Source of the DNA: Haploplasma axanthum | GTDB taxonomy: Bacteria > Bacillota_I > Bacilli_A > Acholeplasmatales > Acholeplasmataceae | Reading direction: 5' to 3' | Length of the DNA stretch: 64,000 bases | Assembly (NCBI RefSeq): GCF_900660745.1 | Contig: NZ_LR215048.1 | Span: 992,001 to 1,056,000 of the forward strand | In this document: piece after piece, positions 1 to 64,000 of the stretch | Layout: every line of letters begins with the position of its first letter | Numbering within the stretch: position 1 is the stretch's first letter | Program-made: the position numbers and the translations under genes | Notes under the pieces: generated by a model | Database searches by the model: none | Told to the model about the DNA's origin: nothing | Seen by the model: only the letters and a program-made list of their open reading frames with translations

Positions 1-651
1 ATGATAATTGTCTACCATTATGGTTGAATATTCTCCAGTTTCATCTTTTCTTCCATTGATATTTTCCACTTCAAATTGATTCATGAATTGATATGTTTTA
101 GTGTTCCCGTCATGAATAAATTTTTCAACTTGTCCAATATTGTCAGTGAAATTATCAATGAATTGCTGAGGGAGAGGCATTGCTCTGGATACTACTTTAG
201 CTACAGATACACCATATATATTTACCATTGTGACTACACATAACTGGTTAAATGAGAGACCTCTAATACCTTTACCATCTGGTCTAACATGTTTATAGGG
301 TTTTTCTCTAATACTAATGAATGTTTCATCAATTACGATCACTCCACTTATCTTCAAGTTTTCTTGATAGTTCTTTAATGAATGAAATATAATATATCTA
401 TAATATAAAACTGTTTTAATATTAATATCAAGATTTCTTGCAATAACTTCCAGCGTAACATCATCAATCATAAAAGCTATTAACTTTTTGATTTTATAAT
501 CACTTAACTTAAGATGTTTCATTGGAGTCTTATCAATTATGAAAGTTTTTAAACAACTCTTACATTTATATCTTTGTTTATTATTTTTGTCTTTTCCATT
601 TTTTATTAAACTGTTAAAAGAACCACATAGATCACAGTTTTGGTTCTGCAT
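1..651 (-). CDS. IS1595/IS1-like transposase, partial at left edge
   Basis: This is a minus-strand reading frame open from the ATG at 649-651 to the window edge (217 codons), with no stop inside the window. The N-terminus has two CxxC zinc-ribbon pairs (CDLCG near residue 6 and CKSC near residue 30), followed by a helix-turn-helix-like stretch and then VIDETFISI, which fits the first acidic residue of a DDE-type catalytic core. This architecture (zinc ribbon, then DDE core) is that of IS1595/IS1-type transposases that cut and paste or copy DNA. An AAAGGGA ribosome-binding site precedes the ATG. The 5' leader at 666-761 holds unusual interleaved inverted repeats. The exact IS family is uncertain because the C-terminal half is missing. 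It may be an intact element, since no internal stop is visible. Confidence 0.8.
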   Translation of the reverse strand, partial: MQNQNCDLCGSFNSLIKNGKDKNNKQRYKCKSCLKTFIIDKTPMKHLKLSDYKIKKLIAFMIDDVTLEVIARNLDINIKTVLYYRYIIFHSLKNYQENLKISGVIVIDETFISIREKPYKHVRPDGKGIRGLSFNQLCVVTMVNIYGVSVAKVVSRAMPLPQQFIDNFTDNIGQVEKFIHDGNTKTYQFMNQFEVENINGRKDETGEYSTIMVDNYH

Positions 652-665
652 TGACGTCCCTTTCT

Positions 666-761
666 ACTATAAAAGCGAGTGTTTTATCCTAAAGGAACGT
701 CGCCAAACAATCCAGGAATAAAACACTCGCTTTTATAGTTCCTTTATTAAGATTGTTTGGC
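666..761. repeat. Interleaved inverted repeats in the transposase leader
   Basis: Three inverted-repeat pairs interlock in this stretch. The first is a 22-bp perfect pair (666-687 with 718-739). The second is 8 bp (691-698 AAAGGAAC with 738-745 GTTCCTTT). The third is 11 bp (702-712 with 751-761, GCCAAACAATC and its complement). The order is A-B-C-A'-B'-C', so the hairpins are mutually exclusive rather than nested. It lies upstream of the minus-strand transposase and probably includes the element's terminal repeat and an untranslated leader able to adopt alternative folds. Confidence 0.6.
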
Positions 762-1096
762 ATTATTATTATAACATTGTTTTTATTTTTTTATAATGGA
801 CTTAAAGCTTTTGTTATCGTTATTTAAGCATAGTCATCAACTATTATCTCCACATCCCAGTTTTTTTTTGCTATATAATTGCATTTTTTAGTTATAGACT
901 TAATAAAGCAAAATGAAAGCATGCTACCGCAGTACATGTTAATTATTGCCACACTACAGTTATTTCCAAGCATATATAAATTTATCAAAATCAAAGAAAA
1001 AATAGAAGTTTTATTCATTATATTTGCATCTATTACAAGTATACTTTCTGCTATTCAATATATCCGCGAAATAATATAACGGAAAAACTATCATTT
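762..1096. other. Gene-poor stretch with a small hydrophobic ORF
   Basis: This spacer lies between the transposase leader and the broken XRE gene. It holds one plus-strand ORF (879-1079, 66 codons) predicted to form two membrane helices, without a convincing ribosome-binding site. A small membrane protein followed by an XRE regulator is a common two-gene unit, so this ORF may be the remnant of the partner of the pseudogene just downstream. No promoter or RNA gene is evident. Confidence 0.35.
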
Positions 1097-1307
1097 AAAA
1101 ACAGAATTAGAGTAGCAAGAGCTGAAAAAGAAATCTACAAGATGAATTAGAGAAAAGTTTGGTGTGTCCCGTCAAACAATTAGTGCGATTGAAACATGAC
1201 AATTTAATCCAAAAGCCAAATTAGCACTTTTAATATGTTATGCTCTTGATAAGAATTTTGAGGAGTTATTTTATTTCGAAAGTTCTAATGAAAATAGATT
1301 CGTATAA
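1097..1307 (+). pseudogene. Broken XRE-family helix-turn-helix regulator
   Basis: Translation gives KNRIRVARAEKEI, then a stop and a frame change, then EKFGVSRQTISAIET, another in-frame stop (TGA), and NPKAKLALLICYALDKNFEE before the final TAA. This is the full core of a short Cro/CI-type regulator: helix 2, the recognition helix VSRQTISAIE, and the C-terminal DKxFEELF. At least one frameshift and two stops interrupt it. Intact relatives of about 65-70 residues usually control a neighbouring membrane protein. Here the upstream hydrophobic ORF may be that partner. The gene is almost certainly non-functional. Confidence 0.75.
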
Positions 1308-1418
1308 TATTTGTTGATATAAAAGTAATTTAAGTGGAAAATTACTAATATAATATTTGAAGATGATTGCAAGAATAATCATGTGATTAAGTGAAAAAAC
1401 AAGTGAGGGGAATTCAAG

Positions 1419-2249
1419 ATGGCGAAAAAACAAGTTGATGTGCAAGGAATTAAAGTTTCATACATAAAAATAAAAGATAATGATTACATATCATTAACCG
1501 ATATTGCTAGAGTTAGGGAAAGCGAGTTTCCAAGCACAATCATTCAAAATTGGATGAGAAATAAAAATACGGTAGAGTATTTAGGTGTTTGGGAAAAACT
1601 ATACAATCCCAATTTTAATTCCATCGAATTCGATAGAATTGACAAAGAATCAGGCAGAAACTCATTCATGTTAACGCCAAAAAGATGGATAAGTGCTGTT
1701 AACTCCATTGGAATCATCACTAAACAAGGTAGATATGCCGATACACTTGCTCATAGAGATATTGCTTTTAAGTTTGCTGGATGGCTTTCAGTTGAGTTTG
1801 AACTTTATATTATCAAAGAATTTCAACGCTTAAAACAGGATGAAAGTAAACTAATTGAGTGGAATGCTAAAAGAGAACTGGCAAAAGTTAATTATTTAAT
1901 ACATACAGATGCAATTAAAGAAAACTTGATTGTGTCTGATTTGAAAAAAGAACAAATCAATTATGTCTATGCCAATGAATCAGATATGCTAAACGTGGCG
2001 TTATTTGGATTAACTGCATCAATTTGGGCAAAGAATAATCCAGATAAAAAGGGTAATATGCGTGATTATGCAACCATCGATCAGTTACTAGTCCTTTCTA
2101 ACTTAGAAAGCTACAATGCAATTTTGATTGAACAAGGATTAAAGCAAAGCCAAAGAATTGTTCAATTAAATCAAGTTGCAAAAAAACAGATTGAAGTATT
2201 GTCAAATAAACCTAACGGTCTTAACAAAACAATGAAAACATCTGGTTAA
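1419..2249 (+). CDS. KilA-N domain DNA-binding protein
   Basis: The 276-residue protein starts at ATG 1419 after GTGAGGGG. The N-terminal ~130 residues match the KilA-N pattern: DYISLTDIAR, then IIQNWMRNKNTVEYLGVWE, a Trp-rich middle with RWISAVNSIGIITKQGRYADT, and AHRDIAFKFAGWLS. The remainder (from about residue 140, FQRLKQDE) is helical, with a YANESDMLNVALFG segment and a lysine-rich tail. KilA-N is a DNA-binding domain first described in phage and large DNA virus proteins and is also found as stand-alone bacterial genes. No phage genes lie nearby, so a mobile-element cargo or remnant origin is inference. An intrinsic terminator follows at about 2261-2290. Its biological role is unknown. 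Confidence 0.85.
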   Translation: MAKKQVDVQGIKVSYIKIKDNDYISLTDIARVRESEFPSTIIQNWMRNKNTVEYLGVWEKLYNPNFNSIEFDRIDKESGRNSFMLTPKRWISAVNSIGIITKQGRYADTLAHRDIAFKFAGWLSVEFELYIIKEFQRLKQDESKLIEWNAKRELAKVNYLIHTDAIKENLIVSDLKKEQINYVYANESDMLNVALFGLTASIWAKNNPDKKGNMRDYATIDQLLVLSNLESYNAILIEQGLKQSQRIVQLNQVAKKQIEVLSNKPNGLNKTMKTSG

Positions 2250-2260
2250 AAAGTAATTAG

Positions 2261-2290
2261 GTAAGAAGTACTTACTTTTTTTGTTTTTTT
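2261..2290 (+). terminator. Intrinsic terminator after the KilA-N gene
   Basis: GTAAG-AAGTA-CTTAC is followed by a T-rich run, directly downstream of the KilA-N stop. Confidence 0.7.
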
Positions 2291-2418
2291 GGGGATAGGT
2301 TTGCTCAAACGGATTTGAACTTACCTCAGTGAATTTGAAAAAGAACTGAACAATGTCAACTCAACTGTATTTGACACAATTATTTAACCAATGATATAAT
2401 GATAACGAGGGTAAAAGA

Positions 2419-3303
2419 ATGAGACAAAAATATGACAGTGTGTTTGCAGATTCAAAATATAATTATTTCTTAACGAGCAACAAGGTGGAAGTAAGAGATA
2501 ACGATAATAAGAAACAGCATGTGTTTAAAATTAAAAATGTGTCATCGGTTATTTCAGATGTCGAATATAATTTTATAGCTTTGACAACAACAGAGACAAA
2601 AATATACTTATACGATTTTACTTTTAAGTTATTAGAAATATTTAGCTTAGATCAAGAAGTTTTTTCAGTACTGTACGATAAAAAAAGTAGATTAATCATT
2701 TCATCATTTACAGATATATCTCATAAAAAAGCAAGTATCTTTACAATCAATCCTATTTTAAAAAAATTAAATATAAAAACAATTCCAGGTTTAGCTGTGT
2801 ATTCCCCTTATAAAGTCGATGGTGATACAATTATAATGATTAAGACTATTATTGCAGATGAAATGAAAAAGGCATTGCTCATTCACTTGGATAAAACTAG
2901 TTTAGAAATAGTGGAAGTATTAGAAACAGCATTTGATGGTGGATTATTTACACTGATTAATCATGGACCATATGTGTATGATTATACTGGCATATATAAT
3001 TTTGAAGATAATCAATTCATTTATTTTAAGGATTTGAATATTAAATCTAACCATCTAAGAATTATAAAAGAGATAAACAATAAGTATATTTTTATTTTCT
3101 ATGAAGAAGTGTTAATCTATGACAAAAGTTTTAAACTGATCAGTAAATATAAAAGCAAGACTACTACTAATGCAGTATTTGGTTTATTAGAAGATGATGA
3201 TACAATCCTTGATGTTTTAGTTGAAAATGGTACTGAAATCATTGTAATGAATAATAGAGTTGAATTTAATGATGTATCAAATTCAATATTAGGTATTTAT
3301 TGA
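2419..3303 (+). CDS. Hypothetical beta-propeller-like protein
   Basis: The 294-residue protein has ATG 2419 preceded by GAGGGTAAAAG. I do not recognise a named family. The sequence is a series of short beta-strand blocks with recurrent hydrophobic/aromatic patches (e.g. NFIALTTTETKIYLYD, EEVLIYDKSFKLISKY), which suggests a WD40/YVTN-like propeller of perhaps five to seven blades. There is no signal peptide or membrane segment, so it is probably cytosolic. It stands alone between the KilA-N gene and a transposase remnant, and its stop is followed by a hairpin plus T-run (3313-3356). A role in protein-protein interaction would fit a propeller, but nothing here shows it directly. Confidence 0.55.
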   Translation: MRQKYDSVFADSKYNYFLTSNKVEVRDNDNKKQHVFKIKNVSSVISDVEYNFIALTTTETKIYLYDFTFKLLEIFSLDQEVFSVLYDKKSRLIISSFTDISHKKASIFTINPILKKLNIKTIPGLAVYSPYKVDGDTIIMIKTIIADEMKKALLIHLDKTSLEIVEVLETAFDGGLFTLINHGPYVYDYTGIYNFEDNQFIYFKDLNIKSNHLRIIKEINNKYIFIFYEEVLIYDKSFKLISKYKSKTTTNAVFGLLEDDDTILDVLVENGTEIIVMNNRVEFNDVSNSILGIY

Positions 3304-3504
3304 GACATGTAATAGATCTAGTCCGGTTAATTCTGGATTTTTAGATCTTTTTTTTATATCATAATATATTTGTTCAAACTCGTCTAGAGATAGATTTCCT
3401 AAAGCTTTTGGATGTCTATAATAATTATAAAATTTAATGTATTTGTCAAAGAATTCTTTGAGTACATTTAAATCTAGATAACCCCTTCAATAGATTTCCT
3501 CTTT
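3295..3504 (-). pseudogene. C-terminal remnant of an integrase-core transposase
   Basis: The minus-strand translation upstream of a stop reads LKEEIY, then one stop, then YLDLNVLKEFFDKYIKFY and NYYRHPKALGNLSLDEFE. This is the typical C-terminal end of rve-type (IS3/IS150-like) transposases: the catalytic Glu in an LKxE context, then the YNxYR.HxALGxLSPxEF tail with Pro replaced. The rest of the catalytic core is absent and a stop interrupts it, so it is a dead fragment. It marks this region as a past insertion site. Confidence 0.65.
3313..3356 (+). terminator. Hairpin with T-run after the propeller-like gene
   Basis: AGATCT arms enclose an inner TCCGG/TCTGGA stem and are followed by eight T residues. 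The same DNA also encodes the tail of the minus-strand transposase remnant. Confidence 0.55.
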
Positions 3505-4104
3505 TAGGATTACATTTGTTAATATATAACTAGGTCAATAACTAAATATGAGGTTAATGTACCAAATACGTATGAAAATAACATAATAGGACTAGAAATA
3601 TAGCGAGTTAATAATGCATTATATGAAACGGGTATTATATATAAAAATAAAAAAAAATCAAAACAAACCAACGTTTCAATACAAGAATTCTGTGATATAC
3701 TTTTTTTGAAGCGGTTATTAAAAAGAATATCACTTTCCCCATACATAGATAGTTTTGTTTTAAAGAAATTGATTCAATAAGTTCATATGATTTAATTTGA
3801 GATAACAATTCGTCAGATAAATATGAGATAGATAATAATATAGGGCGACTTTAATAGATGCTTGATAAGTAATGCATAAAGTATCTTTAAATTTTGATTC
3901 AAATGTGATAGAATTTTAATAGAGTACTTTTATCTTTTATTGAGTTTGGTCACTTGCAATTATACGAGAATAACTATTCTTTTTATATATTAAAATCAGT
4001 GATTATAATAAAAAAGGTGTAGGTCAAAACTAACTAGTCCTAGTTACTTTTGGCACTACCAGAATAATAATACGGGGAAAATAGGTGAGCAAAAGATTAG
4101 AATA
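3505..4104. other. Gene-poor, apparently decayed region
   Basis: About 600 bp without a supportable gene. A minus-strand ORF at 3519-3746 (75 codons, two to three hydrophobic stretches) lacks a good ribosome-binding site and could be the end of a decayed membrane-protein gene. A weak palindrome-like element (ACTAGTCCTAGT) lies near 4030. I see no tRNA, riboswitch or convincing promoter here. Confidence 0.4.
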
Positions 4105-4177
4105 TTTAAGGATGCAATAATCAGTGTTTATGCATTCTTAAATGAGAAAATGATGTAATTATATGGGTAATAGACAT
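4105..4177 (+). repeat. Stem-loop plus common core, copy 1
   Basis: A strong inverted repeat (TTTAAGGATGCA with TGCATTCTTAAA, 4105-4142) is followed by the core ATATGGGTAATAGACAT (4161-4177). Variants of this core recur upstream of later genes (4835, 5948, 6821, 8663). The in-frame upstream ATG of the GrpB gene falls inside this repeat, which argues against that ATG being the real start. Confidence 0.5.
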
Positions 4178-4219
4178 ACAAATAGTGAAAGATTAAGTAA
4201 ACAAAGGATGGACGTCTTT

Positions 4220-4783
4220 ATGAAGAAAAAACTAAATGAAATGACATTAGAAGAACTATGGGAATTGTTCCCAATATCTTTAGTTCCTCATAAAACATGC
4301 TGGAGTGAATGGTTTTATGAAGAAAAAGAACTTCTTGAAGATTTACTAACTAATGTAAAAACTTTGAAAATTGAACACATAGGTAGCACCACCATTTCTA
4401 CAATATACGCCAAAAATATTGTAGATATACTTATTGAAGTTGAAAATGAAGATTATATTAAAACAAGTAATCTTTTATCTAATAATGGTTATATTATTAT
4501 GTATCAAAAAGAAAATAGAGCAGCACTAAATAAAGGATATACTGAAGATGGGTTTGCTGAAAAAGTATTTCATGTTCATGTAAGAAAAAAGGGAGATATA
4601 GACGAACTCTATTTTAGAGATTATCTTATCGAATATAAAGAAGTAGCAAAAGATTATGAGAAATTAAAACTAGAGTTATGGAAACGATATGAGCATGATC
4701 GTGATGGTTATACTGATGCTAAAACAGAGTTTATTACTAGCATAACAGAAAAAGCAAAATCACTGTATCACGGCAGATACTGA
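4220..4783 (+). CDS. GrpB family (UPF0157) protein, nucleotidyltransferase-like
   Basis: 187 residues from ATG 4220. This start was chosen because AGGATG sits 8 bp upstream and family members begin at the MKKKLNEMTLEELWELFP block. A longer in-frame ORF from 4163 begins inside a repeat. The signature HIGSTTISTIYAKNIVDILI (about residues 55-74) is the GrpB nucleotidyltransferase-fold GS motif, followed by FHVHV and YFRDYL. Members are about 170-200 residues and cytosolic. The family is assigned to the nucleotidyltransferase superfamily, but the substrate is poorly known. It stands alone in a string of unrelated plus-strand accessory genes. Confidence 0.85.
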   Translation: MKKKLNEMTLEELWELFPISLVPHKTCWSEWFYEEKELLEDLLTNVKTLKIEHIGSTTISTIYAKNIVDILIEVENEDYIKTSNLLSNNGYIIMYQKENRAALNKGYTEDGFAEKVFHVHVRKKGDIDELYFRDYLIEYKEVAKDYEKLKLELWKRYEHDRDGYTDAKTEFITSITEKAKSLYHGRY

Positions 4784-5108
4784 AACTATTTAATAATTGC
4801 CATTTATGAACTCTTAAATAGGAAAAACATATACTTGTATGGGTAATAGATTGGTAAATATTGGAAAAATGAGTAATTAGAATTTTTTCTTAATAGAGTG
4901 ATTTAAAGTAAGCAAAATGCAATGTAAATGTTCTATAAGGATGGTAATAATATGTCTTATGAATTTTCAATAAATAAACTATCTGAAATGATTAGAAGTA
5001 TACGATGTAAGTTAGATAATAATGATGAATCATAAATAGTGTTTAATACGACTTGAAAAGAAAGTAATAAACTTGATGTAAAAAGTAAGAAGTGAGGAAA
5101 AATAATTT
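4784..5108. other. Spacer with repeat copy 2 and a possible micro-ORF
   Basis: An inverted repeat CTATTTAA/TTAAATAG (4786-4821) is followed by the common core TTGTATGGGTAATAGATTG (4835-4853). Further down, AAGGATGG precedes a short ORF from about 4951 (roughly 25 codons) that I cannot assign and that may be a gene fragment. No clear promoter for the downstream protease was identified. Confidence 0.45.
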
Positions 5109-5906
5109 ATGAAAATAATTAAATCAAAGCGATATATTCTAATACTTTTAGCAATATTGTTATTCATATTGATTGGATGCAGTAATCAACATACGTATAT
5201 AAATGAAGAACTAAAATCAAAAATTACAGAATCAAATATTATCCAATCAACTGTTTTAATTGTTAAAGAACAAAAAGAAACAAGTAATGATTCAGCTACT
5301 TCAATAACATACTCATATGGTTTTTCAGGGGGCATTATTAAGAAAGAGGAAAATAAATACTACATTTTGACCGCTTTTCATCCAATTGAACAATTAACTG
5401 ATGAGAACTTAATTGTTCTTTTATGGAACGAGCCAAGATACAATGATTTACCAAGTGAACAGAAAAAAGGAATATCTCGTTATTATGCCTCAAAATCCAA
5501 AGCTAAAATTGAATATACAGATATTAAATATGATTTAGCAATCATAAGTTTTGAAAGTGGCAAAGAACTACCAATACTTGAAATAAGCGATACTGAAGCT
5601 ATGTTTGGAGATGATATATCCAGTATAAGCAATCCAAAAGATCGGGATAGAAATTATCTTTCTTTTGGTAAAATAACTTCTAAGATTGCTGTTCCATTTG
5701 GTGATGATAAGGATAACATACAGTATAATGTTATTGAACATAATTCATATATTAATGAAGGAAGTAGTGGGAGCATTCTTATTAACAATGATCTAAAAGT
5801 TGTTGGTATTAATTTAGGTGGAACAACAAGAAGAGATAAGTTTATCAAAGCAAAAGCCATGCCACTAGATAGAATTATTGAATTCATTAATAAATCATCT
5901 ATTTAA
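5109..5906 (+). CDS. Trypsin-like serine protease lipoprotein
   Basis: 265 residues. The N-terminus is a lipoprotein signal peptide: KSKR, a long hydrophobic core, and the lipobox LIGC with Cys at about residue 24. The mature part has the chymotrypsin/HtrA-type triad in order: His in LTAFHP (about residue 95), Asp in YDLAIISF (about residue 141) and Ser in GSSGSIL (about residue 222). The protein is therefore probably a membrane-tethered extracellular protease without a PDZ domain. The HtrA-type fold and predicted activity follow from these motifs, while the substrate is unknown. It is monocistronic, between repeat copies 2 and 3, with no protease inhibitor or regulator beside it. A GAGGAAAAA ribosome-binding site lies upstream. 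Confidence 0.8.
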   Translation: MKIIKSKRYILILLAILLFILIGCSNQHTYINEELKSKITESNIIQSTVLIVKEQKETSNDSATSITYSYGFSGGIIKKEENKYYILTAFHPIEQLTDENLIVLLWNEPRYNDLPSEQKKGISRYYASKSKAKIEYTDIKYDLAIISFESGKELPILEISDTEAMFGDDISSISNPKDRDRNYLSFGKITSKIAVPFGDDKDNIQYNVIEHNSYINEGSSGSILINNDLKVVGINLGGTTRRDKFIKAKAMPLDRIIEFINKSSI

Positions 5907-5965
5907 TAATTACTTTAAGATTTATTAAAAGCAAAAAACGATATGTTTATATAAGCAATAGATAG
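5907..5965 (+). repeat. Stem-loop plus common core, copy 3
   Basis: A CTTT/AAAG-type inverted repeat (5913-5931) precedes the core variant TATATAAGCAATAGATAG (5948-5965). This is the same layout as copies 1, 2 and 4. Confidence 0.4.
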
Positions 5966-6000
5966 AAAAATAATTAAAAAAATGATTAAATAAGGAAATG

Positions 6001-6774
6001 ATGACTAATATGACTGATAAAACTTATGAATTCATTAAATCATACCAAAGCATTTTAGATGTTTTTGGTTATTTTCCAACGTTTCATGATGATAAAATAG
6101 TTCGGTGGTCAATCAAAAAAAATGACCTGTTTATAACTATAAGAACAGCTCAAAATGCAATTAATTCGCTATCTAAAGAAGGTTATCATGATGTTATTAC
6201 ACAATTTAAATTTACAAATGTTAGAAAATTAAAGCATAATTTCAATAGAAAAGAACGTTCGATTTTAGGTGTTAAGTTTGATAAGCGTGACTCTAACATT
6301 GAAGTATACATAGATGGTATTTATGATGGTGCTACACAATTTGAATTCATTTGTGAATCAGTTGAAGTATTATCTTGCAAAGGTTATACGCATTACCGTG
6401 ATTTTGAATCTATAAAAGAACTTTATGATAGCGTGAAAATTTTTCTCAAGGATAAAGTGAAATTGAATGAAAACAGTATTGAAATCTTTTATCATAATAG
6501 GTTCATTGTCAAAATTACAGGATTGATTTACTTTAAAGTTGTGATTAATGAGATTTTGTATTCTAAAGCTATTGAAACACAAGATATTTGGTATTTTATA
6601 AAAGAAATGAACGAAGATATGGTTTATTATATTCAGTATGAAGCCTACAAGTGCTTCATATTTAAAAAGAAAACACGTATTAATGAGTATCTCAAGAATA
6701 AAGTTGATATTTCTAAGTTCATAACTGATAATAAAGTAGTTAGCATATTTGATTGTAAATCCGTAATCAAATGA
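6001..6774 (+). CDS. Imm50-like domain protein
   Basis: 257 residues from ATG 6001 (AGGA upstream; ATGs at 5998 and 6010 are alternatives). The N-terminal block SILDVFGYFPTFHDDKIV closely resembles the start of immunity-protein-50 domains, where a GYxPSFHDAEV motif precedes a beta-rich fold. The C-terminal ~150 residues match nothing I recognise. Imm50 domains are predicted to neutralise polymorphic toxins, but no toxin gene is adjacent, so this may be an orphan immunity gene or simply a family resemblance. There is no signal peptide or membrane helix. It sits between repeat copies 3 and 4. Confidence 0.5.
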   Translation: MTNMTDKTYEFIKSYQSILDVFGYFPTFHDDKIVRWSIKKNDLFITIRTAQNAINSLSKEGYHDVITQFKFTNVRKLKHNFNRKERSILGVKFDKRDSNIEVYIDGIYDGATQFEFICESVEVLSCKGYTHYRDFESIKELYDSVKIFLKDKVKLNENSIEIFYHNRFIVKITGLIYFKVVINEILYSKAIETQDIWYFIKEMNEDMVYYIQYEAYKCFIFKKKTRINEYLKNKVDISKFITDNKVVSIFDCKSVIK

Positions 6775-6839
6775 ATGTAATAATTACGTTTATTACGTAT
6801 TAAATAGAAAAAAGATATGCTTGTATGAATATTAGATTG
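6775..6839 (+). repeat. Stem-loop plus common core, copy 4
   Basis: An imperfect inverted repeat around ACGT...ACGT (6779-6803) precedes the core TTGTATGAATATTAGATTG (6821-6839). Confidence 0.45.
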
Positions 6840-6885
6840 ATGAAATTGAATAAATATAAGTGAGATTAAAAGGGGAGTAGAAACA

Positions 6886-7698
6886 ATGTTTCATTATACA
6901 ATTGGAGAAAAAATTGATGTATTTGAATTTGATAGAAAAGCTTCAAGAGCAGTTATTATAAAGGATAATAAAGTATTGGTTCTTAAAAGTGATAATCACG
7001 AAGTTAAACTTCCTGGTGGTGGTGTAGATAATGATGAAACATTTATAGATGCACTAATTCGTGAAGTTAAAGAAGAAACTGGATATGACGTATTAAGTTT
7101 TTCTGAATTTGGAGTGGTTGATTTATTTGCTAATAGCAAAACAAACAATGAAAAACAATTTTCAATGAGATCCAAATATTTTTTAGTTGAAGTGAATAAA
7201 CAACCAAGCAAGACAAATTTTCAGGGATATGAGATTGAAGAAAACTTTCAACCTATTTGGATTGAACTTGAAGAAACTATCGATATTAATGAAAGAGCGC
7301 TTAATAATAATCGAAATAATGATATAGCAGAGCGAGAATTGATTGTTTTTAAAGAGATAAAAGAACGAATTTTTAAAGAATTAGAAGTTAAGTCTAAAGT
7401 AATTACAATATGTGGTAGTTTAAAATTTAAAAGAGAAATGATGAATGCAGCAATGAAACTGGAACTATTAGGTAACGTTGTCTTAATACCAATCTTTCCA
7501 TTAGATGATAATTTTGATGAATATACTGAAGAAGAACTCAATATACTTGGTAAAATGCACAAAGAGAAAATAAAAATTTCGGATGCTATTTTAGTGATTA
7601 ATGTAGGTGGATATATAGGGAAAAGTACAAAAAGTGAAATTGAGTTTGCTACTTCATTAAATAAAGAAATCAGGTATTTAGAAAATAAAGAACAGTAG
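6886..7698 (+). CDS. NUDIX hydrolase fused to a nucleoside deoxyribosyltransferase-like domain
   Basis: 270 residues from ATG 6886 after GGGGAG. Residues 1-150 are a NUDIX domain with a full box: GGGVDNDETF then REVKEETGY (about residues 44-70), which supplies the Glu residues that bind the metal and split nucleoside-diphosphate-X substrates. Residues ~165-270 (VITICGSLKFKREM, KISDAILVINV, GKSTKSEIEFA) match the Rossmann-like nucleoside 2-deoxyribosyltransferase/DUF4406 family. The Ser/Gly loop and the SxxE of the substrate pocket are visible. The two-domain protein could sanitise or salvage modified nucleotides, and NUDIX plus Rossmannoid nucleotide-processing fusions also occur in conflict systems. 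The substrate is unknown. It is followed after 44 bp by an AraC-type gene. Confidence 0.75.
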   Translation: MFHYTIGEKIDVFEFDRKASRAVIIKDNKVLVLKSDNHEVKLPGGGVDNDETFIDALIREVKEETGYDVLSFSEFGVVDLFANSKTNNEKQFSMRSKYFLVEVNKQPSKTNFQGYEIEENFQPIWIELEETIDINERALNNNRNNDIAERELIVFKEIKERIFKELEVKSKVITICGSLKFKREMMNAAMKLELLGNVVLIPIFPLDDNFDEYTEEELNILGKMHKEKIKISDAILVINVGGYIGKSTKSEIEFATSLNKEIRYLENKEQ

Positions 7699-7742
7699 TT
7701 TTATCAATTCAATAACATAGAGTCCAAAGTGGAGGTGAATGC

Positions 7743-8072
7743 ATGATATATCATAAAATTATGAACAAAGCAGAAGATTATATTGAAGACAATCTTCATT
7801 CTGTGATTAGATTAAATGATATTGCACAGCATGTTGGACTTTCTGATTTTCATTTTCATAGGCTTTTTAAACAACATTCTAATGAAACAATTCACTCTTT
7901 TGTTTCAAGAGTGAAGATTGAAAGATCAAGTATATTCTTAAAAGTAAGAAATGATTTGACAATTACTGAAGTTGCATATTTATATGGATATAGCGATTCT
8001 AGTTCGTATATAAGAGCATTTAAGAAATATTTCGGTGTAAGTCCTTCCCAATTTAGAAATAGCAAGATTTGA
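7743..8072 (+). CDS. AraC-type helix-turn-helix protein, DNA-binding domain only
   Basis: 109 residues from ATG 7743 after GGAGGTGA. The protein is just the two-HTH AraC/XylS DNA-binding domain: first HTH IRLNDIAQHVGLSDFHFHRLF, second HTH ITEVAYLYGYSDSSSYIRAF, and the terminal FGVSPSQFR signature. There is no effector domain in the same chain. The next gene, 57 bp downstream, encodes a GyrI-like small-molecule-binding domain. Elsewhere (18269-19180) the same two domains are fused, so these two genes look like a split two-part regulator. Confidence 0.85.
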   Translation: MIYHKIMNKAEDYIEDNLHSVIRLNDIAQHVGLSDFHFHRLFKQHSNETIHSFVSRVKIERSSIFLKVRNDLTITEVAYLYGYSDSSSYIRAFKKYFGVSPSQFRNSKI

Positions 8073-8128
8073 CAAGAAAACGCAAATACTATTAACTATA
8101 ATTGAGTTAGAAAGTTGAGGTATTTAAA

Positions 8129-8617
8129 ATGGAAAAACCACAGATTACAATTAAAGATGTTAAAGAAATGCGGATCATTTATATTAGATTTAAAGGTACT
8201 TATTTAGAATTCAGAAAGAACAGTCGTAAACTGTTTGAAAAGCTATTTGACTATGCTAAAAAGAATAACTTAATTATTCCTGAAGTTACAAAAGTTTTAA
8301 CCATATATAATGATAATCCATTTATAACAGATTCGAGAAATCTACGAACAAGTGTTGCTATGACAATTACTGTTGGTGCTGTTTTAGAAGCATCTGATGA
8401 GATTACTGATACAATTATTTCAGGGAAATTTGGAGTAGGAAGTTTTGAACTTAAATTAAATGAATATGGTGATGCATGGCATCATATGTATCATGAGTGG
8501 CTATTTAAAAGTAAAGAAAAAGCGAGAGATTCAGTTCCTTTTGAATTATATGTTACAGAACCGCCTAAGAGTCTAAAAGGAAAGAGTTATACAGACATTT
8601 ATATTCCTATTGAGTAG
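8129..8617 (+). CDS. GyrI-like small-molecule binding domain protein
   Basis: 162 residues. It begins ITIKDVKEMRIIYIRFKGTY and ends FELYVTEPP...YTDIYIPIE, the ordered beta strands of the GyrI/SHS2 effector-binding fold that forms the C-terminal half of many AraC and MerR-type multidrug regulators. The conserved DAWHHMYHEWL helix and an acidic pocket residue are present. GyrI domains bind cationic or aromatic small molecules. Placed directly after a stand-alone AraC HTH domain, it is probably the detached sensor half. Its ribosome-binding site is weak (GTTGAGG), consistent with co-transcription. Confidence 0.8.
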   Translation: MEKPQITIKDVKEMRIIYIRFKGTYLEFRKNSRKLFEKLFDYAKKNNLIIPEVTKVLTIYNDNPFITDSRNLRTSVAMTITVGAVLEASDEITDTIISGKFGVGSFELKLNEYGDAWHHMYHEWLFKSKEKARDSVPFELYVTEPPKSLKGKSYTDIYIPIE

Positions 8618-8681
8618 AGATTATTAATCAGTTCAATAACGTAAGTGTATGAAATAATACGTTTGAATGAGCATTAGATAT
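8618..8681 (+). repeat. Stem-loop plus common core, copy 5
   Basis: An AACGTA/TACGTT inverted repeat (8638-8663) is followed by the core variant TTGAATGAGCATTAGATAT (8663-8681). This is the last copy before the fluoride riboswitch. Confidence 0.4.
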
Positions 8682-8723
8682 GTAAAAACGAGTAAATATT
8701 GGAAATTAAAAATGATTGTTATC

Positions 8724-8752
8724 TTGATAAAATATACACTATATGTTAGAAT
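8724..8752 (+). promoter_or_regulatory. Promoter of the fluoride-responsive transcript
   Basis: A -35 box TTGATA (8724-8729), 17-bp spacer and -10 box TAGAAT (8747-8752) lie immediately upstream of the riboswitch. Confidence 0.7.
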
Positions 8753-8818
8753 TTATATGGGAATGATGTTCTCCCTTGGATTAACCAAAACCGCACGAAA
8801 ATTGCTGATGACGTCTAC
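8753..8818 (+). ncRNA. Fluoride riboswitch (crcB motif)
   Basis: The segment shows the crcB/fluoride aptamer signature: GGGAATGATGTTCTCCC near 8759-8775, an AACC...ACCGC joining region, then GCTGATGACGTCTAC (8804-8818). The pseudoknotted aptamer binds Mg2+-coordinated fluoride. It lies between a good promoter and an intrinsic terminator (8814-8848) and precedes a cation/proton antiporter, one of the gene classes known under this riboswitch. The 3' end of the aptamer overlaps the terminator's 5' arm, so fluoride binding should prevent termination and allow expression. Confidence 0.88.
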
Positions 8819-8848
8819 GCTTATTTTGCGTAGTATGTCTTTTTTTTA
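8812..8848 (+). terminator. Riboswitch-controlled intrinsic terminator
   Basis: A GACGTCTACGC arm pairs with GCGTAGTATGTC, followed by eight T residues. The 5' arm is shared with the fluoride aptamer's 3' end. Confidence 0.8.
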
Positions 8849-8890
8849 TGAAAATGATAATACTTCGCTATAAAAAAATGGAGGTATTAT

Positions 8891-10087
8891 ATGATTCAAA
8901 GTCTTGGACTTATCTTTTTATGTGGCTTACTATTAGGATCTTTATTTAAGAAACTAAAACTCCCTAGTTTAATTGGTATGCTTATTAGTGGTATTGTTAT
9001 TGGACCATATGTTTTAAATTTACTTGATGATAGTATTTTACTAATTGGACCTGATTTAAGAGAATTAGCTTTAATTATTATTTTAACAAGAGCAGGATTA
9101 TCTCTTGATATTGAAGATTTAAAAGTAATTGGAAGACCAGCAGTTTTAATGAGTTTTGTTCCAGCATTGTTTGAAATAGCTGCAACTATTATTTTTGCAC
9201 CATTACTTTTAAATATCACATATATGGAAGCAGCACTCCTTGGTGCTGTGATTGCATCAGCATCACCAGCTGTTATTGTTCCTAGAATGATTAAGCTTAT
9301 GGATGAGGGATATGGTACAAATAGACGTATTCCTCAAATGATTTTAGCAGGTGATTCGGTTGATGATGTGTTTAATATTGTTATTTTTACAATGTTATTA
9401 AGTTTTCATACAACTGGAACAACAAATGCATTACAGTTAGCAAGTGTACCAATTTCAATTATACTGGGTGTGATAGTTGGTATTGTATCGGGGTTTATAT
9501 TATCTATAGTATTTAATAAAATACATATGCATGATTCATATAAAGTGATTATGGTGTTAGGTATTGCTTTTTTAATGGTTTCGTTAGAAAAAGTACTAGA
9601 AGGTCTTGTTCCAATCAGTGGTTTACTTGCTGTTATGGTTCAAGGTATTGTCATTTTTAAGAAACAAAAGGTTGTAGCTGATAGACTTTCAGCAAAGTTT
9701 AATAAACTGTGGACAGGCGCTGAAATCATTCTATTTGTTATGGTAGGAGCAACAGTAAATATTGGTTTTGCAACTAATTACTTATGGCAATCAATCTTAT
9801 TACTGATCATTATTATTTCAATTAGAGCAATTGGTATTTTAGCAACACTTATTGAAACTAATCTAAACGGGAAAGAACGATTCTTTTGTACATTAACAGG
9901 TATTCCAAAAGCAACCGTTCAAGCAGCAATAGGAGGAATACCACTTGCTATGGGACTACAAAGTGGTAATGTCATTTTATCAGTTGCTGTCATTGCTATT
10001 TTAGTTACAGCACCACTTGGAGCATTATTGATTGACTCTACGTACAAAAAAACATTAAAATCTGATAAGTATATTGAAAAAATTTAA
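8891..10087 (+). CDS. CPA-type cation/proton antiporter under fluoride control
   Basis: 398 residues, ATG 8891 after GGAGGTATTAT. The chain is almost entirely membrane helices (about 11-13). Features typical of the CPA1/NhaP Na+/H+ exchanger fold are LPSLIGMLISGIVIGPYVL in the first helices, SASPAVIVPRM in the middle, and DSVDDVFNIVIF, which carries the paired acidic residues of the ion-binding site. The exchanger is in the cytoplasmic membrane. Its position under a fluoride riboswitch suggests it protects against fluoride, either by exporting the anion's counter-ion or by correcting pH and sodium during fluoride stress. Such antiporters recur under this riboswitch, but the transported ion is inference. 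No crcB or EriC gene lies in the window. Confidence 0.88.
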   Translation: MIQSLGLIFLCGLLLGSLFKKLKLPSLIGMLISGIVIGPYVLNLLDDSILLIGPDLRELALIIILTRAGLSLDIEDLKVIGRPAVLMSFVPALFEIAATIIFAPLLLNITYMEAALLGAVIASASPAVIVPRMIKLMDEGYGTNRRIPQMILAGDSVDDVFNIVIFTMLLSFHTTGTTNALQLASVPISIILGVIVGIVSGFILSIVFNKIHMHDSYKVIMVLGIAFLMVSLEKVLEGLVPISGLLAVMVQGIVIFKKQKVVADRLSAKFNKLWTGAEIILFVMVGATVNIGFATNYLWQSILLLIIIISIRAIGILATLIETNLNGKERFFCTLTGIPKATVQAAIGGIPLAMGLQSGNVILSVAVIAILVTAPLGALLIDSTYKKTLKSDKYIEKI

Positions 10088-10128
10088 GAGTTTAGAATGT
10101 AATTAATTAACTAGAAAGAGTGAAAATA

Positions 10129-10812
10129 TTATCTAGTATATTCGCTATTTATTTCTAAGATTTTAAATTCATTCTTATAATAATCAATTATATTTTCGCT
10201 TTTCATTTTACTTAATTCTCTCGATAATGCACTACGATCAACATCTAAGTATTCTGCCATCTCTTCCCTATTAAATGGAAGTAGAAGAATTTTTGATCCG
10301 GTTGTTTTCGCTAATTGATTTAAAAATGTAAGAATTTTATCACGAACTGAAGGCATTGTAAGACAATCATTTCTGTCATGTAATTCTAGTGCACGTTCAG
10401 ATACACTATCAAATAGGTTTATTAAAAAACGTTGATGTAGTGATAGATGATCTGGATAATATGAAAATATATTTGATATTGGAATAGAAATAATATTGAT
10501 ATCTTCAAGTGCATAAATTGACATCGGACATTTTCTATTATTACTGATTGCTGTGAGTAATGCAGTATATCCACCTGGATAATACATTGAAACAATCGTT
10601 TGTTTACCATAAATATTTAATTTTTTACTTTGTGCTACACCACTTAGAATGATGCCAAGATCACTAACAATTTCATTTTCATTGATTAGGATATCACCTT
10701 TCTTATAGTGGATATATGCTGCATTCATAGATTTAATAAGGATATTAATCTCTGTAAGACTCATACCAGAGAATAATTTTGATTTTGTTAAGATTGATAA
10801 ATTATTAATCAT
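10129..10812 (-). CDS. Crp/Fnr family transcription regulator
   Basis: 227 residues. The start at 10812 was chosen because GAAGGAG lies just upstream. A longer ORF from 10842 begins inside the palindrome. The N-terminal cyclic-nucleotide-binding-like beta roll (YKKGDILINENEIVSDLGII, GKQTIVSMYYPGG) lacks the cAMP phosphate-binding R-x-S/T. The C-terminal winged HTH includes FNREEMAEYLDVDRSALSRELSKM. It has no Fnr-type Cys cluster at the N-terminus, so the signal it senses is unknown; Hcp/nitrosative-type relatives share this layout. The gene is divergent from a nitroreductase, its probable target, with a palindrome between them. Confidence 0.85.
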   Translation of the reverse strand: MINNLSILTKSKLFSGMSLTEINILIKSMNAAYIHYKKGDILINENEIVSDLGIILSGVAQSKKLNIYGKQTIVSMYYPGGYTALLTAISNNRKCPMSIYALEDINIISIPISNIFSYYPDHLSLHQRFLINLFDSVSERALELHDRNDCLTMPSVRDKILTFLNQLAKTTGSKILLLPFNREEMAEYLDVDRSALSRELSKMKSENIIDYYKNEFKILEINSEYTR

Positions 10813-10826
10813 AATAGTGCTCCTTC

Positions 10827-10840
10827 GTTGCCTAAGCAAC
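10827..10840. promoter_or_regulatory. Candidate Crp/Fnr operator
   Basis: GTTGC-CTAA-GCAAC is a perfect 14-bp palindrome with the 4-bp centre typical of Crp/Fnr sites. It lies just upstream of the regulator's ribosome-binding site, in the divergent intergenic region, which suggests autoregulation. Confidence 0.5.
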
Positions 10841-10908
10841 ATAAAATATATAATTATTATAATATAATATCAAGTAAAAGAATAGTAAGTATTAAATGAG
10901 GAGAAATT

Positions 10909-11655
10909 ATGAACCAAACTATTAAACTACAATTAAATCATAAATCAATTAGAAAATTTAAAACAGATGCAATTCCACAAGAAATAATTGATACATTAGT
11001 AAGTGTTGCACAACATACAGCAACAAGTAACTATGCACAATCATATTCAATTATTAGTGTTACTGATCCAATTAAGAAAAAAAGATTAGCAGAAATTGGT
11101 TGTCAACCATATATAGAAGATGCTGCACATATATTCATTATGATTGCTGATCAAGCTAGAAATGCTGCAATTGTCAAAGAAGAGTTAGAAGATACAATAA
11201 TTTTTTCTTCATTTGATAAGTTTTTTATTGCAGCAACAGATGCAATTTTAGCAGCTCAAAATATTATCATTGCTGCTGAAAGCCTTGGTATTGGTGGTGT
11301 ACTTTTAGGAAGCATTTTAAATCAAATTGATCAATTAAATGAACTGTTTGAAATACCTAAATTTGCAGTCCCAGTCTTAGGTATTGCACTTGGTTATCCA
11401 GATCAATCACCACAAGCAAAGCCAAGACTACCGAAGCATCTTATTCATTTTGAAAATATATACCCAAAATGGGAGAATATTAGTTTAGAACTTAGTGAAT
11501 ACGATAAAATTGTTACTGATTATTATAGTGCACGATCAACAAATAAAAGAATTGATACTTTTGCAAAAATGATTACTAATTGGAGTTTGAATACCTACCA
11601 AGGAAGGATTAAAATGTTAGAGTATATTCAAAGTAAAGATTTGATTAAGTATTAG
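10909..11655 (+). CDS. NfsA/NfrA-type FMN nitroreductase
   Basis: 248 residues, ATG 10909 after GAGGAGAAATT. The N-terminus HKSIRKFKTDAIPQEIIDTL is the FMN-phosphate-binding HxSxRxF motif of nitroreductases. AAESLGIGGVLLGSI is the second conserved block, and PVLGIALGYPDQSPQAKPRLP is the NADPH-dependent NfsA/FRP-type C-terminal signature. The enzyme reduces nitro-aromatics, flavins or quinones using NAD(P)H and is a cytosolic homodimer. It is divergent from the Crp/Fnr regulator, so it is probably induced by redox or electrophile stress. A bidirectional terminator separates it from the convergent DUF4287 gene. Confidence 0.9.
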   Translation: MNQTIKLQLNHKSIRKFKTDAIPQEIIDTLVSVAQHTATSNYAQSYSIISVTDPIKKKRLAEIGCQPYIEDAAHIFIMIADQARNAAIVKEELEDTIIFSSFDKFFIAATDAILAAQNIIIAAESLGIGGVLLGSILNQIDQLNELFEIPKFAVPVLGIALGYPDQSPQAKPRLPKHLIHFENIYPKWENISLELSEYDKIVTDYYSARSTNKRIDTFAKMITNWSLNTYQGRIKMLEYIQSKDLIKY

Positions 11656-11711
11656 ATTCTATCTGATAATATGTAATGAAGTAAGAATAATTTTAGACCT
11701 AATAGTAAATG

Positions 11712-11755
11712 AAAAATGGCTGTAAGATTTTAACTTCTACAACCATTTTTATTTT
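11712..11755. terminator. Bidirectional terminator
   Basis: AAAATGGCTGTA pairs with TACAACCATTTTT, with A- and T-rich flanks on both sides, between convergent genes. Confidence 0.75.
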
Positions 11756-11758
11756 AAA

Positions 11759-11989
11759 CTATTTAATTGTTGTATGTTTTGTAATAATCCAGTTATTATC
11801 AATAAAATATTTCCATAATGCCATGGCGTGACCTGAACCAAGATCAAATTTTACATTTAACCAAGTCTTAAATTCTGTAGCAGTAATATCAGGTTTTAGT
11901 ATGTTTTCTTTTATAGCAAGTTCTTTGATTTCATCTAATGTTTTACCTGTTTTTTTATGAATAGCATCTAAATAACTTTGAAACGACAT
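11759..11989 (-). CDS. DUF4287 domain protein
   Basis: 76 residues. The start at 11989 follows GAGGTGGTTAAT, which is better supported than the upstream ATG at 12040. The chain MSFQSYLDAIHKKTGKTLDE...LNVKFDLGSGHAMALWKYF matches the small DUF4287 family, whose members carry a helical fold with GHAMALW near the C-terminus. It is cytosolic and its function is unknown; homologues also occur fused to DUF5655. Its promoter lies in the region that also holds operator repeats of the divergent XRE gene, so the two may be co-controlled. Confidence 0.75.
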   Translation of the reverse strand: MSFQSYLDAIHKKTGKTLDEIKELAIKENILKPDITATEFKTWLNVKFDLGSGHAMALWKYFIDNNWIITKHTTIK

Positions 11990-12033
11990 ATTAACCACCT
12001 CTTTTATTTTAAGTATATAAGAATAAATTAGTA

Positions 12034-12156
12034 TTGTCAAATATTTTTTAAAGTAGAATAAGTATGTTTGAAATTAGTATAGATTTTTTATTTTGTCAAA
12101 TATAATTGACAAAGTCTAAATGAGATGTTAAAATATGAATGTCAAATATATACGAC
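12034..12156. promoter_or_regulatory. Three TTGTCAAATAT operator repeats around the XRE promoter
   Basis: Copies at 12034-12044 and 12093-12103, plus TGTCAAATATA at 12140-12150. The middle copy forms the inverted repeat TTTGTCAA-N5-TTGACAAA (about 12092-12113), which covers the -35 TTGACA (12106-12111). The third copy pairs with CGACA just before the start codon. Promoter: TTGACA-17 bp-TAAAAT (12106-12134). The arrangement predicts autorepression by the downstream XRE protein and possible control of the divergent DUF4287 gene. Confidence 0.65.
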
Positions 12157-12168
12157 AAGGGTGATGGA

Positions 12169-12360
12169 ATGATTAATGAAAAATTAAAACAAGCAAGAAT
12201 TGCAAAATCTTTATCCCAAACAGATCTAGCTAATCTTATTGGTGTATCAAGACAAACAATTAATATGATTGAAAATAATGATTACAACCCAACGCTTGCA
12301 TTATGTTTGAAAATATGTAAAGCATTAGACAAGACATTAGATGAGTTATTTTGGAGGTAA
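12169..12360 (+). CDS. Short XRE-family transcription regulator
   Basis: 63 residues from ATG 12169 after GGGTGATGGA; an upstream in-frame ATG at 12139 falls inside an operator repeat. The protein is a single Cro/CI-type HTH: LKQARIAKSLSQTDLANLIG, recognition helix VSRQTINMIENNDYNP, and the tail KALDKTLDELFW. It is a cytosolic DNA-binding regulator. The next gene begins 2 bp after its stop and encodes a polytopic membrane protein, a pairing common in Bacillota in which the regulator represses the membrane partner. Confidence 0.9.
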   Translation: MINEKLKQARIAKSLSQTDLANLIGVSRQTINMIENNDYNPTLALCLKICKALDKTLDELFWR

Positions 12361-12362
12361 GT

Positions 12363-13712
12363 ATGTTTAGTGATGAAAGAATTAATAATAAAATAAGCGA
12401 TATTTTTAAAAATGGAATAATTTATGCAACGTTAGTATCAGTAGTTTTTTTAATTTTAAAGATTATACCAAATCAAATGTTTAAGAATTTAAATTTAGAA
12501 TACATAATCTCAGAATTAGCAATTATTCTTACAGGAGTTATAATTATTCTTGTTGGATGGTATAAGTTTAAGGATAATTTAAATGATGAACGTATTGATG
12601 TAAGTAAGAAGAATTATTATGTTACAGCAGCAAAATTCTTTTTAGGTTTCTCATTATTAGGTTTTGCAATTGCAGTACCCCTACAATTTAATAAAGCTAA
12701 TTTATATTTACCGCTTAATACTCTTTTGATTAACTTAGAGATATTAGGATTTATTTATTTGAATTATATGTTCAAAAGCAATAAAATATATTTCAACTAT
12801 TCTTTCATTGAGAATAAAAAAGATTACTATACTAACGTATTTAAAAATATCTTAAAACTGTTAATATTAGTAGTTAGTATTTATCTTGTATCTTTATTTA
12901 TTGCACTTATAATGTATATAGATACTCAATACTTAGGAAATATCGTACTTGCAATTTTACTTGCAGCAGTATTCTCATTTATATCATTATCGGTTATATA
13001 TTTATACATTTCCTGGATTGAAAGACTTTCTTATTTATCTCTTTTAAAGGGACATAAATACTTGGTTTCACAATTGGTAACAGGAGCGTTTTTGATTCTT
13101 CTAACAATAATTTCCTTTTACTTGGCAGTTAAAATCTTAACAATCGATTCTAACAACACTACAAACCTAGCCGAAAGATTAAATAATTTGATTAATTATA
13201 AAAACTATGTATTATGGATTTCAACGGTTTTAAACTGTATGTTTATAACAACAGTATTATTACAGTTTAAAAATCGAGTAAAAGGAATTAATGCATATAT
13301 AATATTATCTCAAATTGGAGTACTTAAAATTTTATTTACGACACAAATAGCGGTTTTTGATGTTTTTAGAATCCAAGATAACCATAAAATAGTAGAAAAT
13401 ATGATGATAATAAATTATTGGATCAATATTGTTATGAACGTGTTTAATCTAATTGCGACAATACTAATAGTTATATCATTAGTTAATAAGAATAAAGATA
13501 GAAAATTATACTCAATAGTTTTTTTACAACTAGTAGTAGTAATATATCAAATATTTATTAATATAGGAAGAAATCCAAAACAAAGTGAAAGTATATTCTT
13601 TAATGTTCTTTTATTGATAGGAAGTATTATAAGTGTTATTCTTTTTGCATTAATTAAAACTGAGAAAGATGTTTTAATTAGTGAAGAAGATGAACATGTA
13701 ATTAATGGATAA
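12363..13712 (+). CDS. Polytopic membrane protein of an XRE-paired unit
   Basis: 449 residues from ATG 12363, preceded by GGAGG inside the end of the XRE gene. About twelve hydrophobic helices are spread over the whole length (e.g. LAIILTGVIIILVGWY, LVTGAFLILLTIISFYLA), with short loops and no recognised domain. The N-terminal region (ILTGVIIILVGWYKFKD... then TAAKFFLG) resembles the DUF2178/DUF3796-like proteins seen next to short XRE regulators, but this one is much longer. It is co-transcribed with the upstream XRE gene and followed by a good terminator. Function unknown. Confidence 0.65.
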   Translation: MFSDERINNKISDIFKNGIIYATLVSVVFLILKIIPNQMFKNLNLEYIISELAIILTGVIIILVGWYKFKDNLNDERIDVSKKNYYVTAAKFFLGFSLLGFAIAVPLQFNKANLYLPLNTLLINLEILGFIYLNYMFKSNKIYFNYSFIENKKDYYTNVFKNILKLLILVVSIYLVSLFIALIMYIDTQYLGNIVLAILLAAVFSFISLSVIYLYISWIERLSYLSLLKGHKYLVSQLVTGAFLILLTIISFYLAVKILTIDSNNTTNLAERLNNLINYKNYVLWISTVLNCMFITTVLLQFKNRVKGINAYIILSQIGVLKILFTTQIAVFDVFRIQDNHKIVENMMIINYWINIVMNVFNLIATILIVISLVNKNKDRKLYSIVFLQLVVVIYQIFINIGRNPKQSESIFFNVLLLIGSIISVILFALIKTEKDVLISEEDEHVING

Positions 13713-13746
13713 GGATAAAATATCCGAAAATAATTAGCTTGATTGT

Positions 13747-13795
13747 AAAAGTTGTATAAAGATAATTCTGATTATCAAAATATACAACTTTTTTA
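13747..13795 (+). terminator. Intrinsic terminator
   Basis: AAAAGTTGTATA pairs with TATACAACTTTT across a 20-base loop, ending in a T-run. Confidence 0.75.
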
Positions 13796-13837
13796 AAAAA
13801 ATAAATATTTAATATCAATAGTTAAGGAGAATAAAGT

Positions 13838-14530
13838 ATGAATGAAGAGAATAATAGAGTTTTGAAAACAGAAAGAGTTTTAAAACAAATTGATGATTTT
13901 TATAATCCATGGAACGATTACATTGATCGATATATAGTAGAAAAAGATAGAGAAATAATTGAGAATAAAAAATATAATGAGATAAAAAATAAAATATTTT
14001 GGAAAGATAATCATAAGTACAAATTTTCTAATCAGTTTCCTGTACCGATAAACGGTAATTTTTATAAAGCTAAATACTTATTGCTATATTCAAATCCTGG
14101 TACAGAAGAAAATGAAATTGATTTTCAAATGAAGGAAGAGTTAATTAGATGCTTTAACTTAGATAAAGAAAGAGCTAGACTAGTTATTCCAAATGAACAA
14201 TGGCGTAGTTGGTATACAAAAGAATTGGATAGGTTTTATCTAAAGAACAAGTATCGGGAGATTGATATCGATGATTTTCTTAATCAATTTTGTTTTATTA
14301 ATCTTTTTGCATATCCAACATTAAGTAATAGTTTTGATTTTACTGCACTTGAGATTAAACAATTAATGAATCTTGAAACAACGAAATTTGCAAAAAAACT
14401 CGTTGAAATTGGTATAAAGTCAGGAAAAGAAGTTTTAGTTATGAGGATAAATCAGGGTGTATGGAAAATATATAAAGAAAGTAAAAGTACTGAATATCTA
14501 TTTGAAAAACTTGAACTAAAGATAAAATAA
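13838..14530 (+). CDS. Hypothetical protein, possibly UDG-fold
   Basis: 230 residues, ATG 13838 after AAGGAG. I do not recognise it with certainty. It is soluble, Lys/Glu-rich at the N-terminus, and contains KYLLLYSNPGTEENEIDF followed by a basic helix and NQFCFINLFAYPTLSNSFD. The spacing of a NPGxxE-type turn and a later NLFxYPT strand is reminiscent of the uracil-DNA-glycosylase superfamily, but the His of the second motif is not evident, so catalysis cannot be claimed. It is monocistronic, between two terminator-bounded units. Confidence 0.4.
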   Translation: MNEENNRVLKTERVLKQIDDFYNPWNDYIDRYIVEKDREIIENKKYNEIKNKIFWKDNHKYKFSNQFPVPINGNFYKAKYLLLYSNPGTEENEIDFQMKEELIRCFNLDKERARLVIPNEQWRSWYTKELDRFYLKNKYREIDIDDFLNQFCFINLFAYPTLSNSFDFTALEIKQLMNLETTKFAKKLVEIGIKSGKEVLVMRINQGVWKIYKESKSTEYLFEKLELKIK

Positions 14531-14651
14531 TTAAAAAGAATTTCTAGATTTATTGTTAAAACTAAGAATATGATTGACATTTAATAAAAAAAATATAAAA
14601 TTAAATAAAAGAATGTTGTGAAAATATAAATTTAGAAGGGTAGGGGACTTA

Positions 14652-15089
14652 ATGAAGATTAAGAATACAAGAATTGCTATTTGTTTAGTTTTGGCTATTT
14701 TAGGAAGTGTTATACTAAATGCATGTAAGAGTAATAAAGTTAATTTCAAATATGGATCAGGTGAAGTAATTGATATTAAAAAAACTGTTTTAGTAATTGT
14801 TGATGATTCATCTTTAAATAGTATTGAATTTAAGATTGATGAAAAGTATGATGATAAATATTTTGAAACCAAAAGTTTAATAGTAATTGCTTTTAAGACA
14901 GCAACTAATATAAATAATATTTGCAATATCAGTTTAAAAAAACAAGATGGAATTTTAGAAGTTGATGTCAAAGGTAAGATGGGAATTAACGATGTAGTTG
15001 ATGTTTTATTTAAAGTTTTAGAAGTTAGTAGAGAAGATATTAAAGATGTTAAAAGTCTTAATCTTGTTACAAATTTAAATAAGATATAG
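14652..15089 (+). CDS. Small lipoprotein
   Basis: 145 residues. The N-terminal signal peptide KNTRIAICLVLAILGSVILN ends in the lipobox LNAC (Cys at about residue 25), so the protein should be diacylglyceryl-anchored on the outer face of the membrane. The mature part is short with alternating strands (VLVIVDDSSLNSIEFKID, ILEVDVKGKMGINDVVDVLF) and no catalytic motif I recognise. GTAGGGGACTTA precedes the start. A hairpin terminator follows at 15100-15132. Confidence 0.65.
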   Translation: MKIKNTRIAICLVLAILGSVILNACKSNKVNFKYGSGEVIDIKKTVLVIVDDSSLNSIEFKIDEKYDDKYFETKSLIVIAFKTATNINNICNISLKKQDGILEVDVKGKMGINDVVDVLFKVLEVSREDIKDVKSLNLVTNLNKI

Positions 15090-15099
15090 AAGGTTTTAT

Positions 15100-15132
15100 A
15101 AATGGTAAGTATAATGATATTTACCATTTTTT
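15100..15132 (+). terminator. Intrinsic terminator after the lipoprotein gene
   Basis: AATGGTAA pairs with TTTACCATT, followed by a T-run. Confidence 0.7.
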
Positions 15133-15175
15133 ATTAATGTGTTAGTAGTAAAATATATAAATATAGTTTTTTTGG

Positions 15176-15246
15176 TATAATATCTACATTACGTAGATAA
15201 AAGTCTACGCAAAAATCCTGTTTTATTTCTACACTTCTGCGTAGAA
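15176..15246. promoter_or_regulatory. -10 box and two palindromic operators of an XRE gene
   Basis: TATAAT (15176-15181) is followed at once by the palindrome TCTAC-ATTAC-GTAGA (15183-15197), a half-site TCTACGC (15204-15210) and a second palindrome TTCTACAC-TTCT-GCGTAGAA (15227-15246). All share TCTAC/GTAGA arms. Their position downstream of the -10 and ahead of the XRE-membrane gene predicts cooperative autorepression. Confidence 0.65.
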
Positions 15247-15268
15247 TAATATCAAAAGGAGTGATTTC

Positions 15269-16384
15269 ATGGATACACATGATGTTGGTGAATATTTAAA
15301 AGCTTTAAGAAAAACAAAAGGATATACACAAGAAGAGGTAGCCGATTTATTATACGTTTCTAACAAAACAATTAGTAAATGGGAACGTGGAGAAGGTCTT
15401 CCAGAGATTCAAACTCTTATTGCTGTTGCTGAATTGTACGATGTTACAGTAGATGAAATATTAATTGGAACAAATAATACAAAAAAAGGTAAAGAAAAAT
15501 TATTACTTCGTAAAGAATACTTGAATAATAAGTATTTGCAAAATTTTAAAATTACTAGTTTAATATCATTAGCATGTTTAATAGTAGGTTTAATACTAAC
15601 AATCTTTATTTCAAGTGCATCATATAATTCTATGTTAGGAATTGGAATTGGATTGGCATTTGTTATAGTTGGTTTTGTTATTTTAGTGATTGGAAGAATT
15701 AAGAATATTAATCAAAATTTAGAACCAAGCAGTAAAAAAAATATTGATGTTATTACGTTTAGAGTTTTAATACTAGGTTTAATAAGCTTTATGTTCATAT
15801 TACCTTTTTTTGCTGGTAGTGAAAACAGTGTTGTAACATCAGAAAGATATTTCACTATTTTGCTGCAATATTGGATTTTTCCTTTTAGTATAGTTTTATC
15901 TTTGATTTTCTTATTTTCGTGGATTAAGGGATATTTAGTAAAAAAAATAAAACTAAATCTTATCTATATAATTATTATTCCAATTCTTGTTTTTATACCG
16001 TTTATAACACATTCAATAGTTCCTTCAAAAAAGATTGACGTTATAGAAAAAAGTAATTTAAGTGGTAATGAAGCAACAGAATGGATAGCATTTTCAGAGA
16101 TAAGAAATGGATTTCAAACAATTGTTTCTGATGATTACTATGAAATGACTATTGATAATATAGAATATAAAATACTAATAAGCAGATATAATAAAATGAA
16201 TAAAGAAGTAAAAGTTCTTGATTTTATAAGTTATGATAAGCAAAACCAAACAGTTAATCTAAGATATACTGGTTATATTAATTCAAAATACATAACAAAT
16301 AAAAGATATTTTACTGTATATGGTATTTCATTAGTTTTATATTTTGGATCATATTATTTTATAAGAAAAAAAATAAATAACTAA
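15269..16384 (+). CDS. XRE regulator fused to a membrane domain
   Basis: 371 residues, ATG 15269 after AGGAGTGATTTC. Residues 1-70 are a Cro/CI HTH (LKALRKTKGYTQEEVADLLY, then VSNKTISKWERGEGLPEIQ) with the extended DVTVDEILIG tail common in Bacillota. Residues ~105-260 hold about four membrane helices in two pairs, followed by an extracytoplasmic or loop segment and a final helix (YFTVYGISLVLYFGSYYFI). Such membrane-tethered XRE proteins may couple membrane or envelope state to transcription. The paired operators immediately upstream suggest autoregulation. The target beyond itself is unknown. Confidence 0.75.
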   Translation: MDTHDVGEYLKALRKTKGYTQEEVADLLYVSNKTISKWERGEGLPEIQTLIAVAELYDVTVDEILIGTNNTKKGKEKLLLRKEYLNNKYLQNFKITSLISLACLIVGLILTIFISSASYNSMLGIGIGLAFVIVGFVILVIGRIKNINQNLEPSSKKNIDVITFRVLILGLISFMFILPFFAGSENSVVTSERYFTILLQYWIFPFSIVLSLIFLFSWIKGYLVKKIKLNLIYIIIIPILVFIPFITHSIVPSKKIDVIEKSNLSGNEATEWIAFSEIRNGFQTIVSDDYYEMTIDNIEYKILISRYNKMNKEVKVLDFISYDKQNQTVNLRYTGYINSKYITNKRYFTVYGISLVLYFGSYYFIRKKINN

Positions 16385-16390
16385 ATTTTA

Positions 16391-16424
16391 TGGAGCATAT
16401 TAATTACAATATGTTCTTTTTTAT
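16391..16424 (+). terminator. Intrinsic terminator
   Basis: GAGCATATT pairs with AATATGTTC, followed by six T residues. Confidence 0.7.
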
Positions 16425-16491
16425 ATGCAGATAAAAATCGCTATCAAATATGTTATAATTATTACAAATAATAAAAAGAGTGGGGATAATA

Positions 16492-16935
16492 ATGAGATTT
16501 AATGAGAAGTTCGATGAAATTAAAAATGATAAAATAATGTTAAAAATCATTGAAAAGAATCAAGGAAATGAAAACACTATTCCCTTTTATTATTATGATA
16601 TTTATTTGTTGAATACAAATAAACAGATTGGGAAAATAAGTATTAGAATTGGAAATGATTATAGTTCTTACTATAATGGGAATATTGGTTTTGAAATCAA
16701 TAAAGACGATCAAGGAAATAATTATTCTTATCATGCAAGTAAACTTGTCATTGAAGTTGCCAAATATCATGGAATGGAATATTTAAATTTGTCTTGTGAA
16801 CATGATAATATAGCATCATCAAAGATAATTGAGAAATTAGGGTCGGTATTTATTGAAGAGACAGTACCACCGAAAGATTATGTTTTCTATTATGAAGGAA
16901 TAAGTAAACATAAGATTTATAGGCTTTCAATATGA
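16492..16935 (+). CDS. GNAT-family acetyltransferase
   Basis: 147 residues. ATG 16492 was chosen over an in-frame GTG at 16480 because GTGGGGAT sits at the right distance. The fold is GNAT: KQIGKISIRIGNDYSSYYNG (strands 2-3), NIGFEINKDDQGNNYSYHAS (strand 4), ASKLVIEVAKYHGMEYLNLS (helix 3 and strand 5), then NIASSKIIEKLGSVFIEE, the typical N-x-AS-x-KxxEKLG motif after the acetyl-CoA site. It probably acetylates a small molecule or protein N-terminus; the substrate is unknown. Its stop overlaps the start of the next GNAT by 4 bp, so three acetyltransferase genes form one transcription unit. Confidence 0.75.
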   Translation: MRFNEKFDEIKNDKIMLKIIEKNQGNENTIPFYYYDIYLLNTNKQIGKISIRIGNDYSSYYNGNIGFEINKDDQGNNYSYHASKLVIEVAKYHGMEYLNLSCEHDNIASSKIIEKLGSVFIEETVPPKDYVFYYEGISKHKIYRLSI

Positions 16936-17375
16936 TTAGATTAGTTAAATCAAATATATTTCCAACTATTAAATTAAAAGAAAATCAAAATGAATTTGTA
17001 ACAAAGGAAGAAAAGATTCAAAAACTATTAAATAATAAAAACAGTAAAGCATATCATATTTTAAAAGATGATTGTTTAATTGGTTTTATTTTATTAGTAA
17101 TGTTTGATACTAAAAAATTTTTTATGCAAGATTTTAGAATAGATGGTAAGTATCAAGGAAATGGGCTAGGAAAGAGGGCCTTAGATTTACTTATAGAGGA
17201 ATTGAGAAATGAAGATGTAGTTATCTTAACAACAACATATACATATGGAAATAATAATGCGAAAAAATTATATGAGAAGATTGGCTTTATAGAAACAGAT
17301 ATTGTTGATGATAGAGATGTTCAAGAAGTTAATATGATTTATAGGTTCGAAGGAGAGAAAATATGCATAAAATGA
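16932..17375 (+). CDS. GNAT-family acetyltransferase
   Basis: 147 residues, starting in an ATGA overlap with the previous gene. The acetyl-CoA-binding loop is clear: DFRIDGKYQGNGLGKRALDL (motif Q/RxxGxG/A), followed by VVILTTTYTYGNNNAKKLYE and KIGFIETD, the canonical NxxAxxLYEKxGF block. The closest general resemblance is to spermidine/aminoglycoside-type N-acetyltransferases (BltD/SpeG-like), but the specificity cannot be read. It overlaps the next gene by 13 bp, consistent with translational coupling. Confidence 0.85.
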   Translation: MIRLVKSNIFPTIKLKENQNEFVTKEEKIQKLLNNKNSKAYHILKDDCLIGFILLVMFDTKKFFMQDFRIDGKYQGNGLGKRALDLLIEELRNEDVVILTTTYTYGNNNAKKLYEKIGFIETDIVDDRDVQEVNMIYRFEGEKICIK

Positions 17376-18211
17376 ATTTAAACAATGAGCCATTTCAAAT
17401 GATTAAAGATAATACTAAAACAATTGAACTTAGACTTAATGATGAAAAAAGAAGTAAGATTAAAACTGGTGATTATATCTTATTTATAAATACAAAAGAT
17501 AAAAGTAAAATGATTGTTGAAGTTTTAAAGATTTCTAAATTTGAAAATTTTGAAGAACTATATAAAAAATTACCATTAGATAAGTGTGGATATAAAGAAG
17601 AAGAGATAGAATATGCTAAGGCTGCTGATATGAATGATTATTATTCAACCGAACAACAAGCAAAATATGGTGTTTTAGGTATTCATATAAAAAGAGTCGA
17701 AATAAAAGAAATGATTAAACTTGAAGATATGAGAAAAGAACATTATGAAGGTAAAGGATATGTTCATTATCAATCATGGAATGAAACATATACTGGAATT
17801 ATGAATCAAGAGTTTTTAGATAAAAGATCATTAGAAAAATGTATTTTAATTGCTGAAAAATATCCAGTAAATACGATAGTTGCAACACTTAACAACAATG
17901 TTCTTGGGTTTGCAGCATTTAATCAATCAAGTGATAATCTAGAATTAACTGGTGAAATATATGCAATCTATATATTAGAAGATTATCAAAATTTTGGTAT
18001 TGGTAAAATGTTACTAAATGAATGTTTTAAGAGGTTAAAAGAATATAAAAATATCGTATTATATGTATTAGAAGGTAATGAAAAAGCTATTAACTGGTAT
18101 ATTAAACAAGGATTCTACTTTGATGAAAAAGTAAAGATTGAAGAAACATCAGTTAAAGGATATAACTTAGTAGAATTAAGAATGAAATATGATTTAGAAA
18201 AAAAGGCATAG
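17363..18211 (+). CDS. ASCH domain fused to GNAT acetyltransferase
   Basis: 282 residues. Residues 1-115 are an ASCH domain: FQMIKDNTKTIELRLNDEKR (the KTxExR signature), IKTGDYILFIN and VLGIHI at the end. ASCH folds bind RNA or nucleosides, and small family members hydrolyse N4-acetylcytidine. Residues 120-282 are a GNAT domain with HYQSWNETYTGIMNQEFLD, then AIYILEDYQNFGIGKMLLNE (acetyl-CoA loop) and NEKAINWYIKQGFYF. The pairing of a nucleoside/RNA-binding ASCH fold with an acetyltransferase in one chain is the notable feature. Last gene of the three-GNAT cluster. Confidence 0.85.
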   Translation: MHKMNLNNEPFQMIKDNTKTIELRLNDEKRSKIKTGDYILFINTKDKSKMIVEVLKISKFENFEELYKKLPLDKCGYKEEEIEYAKAADMNDYYSTEQQAKYGVLGIHIKRVEIKEMIKLEDMRKEHYEGKGYVHYQSWNETYTGIMNQEFLDKRSLEKCILIAEKYPVNTIVATLNNNVLGFAAFNQSSDNLELTGEIYAIYILEDYQNFGIGKMLLNECFKRLKEYKNIVLYVLEGNEKAINWYIKQGFYFDEKVKIEETSVKGYNLVELRMKYDLEKKA

Positions 18212-18268
18212 AGAATCAAATACGTGCTTTTTTTATATGCTATACTAAGATAAAGATTGGGTGATATG

Positions 18269-19180
18269 ATGCATGCATGGGAAGCAATTCAAAAAATAGT
18301 TGATTATATTGAAGATAATATTAGTGATGATATAGCAATTGATGAGCTCTCAGAGCTTGCTGGATTATCAGAGTTTTATTTTCAAAGGTTATTTACAAGA
18401 TTAGTAAAAAAACCAGTAAAAGAATATATAAAATTAAGAAGACTTGCAATAGCTTCAAATGAATTAAAGAACAAAGAGAACAGAATAATTGATATTGCGT
18501 TAAAGTATGGATTTAATAGCCATGAAACATTTACTAGAACATTTAAAAGGAACTATAAAGTCACACCAGAAGAATACCGAAATAGTGATTGTGGATTAAA
18601 TAATTTTGATAAGCCTAATTTGCTGCTTAATTATGTAATGGTTGATGAAGGTGTACCATTGATAACTGATGGATTAGTACTAGAATACAAAAGAGAAGTA
18701 CTTGAGAAAGAAATTTTATTTTTAGGTGTTAAAGGATACTATTATTTTGAAAAAGGAAAAATGTTGGGAGAAAGACCTGGCTTATCAGAACCAGATTTAA
18801 TTTGGAAAAAGTTCCATCAAATTAAGCATAATATAAAAAGAAATGAAGATGCTCTAATAATTGGTGTCTCCTATCATGGAGATGCTTTGGATGATTATTC
18901 AACATATTTTGTTGGATTAGAAATTGATAGTAATGATATAGATAATAATTATGATATATTTATACTTCCAAAACGTGAATATGTTATTTGTAAGTTTGAA
19001 GCACAAAATGATAAAGAACTTGGGGAAGTAGTTGGTAAAGCAATGAAGTATACAAGATTTTGGTTAAGAGAACATGGGCTTACAGCAGATGGATTCTTTC
19101 CTGAAATCTATAATAGTAAAAAAAGTGATGCTTCATATATGGAAATGTGGATTCCGTTTAAAAAACGTGAAAATAAATAA
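18269..19180 (+). CDS. AraC-type regulator with GyrI-like sensor domain
   Basis: 304 residues. ATG 18269 follows GGGTGAT (18266 is an alternative; a TTG at 18257 is less likely). Residues 1-105 are the AraC double HTH (IAIDELSELAGLSEFYFQRL; IIDIALKYGFNSHETFTRTF; YKVTPEEYRN). Residues ~145-304 are a GyrI-like effector-binding domain (LEKEILFLGVKGYYYF, DDYSTYFVGLEIDS, EMWIPFK). This is the Rob/BltR-like logic: binding of a small molecule switches DNA binding. It is followed 12 bp later by a PNPOx-GyrI fusion that could share the ligand. Confidence 0.88.
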   Translation: MHAWEAIQKIVDYIEDNISDDIAIDELSELAGLSEFYFQRLFTRLVKKPVKEYIKLRRLAIASNELKNKENRIIDIALKYGFNSHETFTRTFKRNYKVTPEEYRNSDCGLNNFDKPNLLLNYVMVDEGVPLITDGLVLEYKREVLEKEILFLGVKGYYYFEKGKMLGERPGLSEPDLIWKKFHQIKHNIKRNEDALIIGVSYHGDALDDYSTYFVGLEIDSNDIDNNYDIFILPKREYVICKFEAQNDKELGEVVGKAMKYTRFWLREHGLTADGFFPEIYNSKKSDASYMEMWIPFKKRENK

Positions 19181-19192
19181 AAGAGGAAAATT

Positions 19193-20125
19193 ATGACAAA
19201 TTATGAAATAGGCTTAAAAATTTTAGAAGATAAATGCGGCAATAATAAAGATAATGTTTTATCGCTTGCTACAATATCACTTTCTAAAGGTAAAAATGGT
19301 AAAGTAATGCCATCTGTAAGAGATGTTGATGCATATTATGAAGATGGTGTCTTCTATGTAGTTACATATGCTTTATCAAACAAAATGCTGGAATCAAAGA
19401 AAAATGAAAATGTTGCTTTTTCTGTTAACTTTGAAAATATAAGTGGGCAGGGTGTAGCAGAAAATCTAGGCTGGGTATTAGATCCTAAAAATAGTGAACT
19501 TAGAACAAAACTACGAACAGTCTTTGCTGCGTGGTATGATGAAGCAAATAATGAGCAAGATGTTAATTTTTGTTATTTAGCTATTAGAATTACAAAAGCG
19601 ACTGTTGTTACTGGTCATGGACCAACTACTAAAAAGTATTATCTAGATTTTATTAATAAAAAAGAAATTGATGAAATTAAAGAAATGAAAAAAAGAGAAG
19701 CGATTTTTTATAGTTTCAGTGGTATAGATGCTATTGAAACAGGAAGAAAATATATTTCAAAATGGTTGGATGAAAATAAAATAGATTTAGAAAAGGAAGA
19801 AGGGCCAATTTATATTATTGGATCTTACGATTTAAATAAGATTAATACTTCTAGTTTAGAATTTTGCTTATATTTTATTATTCCAAAGACAATTAAATTA
19901 TTAACAAAAACTGAAACTAAAAAAATACTTGGTGATACTTATGCAAGAAGATATACAAAATTTGATTGTTTAGACATTGCATGGAGTAATCTATATAACG
20001 ATTATACTAATGATAGTGACTATAAGATTGTTGATACAATAATTTATGAACAATATTTGATTGAGAAAAATTATCTTGAATCAAGTTCAAACATCCTGCA
20101 ACTTTTAAGTGTTGATAAAGAATAA
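19193..20125 (+). CDS. PNPOx-like flavin domain fused to GyrI-like domain
   Basis: 310 residues, ATG 19193 after AGAGGAAAATT. Residues 1-150 look like a pyridoxamine-phosphate-oxidase-like FMN split barrel: LSLATISLSKGKNGKVMPSV, DGVFYVVTYALSNKMLESKK, NVAFSVNFE, then ATVVTGHGPTTKKYYLDF. Residues ~165-310 resemble a GyrI-like effector-binding domain (AIFYSFSGIDAIE, IDLEKEEGPIYIIGSYD). The enzyme class would reduce or bind flavin, heme or deazaflavin-type substrates, while the C-terminal domain would bind a ligand. Adjacent to an AraC-GyrI regulator, it is a plausible regulated detoxification enzyme. The fusion is uncommon and the C-terminal call is moderate. Confidence 0.6.
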   Translation: MTNYEIGLKILEDKCGNNKDNVLSLATISLSKGKNGKVMPSVRDVDAYYEDGVFYVVTYALSNKMLESKKNENVAFSVNFENISGQGVAENLGWVLDPKNSELRTKLRTVFAAWYDEANNEQDVNFCYLAIRITKATVVTGHGPTTKKYYLDFINKKEIDEIKEMKKREAIFYSFSGIDAIETGRKYISKWLDENKIDLEKEEGPIYIIGSYDLNKINTSSLEFCLYFIIPKTIKLLTKTETKKILGDTYARRYTKFDCLDIAWSNLYNDYTNDSDYKIVDTIIYEQYLIEKNYLESSSNILQLLSVDKE

Positions 20126-20127
20126 TT

Positions 20128-20736
20128 ATGGAATATAAAGTAAATGAAATAGTTAGTTTCGATAAATATATGTGGAGAGTTTTAGAAGTACAAGATGATA
20201 AAGTCTTATTATTAACAGAAGAAATAATAACTAAAATGCCTTATCATTATACGTATACTGAAACAACTTGGGAAAACTCAGATATAAGAAAGTATTTAAA
20301 TACTGATTTTTATAATAGTTTTGATCAAAAATCAAAAGAATTAATACTTTTAAATAAAATTATCAATATACCAAATCAATGGTATAAAACAGATGCAGGA
20401 GCTGATACATTTGATTATGTTTTTCTTTTAGATGTTTATGATGTTGTTGCCAAATATTTTGGTGATAGTAGTGATAGACTAATAAGAAAAAGTGAGAAGC
20501 AAAGATATTGGTTTAACTTTAGAGATAGTAATAATATAAAAAGACTAGCTAAATACAAAGGGCAAAATTTTTGGTGGTGGCTTAGATCACCTGGAAGAAA
20601 TAATAAAACTGCAGTTTATATTCATGGAAATCCAATCGGATGTGTTGGTATCAATGGAAATAGTGTATTCTTTAGTAGTTATCCACCAGAGAGAAATGGT
20701 GGAGTAAGACCTGCAATATGGATTAAAATAAAATAG
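20128..20736 (+). CDS. DUF6273 domain protein
   Basis: 202 residues; ATG 20128 lies 2 bp after the previous stop, so it is co-transcribed. The chain shows the DUF6273 pattern: IVSFDKYMWRVLEVQDDKVL, TWENSDIRKYLNTDFY, then WWWLRSPG and NGGVRPAIWI near the C-terminus. This fold resembles the formylglycine-generating/C-type-lectin-like surface domains and occurs in many Bacillota, sometimes within secreted proteins, but here there is no signal peptide. Its molecular role is unknown. Putative adaptor or sensor function in this redox/regulator operon is inference. Confidence 0.75.
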   Translation: MEYKVNEIVSFDKYMWRVLEVQDDKVLLLTEEIITKMPYHYTYTETTWENSDIRKYLNTDFYNSFDQKSKELILLNKIINIPNQWYKTDAGADTFDYVFLLDVYDVVAKYFGDSSDRLIRKSEKQRYWFNFRDSNNIKRLAKYKGQNFWWWLRSPGRNNKTAVYIHGNPIGCVGINGNSVFFSSYPPERNGGVRPAIWIKIK

Positions 20737-20827
20737 TATTCTCGATTTTAGATACAAATTCTTTCTTTCAGATAGTTAGTTGAAATATATTTTATGTATA
20801 ATTAAAAGTAGGAAGTAGGTGTTTAAG

Positions 20828-21628
20828 TTGAAGAGAATGAGAAATATAATAAGTGATAATAGAAAAAAATTAAACATAACGCAAAAAGAATTAGCAGAAA
20901 AAATAAATGTATCAGATAAACAAGTAAGTAAATGGGAAACAGGGGTAAGTTTACCAGATGTTACAATCTTAAGTAGTTTAGCAAATGCACTAGAGATTTC
21001 AGTTAATGAACTATTAGATTCAACTGATACTAACAAAGATAGTAAAAATTTAAGAGTTGATTATCAATTTTTAACGAAGATTAAAATTAACGTTGTATTA
21101 ATAATTTCAACATTTGTTATTGGTTGGATATTAATAAGTATAGGTTCAGCTTTTGGTTTTGAATATATTCTGCAGACAATGGGGATTATATTAGGTGTTT
21201 TAGGCATTATGTGGCATATAATTAGTAATTTAAAAGAAAAAAGCTATATCGAAAATAATAATTTTGATTATTATAATAGGTTCTATTATTATAAAAATCT
21301 GATTCTAATGTCGATATACATAGTATTTTTATTCTTTACCTTTAATACTTTTTACGACAAAATTATCAATCTTACAAATGATAGTATTGTTACTCTAGCA
21401 TCATCATTATTAATAATGGGTAATATTTTTTATTTAAAATTGATAGCGAAAAATCTTAATACTAAAGAAAAAAATTTAATTATTGACAATATCACTTTTT
21501 ATAGTTTAACTTTGGGTTTTATATTAATACAATTTTTTGATTTTTATAGAGAAGATTGGATGATTATTACTTTTGCAATTCTAATTTTAGTTAATCTTAT
21601 TAATAAGTATATTCTTATTAAGAAATGA
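20828..21628 (+). CDS. XRE regulator fused to a membrane domain
   Basis: 266 residues. TTG 20828 is favoured because AGGTG lies 6 bp upstream; GTG 20819 and ATG 20837 are alternatives. Residues 4-70 are a Cro/CI HTH (ISDNRKKLNITQKELAEKIN, VSDKQVSKWETGVSLPDVTI, EISVNELLD). The rest holds about six membrane helices in pairs (e.g. VVLIISTFVIGWILISIG). It is the second membrane-tethered XRE protein of the window and is not obviously preceded by operator palindromes. Function unknown beyond likely self-regulation. Confidence 0.75.
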   Translation: MKRMRNIISDNRKKLNITQKELAEKINVSDKQVSKWETGVSLPDVTILSSLANALEISVNELLDSTDTNKDSKNLRVDYQFLTKIKINVVLIISTFVIGWILISIGSAFGFEYILQTMGIILGVLGIMWHIISNLKEKSYIENNNFDYYNRFYYYKNLILMSIYIVFLFFTFNTFYDKIINLTNDSIVTLASSLLIMGNIFYLKLIAKNLNTKEKNLIIDNITFYSLTLGFILIQFFDFYREDWMIITFAILILVNLINKYILIKK

Positions 21629-21674
21629 AATTTTAACTTAGATAAAAAAACTTCATAGTTATTGATTAAAGATT

Positions 21675-21703
21675 ACCGAGTATAGATAGTAACTCGGTTT
21701 TTT
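21675..21703 (+). terminator. Intrinsic terminator
   Basis: ACCGAGT pairs with ACTCGGT, followed by six T residues. Confidence 0.8.
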
Positions 21704-21775
21704 GATATAATTGAAGTGTCATAAGATTAAGCTTAATTTAAAATGTCAAAAAAGATGATTTAAGGGGGAAATAAC

Positions 21776-22219
21776 ATGAAAAGAAGAATTGAATATTATC
21801 AAGTAGCAAGTGATAAAATGAAAATAATTTTAGATTTAGAATCTAAATTAAATAACTCAACTATTGATAAAAAACTAATTGAACTTATTAAGATTAGAGT
21901 TTCACAAATCAATGGATGTTCTTATTGCATTGGTCTTCATACGAAAGATGCAAGGAAAAATGGTGTTAATGAAGATGAAATTTATTTATTAAGTGTATGG
22001 AAAGAAACTAATATTTATGATGATAAAACAAAAATCGCATTAGAGCTGACAGAAAATATTACTCAAATTGAAAGATTTGGAGTAAGTGATTTAGTATATG
22101 AAAAAGTACGTACAGTATTTAATGAAATAGAATATGTTGATTTAGTATTAATCATTAATCAAATCAATATGTGGAATAGATTATCAATAGCAATGGGTAA
22201 TCAATATATTAGAGATTAA
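21776..22219 (+). CDS. AhpD/carboxymuconolactone decarboxylase-like protein
   Basis: 147 residues, ATG 21776 after AAGGGGG. The signature LIKIRVSQINGCSYCIGLHT contains the AhpD-type CxxC...H active site (Cys-Ser-Tyr-Cys, then His three residues later). Family members are small helical oligomers that reduce peroxides or alkylhydroperoxidase partners through the Cys pair. A general peroxidase or thiol-disulfide role is predicted from the motif. The next gene starts 5 bp downstream and is a membrane protein of unknown function. No AhpC is nearby. Confidence 0.85.
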   Translation: MKRRIEYYQVASDKMKIILDLESKLNNSTIDKKLIELIKIRVSQINGCSYCIGLHTKDARKNGVNEDEIYLLSVWKETNIYDDKTKIALELTENITQIERFGVSDLVYEKVRTVFNEIEYVDLVLIINQINMWNRLSIAMGNQYIRD

Positions 22220-22224
22220 AGATA

Positions 22225-22758
22225 ATGAAAGAAATCGAAAAATATAAAAGAAGAGTTTCTTTATTCAGAAAAACGGGTGTGCCATCATTAATTATTGTAA
22301 TGTTACTTTTCATTATTATAATATTAAGAGATGATGCTTTTGGTTTAGATGATATTATTATAACGAGTCTGTTCTTTGTTATAAGTGTATTAATAATAAT
22401 TGGTTTTATATATTTTGATAGATATAGATACAAATTAATTGATAAATATTATGGAAAAGTTACATCAAAAGATCAAGAACTTGCAACTAAACTATTTAAT
22501 CAAATAAATTTAATAAATGAGAATGAATATAATTTTTTAGATAGTCCATATTTCCAAGAGTATGAGATAAATCTTAAGATTCTTTTAAGACAAATAATGA
22601 AAAAGCATAAAGTTTATAATAAACTTTTTAGTTTGTATGTTGGAGTTAAAGAAGAAATATTGAAACTAGATGATAATGAAAGAAATAAATACGATAGCTA
22701 TAATAATTATTTATTTGAACTTGTTGACTTGTTTTTAAGAAATCAAAGTGAAATATGA
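22225..22758 (+). CDS. Hypothetical two-helix membrane protein
   Basis: 177 residues, starting 5 bp after the AhpD-like gene, so probably co-transcribed. Two hydrophobic helices (SLIIVMLLFIIIILRDDAFG and SLFFVISVLIIIGFIYF) lie in the first 70 residues. The rest is a soluble helical domain rich in Lys, Asn and Tyr with no motif I recognise. There is no signal cleavage site. Function unknown. The unit ends at a strong GC-containing terminator. Confidence 0.55.
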   Translation: MKEIEKYKRRVSLFRKTGVPSLIIVMLLFIIIILRDDAFGLDDIIITSLFFVISVLIIIGFIYFDRYRYKLIDKYYGKVTSKDQELATKLFNQINLINENEYNFLDSPYFQEYEINLKILLRQIMKKHKVYNKLFSLYVGVKEEILKLDDNERNKYDSYNNYLFELVDLFLRNQSEI

Positions 22759-22800
22759 TTGTTAATGAATATCAAAAACATTAATAAAATAAAGATAAGA

Positions 22801-22848
22801 AACCCCCAATTAGCTTATTACAAAGTTAATTAGGGGTTTATGTTTTTT
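22801..22848. terminator. Intrinsic terminator, possibly bidirectional
   Basis: AACCCCCAATTA pairs with TTAATTAGGGGTT, followed by T-rich sequence. It lies between convergent genes, so it may act on both strands. Confidence 0.75.
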
Positions 22849-23149
22849 ATATTAAAAAAGCAAAAACTACAATTATTGCCTCTATCATAAATCTAACAAG
22901 ATGATGAGAGTAGTTGATTTTTTCTTTTTTTAAACCATTTAATAAAGCAGCAATTGATATTAGCAACATTCCAATTATATTTAATAATATGAAATTACCC
23001 CAAAATAAAAGAACTAAGAAAAGAATATTTAAGCATGCTCCAAGAATCATTAGTGTTGTTGGAAAGATATTCTTTGTTTTATTAACAATATTAGAAAGAA
23101 TTATTAAAGAAGAATATATTATATTTAATATTATTACTATAACTATCAT
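22847..23149 (-). CDS. Small membrane protein of a MerR unit
   Basis: 100 residues, starting inside the stop of the MerR gene (ATGA overlap). It has three or four hydrophobic helices (e.g. IFPTTLMILGACLNILFLVLL, FILLNIIGMLLISIAALL) and no known domain. Co-transcription with a MerR regulator suggests it is an effector of the regulator's signal, for example a small transporter or membrane-stress protein; this is inference. Confidence 0.6.
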   Translation of the reverse strand: MIVIVIILNIIYSSLIILSNIVNKTKNIFPTTLMILGACLNILFLVLLFWGNFILLNIIGMLLISIAALLNGLKKEKINYSHHLVRFMIEAIIVVFAFLI

Positions 23150-23511
23150 ATTTTATCTCCTAATTTTTCAAGCATTTTATTGATTATAAGATATGATTTT
23201 TTAATATTTTCTTCTCTTTTTTTATTTTGATCTAAACAATTCTCTAATATATTTTTTACACTCATTAATTCATCTATAGTATAGTCATCAATTGATTTGT
23301 TTGTATTATTTAAACTTATTATTGATTTAATGTCTGATAAACTTAATCCGATATTTTTAAAAATATCAATAGCCTCAATAATATTGATATCAACAGTTGT
23401 GAAATAATAGTTTTTACCTTTTTTCTTACTCTCAATAAGACCTAATGATTGATAATAACGAAGTGTATCAATTGTCTTATTTGTTTTTTTAGCTAAATCT
23501 CCAATTTGCAT
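23146..23511 (-). CDS. MerR-family regulator
   Basis: 121 residues. ATG at 23511 follows ATGGAGGTTTTATA. The N-terminus MQIGDLAKKTNKTIDTLRYY is the MerR winged HTH. The wing and dimerisation helix follow (LGLIESKKKGKNYYFTTVDI, EAIDIFKNIGLSLSDIKSII). No Cys metal-binding motif is obvious, so it may sense an organic or redox signal. Its promoter carries the diagnostic 19-bp spacer with a palindrome inside, so it should activate its own operon, which includes the downstream membrane gene. Confidence 0.9.
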   Translation of the reverse strand: MQIGDLAKKTNKTIDTLRYYQSLGLIESKKKGKNYYFTTVDINIIEAIDIFKNIGLSLSDIKSIISLNNTNKSIDDYTIDELMSVKNILENCLDQNKKREENIKKSYLIINKMLEKLGDKI

Positions 23512-23531
23512 TATAAAACCTCCATAATATG

Positions 23532-23562
23532 ATGATAACACATGGAGTTCACTCCATGTCAA
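23532..23562 (-). promoter_or_regulatory. MerR-type promoter with 19-bp spacer and palindromic operator
   Basis: On the minus strand, TTGACA (23557-23562) and TATCAT (23532-23537) are separated by 19 bp, the over-long spacing that MerR proteins correct by DNA distortion. The spacer holds the palindrome ACATGGAGT-TC-ACTCCATGT (about 23540-23559). Confidence 0.85.
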
Positions 23563-23658
23563 CAAAATAAAAAAATGTTTTTAATAAATATTGTAAAAAT
23601 AAGTTAGCTTATGTATAATAAGTATGAAAAGTATAACAAGTAAGAAAGGTGATTTTAA

Positions 23659-23886
23659 ATGGATGATAAATTAGAAGGTAAATTAATGTCAGTTGCAAAG
23701 GTAGGAGAAAAAGGACAAGTAGTTATTCCAAAAGATATGAGAGAGATGTTCAATATTAAACCAGGTGATACAATTCTTTTTTTAGCTGATAAAGAAAGAG
23801 GAATAGCCATTGTATCAAATGAAGACTATATGAAATTTGCTCAAAGCATTTTTGAAGCACAAAAGAATCCATTTGGTAACGAGTAA
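23659..23886 (+). CDS. SpoVT-AbrB domain DNA-binding protein
   Basis: 75 residues, ATG 23659 after AAAGGTGATTTTAA. The AbrB-type swapped-hairpin domain is visible: VAKVGEKGQVVIPKDMREMF, then NIKPGDTILFLAD. Such proteins are small dimeric regulators, and in some cases antitoxin-type (MazE). Here no toxin gene follows: the next two genes are an ABC transporter, the first starting at the stop of this one. It is therefore probably the dedicated regulator of that transporter. Confidence 0.85.
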   Translation: MDDKLEGKLMSVAKVGEKGQVVIPKDMREMFNIKPGDTILFLADKERGIAIVSNEDYMKFAQSIFEAQKNPFGNE

Positions 23887-24617
23887 TGAACGCAATAGAA
23901 ATCAAGCAATTACGTAAGGAATATAAAGATAGAGTTGCAGTTGATGATTTAACATTTAATATAAAAGAAGGAGAGTTTTTTGCTTTGCTTGGATTTAATG
24001 GTGCTGGTAAAACAACAACAATAAAAATGTTAACAGGATTATTAAAACCTACAAGTGGTGATGCACTAGTATTTGGAAAAAGCATTATAACAGATATGAA
24101 TAGTATAAAAGAATATATAAACATTTCACCACAAGAAACAGCAATTGCTCCAAATCTTACAGTATTTGAAAATTTAGTTTTCATAGCGGAAATATATGGA
24201 TTTAAAAAAGAAATTGCTAAGACTAAAGCAAATTTATTACTTGAGCAGTTTAAACTAACAGATCGAAAGAATGATAAATCCAAAAAACTATCGGGTGGTT
24301 TAAAACGACGTTTAAGTATTGCAATGTCTTTGATTACTAATCCAAAAATTATTTTCTTAGATGAACCTACACTAGGACTTGATGTGAGATCAAGAAGAGA
24401 ACTATGGCATATTTTAAATGAACTTAAAGGTAATGTAACAGTTATTCTTACAACGCATTATTTAGATGAAGTTGAAGCATTGTCTGATAGTATTGCTATT
24501 ATTGATAAAGGGAATTTAAAAGCAATCGGTTCATTAGATGAATTAAAGAAACAAAGTGGTCTTGAAAAACTAGAAGATATTTTTCTAACACTAATAGAAA
24601 GTGAAGAAGTATTATGA
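23886..24617 (+). CDS. ABC-2 type exporter ATP-binding protein
   Basis: 243 residues, starting in the stop codon overlap of the AbrB gene. The Walker A GFNGAGKTTTIKM (residues ~38-50), Q-loop SPQET, signature LSGGLKRRLSIAMSL, Walker B IIFLDEPTLGLD and the H-loop TTHYLDEVEAL are all present. It powers the adjacent ABC-2 permease (next gene overlaps by 4 bp). Such two-gene exporters with AbrB-like or GntR-like regulators typically expel drugs, lantibiotics or lipids; the substrate is unknown. Confidence 0.92.
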   Translation: MNAIEIKQLRKEYKDRVAVDDLTFNIKEGEFFALLGFNGAGKTTTIKMLTGLLKPTSGDALVFGKSIITDMNSIKEYINISPQETAIAPNLTVFENLVFIAEIYGFKKEIAKTKANLLLEQFKLTDRKNDKSKKLSGGLKRRLSIAMSLITNPKIIFLDEPTLGLDVRSRRELWHILNELKGNVTVILTTHYLDEVEALSDSIAIIDKGNLKAIGSLDELKKQSGLEKLEDIFLTLIESEEVL

Positions 24618-25339
24618 AGACATTAATATATAGTAAACGTAATTTAAAAGAATTATTAAATGATCCAATTAGTTTAATTTTTATAATAGGTCTTCCAGTT
24701 TTTTTGCTAATCTTTATGGTTAGTCTAAATAAAAGCTTAAGTTTTAATGAATCATTTGAAGTTGAGAATTTTGTACCATCAACAATTATTTTTAGTTACA
24801 CATTTTTAACAATGTTTTCAGGAATGTTAATTGCAAAAGATAGAACAAGTTCTTTTTTATCGAGAATGTTTGTTTCACCACTAAAAGCATATAATTATAT
24901 TTTAGGATACATGTTTCCAATATTAATAATTGCTTTAATTCAAACAGTTATTTTATATATTGTAGGATTTATTCTTGGATTAGCAGTAACAATTAATATA
25001 TTATACAGTATTATCTTTTTACTAATAATATCGATTTTGTTTATTAGTTTAGGGCTTTTATTTGGAAGTGTACTAAAGGATCAACAAGTTGGACCAATAA
25101 CATCAATTTTAATTCAAGTAGTCGCATTTTTAAGTGGAATGTGGTTTAGTTTAGATTTAATAGGAGGAGCTTTTAAAAAAGTCGGTTATTTATTACCCTT
25201 TGCTCATTCTGTTGATTTAATAAGAGATATTATAAAAACAAATTCAATTAATACTAAGTCATTAATTGTAGTTTTAATCTATATAATCGGAATAACAGTA
25301 TTAGCAATTTTAGTTTTTAAAAAAAATATGAAAAAATAA
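24614..25339 (+). CDS. ABC-2 type exporter permease
   Basis: 241 residues, overlapping the ATPase gene by 4 bp. Six membrane helices are arranged as in ABC-2 half permeases. The first is ISLIFIIGLPVFLLIFMVSL, followed by an ABC-2 core with FLSRMFVSPLKAYNYILGYM (a coupling region) and FLSGMWFSLDLIG before the last helices. It forms the transmembrane part of the exporter and should homodimerise, since only one permease gene is present. It completes the AbrB-ABC operon. Confidence 0.9.
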   Translation: MKTLIYSKRNLKELLNDPISLIFIIGLPVFLLIFMVSLNKSLSFNESFEVENFVPSTIIFSYTFLTMFSGMLIAKDRTSSFLSRMFVSPLKAYNYILGYMFPILIIALIQTVILYIVGFILGLAVTINILYSIIFLLIISILFISLGLLFGSVLKDQQVGPITSILIQVVAFLSGMWFSLDLIGGAFKKVGYLLPFAHSVDLIRDIIKTNSINTKSLIVVLIYIIGITVLAILVFKKNMKK

Positions 25340-25388
25340 GAAAGTAATAATATTTGTAAAAAACATAGTCTATCTAATATCATATAAA

Positions 25389-25424
25389 GGAAAACGCCTT
25401 GGATTAATTTCCAAAGCGTTTTTT
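25389..25424. terminator. Bidirectional intrinsic terminator
   Basis: AAAACGCCTTGG pairs with CCAAAGCGTTTTTT between convergent genes, T-rich on the plus strand and A-rich upstream. Confidence 0.8.
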
Positions 25425-25429
25425 AATAT

Positions 25430-26065
25430 CTATTTATCAGCAAGTGTAATACGTTTATGGTTGTTTACGCCATGAGTAGCTTCAGTTAATAATAAATGAG
25501 CTAAATCATGAATGCTAACTGTACTTTTGTTATCAGAATTAAATAATACGTAATCTCCACCAATATTATAGTTATGGTTTGGTTTTTCTTCATTTAATTC
25601 AAATGGTGGACTTACGAAAGTCCAATCAAACGAATGATCAGGTAATAGACGATTGTATAAATCAAATGCCCCTTTAACCATTTTTTTGAATTCTTCATCA
25701 GCAGTAAAATAAACTTGTACTTGTGTTGATGGGTCATAAAGACTGCTTGCTCCACCAACAATAATGATACGTTTTCCTAACTTTTTAGCAAGTTCAATTG
25801 TTGATTCAGATCCTTTTATAAAATCATTATATAGATTAGGGTTATCCCAACCAGCATTGTAATTAGAAATAATTACATCAACATCTTTTAGTTTTTCAAG
25901 AAGTGAAGAAACATTATTAACATCTTCATGAATAATAACTAAATTTTTATGTTCTGTGAATACGCCTTTTCTAGATACTGCATAAACAGTATGACCTTCA
26001 CTAAGAGCTAAATCAACAACTGGTCTTCCAGTAAAACCACTAGCACCAATAACGGCAATTTTCAT
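25430..26065 (-). CDS. NAD(P)-binding atypical short-chain oxidoreductase
   Basis: 211 residues, ATG at 26065 after AGGAGAAATAAAACT. The Rossmann N-terminus MKIAVIGASGFTGRPVVDLA carries the GxxGxxG dinucleotide motif of the NmrA/YwnB-type atypical SDRs. GKRIIIVGGASSLYD and DWTFVSPPFE are the conserved later strands. It lacks the YxxxK of classical SDRs, as usual for this subfamily. It may act as an NAD(P)H-dependent quinone or flavin reductase, or as a redox sensor. It is monocistronic, with a palindromic operator overlapping its -10. Confidence 0.85.
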   Translation of the reverse strand: MKIAVIGASGFTGRPVVDLALSEGHTVYAVSRKGVFTEHKNLVIIHEDVNNVSSLLEKLKDVDVIISNYNAGWDNPNLYNDFIKGSESTIELAKKLGKRIIIVGGASSLYDPSTQVQVYFTADEEFKKMVKGAFDLYNRLLPDHSFDWTFVSPPFELNEEKPNHNYNIGGDYVLFNSDNKSTVSIHDLAHLLLTEATHGVNNHKRITLADK

Positions 26066-26106
26066 AGTTTTATTTCTCCTTTTTATTTTTAAATAAACAA
26101 TATTCT

Positions 26107-26129
26107 TATGTAACCATTATAGTTACATA
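26107..26129 (-). promoter_or_regulatory. Palindromic operator over the oxidoreductase promoter
   Basis: TATGTAAC-N7-GTTACATA is a perfect 8-bp inverted repeat whose centre contains the minus-strand -10 TATAAT (with a TTGTTT -35 about 17 bp upstream). This predicts repression by a dimeric regulator such as HxlR or MarR type. Confidence 0.6.
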
Positions 26130-26263
26130 TAAATAAAAAAACAATTATTATGCTTTAATGACTAAATTATGCAACTTACATTTAAAAAAATACCATTTAA
26201 CAATAAACTATTCCCTAAATACCAAAAAACGATATAATTAATGCATCAGGAAGGAGAAGTTAA

Positions 26264-26698
26264 ATGAAAGTTGAACTAATAATAAAAAAGGATATCATTG
26301 AACCATATGCAATTATCTATAGTAATGAGTTAACAGATGAGGTAAGTAATGTTATTAATAAAATAAAAAATAATAGTACAAAATTATCAGCAAGTCTAAA
26401 AGATAAAATCTATATATTAAAACCAAAAGAGATTTATTTAATAAAAGTTCTTGAAGGTAAACTAGAAGTCTATGACAAATCAAAACAATATATTATGAAT
26501 AAAAGGTTATATGAGGTAAAAGAAATACTAACTAATAATTTTATTCAGATCTCAAAAGGGACAATTATTAATGTAGATTATGTTGAAAGTGTCGAGGTTT
26601 CATTTAGTGGAACATTAAAAGTAAAATTAAAGAATGAATTACAAGATTATATATCAAGATCATATGTAAAAAAGTTCAAAGAATATTTAGAATTATAA
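26264..26698 (+). CDS. LytTR DNA-binding domain protein
   Basis: 144 residues, ATG 26264 after AAGGAGAAG. The C-terminal ~100 residues show a LytTR domain: IYILKPKEIYLIKVLEGKLE, the RLYEVKEILTNNFIQISKGT block and the VEVSFSGTLKVKLKN strand pair that forms the beta-type DNA-binding surface. It has no receiver domain, as in the LytTR-DUF3021 regulator pairs of Bacillota. The next gene, 11 bp downstream, is that DUF3021 membrane partner. Confidence 0.88.
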   Translation: MKVELIIKKDIIEPYAIIYSNELTDEVSNVINKIKNNSTKLSASLKDKIYILKPKEIYLIKVLEGKLEVYDKSKQYIMNKRLYEVKEILTNNFIQISKGTIINVDYVESVEVSFSGTLKVKLKNELQDYISRSYVKKFKEYLEL

Positions 26699-26709
26699 AG
26701 GAGAAAAAT

Positions 26710-27150
26710 ATGAAAAAAATAATAAAAAAAATTGGATTAGGAATAATGACTGGTTTTACAATAATGACAATAACAATGTTAATTATTCTATTAGCAACAA
26801 AAGATGTAAGTGAATACTTAACAAAAGAAAATATGATAAGAAATATATGGTGCAGTGCAGTAGTTGGAATTGCTTTTTTCCTTCCAAGTATTATTTATGA
26901 TAATGATTCAATACCACAGTCAATTCAAACAACTATTCACATGGGTATTGGTTATGTTATTTTCTTTCCACTTGCTATTTATGCAAAATGGATACCAACA
27001 AATGAAGGTAACGGTGTAATTATAATAACAATTATAACAATGTTATTAATTTCTTTTGGAATTTGGTTTGGATTTTACTTGTTTTATAAGAATGAAGCAA
27101 AATTAATAAATAAAAAGATTAATGATAGAAAAAGAAAACTAGCAGATTGA
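26710..27150 (+). CDS. DUF3021 family membrane protein
   Basis: 146 residues with four membrane helices (GIMTGFTIMTITMLIILL, IWCSAVVGIAFFLPSII, HMGIGYVIFFPLAIYAKW, IITIITMLLISFGIWFGFYL). The pattern and its position directly after a LytTR gene match DUF3021. These membrane proteins are thought to modulate the paired LytTR regulator, so the two genes form a membrane-linked regulatory unit. A hairpin terminator overlaps the end of the gene. Confidence 0.8.
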   Translation: MKKIIKKIGLGIMTGFTIMTITMLIILLATKDVSEYLTKENMIRNIWCSAVVGIAFFLPSIIYDNDSIPQSIQTTIHMGIGYVIFFPLAIYAKWIPTNEGNGVIIITIITMLLISFGIWFGFYLFYKNEAKLINKKINDRKRKLAD

Positions 27151-27170
27151 TAACTGCTTTTTCTTTTAAT
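27141..27170 (+). terminator. Intrinsic terminator
   Basis: AGCAG-ATTGATAA-CTGCT followed by a T-rich run, partly inside the DUF3021 coding end. Confidence 0.65.
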
Positions 27171-27209
27171 ATATGCTAAAATAGATATTAGAAATGGGAT
27201 GTGATGGAT

Positions 27210-29615
27210 ATGGATTTTAAAAGTATTTTTGATAGTATTAATAAAGAAAATCAGTATTTAATAATACCAAATAGTTTAAATATGCGAATTGTTAAGAAAA
27301 AAAGTGAACTAGAAATTACTAATAAAAGTTTATATAAGTTTAAGATATTAACAGAAAGTGAAGCAATAGATTTATTTTCATTTAAGGTTAATAATGAACT
27401 TTTATTATATCAATTACAAGAAAATCATTTGCCTATCTCAATAACAAAAGATAAAATAAAATTTTCAAAATATAACTTTAAGAACTTAAATATTGATTTA
27501 AGCAAATTTTTTGATGAAAGTAAAGGCTTTTTCATTACCAACGAACTATTTAAAAAACACATTTCGGATTATCAATTTAGTTTATTAGTTTCAGATATTT
27601 ATTTAAAACCTTTTTTTGATTTTTATAACATTAAATATCAAACTATTGAATTAAAACCAGAAAAGAATCCAGTATTCCATAAGTTTTCATCTAAAAAAGA
27701 TGAATTATTTTATTTGTTTGAAAGTATATCTAAAAAATTAAAAAATGGTTTTAACATAAATAAAATCTTTTTGGCAAATATTGATAATACCTATTATGTT
27801 GATATTCTAAAAATAGCAAGATTTTACAATATTCCAATTAATTTATCAATTAGCTATACCCTAAATGATTTAAGTTATATAAGAGAGATAATGAGTTTTG
27901 AGTTTAACGAAATAATAAAAATTTTAAGTGATAATGGGTATCGTAATGAATATTTTCATGACATAAGAAAAATAGATGAACAAAGATTCGATGATGCGAT
28001 TAACAAATTAATAAATGTATTTAATAAATATCCTTTAAACAAGTATGAGAATAAATATCTTATTAAACTGATTAATGAAGATTTGAAAACGACTAAGATT
28101 AAAACAAGTAAACTTAAGAATGCTTTAAATATTATCTCGTTAGATGAGATAATTGGATTAAATGACGATGAATTAGTATACATATTAAATGCTAGATATG
28201 AAGCATTCCCTAAAATAGCTAAAGATAATGATTATTTAGCAGATAACGATAAAGAATTAATTGGTTATCCAACAAGTACTGAAATAAATATTTCAAATAA
28301 TGATTATTTAGAAAAAATTATTAAGATTAAAGAAATCGAATATGTATCTTATCATGAAAAAGATAAATATAATCAATTTACTCCAAGTGATATAGTGACA
28401 AAGTATTTTGATGTAAATCAAAAATACTCTAAAATTACAATTGATGATTTGGAAAATGCTTTTGCTAAAGAATATTATAAAAGTAGTTTTGAATCTCGAG
28501 AATCTGATGTTCTTTTGACATCATTTACAGGTGAATTCAAACTAACAGAACAAGAAAAAAATCATCTCTCACAATATATTAAATTAAAAAAGATTGTTTT
28601 AACGCCAACAGCAATAACAACCTATTTTAAAATACCTTTTATTTATTACATTGAAAAGATTCTTGGATTAGATACATTTACTGAAAGAGTTGATATTTTA
28701 CTAGGAAATTATTTTCATGCTTTAATTGAAGCACTAATGAAAATTAAATATCAAGATAAAGTTGTAAGTGATTTAAAATTTAAAAACACATATATAAATG
28801 AATATATTAAAAGCTATAAGGAAGAAGAAATAGATTATAGTAAATATTTTGATGATTTTTTTAATTTGTATTTTAAAGATGAAAATGAACTTATTAATGA
28901 ATTAAAACTCAAAAATATTAATGATTTAAATGAACATGAACGATTAATAATAAAAACTAATTTCTTTATTAAGAAAAATAAAAAAATGATTGTAAAAGCT
29001 CTTAAGCAATTAATTGATTTAGAAGACTATGAAGGATCTAAGGAATTATTAGTCGAATATGAAGCTGATCAAAAAGATTTTACTGGCAGAGCTGATATTG
29101 TAAAAATGTATGAAGATAATACTTTTGGGGTAATTGATTATAAATTAGGAAATAAAGAAGCGTTTCATTATGAAAAATTGGTAGATGTTTTTAAATCATT
29201 ACTTAATCCTTTAAATGATGAAGTTAGTTTGTCAAGTCTTAGCTTGCTACAACTAATTTTCTATGGATATTTTGTCTATAAAAAAACTAATAAAAAACTA
29301 AAATATATTTCGTTCTATAGTTACTTTGATGATGGATTAAAACTTAATGCATTATCAAATGTTGAATTAGATAAAAACTACTTTAAAACAGGTAAGGATA
29401 GAATTATAAGTGATACTAATGTGGATGAGCTATATGGCTTAACAAAGGATTTACTTAATTTAGCTTTAGAATCAATATATGATGCTAATTTCCCTATTAA
29501 AGTAAGAAAAGATGTTAAGAGAACTGATGACTTAGAAGATGGCATTTATTCGATTTATGAAGCACTAGCATTTTATAATACTAATATAGAAAGTAGTGAT
29601 GAAAATGATGACTAA
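27210..29615 (+). CDS. addB: AddB/RexB-type helicase-nuclease subunit
   Basis: About 801 residues. ATG 27210 is favoured by GGGAT 9 bp upstream, with GTG 27201 and ATG 27204 as alternatives. The C-terminal PD-(D/E)XK nuclease is visible: FTGRADIV (about residue 630), then VIDYKLG about 15 residues later. The N-terminal helicase-like domain has no recognisable Walker A, as in AddB. AddB works with AddA (next gene, overlapping) in double-strand-break end resection before RecA loading. Unusually, the entire protein contains no cysteine, so the iron-sulfur staple of Bacillus AddB cannot form. It resembles the RexB type. The chain is shorter and more divergent than typical AddB (~1150 residues). 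Confidence 0.85.
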   Translation: MDFKSIFDSINKENQYLIIPNSLNMRIVKKKSELEITNKSLYKFKILTESEAIDLFSFKVNNELLLYQLQENHLPISITKDKIKFSKYNFKNLNIDLSKFFDESKGFFITNELFKKHISDYQFSLLVSDIYLKPFFDFYNIKYQTIELKPEKNPVFHKFSSKKDELFYLFESISKKLKNGFNINKIFLANIDNTYYVDILKIARFYNIPINLSISYTLNDLSYIREIMSFEFNEIIKILSDNGYRNEYFHDIRKIDEQRFDDAINKLINVFNKYPLNKYENKYLIKLINEDLKTTKIKTSKLKNALNIISLDEIIGLNDDELVYILNARYEAFPKIAKDNDYLADNDKELIGYPTSTEINISNNDYLEKIIKIKEIEYVSYHEKDKYNQFTPSDIVTKYFDVNQKYSKITIDDLENAFAKEYYKSSFESRESDVLLTSFTGEFKLTEQEKNHLSQYIKLKKIVLTPTAITTYFKIPFIYYIEKILGLDTFTERVDILLGNYFHALIEALMKIKYQDKVVSDLKFKNTYINEYIKSYKEEEIDYSKYFDDFFNLYFKDENELINELKLKNINDLNEHERLIIKTNFFIKKNKKMIVKALKQLIDLEDYEGSKELLVEYEADQKDFTGRADIVKMYEDNTFGVIDYKLGNKEAFHYEKLVDVFKSLLNPLNDEVSLSSLSLLQLIFYGYFVYKKTNKKLKYISFYSYFDDGLKLNALSNVELDKNYFKTGKDRIISDTNVDELYGLTKDLLNLALESIYDANFPIKVRKDVKRTDDLEDGIYSIYEALAFYNTNIESSDENDD

Positions 29616-32600
29616 AGAAAAAGTAATAAGTGAATATGGACTAAATGATGCACAGGCTTTAGTTGTTATTGATAAGTCGAAAGAATTAATTGTTCCAGCA
29701 GGAGCAGGTAGTGGAAAAACTAAGACGCTTGTAACAAAAGTTGTCCATCTTTTAAAAACTGGTGCCGATTTAGACAAATTTTTAGTTTTAACATTTACTA
29801 AAAAAGCTGCAAATGAAATGAAAGAAAGAATTAAGCATGAACTGAAGAAAGCCAATTTAGATGCACTTGCAAACAAAATTGATAGTTCGAATATTTCAAC
29901 TTTTGATGCTTATGCATATAATTTTGTTAAGCAAAATGCTTCATTGATTGGTCTTGATTCAAATATTGAATTGCTTGATCAAGCGGTTTTCTTTTCTTTG
30001 AAAAAACAAATTATGTCAGAAATTATTATGGATATTTATTTAAATAATAATTCGAAGATTTATGAATTTTTAGAAATGTTTACTGATAAAACAAGTGATG
30101 AATCAATTGTTAATGATTTAATATCAGTCTATGAAAAATTAATTGAAAAGAAAAATATAAATGAATATTCAACTACTGAATTAATCAAAAAAAGAGTGTT
30201 ATTTGATAGTGCTGAATTAAGAGAAACATTAGAAGATATTTCATATGAGTTTTGTCTTTTAAATGATGAATACTTAGAAAATCTTTATGAAGTAATGGAT
30301 TATTTAGATTCAAAAACTGATAATAAAATCGATTTTATTGGAAAAAGATTAAAATGGACTGAAATAGATAGTTATTCAAGAAAAAAGATTGAAAAGATTT
30401 TAAAAACATATAAAGACATTTTAAAAACGAATCTAGATCGAGAAGATATTGATGAAGTTTATAGATTACAGGAATATTATTTAGAAAGTGTTCTAGATAT
30501 TTTAAATGCCTATGATGAAAAGATTTTAAGGTTTAAAGAAGCAACTAATAAATATGAATTTAATGATATTGCTAATTTCTTAAATAAAATTTTAAAAGAA
30601 AATAAAGACATTTTAAATCGAACTAAAAACAGATTTAAGTATGTCTTTGTTGATGAATATCAAGATACATCAAGTGTTCAATCTGAATTCTTAGAAATGT
30701 TAATTGAAAATAATAATGATATTAATGTTTTATATGTTGGTGATATTAAACAAAGTATTTATAAATTTAGAAATGCAAAGCCTGAAACGTTTATTGAAAA
30801 ACTAGATACTGTTAATGTTATTTCACTTAGTACAAACTATCGTAGTAGTAAAAGAATAATTGACTTTGTTAATGATATATTTTTAAAGATTTTAAACAAT
30901 AAAGAAAAATATGACATTGATTATAGTGATAATCATTATATGCAAAGTGGTTCAAAGCTTTTTAGTGAAGATGATTCATCAGCCGATATTTTTATTGAAG
31001 AAATATATACTGAAGATCCTGCAAAATCAAAGTACGATGCAGTTGAAGAAGCGTTTGTTGTTGGTTTAAAAATCAAAGGTTTATTAGAAACAAAAAAAGT
31101 ATCTGCATACAAAGATGTTGCTATATTATCAAGAAATACAACATCATTTAAAATTTTTAAAGATGTTTTTAAATATTTAAACATTCCTCTTCAAGTTCAA
31201 GTTGATCAACAAATAAAATCAAGTTATTTATTAAAACTAATGGCTAATATTTTAATGTTAAGTTTGGACATTGCAGTAAATAATAATGATAATTTTAAAA
31301 GAAAAAGATTTAATTATTTTTCAGTAGCAAGAAGTGAATTATTCCAAAAAAGTGATTATGAATTATTTAAAGCATTAATTGATAGTAATACACTAGTTGG
31401 AAATAATCGAAAACTCGATATTGATAAAGAAATACTTAATAAATGTTATAAGGTTTATGAAGCAATAATGTCGAAAACAAATTATGAAATAATTGATATA
31501 ATGGTTAAAGAATTTCAAATCTTTGAGAAAATAATTTATGCAACAAATAAATCTGATAAAGAATATCAAATTGAGTATTTATATAATATAGCATCAACCC
31601 TTTCGGATTTAAATATTATGGGGAAAAGATTTGTTGAATACATTTATGAATTAGCTTATGATGATAATGTTACATTGAAACTAAGTGTACTACAAGATGA
31701 AGAAGAAAATAGTGTTAGACTGACTAATATACATCAATCAAAAGGTTTAGAGTATAATACGTTATTTGTTTGTGGATTAAATAAAAAGTTTGGTGGTAGC
31801 CAAATGAAGAAATTAAAGTATGGTAATGATTCTAAATTAATAATGCAAATGAAGTTTGAAGATAATGAAAAGGCTCATGTATATGGTGAAATTAATTCTT
31901 TAATAAAGCAAAAGGGTTTAAATGAAGAAAAAGCTTCAGCGTTAAAAGAAGAATTAAGGTTATTGTATGTTGCACTTACAAGACCTAAAAAAGCTCTTTA
32001 TTTAGTAATGACTCCAAAAGATGATTATACAAACCTTGATTCATTTACAGATTATTTATATGAAAATGATATAACTGATATTGTTAAAAGTAAAAATGTA
32101 ACAAGATATCAAACATATTTAAAAGATCCGAATTATTATAAAGATTTAAAAGATAGTAATTTATACTATCCTAATATAATTGATAGTTTAAAAGAAAAAT
32201 CATTTGATTTTAGTAATGAATATGAAGAGGAAATGAAAGCATCAATTGAAATAAATCAGTTAATAGATGAAACATTAAAAAATAATTTATCAAAAGGTAC
32301 ATTATTACACGAGATTTTTGAATATAATGATTTTAATGATCTAAGAGTAAAAAACTTTTATAAAATGAATTTTGATGGTAGAGATTTAAAAGATGCAATT
32401 GATATTTATAAAGAGTTACCTTTTAGTTATGAAGAAAAAGAAATAATAGTGAATGGGATAATTGATATGGTTGCAACATACGATAACGAAGTTCATATTA
32501 TTGATTATAAGACTAGTAATATTGATCCATCTAAATATATGAATCAATTAGAAAGTTATCGAAAATATTTAAAAATGATTTATCCTAATAAAGTAATAAA

Positions 32601-32655
32601 GACATTCCTTTATTCAATAGCACATAATAAATTAGAATTAGTGTTGCCTAAATAG
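29599..32655 (+). CDS. addA: AddA helicase-nuclease subunit
   Basis: About 1018 residues, overlapping the end of addB by 17 bp (translational coupling; starts at 29599, 29605 or 29608 are possible). UvrD-type helicase motifs: Walker A GAGSGKT (residues 35-41), LVLTFTKKAANEMKERI, Walker B FVDEYQDTSSVQ, GDIKQSIYKFRNAKP and late motifs RLTNIHQSKGLEYNTLFVCG and LYVALTRPKKALYL. The C-terminal nuclease has NGIIDMVATYDNEVHIIDYK. AddA is the engine and one of two nucleases of AddAB, which degrades DNA ends to a Chi-like sequence. A terminator follows the stop. Confidence 0.95.
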   Translation: MKMMTKEKVISEYGLNDAQALVVIDKSKELIVPAGAGSGKTKTLVTKVVHLLKTGADLDKFLVLTFTKKAANEMKERIKHELKKANLDALANKIDSSNISTFDAYAYNFVKQNASLIGLDSNIELLDQAVFFSLKKQIMSEIIMDIYLNNNSKIYEFLEMFTDKTSDESIVNDLISVYEKLIEKKNINEYSTTELIKKRVLFDSAELRETLEDISYEFCLLNDEYLENLYEVMDYLDSKTDNKIDFIGKRLKWTEIDSYSRKKIEKILKTYKDILKTNLDREDIDEVYRLQEYYLESVLDILNAYDEKILRFKEATNKYEFNDIANFLNKILKENKDILNRTKNRFKYVFVDEYQDTSSVQSEFLEMLIENNNDINVLYVGDIKQSIYKFRNAKPETFIEKLDTVNVISLSTNYRSSKRIIDFVNDIFLKILNNKEKYDIDYSDNHYMQSGSKLFSEDDSSADIFIEEIYTEDPAKSKYDAVEEAFVVGLKIKGLLETKKVSAYKDVAILSRNTTSFKIFKDVFKYLNIPLQVQVDQQIKSSYLLKLMANILMLSLDIAVNNNDNFKRKRFNYFSVARSELFQKSDYELFKALIDSNTLVGNNRKLDIDKEILNKCYKVYEAIMSKTNYEIIDIMVKEFQIFEKIIYATNKSDKEYQIEYLYNIASTLSDLNIMGKRFVEYIYELAYDDNVTLKLSVLQDEEENSVRLTNIHQSKGLEYNTLFVCGLNKKFGGSQMKKLKYGNDSKLIMQMKFEDNEKAHVYGEINSLIKQKGLNEEKASALKEELRLLYVALTRPKKALYLVMTPKDDYTNLDSFTDYLYENDITDIVKSKNVTRYQTYLKDPNYYKDLKDSNLYYPNIIDSLKEKSFDFSNEYEEEMKASIEINQLIDETLKNNLSKGTLLHEIFEYNDFNDLRVKNFYKMNFDGRDLKDAIDIYKELPFSYEEKEIIVNGIIDMVATYDNEVHIIDYKTSNIDPSKYMNQLESYRKYLKMIYPNKVIKTFLYSIAHNKLELVLPK

Positions 32656-32668
32656 GTAGCACTTTTTT
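32640..32668 (+). terminator. Intrinsic terminator after addA
   Basis: GTGTTGCCT pairs with AGGTAGCAC, followed by six T residues, overlapping the addA stop. Confidence 0.8.
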
Positions 32669-32748
32669 AACTTGTATCAAAGTGTTAATTAATGTATAAT
32701 AACATTTGTGAGGTAATACTTCACTATTATTATTTTAGGAGGATTTTG

Positions 32749-33723
32749 ATGCAAGTCTTTGATTATGAGGATATACAATTAATACCAAGAAAATGTGTAG
32801 TAGGAAGTCGTAAGGAATGTGATACTTCAATTAAGTTCGGTAAACATACATTTAAAATGCCAGTTGTTCCGGCTAATATGGAAACAATTATTGATGAAAA
32901 ACTAGCAATTTTTTTAGCAGAAAATGGTTATTTTTATGTAATGCATCGCTTTGATGAAGAGTCAAGAAAACCATTTATAAAACTAATGAGAGATAAAAAG
33001 TTATTTTCTTCAATTAGTGTTGGTGTAAAGGAACATGAATATAATTTTATTGAAGAATTAAAAAACGAAAATTTAATTCCTGATTATATTACAATTGATA
33101 TAGCTCATGGACATTCATTATCAGTAATTAATATGATCAAACATATTAAAAAACAATTACCAGAAACATTTGTTATTGCTGGGAATGTTGGAACTCCTGA
33201 AGCAGTAATCGATTTAGAAGAAGCTGGTGCTGATGCAACTAAAGTTGGTATTGGACCAGGAAAAGTTTGTATAACAAAATTAAAAACAGGGTTTGGAACA
33301 GGTGGTTGGCAATTAGCAGCATTAGAAAGATGCATGCAAGTGGCAAGAAAACCATTAATTGCTGATGGTGGTGTTAGACATCATGGTGATATTGCTAAAT
33401 CAATTAAATTTGGTGCTTCGATGGTAATGATTGGCTCACTATTTGCTGGTCATGATGAAACACCAGGAGAATTAGTTGAAAAAAACGGTGAAAAATTCAA
33501 ATCATATTATGGAAGTGCATCATTTAACCAAAAAGGTACAAAAACTAATATTGAAGGAAAACATATATTAGTTCCATATAAAGGAAGTATTATTGATACA
33601 TTAAATGAAATGCAACAAGATCTTCAATCATCAATTTCATATTCTGGTGGTAAAGATTTAGATGCTATTAGAAAAGTTGATTATGTAATAATTAAAAATT
33701 CAATCTTTAATGGAGATTTTTAA
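32749..33723 (+). CDS. guaC: GMP reductase
   Basis: 324 residues from ATG 32749 after TAGGAGGATTTTG (a longer ORF begins at 32692 without such a site). The protein begins [21 protein letters not shown], and the IMPDH/GMPR core follows: [52 protein letters not shown] with the catalytic Cys in GPGKVC, and [20 protein letters not shown]. The C-terminal GSASFNQKG...[12 protein letters not shown] fits the Gram-positive GuaC2 form. It catalyses NADPH-dependent reductive deamination of GMP to IMP, linking guanine to adenine pools. Monocistronic, ended by a terminator. Confidence 0.95.
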
Positions 33724-33748
33724 GGGCTAATTGCCCTTTTATTTTTTA
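33724..33748 (+). terminator. Intrinsic terminator after guaC
   Basis: GGGC-TAATT-GCCC followed by TTTTATTTTTT. Confidence 0.8.
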
Positions 33749-33785
33749 GTGAAAAAATTGACAAAGTAAAAAATAAATAAAATTG

Positions 33786-33934
33786 TTGACATAGAAAAAA
33801 AATAATATATAATATATTTGTTCGGTTTATTATTGTTGAACTTTTAGTATAGTTATACTAAACAAACAAATATAAAAATGCTTGTTTTAAAGACTTCTGT
33901 CTTACTGTGAGTAAACAAGAATAAGGAGGAAACT
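33786..33934 (+). promoter_or_regulatory. Promoter and structured leader of the pot operon
   Basis: The promoter TTGACA (33786-33791), 16-bp spacer and TATAAT (33808-33813) is followed by a ~110-base leader with two stem-loops: TTTAGTATA/TATACTAAA (33843-33862) and CTTGTTT/AAACAAG (33881-33919), the latter enclosing AAGAC-TTCT-GTCTT. No T-run follows. The structured leader may regulate translation or mRNA stability; I do not recognise it as a named riboswitch. Confidence 0.55.
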
Positions 33935-35212
33935 ATGGCAGCTTTAATTGAATTAAAGGATGTTACAAAAGAATTTAATGGTCAAGTTGTTTTAAGAGGA
34001 ATTGATTTAGTTATTGAACAAAATGAATTCGTTACTTTACTTGGCCCATCTGGCTGTGGTAAAACAACAACATTAAGAATAATTGGTGGTTTTACTGAAG
34101 CAAGTGCTGGTGATGTTATTTTTGATGGAAAAAATATCGCAAATGTTCCTGCACATAAAAGGCCAACAAATACTGTTTTCCAAAGATATGCATTATTTCC
34201 ACATTTAGATGTTTATGAGAATGTTGCTTTTGGATTAAGAGTTAAGGGCGCAAATATTAACCAAAATAAAGAAATCGCTCAAATAAAAAAAGAATTTCAA
34301 GATGAACTAAAAAAAATAAAAAAAGATATTAAACAAGAAAAACTAGAATTAAAAGCTTTAGGATTAGAAACTTCTGATTTGAAAGAAAAGGAAGAGAATA
34401 TTAATCAAACAATGATTGAAAAAATCGAAGAATTAAAAAATATACGTGATGAAAAAATACATCATATTAAACAAACATTTCTTAATAAAAAAGATTTTGA
34501 ACAATTAGTTGAAAACAAAGTTACTAAATACCTTAAGATGGTTGGATTAGAAGGTTATGAAACAAGATCAGTAGCAAAACTATCTGGTGGACAACAACAA
34601 AGAGTTGCAATAGCAAGAGCATTAATTAACGAACCTAAGGTTTTATTATTAGATGAACCACTTGCAGCGCTTGACTTAAAACTTCGTCAAGAAATGCAAT
34701 ACGAACTAAAAGAATTACAAAGAAGTGCGGGAATTACATTTATCTTTGTTACTCATGACCAAGAAGAAGCTCTAACGATGAGTGATAAGATTGTTGTTAT
34801 GAACAATGGTGAAATTCAACAAATTGGAACACCAGAAGATATTTATAATGAGCCTGCAAATACTTTTGTTGCCAAGTTTATTGGTGAATCCAATATTATT
34901 CCAGGAATTATGAAAGATGATTTACTTGTGAACTTTGATGGCGTTGATTATGTTTGTGTGGACAAAGGTTTCGCTAAAAATGAAAAAGTTGATATAGTTA
35001 TAAGACCAGAAGATATTGATATTGTTGAATCAGGAAAAGGGTTATTATCAGGTGTAGTTGATAGTGTGGCATTTAAAGGTGTTCACTATGAAATAGACGT
35101 TATTACTAAAGACAGGACATATACAATCCATACAACCGATTATCATAAGGGAGGAAGTAGTGTAGATATTACTTTCAATCCTGAAGATATTCATGTAATG
35201 GAGGAATGGTAA
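33935..35212 (+). CDS. potA: Spermidine/putrescine ABC transporter ATPase with coiled-coil insertion
   Basis: 425 residues, ATG 33935 after AAGGAGGAAACT. Walker [10 protein letters not shown] (37-45), Q-loop [10 protein letters not shown], signature [15 protein letters not shown] (216-230), Walker [13 protein letters not shown] and FVTHDQEEA are all present. A TOBE-like C-terminal domain follows ([27 protein letters not shown]). Between VAFGLRVKG (about residue 105) and [13 protein letters not shown] (about residue 199) there is a Lys/Glu-rich coiled-coil insertion, roughly 75-85 residues longer than the usual PotA helical domain. Similar insertions occur in mollicute PotA proteins. It powers polyamine import with PotB, PotC and PotD. 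Confidence 0.93.
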
Positions 35213-36069
35213 TGTCTAAATTTAGTAAAGATATTAGTTTTAGAGGAATTAAAAAGATTAAGAATAAACGTCCAATGGCATTGTTAGGTGTTCCATATTA
35301 CATTGTTTTAACATTATTAATTGTATTACCATTCTTAATAATGGTTTTATATGCTTTTAATTCAACAAGTGATGGAACATATGAAATTACTTTTTCAATT
35401 CTAAACTTTAAGAGATTTATAACAGAACCTTTGTTTATTAATACAATGTTAGAGTCACTATATTTAGCAGCTCTTAGTACAATATTTACATTACTTATTG
35501 GTTATCCGTTAGCATATTTTATTACAAAATTATCTAATAGAAAGCAAATACTAATGATTGCTTTAGTTACATCGCCAATGTGGATTAATATGTTACTTAG
35601 AGCAAATGCGATAAAGCAAGTAGTAGATTTATTAATGCCTAGTTTACTAGGAACTGACTTTATAATAGTTTTAGGAAATGTTTATATGTTTTTACCATTT
35701 ATGGTTTTACCAATATATACAGTACTTGCAAAACTTGATCCAAGTCTTTTAGAATCTTCGGCAGATTTAGGAGCAAGCAACTTTAAAACAATGGTTAAAG
35801 TAGTTATTCCATTATCATTATCAGGAGTAATATCTGGATGTATGATGGTATTTTTACCAGCAGCAACAACACTTGTTATACCTAAATATTTAGGTGATGG
35901 GAAAAGAACTATGATTGGGAATTTAATTGAAAATGCAGTATTAACTAAACACGAGTATGGATATGCAGCAGCAATTTCAATTATTTTAGGATTAATCTTA
36001 ATGACTTTCGTGTTTTTATTAAAGAAAGTTGATAAGTATGATGAGGTGCTATCTCGTGAAGAAATCTAA
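35212..36069 (+). CDS. potB: Spermidine/putrescine permease PotB
   Basis: 285 residues. ATG 35212 overlaps the potA stop by one base and has GGAGG 8 bp upstream. Six membrane helices begin with GVPYYIVLTLLIVLPFLIMV. The EAA loop, which couples to PotA, is LLESSADLGASNFKTMVKVV, followed by IPLSLSGVISGCMMVFLPAA. It forms the heterodimeric membrane channel with PotC. The next gene, potC, begins at a GTG inside the end of this gene and is interrupted by an insertion element. Confidence 0.93.
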   Translation: MSKFSKDISFRGIKKIKNKRPMALLGVPYYIVLTLLIVLPFLIMVLYAFNSTSDGTYEITFSILNFKRFITEPLFINTMLESLYLAALSTIFTLLIGYPLAYFITKLSNRKQILMIALVTSPMWINMLLRANAIKQVVDLLMPSLLGTDFIIVLGNVYMFLPFMVLPIYTVLAKLDPSLLESSADLGASNFKTMVKVVIPLSLSGVISGCMMVFLPAATTLVIPKYLGDGKRTMIGNLIENAVLTKHEYGYAAAISIILGLILMTFVFLLKKVDKYDEVLSREEI

Positions 36070-36210
36070 CAATCGCTTAAGAAGCATCTATTTTGGAATT
36101 ATAATTGCTTTTATTTTTGAATAGGAAATTGTATTTGGTCTAATCAAAAAAGGATATACTTAAAAAAACTCCATATTAGAAGTTTATTACAAAGTATAAT
36201 ATATCTTAGT

Positions 36211-36546
36211 TTATTTTAAAACGTTAAAAGGAATTAATTTTTTAAAAACATCTTTAGGAACAAACTGCAACTTACCACATTCAGGACAGAAATCTAAAGG
36301 GAAAGCAGCCTCATTATGAAGAACATCCATAGAAAAATGTTCATAACTTAAATTTAATTCAAAGTGACAATCAAGACATTTCATTTCAATCATATCAAAC
36401 AAATCAGAATTTTTAAAATAGTTATCAAAAGATAACTTAGGACCAGGGATAAAACCCTCAGCAATACCTAATTCATATTCACGATAAAGATTCTTCTTTT
36501 GTGAATTAGACAAAATAGGTTTATAAGTTTTAAAAAGTTTAGGCAT
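36211..36546 (-). CDS. Zinc-ribbon accessory protein of the IS91-like element
   Basis: 111 residues, starting inside the last codons of the transposase (8-bp overlap), so it is translated from the same message. CLDC (about residue 57) and CPEC (about residue 92) form a probable zinc ribbon; the rest is helical. It has no catalytic motif I can name. Given the overlap it is probably a helper for transposition, analogous in position but not clearly homologous to known IS91 accessory genes. Low certainty on function. Confidence 0.6.
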   Translation of the reverse strand: MPKLFKTYKPILSNSQKKNLYREYELGIAEGFIPGPKLSFDNYFKNSDLFDMIEMKCLDCHFELNLSYEHFSMDVLHNEAAFPLDFCPECGKLQFVPKDVFKKLIPFNVLK

Positions 36547-37849
36547 CAGAAATATAAGCTCCTTTATTATTATTTGGTAGAAATGAAAGTTTGATATTTA
36601 AAACCATCTTGGCACCACAGCTACAAAGAAGGGGATCAAACTTAAAAGTATCTAGCAACATTATACGCCATTTTAATCTAGATTTTAAGTAATCAATAGA
36701 AGATTTAGAAACTAATTTAGTAAAAGAGTTAGCACGAGCAGATTTATTAGCATAAAAACCATAGTAACGAATTTGATGAAAACCCTCATCATGGATATGT
36801 CTAATTAGTCTAGAAATAAAGATATGAGGATGTTCAGTAATAACGACAGGATTATTAGGATCATCGTGAGGAGTATAACGCCAAGAGACAGTGCTATTAG
36901 TAGAATCAAGAGATAAAATATTGGATTCAGCAATAGGAGGATGAGAAGCATATCTAGCAATATAATTAGCAATTTTTTTAGTGTTATAAAATTTAGTAAA
37001 CTCTTTAATCCTAGGACCGTAAGTATAAAAACCGTCTTTATATTTTTTGATAATTTTAGACCTTAAGATGTTAAATTCACGATAAAGAGAATGATTACCA
37101 AAAGCTTTGAGAACTTTAGAAGCTAAGGATAAGAATTTGAACATAAAAGTCTTTCTGAGACGTTCGAAAGGAAAAAAATAAAGATCTTTTTTCTTGTTAA
37201 ACTTATCAATAGTAGCTTCAGCAATTAAAACATGAATATGAGGATGAAGATTTAAACTACGGCCCGAAGTATGAAGGAAAGCAACGAAGCCAAGCCTAGC
37301 ATCATCTGCTAGATCTTTTTTAGAAAGATCTAAAGAAAAATGAAGAGAATCATTAACAGATTTAAATAAACAATCAAATAAAGGTCGACACTTCCAAAAG
37401 AAAGGTCTTAAATCAAAGGGAAGAGAAAAAACAAAATGACGATGAGGAACAGAAATAAGTTTCTTTTGAATTTCCAAAGAGCGAGAATCACGATATTTAT
37501 GGCCACAAGAGGAACAAAATCTAGAATGACAAGATAAACCAGATAAATGATAATGATCACATTTAGAGCACTCATAGAAAAGATAGCCCTTAGATAAATT
37601 TCTACAATCAATCATAGATTCAACATTTTTAATAATAGAAGAACGAAGTTTATCTTGATGAAGTAATTTAAAAGAAGGCCAAAAAGCGCGAAAAATCTCC
37701 TTTATAGAGACGTGATTAGAGTTTAGGGAACGAACATGCTCAAGATTAGAAAGTCTCGTTAATTCATTCTCATAAACAGTATTACCATTTTTAGCAGCAG
37801 TGGCTAGTAAATCTTTATAAAGATTTTTAACATAAACATTAGTATCCAT
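36539..37849 (-). CDS. IS91/IS801-family Y2 rolling-circle transposase
   Basis: 436 residues. The N-terminus has the zinc-binding region CSKCDHYHLSGLSCHSRFC and CGHKYRD. The HUH motif is LHPHIHVLIAEA (about residue 205). The tyrosine pair is in ANYIARYASHPP (Tyr-x3-Tyr, about residues 292-296), the Y2 signature of IS91-type enzymes. Such transposases nick and transfer a single DNA strand and can mobilise adjacent sequence. The chain is full length without internal stops, so the element may still be active. Confidence 0.9.
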   Translation of the reverse strand: MDTNVYVKNLYKDLLATAAKNGNTVYENELTRLSNLEHVRSLNSNHVSIKEIFRAFWPSFKLLHQDKLRSSIIKNVESMIDCRNLSKGYLFYECSKCDHYHLSGLSCHSRFCSSCGHKYRDSRSLEIQKKLISVPHRHFVFSLPFDLRPFFWKCRPLFDCLFKSVNDSLHFSLDLSKKDLADDARLGFVAFLHTSGRSLNLHPHIHVLIAEATIDKFNKKKDLYFFPFERLRKTFMFKFLSLASKVLKAFGNHSLYREFNILRSKIIKKYKDGFYTYGPRIKEFTKFYNTKKIANYIARYASHPPIAESNILSLDSTNSTVSWRYTPHDDPNNPVVITEHPHIFISRLIRHIHDEGFHQIRYYGFYANKSARANSFTKLVSKSSIDYLKSRLKWRIMLLDTFKFDPLLCSCGAKMVLNIKLSFLPNNNKGAYISDA

Positions 37850-38653
37850 AGCTATATTATAAATAATAAGATATGAAAATAAAAGAGGCGATTAGTAATC
37901 GCCCCGAGTGAAATTTATTTCACTTTTTGTTATATTCCAATAATTTCGATGATAATATTCTCATTTAATAGTAGTAGATCACTAACAGTATGGACTGGAT
38001 TTACTTTTGATTGGTATGCTAAATTATTCCAAGATCGGGATATTATGGAAGCTGTTGTTAATACAATAATGATCGCAATCATTTCAACAGTTATCTCAAC
38101 GATTATTGGAACATTAGCATCTATTGCACTTGCAAAAGGAAAAAAAGTTTTTAGAGAAACAGTTTTAGGATTAAGTAACATTCCAATTCTAAGTCCTGAA
38201 ATTGTAACAGCAATTGCTTTCTTTGTGTTCTTTGGAGCCTTTTCAATTCAAAAAGGTTTATCAACGATGATTCTTGCACATATTGCCTTTAGTACGCCAT
38301 ATGTAATCTTAGCTGTCTATCCAAAAGTCAAGAGTTTGGATAATGATTTAGTAAGTGCAGCATATGATTTAGGAGCTACTCCAAGACAAGCATTATTCAA
38401 AGTTATTTTGCCTCAAATTAAAGTGGCAATTATAGCAGGTGCGGCAATTGCATTTACAATGTCATTTGATGATTTTGTTATTTCGTATTTTTCATCGGGA
38501 ACAATGGTGAAAAATATCTCCATATATTTATATACCTTAAAGAGAGGTATAGAACCAACGGTTAACGCTTTATCAACAATTATTATGATTGTTATTGGTA
38601 TAAAAATTGTTTTTGATTATGTAAAATCAGGAAAAAGAAGAGAGGAAAACTAA

Positions 38654-39712
38654 ATGAAAAAAATATTATCTTTAATTGTTGTTGTAACAACAGCATTAGT
38701 TTTAGTTGCTTGTAGCAACAAGCCAAGACTCATTATATATTTACCAAATGAGTATATAGATATGTCTGTAATAAAGAAATTTGAAAAAGAAAATAATGTA
38801 AGAGTTAGAATAATAAATTTTGATTCAAATGAAGTTGCACTTGGTCAAGTTAAATCAAATAGTTATGATGTTGTAATACCAAGTGATTATGCAATTGAGG
38901 AATTAGCAGCACAAGGACTTCTTGAAGAACTCAATACTTCAGAATATTTAGGTGAAGGGTTTGAAAATGCACCTGGTTTAGAAGCTTTCCTAAATCAATT
39001 GAATGACGAAGGTTTTAACTTCTCAAAATATGCGATTCCATATTTTTGGGGTAATGTTGGAGTTTTATATAACCACAATATTACAGGCTTAACAGAAAGA
39101 GTTAAAACTGAAGGATTTGGCGTAATTGGTGATCAAAATTTAGAAACAATCATCTATGAATCATCACGTGATGCATATATGGTTGCATTAAATGTTAATG
39201 ATGTCTTATTAAAAGATGCAACAAAAACTGATATTGATAATGCAACGCAATGGTTAATAAATGCTAAAGGACCAAAAACAAGTATCTTGTCAGATCAAAT
39301 TTTGACTACTATGTTAAGAGGTACTAAATATGATGCAGTTATTACATATTCAGGTGATGCGGCATATATTATGAGTGAAAATGAAAATTACAGTTTTTAT
39401 GCACCAGCAAATACAAATGTTTGGGCTGATGGATTTGTTATTCCAAAGAATGCTACAAATAAAGAACTTGCAAAAGAATTTATAAAATATATGACTTCAT
39501 ATGAAGCTGCATTTGATAATAGTAGTTATGTTGGTTATAGTTCACCAAGAAAAGATGTTTATGATGAAATGATTGCTGAAGATGGTGAATATGGTGATGA
39601 AAGATTGAGAGTAGCATATGCTGCAAAAGTTACGCCATTCCAGTTCTTTCGTTATGATAGTAATTTAAAGAAAATGCTAGATGATGGCTGGGAAATTGTT
39701 GTAACAGCATAA
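38654..39712 (+). CDS. potD: Polyamine-binding lipoprotein PotD
   Basis: 352 residues; ATG 38654 immediately follows the potC stop. The signal peptide KKILSLIVVVTTALVLVACS ends in the lipobox LVAC, so it is anchored on the outer membrane face as in Gram-positives. The mature protein has the PotD periplasmic-binding fold (LIIYLPNEYIDMSVIKKFEK, YDVVIPSDYAIEELAAQGLL, AIPYFWGNVGVLYN). It captures spermidine/putrescine and delivers it to PotBC. It is the last gene of the operon and a terminator follows. Confidence 0.92.
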   Translation: MKKILSLIVVVTTALVLVACSNKPRLIIYLPNEYIDMSVIKKFEKENNVRVRIINFDSNEVALGQVKSNSYDVVIPSDYAIEELAAQGLLEELNTSEYLGEGFENAPGLEAFLNQLNDEGFNFSKYAIPYFWGNVGVLYNHNITGLTERVKTEGFGVIGDQNLETIIYESSRDAYMVALNVNDVLLKDATKTDIDNATQWLINAKGPKTSILSDQILTTMLRGTKYDAVITYSGDAAYIMSENENYSFYAPANTNVWADGFVIPKNATNKELAKEFIKYMTSYEAAFDNSSYVGYSSPRKDVYDEMIAEDGEYGDERLRVAYAAKVTPFQFFRYDSNLKKMLDDGWEIVVTA

Positions 39713-39727
39713 AAGAGAATTTATTGG

Positions 39728-39760
39728 GACTTTGAATAAAAATTCAAAGTCTTTTTTCTT
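39728..39760 (+). terminator. Intrinsic terminator of the pot operon
   Basis: GACTTTGAAT-AAAA-ATTCAAAGTC followed by a T-run. Confidence 0.85.
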
Positions 39761-39824
39761 TTTTAGATAAGTTAAAGAAGTAATTTAATGCTAAATATGT
39801 TAAAATAAATAATGAGGTGTTATG

Positions 39825-40202
39825 ATGGAAAAAAACCTAAAAAATATGCGTGAAGATTTAATTAATTATTTATATCAAAAAGATTTATTATCATTAGAAG
39901 ATTTAGAAATTGAAGATTTAGAAACATATGAAGCTTTTAATGATATTAATAATAAGTTAAACGAAATTGATGATATTATTTCTGCAAATTTATTTAACTA
40001 TAGTATTGATAGATTATCTTATATTGATAGAGCAATTATTAGACTAGCAACTTATGAACTTAAATTTAGTGATGTTGCACCAGCGGTAATAATTAATGAA
40101 GCAATTAAATTAACTAAAAAATATAGTGATTTAGATGATGAAAAGCAACATAAATTTAATAACAAAGTAATCGATAATATTAACAAAAGTTTAAGGGGAT
40201 GA
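39825..40202 (+). CDS. nusB: Transcription antitermination protein NusB
   Basis: 125 residues. ATG 39825 has GAGGTG 5 bp upstream; 39822 is an alternative. The all-helical NusB fold is recognised by FNYSIDRLSYIDRAIIRLAT and YELKFSDVAPAVIINEAIKL, then KKYSDLDDEKQHKFNNKVID near the C-terminus. NusB binds boxA RNA with S10 to support rRNA transcription antitermination. It is the first gene of a nusB-xseA-xseB-recN cluster, a conserved order in Bacillota; folD, normally between nusB and xseA, is absent here. Confidence 0.92.
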   Translation: MEKNLKNMREDLINYLYQKDLLSLEDLEIEDLETYEAFNDINNKLNEIDDIISANLFNYSIDRLSYIDRAIIRLATYELKFSDVAPAVIINEAIKLTKKYSDLDDEKQHKFNNKVIDNINKSLRG

Positions 40203-40206
40203 TTTT

Positions 40207-41610
40207 TTGCAAAATCAAACTTTGACAGTAAGTCAATTAACTTATACAATTAAAAACTTATTAGAAGGACAACGAATGTTTCAAGGATTTGTGTTAAAAG
40301 GTGAAATTTCAAATTTCACTAGACACAGAACTGGACATTTGTATTTTGCTTTAAAGGATGAAAATGCATCTATAAAAGCAATCATGTTTTCTAACTATGC
40401 TGATAAATTAAACTTTGCACCTAAAGATGGAGATAAAGTTACAATCACAGGAAGTATTAGTTTATATGCTCCACAAGGTTCATATAGTGTCAATGTTTCA
40501 AAAATGCAAATAGATGGAGCTGGGGAATTATATTTAAAATATTTGGAATTAAAAGAAAAACTTAAAAATCTTGGTTGGTTTGATAAACCAAAAAGAACTT
40601 TCCCAAGATATCCAAAAAATATTGGAGTAGTAACATCACCAACTGGTGCAGTTATTGAAGATATTACAAATACAGTTAATAGAAGATATCGTTTAACAAA
40701 CATCATTTTATATCCTGCCTTAGTTCAAGGACCAGGAGCAAGTAAAAGTGTTGCTGAGCAAATTGAAAAAGCTAATAATGATAATATTTGTGATGTTTTA
40801 ATTGTTGGCCGAGGTGGTGGATCAATGGAAGACTTATGGGGATTTAATGAATTACCAGCAATCTCAGCAATTTATAATTCTAAGATACCTGTAATCTCAG
40901 CAATTGGACATGAAACAGATGATACATTATCTGATTTAGTATCTGATCTTCGTGCTCCAACACCAACTGCAGCTGCAGAACTTGCAACTCCAGATAAATT
41001 TGAACTTATTAAATATATAAATGAATCAACAAACAATCTAACATATAAACTAAATAATTTAATTAGAGGTAATGAAACCAATTTAATGCATTTGATTGAA
41101 AGAATTGAAACATCAAGTCCTATTAAAAAACTTTCAAATTATCATGAAAAACTATTGAATAGTGAATTATTATTAAAAAACTATTTTAGTCAAAAGATTA
41201 ATATGCTATCAAATAATCTTAAAAATATTATATTAAAGATTAATAATTTATCCCCACAGACAAAATTAACAAATAGTTATAAAGAAATTGAACAGTTAAA
41301 AGTAATTATGAATAAAAACTATAATTATATAATTGAGAGTAATCAAAAGAATATGATAAATGTTTTAAAAGAATTAAAAACCAGTTATGTTAATGTAGTT
41401 AGTGTTCAAAGTCAAAGACTAAATTATAATATTGATATGCTTAATAAAGTTAACCCATTAAATATAATGAAACGTGGATTTACAATAATTAAAAATAATA
41501 ATGGTAATATTTTATCTAGTGTTAAAGATGTTAATATCAATGATGATTTAGAAATTGATTTTCATGATGGTAGAGCATATGCAAAAGTAATTAATAAAGG
41601 AGTAAAATAA
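40207..41610 (+). CDS. xseA: Exonuclease VII large subunit
   Basis: 467 residues from TTG 40207, with GGGGATGA 6 bp upstream. The N-terminal OB fold (LTVSQLTYTIKNLLEGQRMF, GEISNFTRHRTGHLYFALKD) is followed by the catalytic domain (NIGVVTSPTGAVIEDITNTV, LIVGRGGGSMEDLWGFNE, AIGHETDDTLSDLVSDLRAP, TPTAAAEL), a long coiled coil and a C-terminal region with MKRGFTIIKN. It degrades single-stranded DNA with XseB in DNA repair. It overlaps closely with nusB and xseB, so the cluster is an operon. Confidence 0.96.
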   Translation: MQNQTLTVSQLTYTIKNLLEGQRMFQGFVLKGEISNFTRHRTGHLYFALKDENASIKAIMFSNYADKLNFAPKDGDKVTITGSISLYAPQGSYSVNVSKMQIDGAGELYLKYLELKEKLKNLGWFDKPKRTFPRYPKNIGVVTSPTGAVIEDITNTVNRRYRLTNIILYPALVQGPGASKSVAEQIEKANNDNICDVLIVGRGGGSMEDLWGFNELPAISAIYNSKIPVISAIGHETDDTLSDLVSDLRAPTPTAAAELATPDKFELIKYINESTNNLTYKLNNLIRGNETNLMHLIERIETSSPIKKLSNYHEKLLNSELLLKNYFSQKINMLSNNLKNIILKINNLSPQTKLTNSYKEIEQLKVIMNKNYNYIIESNQKNMINVLKELKTSYVNVVSVQSQRLNYNIDMLNKVNPLNIMKRGFTIIKNNNGNILSSVKDVNINDDLEIDFHDGRAYAKVINKGVK

Positions 41611-41611
41611 A

Positions 41612-41800
41612 ATGGAAAACAAAACATTCGAAGAAATAATGAAAGAATTAGAAACTGTTGTAAAAGAGTTGGAAAGTAAAGATATTTCCTTAGATGACGC
41701 TGTTAAAAAATATAAAAGAGGAATGGAATTAGCTAAAAAATCTCATCAAATGTTAAAAGAAGCAGAAGAAATTATTGTCAAGGAAGTAAATAATCAATAA
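41612..41800 (+). CDS. xseB: Exonuclease VII small subunit
   Basis: 62 residues, ATG 41612 two bases after the xseA stop. FEEIMKELETVVKELESKDI and SLDDAVKKYKRGMELAKKSH are the two-helix signature of XseB, and the length is usual. It forms the multi-copy small-subunit scaffold of exonuclease VII. The stop overlaps the recN start by one base. Confidence 0.95.
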   Translation: MENKTFEEIMKELETVVKELESKDISLDDAVKKYKRGMELAKKSHQMLKEAEEIIVKEVNNQ

Positions 41801-43446
41801 TGATTCAAATATTAAAAGTTAGAGATTTTGCTTTAATTGAAGATATTGAAATTAACTTTGAAGAAGGTTTAACAGTCCTAACTGGTGAAACAGGTGCTGG
41901 TAAATCAATAATACTTGAATCATTACATCTTTTATTTGCTAAAAGATCTGATCAAGAAATGATTAGACATGGTAAAGAAAAGGCAATTGTTTCAGGTTTT
42001 TTTAAATTAAAAAAAGATCTTCAAGAACAATTCGAACTTCCTGAAATAATTGAAATAACGAGAGAAATTGATTCTAAGGGACGTCATAAAATAACATTAA
42101 ACGGTAATACGGTTACTTTGCAGTTTCTAAAAACTTTAACTGAAAAAATTGGTAGTATTCATAGTCAAAATGATACGCTTGTTTTATTAGATCCAAATGA
42201 GTATTTAAGTTTTATTGATTTAACAAATATTGATTTGATTAATAAAGGGTTACATAAGTATTTAGTTTTAAGAAGTAATTATTTGGATGCTAAAAAACAT
42301 TTAGAAAATCTAAAACAAAAGAAAAATGCTGATATTGAGCAAAAAGAATTTTTAGAATATCAGTTAAAAGAATTAAAAACGTTTAAATTAGAAAAAAATG
42401 AAAAAGAAGAATTAGAATTAAAAGTTGAGAAATTAAAACACTTTGATAAAATTTTAGTTAGCTTAAAAGAGGCTGATTATCTACTACATGAAGAAATTAA
42501 AGTTGATGAAATATATAAAGCTGCTAAACTAATTGAAAAAATTTCTGATTTTGATAATGACTATTTAACATCAAGTGAAAAACTTTTAAATGTTTATTAT
42601 GAAATTGATGAAGTTAAATCAACAATTAATGATAAACTTGGTGAACTTGATTTTAATGAAAATGAGTTTAATTTTATGCAAGAAAGATTATATGAACTTC
42701 AAAAATTAGAAGATAAATATAAAAAAACAATTGAAGAACTAATAATATACCAAGATGAAATATCTGAAAAGATTTCATTAATTGATAATTATGATGATTA
42801 TATTGAAAAATATCAAATAAAAGTTGATAAGTTATTTAGTGATGCATATGATGAAGCTAAAAAATTAAGTGACTTAAGAAAAAAATTAGCACTTAATCTT
42901 GAAAAAGAATTAATTAAAGAGTTAAAAGATTTGGATCTTGATAAATCAGAGTTTAAAGTTGAATTTAAAACACATGAAAAAGAAGATAAAATTTTACTTG
43001 AAAACGGAATAGATAATATTGAGTTTTTAATTTCACTAAATGAAGGTGAACCGATAAAACCATTATCTAGAGTTGCAAGTGGCGGTGAACGAGCTAGATT
43101 TATGTTTGCATTAAAAACAATTTATGCTAAACAAAATAATCTTAGTCTGTTAGTTCTTGATGAGATTGATATTGGAATTAGTGGTAAAACAGCTGCGAAA
43201 GTTGCTACTAAAATGTCATCACTAAGTAATGATATTGAATTGATTGTTATTACACACTTGCCACAAGTTGCCGCTAGAGCTAATACTCATTATGGTATTT
43301 CAAAAGAACTAGTTAATAAACGAATGGTAACAAGTATTAAAAAGCTTAATTACGAAGAACGTGTTGAAATGATTGCTTTAATGCTTTCAGATGAATCGTT
43401 AAGTCATTTTGCTGTTGAACAAGCAAAGATGTTATTAAAAAAATAA
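41800..43446 (+). CDS. recN: DNA repair ATPase RecN
   Basis: 548 residues, starting on the last base of xseB. SMC-like architecture: Walker A LTGETGAGKSII (about residues 27-38), the HSQNDTLVLLDP block, long coiled coils (~150-360) and the C-terminal half with PLSRVASGGERARFMFALKT (signature) and LLVLDEIDIGISGKTAAKVA (Walker B). It acts at double-strand breaks with the AddAB/RecA pathway. Some neighbours usual in Bacillota (tlyA, argR) are missing from the cluster. Confidence 0.95.
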   Translation: MIQILKVRDFALIEDIEINFEEGLTVLTGETGAGKSIILESLHLLFAKRSDQEMIRHGKEKAIVSGFFKLKKDLQEQFELPEIIEITREIDSKGRHKITLNGNTVTLQFLKTLTEKIGSIHSQNDTLVLLDPNEYLSFIDLTNIDLINKGLHKYLVLRSNYLDAKKHLENLKQKKNADIEQKEFLEYQLKELKTFKLEKNEKEELELKVEKLKHFDKILVSLKEADYLLHEEIKVDEIYKAAKLIEKISDFDNDYLTSSEKLLNVYYEIDEVKSTINDKLGELDFNENEFNFMQERLYELQKLEDKYKKTIEELIIYQDEISEKISLIDNYDDYIEKYQIKVDKLFSDAYDEAKKLSDLRKKLALNLEKELIKELKDLDLDKSEFKVEFKTHEKEDKILLENGIDNIEFLISLNEGEPIKPLSRVASGGERARFMFALKTIYAKQNNLSLLVLDEIDIGISGKTAAKVATKMSSLSNDIELIVITHLPQVAARANTHYGISKELVNKRMVTSIKKLNYEERVEMIALMLSDESLSHFAVEQAKMLLKK

Positions 43447-43467
43447 AAAGGCTATTAGCCTTTTTCA
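43446..43467. terminator. Intrinsic terminator, likely bidirectional
   Basis: AAAAAGGCT-ATT-AGCCTTTTT between recN and the convergent small gene. Confidence 0.85.
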
Positions 43468-43474
43468 CTTTACT

Positions 43475-43657
43475 TTAATTACCTATTATTGCTTGTACAA
43501 TTACCCATACAGCACTTATAATTACTATTCCAATCATACCGAATAATAAAATCCAAATAGTAATTTTCCCCCATTTAGTTTCAACAGGGTTTTTATATTC
43601 TTTTTTATCTAAATCAGTTTTCTTACTTTTGTTATCTTTTACAGATTTTGTAGACAT
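43475..43657 (-). CDS. Small single-pass membrane protein
   Basis: 60 residues. The start at 43657 follows GAGGTGATTTTA, better than the upstream ATG at 43699. The N-terminal half is charged and Lys-rich (STKSVKDNKSKKTDLDKKEY). The C-terminal half is one membrane helix, IWILLFGMIGIVIISAVWVI, so it is a tail-anchored or reverse-oriented small protein. No family recognised. Proteins of this shape are common beside housekeeping genes in related genomes but have no assigned function. Confidence 0.65.
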   Translation of the reverse strand: MSTKSVKDNKSKKTDLDKKEYKNPVETKWGKITIWILLFGMIGIVIISAVWVIVQAIIGN

Positions 43658-43727
43658 TAAAATCACCTCAAGTATTATATTCATAAGGTATTTTAACATA
43701 AAACAACAATAAATTAAAGGAGATTAT

Positions 43728-44834
43728 ATGAAAAAGGAAGTTAAAATTATATTCCACATCGATTTGAATGCTTTTTTTGCAACTGTATCAATGATTAATG
43801 AACCTTATTTAAAAAATAAGGTGTTTGTTGTTGGTGGATCTGCAATGTCTTCAAAAGGTGTAATTTCAACTGCTTCATATAAAGCTAGAAAACTAGGAAT
43901 TAGATCTGCAATGCCAATAAGTGATGCAATGAGAATTTATCCTAAACTCCTTGTTGTTCCAGTAAATTTTCCTGAATATATAAAATATTCAAATATTTTT
44001 TTTGAAGTTCTAACAACATATAGTGATAAGGTTCTTAAAGGTTCAATTGATGAAGCTTATCTTGATATGACAGAAGCATCAAAGACAAAACATCCTTTAG
44101 AACTTGCAAAAGAAATTCAAACAAAACTAAATAAAGAGTATAATCTTCCATGTTCAATTGGAATAGCTCCAACGCTTTTTCTTGCTAAAACAGCATCGGA
44201 TATGAAAAAGCCATTAGGGATTACGGTTGTGAGAAGAAAAGATATTGTTAAAAAGATTTTTCCGTTACCAATTAAAGAACTATTTGGTATGGGAAAAAAA
44301 ACATATCCAGTGATTGAGAAAAAAGGTATTTTAACGATTGGTGATTTCACTAAAAAAGAGAATAAAGAAAAAATTCTTGAAGTAATAACTAAAGAATCTT
44401 ATGATAGTTTCATTAATCATATTTTAGGTTACAGTACAGATATAATAGATCCTGATAAATATAATATTCCTAAATCAATTAGTAATGAAACAACCTTTAA
44501 TTATTATCTTGATAATCAAGATGTTCTTTTGCAAGAGTTGAAAAATTTATTTGATACCGTATATAGAAGATTAACAAAATATAAACTATTAGCAAAAACA
44601 GTAACAATTAAAATAAGAAATAGTAACTTTGAGACAATTACGCGTAGCAAGTCATTAACAGATTATACAAATGAATATGAATCATTTGAAACAATTATGG
44701 AAGAGTTATTCTTTGACAATTATCATGGTGATGCGATACGACTAATTGGAGTTGGATTAGGAACAATAATAACTAAATATGATTATAGGGAAGATTATAA
44801 TCTTTTTACATATCAAAAGCTATTAGAAGAATAA
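43728..44834 (+). CDS. dinB: DNA polymerase IV (Y-family)
   Basis: 368 residues, ATG 43728 after AAAGGAGATTAT. Y-family motifs: FHIDLNAFFATVSMINEPYL (catalytic Asp), GVISTASYKARKLGIRSAMP, GSIDEAYLDMT (second Asp/Glu pair), CSIGIAPTLFLAKTASDMKK and LFGMGKKTYPVIEKKGILTI. The little-finger region follows (KTVTIKIRNSNFETITRSKS). It performs error-prone translesion synthesis. A canonical C-terminal beta-clamp motif is not obvious to me. It sits between recN and a DEAD-box helicase in a repair and nucleic-acid gene zone. Confidence 0.95.
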   Translation: MKKEVKIIFHIDLNAFFATVSMINEPYLKNKVFVVGGSAMSSKGVISTASYKARKLGIRSAMPISDAMRIYPKLLVVPVNFPEYIKYSNIFFEVLTTYSDKVLKGSIDEAYLDMTEASKTKHPLELAKEIQTKLNKEYNLPCSIGIAPTLFLAKTASDMKKPLGITVVRRKDIVKKIFPLPIKELFGMGKKTYPVIEKKGILTIGDFTKKENKEKILEVITKESYDSFINHILGYSTDIIDPDKYNIPKSISNETTFNYYLDNQDVLLQELKNLFDTVYRRLTKYKLLAKTVTIKIRNSNFETITRSKSLTDYTNEYESFETIMEELFFDNYHGDAIRLIGVGLGTIITKYDYREDYNLFTYQKLLEE

Positions 44835-44862
44835 TCATGTTATAATATTTATGGTGATATAT

Positions 44863-46101
44863 ATGAAATATATAAATGAAATAGAAAAAATGGGGTTTGC
44901 TAAACTAACTCCAATTCAAACAGAAATAATTAATAATTTTAATAACAAAAGAAACTTAGTTGGAGTAGCACCAACTGGTACAGGTAAAACTCATGCTTAT
45001 CTAATACCTTTGATAGGTAACATTGATGTTACAAAAGATGAAGTTCAAGCAATCATAATTGTTCCTACAAATGAACTTGTTAATCAAGTTAAACGTATGG
45101 TTGAGCCGTTAAGTGAAAACATTAAAATAAAATCATATGATTCAAAAATTGATAAAGGAAGAGAAATTGCATGGTTAGATAAATATCAGCCACAGTTAGT
45201 CATTTCAACTCCTGAACGTTTAATTGATTTAAGTAATAATGGACTTAAGATTAATACTTCAAAATACTTTGTTTTAGATGAAGCTGACATGATGTTTGAT
45301 GAATCATTTTTGAAACAAATTGATTTAATAATTGGCAGAGTATCAACTGCTAAATTTTTGTTATTTTCAGCGACAATTACTGAAAATATGCATATGTTCA
45401 TAAAAAAATATTTTGGTGTATATGATTTAATTGACACATCAAAAGATCATAAACTTAAAATTGAACATCGACTGGTCAAAGCAAGCCTTGATAACCGAAT
45501 TGATACATTAAATGATTTGCTTAGAGTTCTAAATCCGTATTTAGCAATAATTTTTGTTAGTAAAAAAGAAGATCAAACAAAAATCTTTGATTTGTTATTA
45601 GATAAAGGACTTAGTGTTACACAATTATCTTCAAGTCTTAATCAGCATCAAAGAAAAAGAGTAATAAATGATATTATTGATTTAAAATATCAATACGTTG
45701 TTGCTAGTGATCTTGCAGCACGCGGATTAGATTTTGATGTTAGTCATGTTATAAACTATGACTTACCTTATAAACTGGAATTCTTTAAACACCGTAGTGG
45801 TAGAACAGGAAGAATGGAAAAAGAGGGAATTGTTATAACTATTGTTGATAATAATGATCGAAATAAAGTTAAAAGACTTGAAGAAATGGGATTTAAATTT
45901 AATGAATATCGTATAAGTAGTAGTGAAATGATTATTCTTAGTAAAGAACCTAAAAATAAAATTACTAATGATGAATTAAATGCTATGAAAAGAATTCCAA
46001 AACCTAAGAAAGTTAAACCAAACTATCGTAAAAAGAATGGCGATATAGTCAAAAGTGCAAAAAGAGAAGTTAGGAGAAAAAATTATGCTAAAAATAGGTA
46101 G
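44863..46101 (+). CDS. DEAD-box RNA helicase
   Basis: 412 residues from ATG 44863 (GGTGAT 5 bp upstream). Q motif GFAKLTPIQTEII, Walker A APTGTGKTHAYLIP, motif Ia VPTNELVNQV, motif Ib TPERL, DEAD (VLDEADMMFD), SAT (LFSATITENM) and helicase motifs IV-VI (IIFVSKKEDQ, ASDLAARGLDFDVSHVINYD, HRSGRTGRM). The basic tail (KPNYRKKNGDIVKSAKREVR) binds RNA. The compact CshB/RhlB-like layout suggests RNA turnover or ribosome assembly. It overlaps nfo by 17 bp. Confidence 0.93.
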   Translation: MKYINEIEKMGFAKLTPIQTEIINNFNNKRNLVGVAPTGTGKTHAYLIPLIGNIDVTKDEVQAIIIVPTNELVNQVKRMVEPLSENIKIKSYDSKIDKGREIAWLDKYQPQLVISTPERLIDLSNNGLKINTSKYFVLDEADMMFDESFLKQIDLIIGRVSTAKFLLFSATITENMHMFIKKYFGVYDLIDTSKDHKLKIEHRLVKASLDNRIDTLNDLLRVLNPYLAIIFVSKKEDQTKIFDLLLDKGLSVTQLSSSLNQHQRKRVINDIIDLKYQYVVASDLAARGLDFDVSHVINYDLPYKLEFFKHRSGRTGRMEKEGIVITIVDNNDRNKVKRLEEMGFKFNEYRISSSEMIILSKEPKNKITNDELNAMKRIPKPKKVKPNYRKKNGDIVKSAKREVRRKNYAKNR

Positions 46102-46972
46102 TCATGTTTCAATGAAAGGAACTGAAATGTATGAAGGATCAGTGAATGAAGCATTATCATTTAATGAAACTGCATTTATGGTATATACCGGTGCTCCACA
46201 AAATACAATAAGAAAAAAATTAGAAGATTTAAAAATTGATGAAGCAGTAAGCTTAATGAATGAAAGTAATTTGTCATTTGACAATGTTGTTGTTCATGCT
46301 CCATATATTATTAACTTAGCAAATCCAGATAGCGAAAAACGTGATTTTGCTGTTGAATTCTTAACAAAAGAAGTTGAAAGAACTAGTGCAATGCATGTTA
46401 GTCAAATTGTCCTACATCCTGGTAGTGCTGTTGGTGGAGATAGAAGACAAGCAATTGTTTGGATTGCTGAAGGTGTTAATAGAGTAATTAATAACACAAA
46501 AGAATTAAAGGTTAGAATTGCTCTTGAAACAATGGCAGGTAAAGGTAATGAAGTTGGTAAAACATTTGACGAATTAAAAGAAATAATCAATTTGATTGAA
46601 AATAAAGAACGCGTATCTGTTTGTTTTGATACATGCCATGTTCATGATGCTGGTTACGATGTTAAAAATAATTTCGAAGAAGTTATTAAAGAATTTGATG
46701 ATAAAGTTGGAATAAACAAGATTAGTGTTGTCCATGTAAATGATAGTAAGAATCCAATAGGTGCTGCTAAAGATAGACATGAGAATATTGGTTTTGGATA
46801 TATCGGATTTGAAGCGTTAATTAAAATTATTTATCATGAAAAATTTACTAGTATTCCAAAAATTCTTGAAACTCCATATGTTGATGGATTTCCACCATAC
46901 AAATATGAAATTGAAATGATAAGAGAAAAAAAGTTTAATGAAAACTTAAAGGAATTAATCGTAAAGGGTTAA
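46085..46972 (+). CDS. nfo: Endonuclease IV
   Basis: 295 residues from ATG 46085 (AGGAGAAAAAATT upstream). The metal-binding TIM-barrel signature is complete: IGSHVSM, VVHAPYIINLANPD, QIVLHPGSAVGG, VRIALETMAGKGNEVG, RVSVCFDTCHVHDAGYD, VVHVNDSKNPIGAAKDRHEN, then LETP near the end. It cleaves 5' to abasic sites in base excision repair. It overlaps the helicase gene and is followed by a short membrane protein gene, so it may be translationally coupled. Confidence 0.96.
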   Translation: MLKIGSHVSMKGTEMYEGSVNEALSFNETAFMVYTGAPQNTIRKKLEDLKIDEAVSLMNESNLSFDNVVVHAPYIINLANPDSEKRDFAVEFLTKEVERTSAMHVSQIVLHPGSAVGGDRRQAIVWIAEGVNRVINNTKELKVRIALETMAGKGNEVGKTFDELKEIINLIENKERVSVCFDTCHVHDAGYDVKNNFEEVIKEFDDKVGINKISVVHVNDSKNPIGAAKDRHENIGFGYIGFEALIKIIYHEKFTSIPKILETPYVDGFPPYKYEIEMIREKKFNENLKELIVKG

Positions 46973-46973
46973 A

Positions 46974-47480
46974 ATGATTAATAAAACTAGAATAACAAAA
47001 GATTTTTTTAAATCATTTAATAAAAGAAATATAAATAAAATTAAAGTTTATGTAATTATAATGTTTGTAGCAATGACAATTTTAAGTATAAGCTTATATA
47101 GTGATAATAAACTATTAGCAATTATTATCTTTAGCGTAGCAATTATAATTAGTATTTTCTTTATGTTTTTTTATGAAAAAATTTTATTAAATCAAATTGT
47201 CAAAAACAACGATTTAATAAAAAATAATGCATTTTACGAATATGAGTTCTTAAAAGATAACTTTACAATCAAACTAGTCGAAAATAATACCAATATTGGA
47301 TCAATAACTATTGATTATGAAGAAGTTTATAAGATTTCTGAATCCAATAATTATTTATACATTTTTGTATCAAAAGCAGTTTTTTATGCATTAAATATGG
47401 ATGAAATGGTAAACGGACAATCGAGTGATCTAAAGAAATTATTAAACAAAAAAGTAAAAAAATACAAGATTAGAAATTAG
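46974..47480 (+). CDS. YcxB-like membrane protein
   Basis: 168 residues, one base after the nfo stop. Two membrane helices (VYVIIMFVAMTILSISLYS, LLAIIIFSVAIIISIFFMFF) are followed by a C-terminal domain that fits the YcxB-like pattern (FLKDNFTIKLVENN, IGSITIDYEEVYKISESNNY, LYIFVSKAVFYALN). Its role is unknown. Close spacing with nfo and with the M48 protease gene downstream suggests one transcript and possibly a membrane-protease-associated function. Confidence 0.65.
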   Translation: MINKTRITKDFFKSFNKRNINKIKVYVIIMFVAMTILSISLYSDNKLLAIIIFSVAIIISIFFMFFYEKILLNQIVKNNDLIKNNAFYEYEFLKDNFTIKLVENNTNIGSITIDYEEVYKISESNNYLYIFVSKAVFYALNMDEMVNGQSSDLKKLLNKKVKKYKIRN

Positions 47481-47487
47481 GTATAAA

Positions 47488-49473
47488 ATGTCAAAAATAA
47501 CTAAAACAATTTTTTCAATGATAATATCAGTAGTTGTAATTGTATTGTTAGGATATTTAATAAGAAATATCAAGTATAACTACTTAGAAACAACACAGAT
47601 TACTTCGGGATTAATAACATTATGTTTTATCGTAGTTGGATGTATAAGTTATCCAATAACAAAAGCTAAATATACTCAAAAAAAACTAAATAAAATTTTT
47701 GAAAAAGCTAAAGAAAAAAATGAAAAATTAAAAAACAACCGAGAAAAAACACAAAGAAAAACAACAAGACTATATTTCTTTACACTAGGTTATTACGTAC
47801 TAGTAACTTTAACTTTGATTGTTTTTGGTGCTTCGTCAGTTGCAATTCTGGCAATAAGCGAATCCAATATACTTGATTACCTTGTTTATGTAATTTTAGG
47901 GATTTTCATGTTATCATCAATTATTTCGCAATTATTCACTACCGAAAAAGTTGATTTACTAGCTTTATATTTAGATAAAGAAAAGTATATAGTTTTATAT
48001 GATATGCTAGAAACTATAAAAGAAGAACTAAATATAAATGAAGAAGTATATTTATATAGTGATGCATCACTTGGTGCTAGAATAATTACATATGGAGATA
48101 AACATCATATTGTATTAGGAGTTTTAATGCTTGAATTACTAGATCAACAAGAATTAAAATCAGTTTTATGTCATGAATTAGCACACATTCTTAATAAGGA
48201 TAATAAAAAAAATTATAAAAGAAACAAATTTATTAAGACGATTTATATGGATGAAGGTGATTTTCGTTTATCTGCGTTTAGTTTTATGTTTTTTAATGGA
48301 CTTCTTAATGCTTTATTAGTAAATTTTAGAGTTAACAAGATGATTCAAAGTAAGCAAGTTGAGATTTATGCAGATGGAATAGTTAAAAATAATGATTTAG
48401 CCAATGAATTTATAACTTCAACTATTAAATTAAAATATTTATCACTTTATATGAATGAACTTGGACATAAATTCTATTTACCAATTGAAGAAACTCCAAA
48501 TCCAACATATTTTAAAGATGTTATAGAAGGACTAATAAACGACTTTCCAAAAAGAAAAGAGATTTATGAGTTTATAATTGAAAACGAAATCGAATCAAGA
48601 ATTCCAAGTCATCCAATAACTTCATCAAGAATGAAATTCTTTGGTGTAAATACTCCTAAAATTGATTTTGATGATCGTTATTATGATAACGAAGTATTTA
48701 TGATAATTAATCAAATGAATCAAATAGATGAAAATGAATTAGATAATTATCAAGAATATCGTGAAAATACATATTTAAGTCGTATAGAAACAATCAAAAA
48801 ATATGAAGATAATCCGATTGATGATTTACAAGAACAACTTGAATACGGATTTGCTTTATTTCATGTCATGGAAATCGAAAAAGCTTTTTACTTTTTTAAT
48901 AAGCTTATTGAAAAGTATCCTACTAGTTCACATGCGCACAATGCAATCGGAATGATTTATTTAAACTATTATTATAATCCAAAAGGTATTGAGCATATTT
49001 ATAAATCTGCAGAACTTAATCGTAACTATGTTGATTCATTAGATGTAATTGGCGAGTTTTGTTTAAATATGGGATTAAAAGAAGAATTAGAAAAATTTAG
49101 AAATATACTTACAGATAAAATAATTTCTAATATTGCTGAATACGACAATATTGGCGACATTAATCCATCAACAAGACTATTTCCTGCAACACTTGAAAAA
49201 GAAAAATTGAATGAAATTATTGATTATATTAAGAATCAAGATTTCGCAACTGAAGTTTTCATTGTTAGAAAAAATATTACAGATGACTTTTATGCACACT
49301 TAGTATGTATAGTGGCTAATGAAGCTAATGGGTTTGATTTTAATACTGCAATGAACAATATTTTTAATCATTTAGATATAAGAGAAGAGCAGTTTGCTTT
49401 AATCCATGTTAATAATCAAATATTATACAAGAAACTAAAGAAAGTAAGTAATCCATATATATTAAATAAGTAA
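47488..49473 (+). CDS. M48-family membrane metalloprotease with TPR-like tail
   Basis: 661 residues. Two N-terminal helices, a Lys-rich linker and a second helix pair precede the M48 catalytic region. Zinc motif: LCHELAHILNKDN (His-Glu-x-x-His, about residues 228-232). A downstream Glu in VEIYADGIVKNND serves as the third ligand. The C-terminal ~200 residues contain TPR-like helices (YGFALFHVMEIEKAFYFFNK, HAHNAIGMIYLNYYYNPKGI). It resembles HtpX/BepA-type membrane proteases used in envelope protein quality control. The tail may bind substrates. Confidence 0.82.
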   Translation: MSKITKTIFSMIISVVVIVLLGYLIRNIKYNYLETTQITSGLITLCFIVVGCISYPITKAKYTQKKLNKIFEKAKEKNEKLKNNREKTQRKTTRLYFFTLGYYVLVTLTLIVFGASSVAILAISESNILDYLVYVILGIFMLSSIISQLFTTEKVDLLALYLDKEKYIVLYDMLETIKEELNINEEVYLYSDASLGARIITYGDKHHIVLGVLMLELLDQQELKSVLCHELAHILNKDNKKNYKRNKFIKTIYMDEGDFRLSAFSFMFFNGLLNALLVNFRVNKMIQSKQVEIYADGIVKNNDLANEFITSTIKLKYLSLYMNELGHKFYLPIEETPNPTYFKDVIEGLINDFPKRKEIYEFIIENEIESRIPSHPITSSRMKFFGVNTPKIDFDDRYYDNEVFMIINQMNQIDENELDNYQEYRENTYLSRIETIKKYEDNPIDDLQEQLEYGFALFHVMEIEKAFYFFNKLIEKYPTSSHAHNAIGMIYLNYYYNPKGIEHIYKSAELNRNYVDSLDVIGEFCLNMGLKEELEKFRNILTDKIISNIAEYDNIGDINPSTRLFPATLEKEKLNEIIDYIKNQDFATEVFIVRKNITDDFYAHLVCIVANEANGFDFNTAMNNIFNHLDIREEQFALIHVNNQILYKKLKKVSNPYILNK

Positions 49474-49490
49474 AAAAGAGGGTGTAATTT

Positions 49491-49973
49491 TTGCAAAAGA
49501 AAAGTATTTTCGAGAAAATAATGTTGCTAATATTATTTTTACTAGCAAGTCCTTTTATTATTGCAATTTTCACAGTTTTTTTTGTGGTCTATCTAATAGT
49601 TTGTCCAGTTGAAATATTAATATATAAAAGATCAAATTATTACAAGGATTTACAAGAAAAATATTATCTTTTTATTACAAGAAACAATAATTATTTGTTA
49701 TATAATAAGCTTAGAAAAGAAGCAATTCCTACAAAGATTACAATCAATAATGAGACCTATGAATCATATAAATCAAAAGATATGTTTTTGATCTTTGTTG
49801 AATATAAAGTTGAGTTTAGTATTAACAATTTATTAGTTAATAGTAATAATAATAATTCTATATTAAGATTTGATAATTTAAATTATGTATATGTAATAAA
49901 AAGAAATATGTTTGTTAAAAACGATGATTATAAAATAGCAAAAACAATTAAAAATATTATAATTTATGAATAG
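49491..49973 (+). CDS. Hypothetical membrane protein
   Basis: 160 residues, TTG start 49491 after GAGGGTG. One or two N-terminal membrane helices (IMLLILFLLASPFIIAIFTV, FFVVYLIVCPVEILIY) are followed by a cytosolic domain without known motifs. It closes the nfo-M48 unit and a terminator follows. No function can be assigned; the position suggests it works with the M48 protease or its substrates. Confidence 0.5.
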   Translation: MQKKSIFEKIMLLILFLLASPFIIAIFTVFFVVYLIVCPVEILIYKRSNYYKDLQEKYYLFITRNNNYLLYNKLRKEAIPTKITINNETYESYKSKDMFLIFVEYKVEFSINNLLVNSNNNNSILRFDNLNYVYVIKRNMFVKNDDYKIAKTIKNIIIYE

Positions 49974-50001
49974 GATAAACTCCTATTCTTTTCTTTTTTA
50001 G
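49968..50001 (+). terminator. Intrinsic terminator
   Basis: GAATAGG-ATAAACT-CCTATTC followed by a T-rich run, overlapping the preceding stop codon. Confidence 0.7.
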
Positions 50002-50043
50002 TCATAAAATACTATTTTAGTGGAATTTTTAAAGAAATAGTAT

Positions 50044-50074
50044 TATCATATATAGCGCTGTAGTATGATATAAT
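50044..50074 (+). promoter_or_regulatory. Promoter region of the EAL genes with an inverted repeat
   Basis: TATCATA-N13-TATGATA (50044-50070), followed by TATAAT (50069-50074). The inverted repeat overlaps the -10 and lies 26 bp upstream of the GTG start at 50096, so it may be an operator for an unidentified regulator. Confidence 0.4.
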
Positions 50075-50095
50075 AACAAAAAAGAGGTGTTAAAA

Positions 50096-52393
50096 GTGAA
50101 AAAATTTAATCAAAATATAATTCAAAATATTTATGTACTACTTTTAATTACAGTACTAACACTATTCTTTTTTATATTTATAAGAAAATCAATTAATGAA
50201 GATGCTAGAATAATGGCACAAAATAATAATAATGGCGTAGCAACACTACTTAATAAGACTTTTGAAACAGATTACGAGTTATTTGTAAACAATGGCTTTA
50301 AAAATGAAAATATTTTTGATTTAACAGAACAAAATCTAATTATAGATGTAGATACTTTAAAACAATGGCAAATTACATCGTTAGATAAAATAATAAGTAA
50401 TTCAGATGATTCTTTGAAAAAAGTTGTTTTCTATAAAGAAAATCAATTAGGAGTGAAGCTAATAAATGAATATGAATATCTATTTAACGATAATAGCAAT
50501 ATAGACTATTTAATAATTGATCAACAAGGAATAATAAAATATAGCACAAATAATAAATATCAAGGTAAGATTCAAAATAATATAAAACCTGTAAGATGGT
50601 TAGATGATAATTTAAGTAGAAATAGTTACTCAAGTATTAAGTCTAATGATATGTTTATTAGTTACATGAAAATAGATAACGGTTTTATATTATTTCAATT
50701 AGCTAATTCAAGAGTATTTATTAATCAAAACCAAAATCTAGTTTATGCAATTATCATATTTATGTTTTTGATGATATTCATTGTTGTAACATACTATTTG
50801 ATATTAAAAAAGAATTTTAATGAACGAGTGAAGAAATTAGACCAATTAGTATTTTCAAAATATGATTACTTTTATATTGCTGTTCTAAATTTAAAAGGTA
50901 AAATAATAAGAACTAATACAATGTTTAAAGATGAGTTCTTAAAAGATAAAAAATTTGAAACAATATTTGAATTAGATAAATTTAATATTAAAGATTCAAA
51001 TGATTTAAAAGATAATAGCAAAATTTATTTTAGATTAAATAATAAAAGATTTAGTTTTAAAATTTTTAGAAAAGAAAATACATATTCAGTAGTTGGAGAA
51101 GTATATAACGAACAACTAGAAAAGTATCAAAAGCTTGCTTATTCAAATTCGATAAGTGGTGTTGGTAATTTATTTGCCTTTACTGAATATGTTAATAATA
51201 CTAAAAATGATAAGGAATCTACTTATGTTATAGTTGATATTAAAGATTTTAACAAAATAATGCAATTTAAAGGTTATTCAGCATCTGTAAAAATTATTAA
51301 AAAAATAACTGATATTTTTGATCAAAATAAAAAAGAAGGTATAAAACTTTTTCATGTTAAAATTGATACTTTTATTTTAGTTATTGATGGACATATTGAT
51401 GAGAGATGGGTTACAAGAAGAATCAAGAAATATGAAAGTATAAGTTTGAATGAAAATGAAACAGTAATGCTTGAATATAAAACCGGAATTGTTCATTCTA
51501 CTTATGTAGTTGGAAGTGATGGAGAAAAAATATATGATACATTATTAATCACATTGACTCGTGCTAAAAAATCATCAATATACGATATTATTACTTATGA
51601 TGATAACTTGAAATTATTTTTAACTAATCGTGAAATAATGTTAAAAGATTTGAATAATGCACTGGTAAATGATGAATTCATTATCTTTCTTCAACCTAAA
51701 TTAGATTTAAGAGATAAAAGAATCAAATCTTTTGAAGCTCTACTAAGATGGAATAATCCAAAATATTTAAAAAGATCACCTGAAGAATATATAACATTAG
51801 CCGAAGAGAGTGATTTAATAGTAAAAATTGGAGATATAGTTATTGAAAAAACTTTTGAAATCTTAAAGGATTATAAGAATAAAAATATTAATATCGCTAT
51901 AAACATATCACCTAAGCAAATAATTGAACAAGGGTTTGTTAATAAACTCATCCTTGCAGCAAGAAAAAATGAGATTGAACCTTCACAAATTTCAATTGAA
52001 GTTACTGAAACAATTTTAGTAGAAACATTTGATATAGTTATTGAAAAAATAAAAAGCCTAAAGAAAGCTGGATTTAGTATCCATTTAGATGATTTTGGTA
52101 CAGGGTATAGTTCTCTTAAGTACTTAAAAGATTTGCCAATTGATGTTATAAAGATTGATAAACAGTTTATTAAAGATATGAGTGATGATCTTAAATCTGA
52201 AGCAATTGTTAAAACTATGATACAATTAACTCATGAATTAGGTTTAACAGTTGTTGCTGAAGGTATTGAAAATAAGCAAGAATTAGAAAAATTAAAAATT
52301 CTTGGATGTGATTATATTCAAGGTTATTTAATAAGTAAACCGGTAATTGCTAAAGAAGCATTATTGAAATACAATAAAACAATTAAGTTTTAG
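50096..52393 (+). CDS. Membrane-bound GGDEF(degenerate)-EAL phosphodiesterase
   Basis: 765 residues; GTG 50096 is favoured by AGAGGTG 6 bp upstream. Residues ~1-30 and ~215-240 are membrane helices flanking an extracytoplasmic sensor domain. A GGDEF domain (residues ~365-510) has lost its catalytic loop. The EAL domain (~525-765) is complete: SFEALLRWNN, INISPKQ, EVTETI, HLDDFGTGYSSLKYLKD, VIKIDKQFI, VVAEGIE and QGYLISKP. It is predicted to hydrolyse c-di-GMP to pGpG in response to an outside signal. It precedes a second, degenerate EAL gene and, beyond an IS, a c-di-GMP riboswitch. Confidence 0.9.
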   Translation: MKKFNQNIIQNIYVLLLITVLTLFFFIFIRKSINEDARIMAQNNNNGVATLLNKTFETDYELFVNNGFKNENIFDLTEQNLIIDVDTLKQWQITSLDKIISNSDDSLKKVVFYKENQLGVKLINEYEYLFNDNSNIDYLIIDQQGIIKYSTNNKYQGKIQNNIKPVRWLDDNLSRNSYSSIKSNDMFISYMKIDNGFILFQLANSRVFINQNQNLVYAIIIFMFLMIFIVVTYYLILKKNFNERVKKLDQLVFSKYDYFYIAVLNLKGKIIRTNTMFKDEFLKDKKFETIFELDKFNIKDSNDLKDNSKIYFRLNNKRFSFKIFRKENTYSVVGEVYNEQLEKYQKLAYSNSISGVGNLFAFTEYVNNTKNDKESTYVIVDIKDFNKIMQFKGYSASVKIIKKITDIFDQNKKEGIKLFHVKIDTFILVIDGHIDERWVTRRIKKYESISLNENETVMLEYKTGIVHSTYVVGSDGEKIYDTLLITLTRAKKSSIYDIITYDDNLKLFLTNREIMLKDLNNALVNDEFIIFLQPKLDLRDKRIKSFEALLRWNNPKYLKRSPEEYITLAEESDLIVKIGDIVIEKTFEILKDYKNKNINIAINISPKQIIEQGFVNKLILAARKNEIEPSQISIEVTETILVETFDIVIEKIKSLKKAGFSIHLDDFGTGYSSLKYLKDLPIDVIKIDKQFIKDMSDDLKSEAIVKTMIQLTHELGLTVVAEGIENKQELEKLKILGCDYIQGYLISKPVIAKEALLKYNKTIKF

Positions 52394-52403
52394 GGGGAAT
52401 AAT

Positions 52404-53792
52404 ATGCCAGAATTAATCCAAGTTATTGCAATAGCACTAGCAACAATCTTAATGATTTTTTTGAGTTTTATTTTTGTGAAATTACTCAAGAAAGAAAAAG
52501 ATAAAGAAATTGAAGATAGGATAATTTTTAGTAATGAATCATTAGATTATGAAATTTTCATGAAACTAATTAATCGAAAAGTTTATGAAAATAAAGGTCA
52601 AAATTTCTTTACTATTTTTTGGATTAATATTAATCGTTTCTTTGTAGTTGAAGAAACATATAATAAAGAAGATGTTGAAAATATAATTAAACAAATTCAT
52701 TATCATTTGAAGGAAATTCTTCCAAAAACAGCTAAAATTGCTTATGGTAAATATCCTGGTACTATACTTGTATATCTACCAAAAATTTATCAAGAAAATG
52801 AAACGAATATATTAGCTAAAAAAATAAAAAGCACTGCGGAATTAAAAATTAAAGTTTTTGAAGATATTTATTTTGAAACATCGGCAACAATAGCGTATGT
52901 TAAATACCCACTTAATGGGCAAACTAGTGAAAGACTAATTGAGAGTTTAAGTATGGCGGCATATTTAAGTGAAAAACTTGGTGGCACTGGAATAACAGGC
53001 TATAGCAATGAAATGGAAAAAGACCGAAAATTCCTTGATTTCTATTTTGAAGTTAAAAGAGCAATCCAAAGAAAAGAATTTACATTGTATTATCAGCCGA
53101 TTATAGATGTTAAAAATAGTGAAATATACGGATATGAATCACTTGTTAGATGGAATCATCCTGATAAGGGAACTTTATCACCAAAAGAGTTTATGCCTCT
53201 AATGGAACAATCAGGTGATATCAATTGGATTAGTATATGGGGGTTAGAAACAGTGATTAAAACTAATTTCGATCTTAAAACAGAAATCCCTAACAACTAT
53301 TCATGGCATATAAATATTAGTCATCGTCAGTTATTAAATAATAAATTAGTTAATGAATATCAAAATACAATTACTAAATATCGAATAGAAGCGCGTAAAA
53401 TAGTTTTAGAGATTGCAGATTTTCAAGATATGTTTGAACATGAAGATGCATTAAGAACAATTCTTAAATTAAAAAATATTGGTTTTAGAATTGCAGTATC
53501 TGTTGATAAGGTAGATTATCAAATGCTTACTAAAATTGAACAATATAAGATTGATATGATTAAACTTAATGTTAAAATGCTTAAAGATGATTATGTTACA
53601 ACTCAAAAATATGTTGAGGTAATATCAGAATTAACAAATAAAAATAATATGAAAGTTATTATTGAATCAGTTGAAGAAAAAATTGATGAAGATCAAATCA
53701 ATAAGTACAAATTTAGATATGGACAAGGTTTTTATTATTCAAAACCACTTAAAAAAGATGAAATTAGCACTTTTTCGTTAAAAAATAAGTAA
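52404..53792 (+). CDS. Degenerate EAL-domain protein, probable c-di-GMP receptor
   Basis: 462 residues, ATG 52404 after GGGGGAA, 10 bp downstream of the phosphodiesterase gene. One N-terminal membrane helix (VIAIALATILMIFLSFIFV) is followed by a divergent GGDEF-like domain. The EAL-like domain (~230-460) keeps ESLVRWNHP and QGFYYSKPL, but the DDFGTGY loop is replaced by VSVDKVDYQM and the catalytic Lys context by IKLNVKM. It should not hydrolyse c-di-GMP and may bind it or the partner enzyme. The 27-bp target duplication of an IS1202-like element begins one base inside its stop region. Confidence 0.75.
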   Translation: MPELIQVIAIALATILMIFLSFIFVKLLKKEKDKEIEDRIIFSNESLDYEIFMKLINRKVYENKGQNFFTIFWININRFFVVEETYNKEDVENIIKQIHYHLKEILPKTAKIAYGKYPGTILVYLPKIYQENETNILAKKIKSTAELKIKVFEDIYFETSATIAYVKYPLNGQTSERLIESLSMAAYLSEKLGGTGITGYSNEMEKDRKFLDFYFEVKRAIQRKEFTLYYQPIIDVKNSEIYGYESLVRWNHPDKGTLSPKEFMPLMEQSGDINWISIWGLETVIKTNFDLKTEIPNNYSWHINISHRQLLNNKLVNEYQNTITKYRIEARKIVLEIADFQDMFEHEDALRTILKLKNIGFRIAVSVDKVDYQMLTKIEQYKIDMIKLNVKMLKDDYVTTQKYVEVISELTNKNNMKVIIESVEEKIDEDQINKYKFRYGQGFYYSKPLKKDEISTFSLKNK

Positions 53793-53817
53793 AAAAGTAT
53801 TATTCGAGATAAATATT
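53791..53817. repeat. 27-bp target-site duplication, left copy
   Basis: Perfect 27-bp direct repeat of 55348-55374, starting AAAAAAGTATTATTCGAG. The length is characteristic of the IS1202 group. It begins inside the stop codon of the degenerate EAL gene. Confidence 0.9.
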
Positions 53818-55347
53818 TGTCAATATCTTTTGAAAATGTCCTAAAAAAATAAGATCATTAACGTGATTTATACATTGCTCTTTCTATCATCCGATTATAA
53901 GAATCACTTTTCCATGGATGACTATTAGGGACAGTGTATTTTTTCTTTTCTTTTTCAACACCAAGATCGAAATCTTTAGAATGACTTTCGTGAGATTCTA
54001 ATTCAATTAATTTATAGTAATCACTGTTAATTAAACAATATAATTTATTATCAAATGATTTGATAACTATAGCTTTTGTACGATGTTTAAAGTTCATTAA
54101 GTTACCATTTTTATTATAGGCTTGGAAATACTTGTTTTGATACTTTAAAGCAGAGCCACGGTCAAATACACGGCTAGATATAACAGCTAAAATTAAGTTT
54201 AAATCAGTATCACTATTAATCTTTTCGTAAACTTGTGGTATATTATCATTAATGAGAGAGAATTGTTTATTAAACTTATCAAGATATGATTGTAGGAACT
54301 CATTTGCTTGAACGATGGTCTTAATATTATTAATTCGTAACTCATTTATTAATCTGGATTGTAACGTTCCAAATAAACGTTCAATTCGCCCCTTAGCTTG
54401 AGGAATAGAAGTAACATTTAAAGTTATGCCCAGCTGCTCGCAGGCATAACCAAATTGTGTTAATGTACTATACTCGGGCTTAGGGTTTTTTAATGATTTA
54501 TAGTCGAAGATTGTTCTTCTGTCAGTTAGAAACTCATTAGGTATCCCATGATTCTCTAATGTTTGCTTTAAAACGTTGTAATAGCCAATTAGAGTCTCTT
54601 GATGATCAAAATATGCACCAACTAACATTCCTGTAGCATCGTCTATTGCTGCATGAAGATGAGTTTTTTTATCTCCAAACCATAAATGTTCTGATGCGTC
54701 CATTTGTAATAACTCGCCACCATATTTTTTTCTTGGAAGTCTTGCGTGATTATCTTTAGGATCTAAAATGTTATTATCAATGATAAGATTCTTTTCTTGA
54801 ATAGATAAGGATTCGTTTAAATCTATTTTTGTTTGAATTCTATCACGGTATTTCCTCTTAGTAATTCTTTCAGCTTTTGGTGATAAAATAAGATTTTCAT
54901 CTAAGAGATTGTATAGAGAATTATATGATATTTTAATTTTCTCATTTTCCAGAAGCATTTCTTTAAAATGTTTAAAGTTGAAATTGTAGTATTTATTATT
55001 ATATAAATTTAAAATTTTATTTTTGATTTCAACTTTAATTATAAGGTGAGGAGACTTCTTTCTATTACCATGAATAAAACCTTCCTTACCTTGTTCATTA
55101 TATTTGATAATTAATCTATTAACTTGTCTAAGTGATATACCTAGTTTATTAGCAGCATTAAGTTTATTACCGTTATTTGTTACTAAGTTTTTTATTGTTT
55201 CATACTTCATTTGTTCCATTGGTTTTAGTTCTACCTTTCTCATTAAGTACCTCCATTATATTAAGTACTTAATATTGTATTATAGTTTCTAATGTTTGGG
55301 ACATTATTAAAAGATACTACTTAAGACATTATCATAAGATAACCACA
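53818..55347 (-). mobile_element. IS1202-type insertion sequence, 1530 bp
   Basis: Bounded by imperfect terminal inverted repeats: TGTCAATATCTTTTGA at the left, and at the right the complement reading TGTGGTTATCTTATGA, matching 21 of 27 positions. It is flanked by a perfect 27-bp target duplication. It contains one transposase gene on the minus strand. The duplication length and transposase match the IS1202 group (formerly ISNCY). The right-hand duplication abuts the -35 box of the riboswitch promoter, so the promoter is intact but its upstream context has been replaced. Confidence 0.92.
53858..55243 (-). CDS. IS1202-group DDE transposase
   Basis: 461 residues, ATG at 55243 after GGAGGTACTTA. 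N-terminal HTH (ATIKxLVTNNGNKLNAANKLGISLRQVNRL-type arrangement, residues ~14-40) precedes the DDE core: LLQMDASEHLWFGD (first Asp), EFLTDRRTIFDY (second Asp), QAKGRIERLFGTLQSRL (Glu). Length and motifs match the group sometimes labelled ISNCY. The frame is intact, so the element may be active. The recent-looking perfect target duplication supports a young insertion. Confidence 0.9.
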   Translation of the reverse strand: MRKVELKPMEQMKYETIKNLVTNNGNKLNAANKLGISLRQVNRLIIKYNEQGKEGFIHGNRKKSPHLIIKVEIKNKILNLYNNKYYNFNFKHFKEMLLENEKIKISYNSLYNLLDENLILSPKAERITKRKYRDRIQTKIDLNESLSIQEKNLIIDNNILDPKDNHARLPRKKYGGELLQMDASEHLWFGDKKTHLHAAIDDATGMLVGAYFDHQETLIGYYNVLKQTLENHGIPNEFLTDRRTIFDYKSLKNPKPEYSTLTQFGYACEQLGITLNVTSIPQAKGRIERLFGTLQSRLINELRINNIKTIVQANEFLQSYLDKFNKQFSLINDNIPQVYEKINSDTDLNLILAVISSRVFDRGSALKYQNKYFQAYNKNGNLMNFKHRTKAIVIKSFDNKLYCLINSDYYKLIELESHESHSKDFDLGVEKEKKKYTVPNSHPWKSDSYNRMIERAMYKSR

Positions 55348-55374
55348 AAAAAAGTATTATTCGAGATAAATATT
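55348..55374. repeat. 27-bp target-site duplication, right copy
   Basis: Identical to 53791-53817. It ends directly before TTGACA, the -35 box of the riboswitch promoter. Confidence 0.9.
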
Positions 55375-55403
55375 TTGACAAATATAAAACTGTTTGATAA
55401 AAT
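55375..55403 (+). promoter_or_regulatory. Promoter of the c-di-GMP-controlled operon
   Basis: TTGACA (55375-55380), 17-bp spacer, TAAAAT (55398-55403). A near-consensus promoter immediately upstream of the riboswitch. Confidence 0.8.
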
Positions 55404-55419
55404 ATATGAGCATCGAAAG

Positions 55420-55495
55420 AATGTAAAAGGCAAACCAAGGGTAACCTTGGGACGCAAAGCTATAGGGTCCTAAAATTGGATAGCCAGTTGTCATT
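55420..55495 (+). ncRNA. c-di-GMP-I riboswitch (GEMM-I)
   Basis: The aptamer signature is clear. GGCAAACC (55429-55436) leads into P2, CCAAGG-GTAA-CCTTGG with a GNRA tetraloop (55435-55450), then GACGCAAAGC (55451-55460), then the second arm with CCTAAA...GGATAGCC, which contains the tetraloop receptor. P1 is formed by AATG (55420-55423) with CATT (55492-55495) and neighbouring bases. The P1 3' strand (AGCCAGTTGTCAT) is also the 5' arm of the terminator, so ligand binding and termination should be mutually exclusive. This predicts an on-switch by c-di-GMP. Confidence 0.93.
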
Positions 55496-55514
55496 ATGAC
55501 AATTGGCTTTTTTT
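55482..55514 (+). terminator. Riboswitch expression platform (intrinsic terminator)
   Basis: AGCCAGTTGTCAT pairs with ATGACAATTGGCT, followed by seven T residues. The 5' arm overlaps the P1 3' strand of the c-di-GMP aptamer, so termination should occur when c-di-GMP is low. Confidence 0.88.
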
Positions 55515-55536
55515 GTCAATTTAGGAGGTGATTTGG

Positions 55537-56244
55537 ATGCGGTTATCTGAAATATGGAATAAAAAAGGAACTAAAAAACTCAGTTTATTAAAAGTATTAG
55601 CACCTGTTGCGTTACTAACATTTACAATTGTATTTCTAACATTTTATGGTGTTAATACTGGTAATTTCTCAATTGGAGTAAGTAGTAATGCTTATGATAG
55701 AAATATTTCGATTTCAATCACTCCAGACTCAAATGAAAACAAAAAAACAATTTACGTTAATTCTAGAAACTTGTTACCAATTAATTTGTTAACAGTCGAG
55801 TCACAACTTGATGAAATAACAACAACAGATGGTGAATACAAAGGTAAGTACTCAAGAAATATTGTTGCATATAGTTTTTATATTAAAAATGAATCATCAA
55901 GTTTATCGTTTGATCTTGCTTATTCAATTCTACTAAGAGATATAAAAAAATATCAAGATGAGATTAGGTATATAAAAATTATGGTGATTAGCGATGATGA
56001 GAAAACAATATACCAAAGTAGCTTGAGTGAAAAGAAATATCAAGATGATTATAGTTATTATGATTTTGATGAAAATGCTAAAGAAATTGTTGTTGGAAAG
56101 CCTAAAATAATTAGTGCGAGATCAGAAAGAAAATATACAATTTTGTTTTGGTATGATGGCGATGAGATGGTAAATGCTAACATTAATAAAAATGATATTC
56201 TTGAAAGTTTAAAGTTTCAAATAAACTTTGAAATAGTGGATTAA
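55537..56244 (+). CDS. Exported single-pass protein, first gene of the surface operon
   Basis: 235 residues, ATG 55537 after TTAGGAGGTGATTTGG, just past the riboswitch terminator. A cytosolic stub (RLSEIWNKKGTKKLSLLK) precedes one membrane helix (VLAPVALLTFTIVFLTFYGV); the rest is outside, mostly beta (NISISITPDSNENKKTIYVN, NIVAYSFYIKNESSSLSFD, SERKYTILFWYDGDE). It does not have the AxAW-type cleavage site of its neighbours, so it may stay membrane-anchored. Functionally it could be a minor or base subunit of the surface structure. Homologues are often annotated only as hypothetical. Confidence 0.65.
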   Translation: MRLSEIWNKKGTKKLSLLKVLAPVALLTFTIVFLTFYGVNTGNFSIGVSSNAYDRNISISITPDSNENKKTIYVNSRNLLPINLLTVESQLDEITTTDGEYKGKYSRNIVAYSFYIKNESSSLSFDLAYSILLRDIKKYQDEIRYIKIMVISDDEKTIYQSSLSEKKYQDDYSYYDFDENAKEIVVGKPKIISARSERKYTILFWYDGDEMVNANINKNDILESLKFQINFEIVD

Positions 56245-56248
56245 AACT

Positions 56249-57151
56249 ATGAAGAAAATAAGAATATTGACTTTAACATTAATTATCACATTGTTTACAT
56301 TCTCAGTTGGTGCAGTAGCGTGGCTACAGATTAGTAACATTAATATTGTTGAAGGAATTAACTTGAATGCTGGTAGTGGTGATTTACTTGATATATCACT
56401 TGATGGAATTAACTATGCAAAAAGATTAGATGAAACATTGATTAAAGAAAAGTTAAGAAGATTAAGATTCTCAGATGTAACAACAACTGACGGAATAAAC
56501 TTCTTTCAAGGTCCTAACAATGAAACAAGAATAGCAAGACCTAATATTGATTACTTAACATTTGATATCTGGTTTAGAGTTACTCTAGAAGATAATACAA
56601 ATGAAAATGAAGTCTTTGATAAAATATTTTTAACTAATCGAAAAGAAGTAAAATACGATGAAACAAATAATGTTAAAGGAACTTATGTAACATCGGAAGG
56701 AAAAAGTTGGAAAGCAGATTTAGAATTCAATGATGGAAATAAGATCATAAAAAAAGGCGAAACCAACAATTATTATGCAAAAGATGCAATAAGAATTGGA
56801 TTTGCTAGTGATGAAAATCAATTTATTTATGATATTAGTGAAAATGAAGAACGTGGTTTTGGAATGGAGTTTGGAGCATTTGATTACTATAATCAAAAAA
56901 ATCCTTTAAATAAATTAAAAGTTCCAGAAAAAAAACCAGAAACAATCTATGAACTTTCAAAAGAAAGTGGAGCAGTAGGTTTTATGAATAATGATAATTC
57001 CCTAATAGTTTCACTAAAGAAAGAGGACAAACATTATTATGGTAAAGCTAAATTAAATATTTGGCTTGAAGGATGGGATCCAGATAGTATTGAAGCAATA
57101 CTAAACGATCACATATTAATTCAGCTAGAATTTATAGCTGCAAAATTATAA
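56249..57151 (+). CDS. SipW-dependent surface protein, TasA/camelysin-like
   Basis: 300 residues, ATG 56249, 4 bp after the previous stop. Signal peptide IRILTLTLIITLFTFSVGAV with the AVAW-type cleavage region typical of substrates of ER-type signal peptidases. The mature part is beta-rich (YLTFDIWFRVTLED, SWKADLEFNDGNKIIKKG). Its C-terminus LNIWLEGWDPDSIEAILN matches the end of the next gene's product (IEGWDGEAFNAILG), so they are paralogous domains. TasA-like proteins assemble into extracellular fibres. This one is likely a fibre or matrix subunit. Confidence 0.8.
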   Translation: MKKIRILTLTLIITLFTFSVGAVAWLQISNINIVEGINLNAGSGDLLDISLDGINYAKRLDETLIKEKLRRLRFSDVTTTDGINFFQGPNNETRIARPNIDYLTFDIWFRVTLEDNTNENEVFDKIFLTNRKEVKYDETNNVKGTYVTSEGKSWKADLEFNDGNKIIKKGETNNYYAKDAIRIGFASDENQFIYDISENEERGFGMEFGAFDYYNQKNPLNKLKVPEKKPETIYELSKESGAVGFMNNDNSLIVSLKKEDKHYYGKAKLNIWLEGWDPDSIEAILNDHILIQLEFIAAKL

Positions 57152-57162
57152 AAGTTATTTAG

Positions 57163-57176
57163 TCAGCATATGCTGA
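57163..57176 (+). promoter_or_regulatory. Palindrome between surface-protein genes
   Basis: TCAGCATATGCTGA is a perfect 14-bp palindrome without a T-run, 25 bp upstream of the next start. It could be an RNA-processing or stabilising hairpin, or a protein-binding site. Confidence 0.4.
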
Positions 57177-57200
57177 AAATGTAAAAAGGAGAAAAAGAAA

Positions 57201-58076
57201 ATGAAATTTACAAAGAAAATGGTTTTATCAGTATTAACATTAGTTATTACAGTGTTTGCATTAGGTACTGGGGTATTTGCATGGTTTACAATCAACAATA
57301 CAACTAGTGTCTCAGATTTAAGTGGAACAGTACAATCAGGTACAGGTGGATTTTTAATTTCAACTAATGGAGAAGATTGGAATACAGCTCTTGATTTAAG
57401 TGGTATTACAGTTAAAGGTGATAGTTTTACTGACTTAACATCTGAAGATGGAAAAACATTTAAAAGTCTAAATAATGATTCAGTGGCAACTGGATATATT
57501 GAATTTGACTTACATTTCTTAATTGGTACTACATTTAATAGAATTAATTTATCAGATTTAACAGTATCAAGTGAAGAAACATCATGGAAATCAGATGTAG
57601 AAGTTACACTTGATAAAAAATACAATGTTGGTGATGCAATAAAAAATTATGCTTCAAATGCTGCAAGAATTTCAATTGAAAATCAAAAAAATGATGTTAC
57701 TGTTTTTGAACAAAGTCAAACTGCTGTTGGAAATACAAGTGGTGTAGCAACTGAAACAAATAACTATGCATTTATTTATTATAATGCTTTAGCTACAAAG
57801 ACTGGTAAAACAGCACTTAATTTTGCTAATGCATCAGCTTTAACAACTGATGGTCATGCAAGAGTTGGAGAAGAAGCATTTACTTCTATAGAAATTAGTG
57901 ATGCAATTGAAGTGCCATCAACTATTACTGTAAAGGAAGAAGATACTAAGGCAGGTTACACAAAATATGCTAAGATTACAGTTCGTGTTTGGATTGAAGG
58001 TTGGGATGGAGAAGCATTCAATGCAATCTTAGGTGGTAAGTTAAATCTTAACTTTACATTCACTGCTGCTGAATAA
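57201..58076 (+). CDS. TasA/camelysin-like major surface protein
   Basis: 291 residues, ATG 57201 after AAAAAGGAGAAAAAG. Signal peptide FTKKMVLSVLTLVITVFALG, then GVFAWFTINN, the cleavage-region motif shared with the other exported proteins. The mature protein is rich in Thr, Ser, Asn and Ala and beta-forming, with few aromatics, as in secreted fibre subunits (e.g. VSDLSGTVQSGTGGFLISTN, EIDLHFLIGTT-like segment). The C-terminus RVWIEGWDGEAFNAILG repeats the motif of the upstream paralogue. Position, strong ribosome-binding site and a following stabilising hairpin suggest it is the most abundant product of the operon. Confidence 0.82.
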   Translation: MKFTKKMVLSVLTLVITVFALGTGVFAWFTINNTTSVSDLSGTVQSGTGGFLISTNGEDWNTALDLSGITVKGDSFTDLTSEDGKTFKSLNNDSVATGYIEFDLHFLIGTTFNRINLSDLTVSSEETSWKSDVEVTLDKKYNVGDAIKNYASNAARISIENQKNDVTVFEQSQTAVGNTSGVATETNNYAFIYYNALATKTGKTALNFANASALTTDGHARVGEEAFTSIEISDAIEVPSTITVKEEDTKAGYTKYAKITVRVWIEGWDGEAFNAILGGKLNLNFTFTAAE

Positions 58077-58093
58077 GTTTTAAGATAATTTTC

Positions 58094-58144
58094 TTTGAGT
58101 ATATATAATGAGGAAGCCTTAAATGGCTTCCCATTAAACTCAAA
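58094..58144 (+). promoter_or_regulatory. Two-tier hairpin between the major surface gene and sipW
   Basis: Inner stem GGAAGCC-TTAAAT-GGCTTCC (58112-58131) and outer stem TTTGAGT/ACTCAAA (58094-58100 with 58138-58144). No T-run, so it is probably an mRNA stabiliser or partial terminator that keeps downstream expression lower than the major subunit. Confidence 0.55.
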
Positions 58145-58176
58145 TATATTGAAAAAATTAATAAGGAGTTACATAA

Positions 58177-58842
58177 ATGAAAGAGAATAAAAAATCAAAC
58201 GGAAGCAAGATTATATCAGTTATAGGAAATGTTATATTTTATACATTTATTTTGGTTTTATTACTTTTTTCAATAGTCAATTTGAGTGCGAAAAAGGAAG
58301 ATGATGTACCAACATTGTTTGGTAGAGGATTTGTTACAGTACTTAGTGATTCGATGAACGGAGATAAGAAAGATTCGTTTAAAGAAGGAGCGTTAGTATT
58401 TGTAAAAGATCTAAATGATGATGATAAAAAGAATTTAAAAGTTGGAGATGTTGTTGTTTTTTGGGGACAATTATCGATTGATGATCCAAAATTACAAGCA
58501 CATATAATTCATAGAATTATTAAAATTGAAGGAAACAATATTACTACACAAGGTGATAGCCTAAGAAATGCAAATACTACAGAAACAAATGATATAAGTA
58601 GAATTAAAGCACTTGCGACTGGACATGTTGAAGGATTAGGAAAACCAATTAATTATTTAAGAACATCAACTGGTTTTGCATTATTTATTCTATTACCATT
58701 ATTTATATTATTAATTGTTCAAATTACAATTTTAGTTGTTAATGTTGTTAATAGAAATAAAGAAAGATTAAGAATTGATCATGAAGCTGAAAAAGCAAGA
58801 TTAAAAGAAGAAATTTTGAAAGAGTTAAAAGAGAAACAATAA
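58177..58842 (+). CDS. sipW: ER-type signal peptidase (SipW-like)
   Basis: 221 residues, ATG 58177 after AAGGAGTTACATAA. N-terminal helix (IISVIGNVIFYTFILVLLLF) and C-terminal helix (LFILLPLFILLIVQITILVV) flank the S26B catalytic domain. The nucleophile is Ser59 in VLSDSM; the general base is His112 in IIHRIIKI, in place of the Lys of ordinary bacterial signal peptidases; the GDS at 126-128 is the third conserved site. This Ser/His type (SipW of Bacillus) cleaves TasA-like proteins. It lies between the TasA-like genes and an AAA+ gene. Confidence 0.9.
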   Translation: MKENKKSNGSKIISVIGNVIFYTFILVLLLFSIVNLSAKKEDDVPTLFGRGFVTVLSDSMNGDKKDSFKEGALVFVKDLNDDDKKNLKVGDVVVFWGQLSIDDPKLQAHIIHRIIKIEGNNITTQGDSLRNANTTETNDISRIKALATGHVEGLGKPINYLRTSTGFALFILLPLFILLIVQITILVVNVVNRNKERLRIDHEAEKARLKEEILKELKEKQ

Positions 58843-58861
58843 CTTAAAGGTGGTGATTTAA

Positions 58862-60427
58862 ATGGGCAATTTTGCAAAATGGTATATAGATATTCTACAA
58901 AAAACAATGCAAGTAATAATTAGTTTTTTTGTAGGAATTGGTGAATTTATTGCAAATATATTTGTAAGATATCCTGTAAATTCATTCAATAGCTTCACAC
59001 TAGCAACTCGTGAATTTCAATTGCTGGATTGGGTAGCTGCAATTGTTGTTGTGAGTGTTAATATTGTCTTTTTAGTTATTATTCTTTTATTAGTATTTAG
59101 ACTATTAAAAAAATATATTAGATTTGTTAAAAGAGAGATTAATACTGATAATTTAATAGATGAAATTAGTGAGTTAAACAGAGCATTGATAGAAAGCACG
59201 AATGAAAAAAATACAATTTTAGCCCTTAAATCGGAAGACTTAGGGTTAGGTAGTGGTGTGGTATCAAATCGTGTTAAAAGTTCAAACTTATTAACTGAAA
59301 ATATTGATGGTACAGATGAAGAAAAGAATAAAAATGAAGATTCAAGATTTGTTAAATTACTTGATGTTGATGAAACATATGATTATGCTGTTTTACCAAC
59401 ACATATGTATGAAACAGATCGAATTAATTTAAATGAATTAGTTAACAGATTTATAAATTTCTCAGCATCGAAATTAAAACTATTTTATACACATAAAACA
59501 GTAACAACGTTTTTAGCTGGTATGGCTTCATCAAAGATTATTATTCTTGAAGGTATATCTGGAACTGGTAAAACATCATTACCGTATGCTTTTGGAAAAT
59601 TCTTTAATAATGATTCATCAATAATTTCCGTTCAACCATCTTGGCGTGATAGAACAGAAATTATAGGATACTTAAATGAATTTACGAAAAAGTATACTGA
59701 ACCAGATTTCTTGAAAGCTATTTATGAAACAACATACAGAACAGATGTTAATCTGATTATATTAGATGAAATGAACTTAGCTCGTGTTGAATATTATTTT
59801 GCGGATTTCTTATCAATAATGGAAATGCCAAAACCTGAAGAGTGGTTAATTGATATTGTTGGTGATAGTCAACCAGGAGATCCAATTAATCTTAAAAAAG
59901 GAAAAATGCTATTACCACAAAACGTCTGGTTTATAGGAACCGCTAATCGTGATGATTCAACATTTACAATTACCGATAAGGTATATGATAGAGCAGCATC
60001 AATTGAGATGAATGATAGAGCTAATTATATAGATGCACCAGATACAAATAATGTTCATATGAGTTATGAATATTTAGATGGTTTGTTCAAACAAGCTGTA
60101 ATTGATAATCCTATAACAACAAAAACACTTGAAAACCTAGAAAAACTTGATTTATTTATAACATCAAAATTCCAAATTACATTTGGTAATCGTATTATGA
60201 GACAAATAAAGAGTTTTATTCCCGTATATGTTGCTAGTGGTGAAAATGAAATTGATGGACTTGATTATATTGTTTCAAGAAAAGTAATCAGAAAATTTGA
60301 AACCCTAAATCTACCATTTTTAGTTAATGAATTAGATGAATTATTAAAAGAAATTGATAAACTATTCGGTAAAACTAAATTCAATGAAACACGTAAAATG
60401 ATTGAACAATTTAGAAAACAGGTATAG
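58862..60427 (+). CDS. Membrane-anchored McrB-type AAA+ ATPase
   Basis: 521 residues, ATG 58862 after GGTGGTGATTTAA. Residues 12-34 and 57-80 are membrane helices, followed by a basic, coiled-coil linker. The AAA+ domain has Walker A GISGTGKTS (231-239), Walker B NLIILDEMNLARVEY (about 297-311) with FADFLS, and FIGTANRDD (about 358-365). These last two resemble the McrB/AAA_5 family, whose sensor motif follows a conserved strand. Restriction McrB lacks membrane anchors, and the gene is inside a secretion operon rather than next to a DNA methyl-binding protein, so it probably remodels or drives an envelope process. The next gene encodes its likely partner. Confidence 0.85.
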   Translation: MGNFAKWYIDILQKTMQVIISFFVGIGEFIANIFVRYPVNSFNSFTLATREFQLLDWVAAIVVVSVNIVFLVIILLLVFRLLKKYIRFVKREINTDNLIDEISELNRALIESTNEKNTILALKSEDLGLGSGVVSNRVKSSNLLTENIDGTDEEKNKNEDSRFVKLLDVDETYDYAVLPTHMYETDRINLNELVNRFINFSASKLKLFYTHKTVTTFLAGMASSKIIILEGISGTGKTSLPYAFGKFFNNDSSIISVQPSWRDRTEIIGYLNEFTKKYTEPDFLKAIYETTYRTDVNLIILDEMNLARVEYYFADFLSIMEMPKPEEWLIDIVGDSQPGDPINLKKGKMLLPQNVWFIGTANRDDSTFTITDKVYDRAASIEMNDRANYIDAPDTNNVHMSYEYLDGLFKQAVIDNPITTKTLENLEKLDLFITSKFQITFGNRIMRQIKSFIPVYVASGENEIDGLDYIVSRKVIRKFETLNLPFLVNELDELLKEIDKLFGKTKFNETRKMIEQFRKQV

Positions 60428-60431
60428 ATTA

Positions 60432-62174
60432 ATGAAAAGAAGATATGATCTAAAACTATTTTATGATATGGTCATAAATGAAATTGATAATGCTGAATTA
60501 GAAACAGATTTTCCATTTTATTTTTATCAAGCTTTTGATAAAGGTGAAAAACTTGTTTCACAAACATTAGTAACAGAGATCAAAAAGTTTGATGAAACAT
60601 GGATTAAAACTGTTGAATCATATTTCCCAAGTATTGATAAAATAACGAAAAATTTAAAATCAAATTTAAAATATGAAGAAGAAATAAGAATTATTGAAAA
60701 AGCTAAAAAAACTGGTAGTAAATCAATTCAACATTTAGCAGCAAATACACATCTTATTAAAGAAGTTAAACCAAATATTATTCCTAAAAAGATTTTAGTC
60801 GATAATTCGGAAATTGATTATGCAATCTATGAAAACAGATTTGTGATGACTTTAATTGAACGTTTATCAGATTTTGTATATCAACGACTTAATATTATTA
60901 AACAAAATATTGAAGCAAGTCAAACAGTTAAAATGAACATTGATAGTAAATTTATGTTTGGTGATGAAGAATATAAGATTAATCTTGATTTGAATAAAAC
61001 CGAAAAAGTGTCAAAAAAGTCTGAAATGGAAGCAAACCTTCAACTATATAAACGAGTTGAATATTTATATCGACAAATAACAAATCTTAAAAAAGGGCAG
61101 TTTATGAGTATTTTAAAAAATGCTAAAAAAGTAACTGCACCAATACTTAAAACCCAAATTATTCTTAAGAATACTGATTATCGTAATGCATATAATTTAT
61201 GGATTTTCCTTGATCAATATTCATCACTTGGATTTGAATTAGAAACAAAAACTTCGAATAAAAAGTTTACACAAAGTTATAAAAAACATTTAACTCAAAA
61301 CGTTTTATTGTTATTTGCAACTACGCTATTTCATGAAAAACAAACGCTAAATAGTGATTATACAAAAGGTAATAGAAGAAAGTTTAAATCGTATTTGACA
61401 AAGGTAAGCAATCTTGATGTTGTAAAAGATCCAAGAAGCTTTTCAAATGAGCATCAAGAAATGAATGAATACTATTTAAATCAAATGAAAATAATTTTTA
61501 AAACGCAAATCGATAAGTATAGTAGTGAAGGTAAAAATAAACGTATTTCATTAAAAAATGCAATTAATGATACTTTGAAAATTGTAAATTCAATTTATTC
61601 ATCATACTTAGGAATTAATAGTGAAAACGAAGTTTTTGATCAATTAATAAAACCAGATAGAAAAAAAGTTATGCTAGATGAATCAATGGAAAAATATAAA
61701 CTTGTTAAAGCACTTAGAGAAGCAAAAGAAAAAGATTTGCGAGAAACATATGAATTAGAACTTAGATGGCAAAAAATAGTTGAAGAAAAATCTAATGATT
61801 TACATCTTGAAAATCTTGAATTAAGTAAGAAAAAAATAACTAAAAAACTTGAAAAAGAAGTAAATGACTTTAAGAAATATAAAGAAAAAAGAATTGATCA
61901 AACTAAAAAAATTAAGGAACAAGCAATTAGAAAACATAAAGATGAGTTAAAAGATTTTGAAGAAAAACTTAAATTCAAATATCAAAAGCAACAAGAGAAA
62001 ATAAAAAAAGTTGAACAAGAAAAACTGTTAAAAATTAAAGAGAAGCTTAAAAAAGAAAAAATGAAATTAAAACTTCAAGAACAAAAAAAGCTTGCAAAAG
62101 AAAAAGACAAACAAGCAACAATTAATGAAAGAAAAAAAATGAAGTTAGAAGAAAAATATAACCCTAAAGGATAG
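60432..62174 (+). CDS. DUF2357-like protein with long C-terminal coiled coil
   Basis: 580 residues from ATG 60432, 4 bp after the AAA+ stop (a TTG at 60402 in frame is less likely). The middle has IDYAIYENRFVMTLIERLSD (about 128-147), the YExRF pattern of DUF2357, a family that often accompanies McrB-type ATPases and resembles the N-terminal part of McrC. Unlike McrC I see no PD-(D/E)XK nuclease. From about residue 415 the chain is a Lys/Glu-rich coiled coil of over 150 residues. It is likely cytosolic or peripherally attached and partners the upstream AAA+ protein. Confidence 0.7.
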   Translation: MKRRYDLKLFYDMVINEIDNAELETDFPFYFYQAFDKGEKLVSQTLVTEIKKFDETWIKTVESYFPSIDKITKNLKSNLKYEEEIRIIEKAKKTGSKSIQHLAANTHLIKEVKPNIIPKKILVDNSEIDYAIYENRFVMTLIERLSDFVYQRLNIIKQNIEASQTVKMNIDSKFMFGDEEYKINLDLNKTEKVSKKSEMEANLQLYKRVEYLYRQITNLKKGQFMSILKNAKKVTAPILKTQIILKNTDYRNAYNLWIFLDQYSSLGFELETKTSNKKFTQSYKKHLTQNVLLLFATTLFHEKQTLNSDYTKGNRRKFKSYLTKVSNLDVVKDPRSFSNEHQEMNEYYLNQMKIIFKTQIDKYSSEGKNKRISLKNAINDTLKIVNSIYSSYLGINSENEVFDQLIKPDRKKVMLDESMEKYKLVKALREAKEKDLRETYELELRWQKIVEEKSNDLHLENLELSKKKITKKLEKEVNDFKKYKEKRIDQTKKIKEQAIRKHKDELKDFEEKLKFKYQKQQEKIKKVEQEKLLKIKEKLKKEKMKLKLQEQKKLAKEKDKQATINERKKMKLEEKYNPKG

Positions 62175-62182
62175 TGGTTAAA

Positions 62183-62758
62183 ATGAAAAAAATCTTAAGT
62201 TATATATTAAGTGCAATAACATTACTTATTTTAATAATATCAATTATCTTTGTTATTTTAAATATTAAAGGTGTGAAAGATAATACACCAATAAAAATCT
62301 TTGGTTACAGATATTCACTTGTGGTTTCTGATTCAATGAATCCAAGTATTCAAAAAGGTGACTATGTAATTTATGAAGAATTTGATGAATATAATCTTAA
62401 GGATGTAATAGTTTATCGAAGTAAAACTGATAATAAGTTGATAGTTCATGAAATAGTTGAGGAAACTTCGTTTGGATTTAAAACTAAAGGAAGTAATAAT
62501 AAAATAAATGATTTTAATTATGAAGGGTATATTACAAATGATCGTATTCTTGGAAAAGTGGTTAAAGTTACAGCTTTATTAGGCATTGGAAGATTATTTA
62601 CTTCCAATAAATCCATGGTTATTATGATTGTTGTTATAGTATCATTTGGAATTATTGTTTGGCAAATAGTTGATATTACGAAAGCTTTAAAAGAAAAAAC
62701 AAAAGAAAAATATCAAAAAGAATTAGAAGATTATAAGAAAGAATTGAACGATAAATAA
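62183..62758 (+). CDS. Second ER-type signal peptidase
   Basis: 191 residues from ATG 62183 (a GTG at 62174 is possible). N-terminal helix YILSAITLLILIISIIFVIL and C-terminal helix SMVIMIVVIVSFGIIVWQIV flank the S26B domain: Ser51 in VVSDSMNP and His89 in IVHEIVEE; KGSNNKIND is the third box, with Ser where Asp is usual. It ends in a Lys-rich coiled coil (LKEKTKEKYQKELEDYKKEL). It is paralogous to the upstream peptidase but divergent, so the two may process different subsets of the exported proteins. The next gene, 19 bp downstream, is another exported substrate. Confidence 0.87.
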   Translation: MKKILSYILSAITLLILIISIIFVILNIKGVKDNTPIKIFGYRYSLVVSDSMNPSIQKGDYVIYEEFDEYNLKDVIVYRSKTDNKLIVHEIVEETSFGFKTKGSNNKINDFNYEGYITNDRILGKVVKVTALLGIGRLFTSNKSMVIMIVVIVSFGIIVWQIVDITKALKEKTKEKYQKELEDYKKELNDK

Positions 62759-62777
62759 AAAAAAGGAGTGAAGACAG

Positions 62778-63482
62778 ATGCTAAAAAAATTATATATTTC
62801 AGTAGTAGTATTATTACTTGCAGTACTAAGTATGACTGTATCTGTCTTTGCTTGGTTTACTGAAGTAAAAAGTAGTTCAGAAGCAAACGGATTAAATGGT
62901 AAAATTGATCAAAATGTTCAGTTTGAATTTGATACTGATTATGATATGTTAATTGATACTACAAGATTTGAGGATTTAATTTATGTAACAAGAGAGGACC
63001 TTGCAAAAGGTACCCAAACAACATATAGTGGTTTATCAACAAATATAACAATAACAATCAAGAATAAAGATTTAGAAAAATTTAGAATTTACGTTGGAGC
63101 AAGTATTGCTGCATCACTTAATGCAGGTCCTTATACAGGTATTAGCAATGGTTTATTGTATTTGGTTTATAGTGAAGTTGATGTTGAAAATGCACTAAAT
63201 GCAAACAAAAATGTTGTGGATTACATAATGGAAAGAGAAATTTTTAATTTTGACAGAACAAATATGACGGATAGTCAATATGTTGATGCTGCTATTTCTA
63301 ATCTAAGATCAAGAAATGGAATATTAATTAGTGGAACTAAGACAGAAGAAACGATGTTTATTGCTGCTTGGGGTTACTATGATGGATTAAAAGGATATAC
63401 TTACAACAATGTGGAATTGCAAAAACTATATTATTCTCTAGTTTATCAAGTAACTTTCATGCTTCGTGGAGGGTTAGCATAA
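62778..63482 (+). CDS. SipW-dependent exported surface protein
   Basis: 234 residues, ATG 62778 after AAAAGGAGTGAAGACAG. Signal peptide KKLYISVVVLLLAVLSMTVS with the SVFAWFTEVKS cleavage region, matching GVFAWFTINN of the major subunit. The mature chain has Thr/Asn-rich beta segments (TTYSGLSTNITITIKNKDLE, VYQVTFMLRGGLA). It lacks the IEGWD ending of the two large paralogues, so it may be an accessory or capping subunit. It directly follows the second signal peptidase, its likely processing enzyme. Confidence 0.75.
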   Translation: MLKKLYISVVVLLLAVLSMTVSVFAWFTEVKSSSEANGLNGKIDQNVQFEFDTDYDMLIDTTRFEDLIYVTREDLAKGTQTTYSGLSTNITITIKNKDLEKFRIYVGASIAASLNAGPYTGISNGLLYLVYSEVDVENALNANKNVVDYIMEREIFNFDRTNMTDSQYVDAAISNLRSRNGILISGTKTEETMFIAAWGYYDGLKGYTYNNVELQKLYYSLVYQVTFMLRGGLA

Positions 63483-63483
63483 T

Positions 63484-64000
63484 ATGATAAAACTTAAAAA
63501 AATAGTAATATTATTATTAGTATTTGCTGCATCTATAGCAACATCAATAGGAGTATATGCATGGATTTCTGTTGGAGCTGAAAAAGAAGTTAGTGAACTA
63601 ATAACTGAACTTGATTCAACGAGAATTTTTGAAGCAAGTATGAATGTTAAAATAAATGACGAAGAAGTTAAATATTCTGATGTATCGCGTTATGATTCAG
63701 TTACACATATGTTTACATTTAATAATGTTGATGAATTAAGAGATGGTTTTAAAGTTAATGTTACAATTGAAGCTAAGAAACAGATTAAAGTCAGATTTAA
63801 AATTGTTGAAGAATGGCATAATAGTAATAATGAAATAATAGAAAATCCTCATTTACTAACATTTAATTCTAGTAATAGTGATTTATACAAAAAAGATAAT
63901 GAAAAATATATTTATTATACGCCAAGCATTGGTTTAGGAAAAATTGTTGAAGATATTGAGATTATTGATAGTGTTACATTTAGTAATACTAATGCAATTA
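63484..64000 (+). CDS. Exported surface protein, partial at right edge
   Basis: ATG 63484, one base after the previous stop, and open through 64000 (172 codons visible, no stop). Signal peptide KLKKIVILLLVFAASIATS with GVYAWISVGA at the cleavage region, the same pattern as its neighbours. The mature part begins EKEVSELITELDSTRIFEAS and is beta-rich (VTIEAKKQIKVRFKIVEEW). It is another substrate of the local signal peptidases; the operon continues beyond the window. Confidence 0.72.
   Translation, partial: MIKLKKIVILLLVFAASIATSIGVYAWISVGAEKEVSELITELDSTRIFEASMNVKINDEEVKYSDVSRYDSVTHMFTFNNVDELRDGFKVNVTIEAKKQIKVRFKIVEEWHNSNNEIIENPHLLTFNSSNSDLYKKDNEKYIYYTPSIGLGKIVEDIEIIDSVTFSNTNAI

Follow-up and report, generated by a model that had tools for sequence, protein, structure and literature searches.

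A probable c-di-GMP-I ON riboswitch ahead of a TasA-like, CoCoPALM-type surface operon in Haploplasma axanthum

In Bacillus subtilis, tapA-sipW-tasA is controlled by SinR and Spo0A and is not known to be under a riboswitch. Two c-di-GMP-I riboswitches of Bacillus thuringiensis, the Bc2 RNA of cap (PMC4933901) and the triple-tandem Bc3-5 RNA (PMC4759541), were found experimentally to be ON switches, and the pilM RNA of Geobacter metallireducens is a c-GAMP riboswitch of the ON type (PMC9262584). CoCoPALM systems, as outlined in parts of PMC11090510, combine an McrB-like GTPase, in which an NxD motif is followed by D/E, with an McrC N-domain and signal peptidases. A. laidlawii encodes 14 GGDEF/EAL proteins (PMC2408644) and has been described as the one mollicute in which use of c-di-GMP is known (PMC11535214); the literature searched gave no named c-di-GMP output for this species. 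Here, we analyzed a window of 64,000 nucleotides from H. axanthum, a member of the Acholeplasmataceae, and all coordinates below refer to this window. The analysis makes it highly probable that a TasA-like/CoCoPALM operon, predicted to encode surface fibres, is controlled by a c-di-GMP-I riboswitch through a transcriptional ON platform.

The aptamer and its terminator

The Rfam covariance model of the c-di-GMP-I (GEMM-I) riboswitch (RF01051) matched positions 55419-55495 of the forward strand over its complete length (model 1-87), with a score of 64.0 bits (cut-off 35) and an E-value of 3.2e-10. This bears out the class proposed in the first-pass annotation, and the motifs listed there, GGCAAACC (55429), a GNRA-capped P2 and GACGCAAAGC, were all found. 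The riboswitch is the single copy in the 1.88-Mb genome. Covariation, seen in P1, P2 and P3 among 37 relatives, reached a helix score of 0.486 vs 0.204 in shuffles. In P2 (55435-55450; CCAAGG-GUAA-CCUUGG) all six pairs covary. The Rfam match and covariation place P3 at 55458-55489 (5' strand 55458-55469, 3' strand 55479-55489), and P1 is formed by AAUG (55420-55423) and CAUU (55492-55495). The core ligand-site nucleotides are both kept: position 20 is G55429, and A47 corresponds to A55456, which is invariant in the alignment. Position 92, the partner of the ligand's second base, is U55491 and not C; this position is reported to be less conserved in c-di-GMP-I aptamers (PMC9049102). Free-energy folding of the full-length aptamer did not yield the Rfam fold, which was expected because tertiary contacts and the ligand are absent from the energy model.

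The riboswitch has its own near-consensus promoter at 55375-55403 (+ strand; TTGACA-N17-TAAAAT with a TG ahead of the -10 element), which matches the consensus at 11 of 12 positions and ranks first among 54 promoter-like sites in the region. An IS element with a 27-28-bp target duplication (53818-55347; transposase at 53858-55243 on the reverse strand), one of four near-identical copies in the genome, now lies between the upstream EAL genes and this promoter. An IS-borne promoter was rejected, since the promoter lies outside the element, which ends at about 55347 with the target duplication.

An intrinsic terminator was located at 55482-55514 (+ strand), with a 12-bp stem (55482-55508), a 3-nt loop and a run of six to seven U residues reaching 55514 (-16.3 kcal/mol). 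The segment 55482-55495 is common to the 3' side of the aptamer and the 5' arm of the terminator. It had been annotated as the 3' strand of P1; the overlap is real, while most of the strand belongs to P3. An assignment of the whole segment to P1 was rejected on the basis of the Rfam model and covariation: 55482-55489 is the 3' strand of P3, 55490-55491 the junction that includes position 92, and only 55492-55495 belongs to P1.

Among 88 Acholeplasmataceae genomes, 46 carry the riboswitch, either singly or in arrays of two to four. GGDEF proteins are encoded in all 46 of these, and the riboswitch is absent from all 29 GGDEF-free genomes. A terminator with its 5' arm on the aptamer 3' strand was present in 105 of 127 family copies, compared with about 14% in shuffled flanks, so the overlap is not due to chance. 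In addition, the terminator partner bases change together at positions 92-95, including the ligand-contact position 92. A near-consensus promoter (at least 10 of 12 matches) was found for 74 of 102 first riboswitch copies vs 3 of 26 follower copies.

The downstream operon and its neighbours

All genes of the operon lie on the forward strand. Tas1 (55537-56244) is an exported protein with an FYG..TG motif after its hydrophobic segment; its ORF was listed from GTG 55528, and the start is the in-frame ATG 55537 behind AGGAGG (55523-55528). Tas2 (56249-57151; ..AVAWLQIS) and Tas3 (57201-58076; ..GVFAWFT) carry SipW-type signals. They are followed by SipW-like signal peptidase 1 (58177-58842; best match NF046067 SipW, E 3.5e-15, below its cut-off), a CoCoPALM-type McrB-like GTPase with an NxDD motif and, as judged by eye, a membrane and coiled-coil segment at its N-terminus (58862-60427), a McrC N-terminal-domain (DUF2357) protein with a charged helical tail, in which no nuclease domain was found (60402-62174; PF09823, 36.2 bits), SipW-like signal peptidase 2 (62174-62758; TIGR02228, 73.7 bits, above its cut-off) and Tas4 (62778-63482; ..SVFAWFT). 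The last gene of the run, which encodes a SipW-type signal as well as a chitin/cellulose-binding module at the C-terminus, extends from 63484 to the end of the window at 64000 and on to 65610, and is followed by a PAS-GGDEF cyclase gene (65764-67323). The AWF/AWL after the hydrophobic core of the exported proteins and the SipW-like peptidase encoded in the operon identify these proteins as SipW-processed. The GTPase and its neighbours conform to the CoCoPALM description: ANRDD or ANKDD was present in 10 of 10 aligned sequences, and the DUF2357 partner has peptidases on both sides.

Two EAL proteins are encoded upstream, as annotated at first, and both are conserved neighbours. One is a predicted EAL phosphodiesterase with intact motifs and a degenerate GGDEF domain (50087-52393, +); the other is itself degenerate (ESL, without DDFGTG; 52404-53792, +), and the IS element separates both from the switch. 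No PilZ protein was found in the genome at E 0.1, and a search without a positive control found no c-di-GMP-II riboswitch.

In the family, the riboswitch has as its main target a conserved operon that encodes TasA-like proteins, SipW-like peptidases and the McrB-like GTPase/DUF2357 pair; genes for diguanylate cyclases and EAL proteins lie next to it. By regex plus inspection, about 94% of the family copies of the riboswitch sit ahead of genes with a TasA-type (SipW-class) signal or of Tas1-type genes. The surface-operon target named in the first-pass annotation held up and gains strength from conservation in the family. Searching named genomes with the GTPase profile gave 80 loci with the GTPase of the operon; in 53 of them the riboswitch is present too, in every case on the strand of the GTPase locus. 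A single-protein Tas3 scan of the named genomes gave no relatives.

The products of the operon are predicted to form fibres. It is possible, though we think it the lesser prospect, that a real ON riboswitch controls secreted adhesins, an envelope layer or a defence or secretion device driven by the McrB-like GTPase, instead of TasA-type fibres. The TasA/camelysin profile PF12389 matched none of Tas1-Tas3 or Tas4, nor anything in the genome at E 0.01, and the operon proteins were therefore not filed as TasA. The carbohydrate-binding module of the last gene would also suit a non-fibre product, as would the McrBC relatives, described in parts of PMC11090510 as mostly restriction systems. This is countered by the multiple SipW-signal proteins accompanied by SipW-like peptidases, and by a predicted beta-sandwich model of Tas3 (50 sequences, pLDDT 77), whose best structural matches are subunits of pili and fibres, namely FimA (Z 6.7) and TasA (fibre 8aur, Z 5.3 across 136 residues), both with inconclusive Z values. 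Foldseek with this model returned nothing at E ≤ 0.001, and an earlier model from 14 sequences (pLDDT 56) gave no useful structural match. The original label of TasA/camelysin-like proteins has to be qualified: the proteins show SipW-type signals and, in the predicted model, a pilus/TasA-like beta fold, but no sequence match to that family, and membership in TasA is not confirmed.

Ligand and direction of switching

Judged from its sequence, the riboswitch very probably binds c-di-GMP. Two points tell against the main reading: U at position 92 is expected to pair less strongly with the second guanine of the ligand, and P1 has only 4 bp. The parsed family copies have U (71), C (45) or A (1) at position 92, so U accounts for about 60%, as in H. 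axanthum. Among 65 U92-type copies, 91% are able to form a P1 of at least 3 bp in a flexible register, vs 13% with letters shuffled; C92-type copies showed no convincing P1 (18% with at least 3 bp vs 8% shuffled).

The prevalence of U92 could indicate that this variant responds to a different cyclic dinucleotide, 3',3'-cGAMP via U92-adenine pairing, or has relaxed specificity, and a G20A/C92U form indeed binds c-di-AMP and a G20A form cGAMP (PMC7288161). We consider this improbable. Of the 117 parsed family copies, 115 have G at position 20 and two have A, while natural cGAMP switches have A there (PMC9481103); a cGAMP-type (A20) switch was rejected as unlikely on this ground. Moreover, the organism's own cyclases with a readable signature show canonical IND..GH..GD and GGDEF, keeping the GD residue found in ordinary diguanylate cyclases, and copies with C92 are present in this family too, at the same operon position (A. 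laidlawii).

For a c-di-GMP-responsive switch, we propose that RNA polymerase would start near 55410. In the absence of ligand, AGCCAGUUGUCAU (55482-55494) would leave P3/P1 and pair with AUGACAAUUGGCU, and the terminator would form just ahead of the ribosome-binding site of the first gene. Once c-di-GMP is bound, the aptamer would hold P3, position 92 and P1, no terminator would form and the whole operon would be transcribed. The anatomy and the precedents point to this ON direction; the ON logic of the first-pass annotation, in which the ligand-stabilised aptamer and the terminator are mutually exclusive, is upheld and gains strength from conservation throughout the family. The direction is not automatically transferable, as the functional class I copies of C. 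difficile are OFF switches (PMC6366702), though their platform differs from that of H. axanthum. It is very improbable that the element works as an OFF switch or has decayed and lost its switching: the riboswitch is alone in its genome and an IS has inserted just upstream, but the 12-bp terminator is perfect, the promoter is undamaged by the IS, the covariance score is strong, the family conserves the element, and the separate anti-terminator segment that an OFF switch would need was not seen.

Significance and comparison with known systems

The regulon extends across the family, has a clear mechanism and is a candidate for a named c-di-GMP output in the Acholeplasma lineage; the new part is the target operon and the lineage-wide regulon. 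An uncharacterised McrBC branch, CoCoPALM, would thereby be linked to surface proteins predicted to be induced by c-di-GMP, and both the regulon and this link are directly testable in the culturable A. laidlawii, A. oculi and A. granularum; in A. laidlawii PG-8A the locus is at 1,018,000-1,038,000. More broadly, c-di-GMP might act mainly via riboswitches that switch on one conserved surface-fibre system, both in the Acholeplasma lineage and in wall-less groups close to it, with the CoCoPALM GTPase/DUF2357 pair building or exporting fibres instead of serving restriction; on this we are evenly divided. If it were true, thresholds would differ between the U92 and C92 versions and with the number of units in an array, from one to four.

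The Bc2 and Bc3-5 RNAs share the aptamer class with the H. axanthum RNA. In Bc4, the ligand-contact nucleotide is likewise drawn into the terminator, together with P1 and part of P3; Bc3-5 consists of tandem complete units, comparable to the arrays in relatives of H. axanthum, and Bc2 also targets a surface protein, an adhesin. The H. axanthum RNA differs from both in its target, a multi-gene TasA-like/McrBC-like operon of a Mollicute relative, in having U at position 92, and in that arrays among relatives reach four units. The pilM riboswitch offers a parallel: its aptamer and terminator exclude each other, the ligand-pairing base is taken up by the terminator and the platform is ON, as predicted for H. 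axanthum, but pilM senses c-GAMP, whereas the H. axanthum RNA has the G20 typical of c-di-GMP. With CoCoPALM the operon has in common the NxD(D) GTPase motif, the membrane/coiled-coil fusion, the DUF2357 partner and the neighbouring signal peptidases; the passages of PMC11090510 consulted mention neither TasA-like subunits nor c-di-GMP control. Finally, the SipW-class signal peptides, SipW-like peptidases and predicted beta-sandwich exported proteins recall TasA-SipW of B. subtilis, from which the H. axanthum proteins differ in lacking a Pfam match to TasA/camelysin.

Riboswitch, terminator and promoter in H. axanthum

The covariance search (cmscan) matched RF01051 at 55419-55495 over the complete model, with 64.0 bits against a cut-off of 35 and an E-value of 3.2 × 10−10, confirming the c-di-GMP-I class proposed by the first-pass annotation, which had placed the element at 55375-58142 and expected it to turn on an operon for surface fibres. 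It is the single copy in the complete 1.88-Mb genome. The sequence motifs, the GNRA-capped P2 (55435-55440 with 55445-55450, loop GUAA), the terminator and the promoter were also found as that annotation had described them. Its P1 3′ strand, drawn at 55482-55495, does feed the 5′ arm of the terminator, but P1 itself consists of AAUG 55420-55423 pairing with CAUU 55492-55495. P3 is formed by 55458-55469 and 55479-55489, and the ligand-site nucleotides are G20 at 55429, A47 at 55456 and, at position 92, the ligand-contact base U55491. The stem of the intrinsic terminator spans 55482-55508, with U's up to 55514 (−16.3 kcal/mol), and its 5′ arm therefore contains the P3 end, the ligand-contact base and P1. 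Tas1, the first exported TasA-like protein of the downstream operon, starts at ATG 55537, preceded by AGGAGG at 55523-55528.

The promoter lies at 55375-55403 (TTGACA-17-TAAAAT, TG before the −10 box). A 1.5-kb insertion sequence with TGT..ACA ends (53818-55347), present in four near-identical copies in the genome, separates it from the gene of EAL2, the second of two upstream EAL-domain proteins. Its target duplication, at 27-28 bp, is unusually long and shows that, prior to the insertion, the end of EAL2 lay some 28 bp upstream of the −35 box, matching the relatives. The riboswitch promoter is native and intact despite the insertion. Elsewhere in the window, a fluoride riboswitch (RF01734, 45.5 bits) was found at 8750-8824 (+), before a gene (8891-10087) for a predicted cation/proton-antiporter-type membrane protein.

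Conservation and tandem arrangement in the Acholeplasmataceae

The riboswitch is present in 46 of the 88 family genomes, spanning 11 genera and including A. laidlawii PG-8A; some copies are presumably in Rfam already. We examined 128 copies, 127 of them with enough flank for the terminator test, and in 105 of the 127 the terminator 5′ arm was the same P3/P1 strand (about 14% with shuffled flanks). Across 97 distinct terminators, pairs 92-95 changed on both strands, with both sides varying at pair 92 (U-A 50, C-G 17), pair 93 (C-G 56, A-U 27) and pair 94 (A-U 55, C-G 19, U-A 14). Covariation of the aptamer helices was well above shuffled and slid controls. Aptamer and terminator are thus both conserved as mutually exclusive folds.

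Among the matches listed, there were 84 single places, 11 pairs, six triples and one run of four, and a near-consensus promoter preceded 74 of 102 first copies versus 3 of 26 followers, which indicates that a single promoter serves serial complete aptamer-terminator units. Arrays as such are already known: 347 doublets and 12 triplets of c-di-GMP-I have been catalogued in a 2022 survey, triplets being the longest runs it reports for the class (PMC9481103), and a triplet yields a more digital response (PMC4759541). Locus L053 (G024:C2:259425-259876) carries four complete units in series. In the A. laidlawii group (L019, L047, L065, L088, L098), a second riboswitch, with C at position 92, lies inside the operon before Tas4; a ribosome-binding site and start codon directly follow the aptamer, and no terminator adjoins these copies. 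Translational control is suggested for them.

Target genes and their products

For 114 of 127 copies, an ORF starting at most 400 nt after the riboswitch encodes either a SipW-type signal (63 copies) or the Tas1 pattern, which is related to it (51 copies). Among the other 13, about 5-6 were similar by inspection (e.g., AYWAS, AFWAS), giving a total of about 94%. The background rate of the SipW-type pattern was 1 in 45 ORFs in window 1-46000. The main target has the conserved order EAL1, EAL2, riboswitch(es), Tas1, Tas2, Tas3, SipW-like peptidase, McrB-like GTPase, DUF2357 protein, second peptidase, often a second riboswitch, and Tas4-like genes. A second target lies near the GAPDH gene, and its products are ..AFAYWQD.. 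proteins.

The operon's GTPase carries the NxDD motif, the mark of the NxD branch among McrB relatives. With its NxDD GTPase, DUF2357, coiled coils and signal peptidases, the operon fits the CoCoPALM description in PMC11090510. The riboswitch occurred on the same strand at 53 of 80 named-genome loci retrieved by the GTPase, many others being on contigs short upstream; matches include A. oculi, A. granularum, Peloplasma aerotolerans and MO-XQ. CoCoPALM systems seem to be linked with TasA-like proteins and with c-di-GMP. In the window, the GTPase and DUF2357 protein are flanked by two SipW-like peptidases (58862-62174), and this set is kept through the family and also in Anaeroplasma, Izemoplasma-type and gut Bacilli genomes.

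The proposal of TasA-like surface fibres held in part: SipW-type signals and dedicated peptidases agree with it, but the Pfam TasA/camelysin model had no match in the H. axanthum genome. The predicted Tas3 model (pLDDT 77, pTM 0.76, 50 sequences) was closest to pilus/fibre subunits, with all Z values in the comparison tool's ambiguous range (FimA 6.7, TasA fibre 5.3). Taken together, signal class, peptidases and predicted fold point most readily to surface fibres or adhesins resembling fibres as the products. The last operon gene (L041 9484-11610, window 63484-65610) encodes an exported protein, possibly a chitin/cellulose adhesin, which combines a SipW-type signal with a CBM5/12 (chitin/cellulose-binding) module at its C-terminus.

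Ligand, switching direction and precedents

GGDEF proteins are encoded in all 46 riboswitch genomes, and none of the 29 family genomes without GGDEF has the riboswitch; most of these 29 are small and belong to a single genus, probably phytoplasmas. H. axanthum has ten GGDEF matches (seven above cut-off) and five EAL matches, and no PilZ protein was found in its genome. A PAS-GGDEF cyclase directly follows the operon, and two other genera have one at this locus too. EAL1 (50087..52393) retains its catalytic motifs; EAL2 (52404..53792) no longer has DDFGTG and probably either acts as a sensor or is inactive. In the organism's cyclases with a readable signature, IND..GH..GD and GGDEF are canonical, and their expected product is therefore c-di-GMP and not cGAMP.

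Base 92 is U instead of C in H. axanthum, as in roughly 60% of the family copies that were parsed, while C92 occurs in the A. laidlawii group, the operon-internal copies and most other Bacilli sampled. G20 and C92 are reportedly less conserved than A47 (PMC9049102), and altering both moves binding to c-di-AMP (PMC7288161); G20 is retained in 115 of 117 parsed family copies, and a changed ligand for the U92 variant is improbable. U92 is probably a natural variant with lower c-di-GMP affinity. Two family copies, L059 (G086:C65:9034-9108) and L107 (G087:C1:1535523-1535597), have A20, which is linked to the sensing of cGAMP.

The terminator 5′ arm would capture the P3 end, the ligand-contact base and P1 from the aptamer, predicting an ON switch. 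The riboswitch class and the ON platform are already known; the lineage, the TasA-like/CoCoPALM target and the family-wide extent are, as far as the open-licence literature shows, new and without earlier report. Class I switches of C. difficile are OFF (PMC6366702), and Bc3-5 (PMC4759541) and Bc2 (PMC4933901) of Bacillus thuringiensis were shown to be ON. For Bc4, overlap of the binding-site C, P1 and part of P3 was proposed as the mechanism (PMC4759541), exactly the terminator overlap of the H. axanthum riboswitch, and in pilM (PMC9262584) the terminator likewise sequesters the ligand-pairing C.

Follow-up and report, generated by a model that had tools for sequence, protein, structure and literature searches.

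The NxD variant of McrB-type NTPases has been described for two groups, CoCoNuT and CoCoPALM (Bell et al., eLife 2024; PMC11090510), and the NxD relatives are predicted there to be RNA-targeting immune systems. CoCoPALM was named in one paragraph of that paper and deferred: it was introduced as an NxD McrB carrying a fused TM/coiled-coil domain and linked to signal peptidases, with a role in pilus assembly inferred from the peptidase (PMC11090510). No other paper using the name in this sense was found in the literature searched. Among surface systems, the SipW-system fibres of B. cereus and B. subtilis require SipW together with chaperone-like partners (PMC13082335), and donor-strand exchange has been described for such fibres (PMC9674648).

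Here we analyze a locus with features of both kinds of system in a window of 64,000 nucleotides, positions 992001-1056000 of a 1.88 Mb, single-contig genome from the Acholeplasmataceae group; its closest named loci are those of Acholeplasma. A sequence-only reading of this DNA had called the arrangement one not seen described, a claim that falls because the class was already published as CoCoPALM. In its main text that publication reports neither a riboswitch nor c-di-GMP proteins, and neither cargo nor a variant that lacks SipW; all of these are present here. Riboswitch control, c-di-GMP genes, cargo, a nuclease test and the SipW-less arrangement (type B) appear to be new, as they were not found in the literature searched, beyond which a fuller publication may exist; likewise, our searches returned no literature on a c-di-GMP riboswitch together with Acholeplasma.

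Gene order, operon leader and exported proteins

The plus strand carries a predicted phosphodiesterase gene and a pseudo-GGDEF-EAL gene, followed by an insertion sequence on the minus strand, a c-di-GMP-I riboswitch and an operon in the order T1, T2, T3, SipW-type peptidase 1, AAA, DUF2357, SipW-type peptidase 2, T4, T5 (Table 1). The sequence-only reading had located the AAA and DUF2357 open reading frames at these positions, between two ER-type signal peptidases and among exported proteins; both placements are confirmed, and each peptidase scores as the SipW/archaeal type. It overlooked both the riboswitch and the c-di-GMP genes that flank the operon. The most probable start of the DUF2357 protein is ATG 60432, not TTG 60402, because its homologues begin at the aligned MKRKYD.

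Table 1. Features of the locus, in window coordinates
Feature	Position	Strand	Matches and remarks
Membrane protein, degenerate GGDEF and intact-looking EAL, predicted phosphodiesterase	50087..52393	+	EAL 5.7e-68, GGDEF 7e-4
Membrane protein, degenerate GGDEF and EAL (pseudo-phosphodiesterase)	52404..53792	+	Pfam EAL 1e-44
IS1202/ISNCY-type insertion between c-di-GMP genes and operon	53819..55347	-	NF033594 5e-117
Promoter-like TTGACA-17-TAAAAT	55375..55403	+	TG before -10 (extended -10)
c-di-GMP-I riboswitch aptamer RF01051	55419..55495	+	64 bits, E 3.2e-10
Intrinsic terminator	55482..55508	+	5' arm overlaps aptamer 3' end
T1, anchored exported protein	55537..56244	+	ATG 55537 after AGGAGGTG; ORF listed from GTG 55528
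T2, exported protein	56249..57151	+	signal end ...VAW
T3, exported beta-rich protein	57201..58076	+	signal end ...FAWF
SipW-type signal peptidase 1	58177..58842	+	SipW model 3.5e-15; TIGR02228 4e-13
Membrane-anchored McrB-type (NxD) AAA+ NTPase	58862..60427	+	
DUF2357 (McrC N-terminal type) protein	60432..62174	+	C-terminal 165-residue helix, no nuclease
SipW-type signal peptidase 2	62174..62758	+	TIGR02228 1.4e-20, above cut-off
T4, exported protein	62778..63482	+	signal end ...FAWF
T5, exported protein with CBM5/12 modules	63484..64000	+	runs past window

Orthologues of the predicted phosphodiesterase gene precede the operon in relatives. In the pseudo-GGDEF-EAL protein the alignment shows the EAL metal-binding motif DDFG replaced, and GGDEF is degenerate too; the protein is possibly a c-di-GMP receptor. 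Beyond T5, which is 708 aa at full length (L024:9484-11610), lies a predicted diguanylate cyclase, of PAS-GGDEF type and with its GGDEF motif intact (L024:11764-13323). In a set of 80 named loci, T1 is immediately preceded by the pseudo-EAL gene in 27, by a gene for a giant protein in 7 and by other genes in 12; in the remainder, T1 or the DNA upstream of it was out of reach. The insertion element, with its transposase at 53858-55243, is flanked by 28-bp direct repeats (53791-53818 and 55348-55375), and the last base of the right repeat is the first of the operon promoter, with the riboswitch intact. At L044 the gap between pseudo-EAL and operon is only ~190 bp, compared with the gap in the window that bears the insertion. 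A fluoride riboswitch (RF01734, 45.5 bits) also lies in the window, at 8750-8824.

The aptamer is the only RF01051 copy in the genome (gathering score 35 bits). When the leader was folded without ligand the terminator formed, and the overlap of aptamer and terminator ahead of the operon leads us to predict from this layout that c-di-GMP acts as an ON signal. A. granularum and A. oculi have the same layout of promoter, aptamer and overlapping terminator. The element resembles other c-di-GMP-I (GEMM) riboswitches in exceeding the gathering score and overlapping a terminator, but it differs from them in its target, a SipW/CoCoPALM operon, in its frequent tandem aptamers and in the second riboswitch that relatives carry ahead of T4.

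Peptidase 1 falls just under the TIGR02228 cut-off (49.5 bits against 51.85) and peptidase 2 exceeds it, while both score below the cut-off of the Bacillus SipW model. T1 is kept in nearly all type A loci, the commonest arrangement described below. The signals of T2-T5 end in AW plus an aromatic or aliphatic residue, and signals ending AW[FILV] were found in 172 of 296 signal-bearing proteins within five genes of the AAA gene, compared with 7 of the 74 encoded farther away in these loci. The locus resembles Bacillus SipW-TasA/CalY systems in its ER-type SipW peptidases and in the aromatic residues that directly follow the hydrophobic signal of its exported proteins, and departs from them in having no TasA-family match, two SipW genes, an NTPase pair and a c-di-GMP riboswitch. 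TasA and camelysin models gave nothing above cut-off against the exported proteins (best E 0.14, signal region only), and no TasA family among NCBIfam models matched them. A PDB fold search with the T3 model returned nothing significant, which neither backs nor excludes a named fold beyond secondary structure. TasA membership of T2-T5 is therefore unsupported; of the earlier label "SipW/TasA-like operon", the SipW part stands and the TasA part survives only as an analogy, as does the word fibre for the exported product.

The AAA+ protein and its DUF2357 partner

From its N-terminus, the AAA protein consists of a helix, one strong TM helix, a coiled-coil-like stretch and the AAA core. The Walker A motif GISGTGKTS and the sensor motif N[KRN]DD are each invariant in 99/99 AAA relatives. 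When the family profile was compared with all solved structures, E. coli McrB was the sole PDB family reached (E 8e-4), and direct comparison with E. coli McrB (hhalign) gave an E value of 1e-7. These results uphold the earlier assignment to McrB-type AAA+ proteins with McrB-like motifs. The accompanying claim of two N-terminal membrane helices holds for one of them, since the strong TM helix is predicted in 98/99 relatives, whereas the N-terminal helix passes as TM in only four, the window protein among them, and is probably amphipathic in the family. The alignment shows a heptad-like segment after the TM helix, and by the positive-inside rule the basic residues directly after that helix predict a cytoplasmic AAA core. 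Pfam detected no DNA-recognition domain at the N-terminus, where the membrane helix and coiled coil stand instead.

The partner matches Pfam DUF2357 at 5e-9, exceeding the gathering score, and its YENRF motif is invariant in the alignment; 31 of 44 partner homologues also match this family. An AlphaFold2 model (mean pLDDT 80, pTM 0.44) has an alpha-beta N-terminal half up to about residue 305 and only helices beyond, including one helix of 165 residues at 411-576. The low pTM means that the relative placement of these parts is not trustworthy, and the safer reading is that the model contains no sheet-bearing nuclease domain. A PDB search with the model found no significant fold match and so neither backs nor excludes a named fold beyond secondary structure. 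Because single-sequence hhalign comparison of the DUF2357 profile with E. coli McrC gave nothing, the relation to McrC rests on Pfam DUF2357 and the literature.

Nuclease models matched none of the 44 partner homologues. The same kind of scan applied to a McrC homologue of the same phylum (L167) recovered both DUF2357 (4e-67) and PDDEXK_7 (9.5e-52), and domain scans of the operon proteins found no HEPN, PD-(D/E)XK or other nuclease. Canonical McrBC restriction was rejected on this basis. The sequence-only reading had described a DUF2357 YExRF pattern, a long coiled coil and no McrC nuclease in the partner, had concluded that this is not a restriction system, and had named a true McrC nuclease as the finding that would speak against it; the DUF2357 match, the modeled helix and the domain scans, with the nuclease visible in the control, agree with it.

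Conservation and predicted riboswitch control in relatives

The AAA genes of the window's family (class I) number 93 distinct genes in three arrangements, and 84 of them lie among SipW and exported-protein genes, which bears out the co-occurrence that the sequence-only reading had proposed to check by a genome-neighbourhood survey. Type A (69/93) has these neighbours with a DUF2357 gene next to the AAA gene, and type A' (15/93) has the same neighbours with no adjacent DUF2357 gene, often ~15 kb upstream of a type-A copy. The 15 type A' operons indicate that the pair is not obligatory in cis, which counts against the explanation we prefer below. In L053/L059 and others, a type A' and a type A operon share one contig, and a gene for a 1700-2400 aa giant protein closes each of them. 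Type B (9/93) has the order giant cadherin-like surface protein, degenerate GGDEF-EAL, AAA, DUF2357, and forms one clade within type A (tree support 81/87). Both type A and type B are present in the window genome, in one copy each. In its type B locus the giant protein carries ten cadherin-like domains and is membrane-anchored at the C-terminus, and the pseudo-EAL gene, directly before AAA as in type B generally, overlaps the AAA open reading frame by one base (L023).

The order of the pair and its SipW and exported-protein genes is kept across order and class. In 61 genomes a SipW-family gene lies within 6 kb of 30/43 class-I AAA genes, compared with 0/25 in two other classes of McrB-like genes (0/15 class IV, 0/10 class III), so the SipW link is not general to McrB-like genes.

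Upstream aptamers, one to four each, precede 22/22 type-A operons that have upstream DNA on the contig. The 61 genomes contain at least 101 riboswitches; these counts are lower bounds, since weak matches do not survive the filters used over 40 genomes. Of these, 54 lie beside class-I AAA genes (35 upstream within 7.5 kb and 19 just downstream, at the T4 site), where we estimate from genome sizes that about one would be expected by chance, and a further 11 are near other SipW genes. The remaining 36, distant from AAA and SipW, may mark other c-di-GMP regulon members of these bacteria. Class-I AAA genes with an upstream aptamer number 22 and those without 21, the latter comprising 5 at contig edges, 6 of type A' and 10 type B or SipW-less copies, some of them assigned provisionally. 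At gathering thresholds no riboswitch was found in type B, class II or class III loci, which also counts against the preferred explanation. Tandem arrays reach four c-di-GMP-I aptamers ahead of one operon (G016:C2:259425-259876) and three ahead of another (L067:6053-6368), and in the latter the terminator scan found none overlapping.

Other McrB-like classes in these bacteria combine AAA and DUF2357 genes differently. Class II (L158, L159, L161, L165, L169) pairs a ~600-aa multi-TM AAA with a 360-480 aa partner, which where tested is of DUF2357 type with a zinc-ribbon-like C-terminal end; the neighbouring genes encode an ABC transporter, exported proteins and a SipW-type protein of 290-370 aa. 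In class III (L152, L153, L154, L155), two membrane AAA genes flank one DUF2357 gene, placing two anchors on one motor domain; the motor DNA of the pair is 98.2-100% identical over 1.1-1.2 kb in four genomes while the 5' membrane parts differ, which suggests gene conversion, and the motor parts are ~75% identical in L156 and L157. Class IV (L162-L164, L169) has a ~890-aa AAA and a ~520 aa DUF2357 partner, with a zinc ribbon where tested, and its copies in L162-L164 have no surface genes alongside.

A proposed surface-structure operon and the alternatives

Four features of CoCoPALM have a counterpart in the locus: NxD followed by D or E corresponds to N[KRN]DD, the fusion of AAA to TM and coiled coil (FtsB-like in the class) to the TM helix and heptad-like segment, the signal peptidase link to the SipW genes within 6 kb, and the McrC homologue with coiled coil to the modeled 165-residue helix. 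The window locus is thus CoCoPALM-class by motif, anchor, peptidase and partner features rather than by tree placement. With E. coli McrBC it shares the AAA core and, by Pfam DUF2357, the N-terminal McrC-type domain, but it has a membrane anchor in place of the DNA-binding domain, NxD in place of NxxD, and no nuclease. NxD followed by D/E, coiled coils and McrC homologues that have lost the nuclease are likewise features of CoCoNuTs, but the HEPN or other nucleases and the RNA-binding parts of those systems were not found here.

We put at roughly 60% the reading that this CoCoPALM-class locus is a c-di-GMP-induced surface-structure operon with its own nuclease-free McrB/McrC-type machine. The pair probably serves in the construction or control of a surface structure, not in cutting foreign DNA, and the structure is probably fibrous or adhesive. 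At the level of sequence, the surface and c-di-GMP parts of this account are strongly supported; a role of the AAA protein in assembly, gating or signalling is plausible. We infer machine action from McrBC and from the type-B swap, in which the core sits beside a different surface protein with no SipW. High c-di-GMP would stabilize the aptamer and prevent the terminator, turning the operon on, and T2-T5 would be released by the SipW-type peptidases. The AAA proteins would assemble into a ring at the cytoplasmic side of the membrane, activated by the DUF2357 protein as McrB is by McrC, with the long coiled coil replacing the nuclease. NTP hydrolysis by the ring might then remodel or gate the membrane platform of the structure, a step that the pseudo-EAL protein may couple to c-di-GMP.

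A more specific version, which we hold only tentatively, is that the ring is a dedicated energy user in assembly under double c-di-GMP control, of its transcription by ON riboswitches that are often tandem and of its activity by the adjacent pseudo-GGDEF-EAL protein, and that in type B this core has moved onto giant cadherin-like adhesins. To our knowledge, the TasA fibres of B. subtilis and B. cereus are built without any cytoplasmic NTPase, so that it cannot be taken for granted that assembly needs energy, and this counts against the preferred reading.

The pair could instead serve signalling or quality control, reading the state of secretion (unprocessed or mislocalised proteins, c-di-GMP) and controlling synthesis or turnover rather than assembly. 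The pseudo-EAL gene abutting AAA in type B, the AAA genes without an adjacent DUF2357 gene, and the distance of other SipW-type genes in the same genomes from AAA all fit such a role, but no DNA-binding or protease domain was found and the pair always sits inside a structural operon, leaving this alternative unlikely.

Immunity has the precedent of the closest characterised relatives, which are restriction or immune systems, and of the RNA-targeting function predicted for NxD relatives (PMC11090510); a CoCoNuT/McrBC relative at the membrane might detect phages attacking the surface or envelope, its place in the operon reflecting the surface it guards. The PADLOC candidate defence family PDC-M26A also matches the AAA protein at 4e-40, a point against the surface reading; the match covers the AAA core only, with its best stretch at profile positions 305-431 of 724. 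The same profile fits the riboswitch-free, 890-aa class IV AAA better (1.7e-49, its best match), near which no SipW occurs. Together with the lack of a nuclease or other effector domain, the conserved synteny at one to three copies per genome and the c-di-GMP riboswitch control, this makes defence a distinctly improbable function. Least likely of all is a surface motor that moves or retracts giant surface proteins with a logic comparable to mycoplasma gliding machines, which would suit wall-less hosts, the membrane-anchored giant repeat proteins of type B and a long rigid helix in place of the nuclease, but no gliding family was recognised at the locus.

The naming of CoCoPALM rested on gene neighbourhoods alone, and the riboswitch adds an inducer, a predicted sign and a physiological role that can be tested in cultivated laboratory species, Acholeplasma granularum and A. 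oculi among them. If the surface-structure reading is true, c-di-GMP would control a SipW-dependent surface structure in wall-less bacteria, and a restriction-type NTPase would have been turned into surface-structure machinery, a component with no counterpart in the known TasA fibre pathways.
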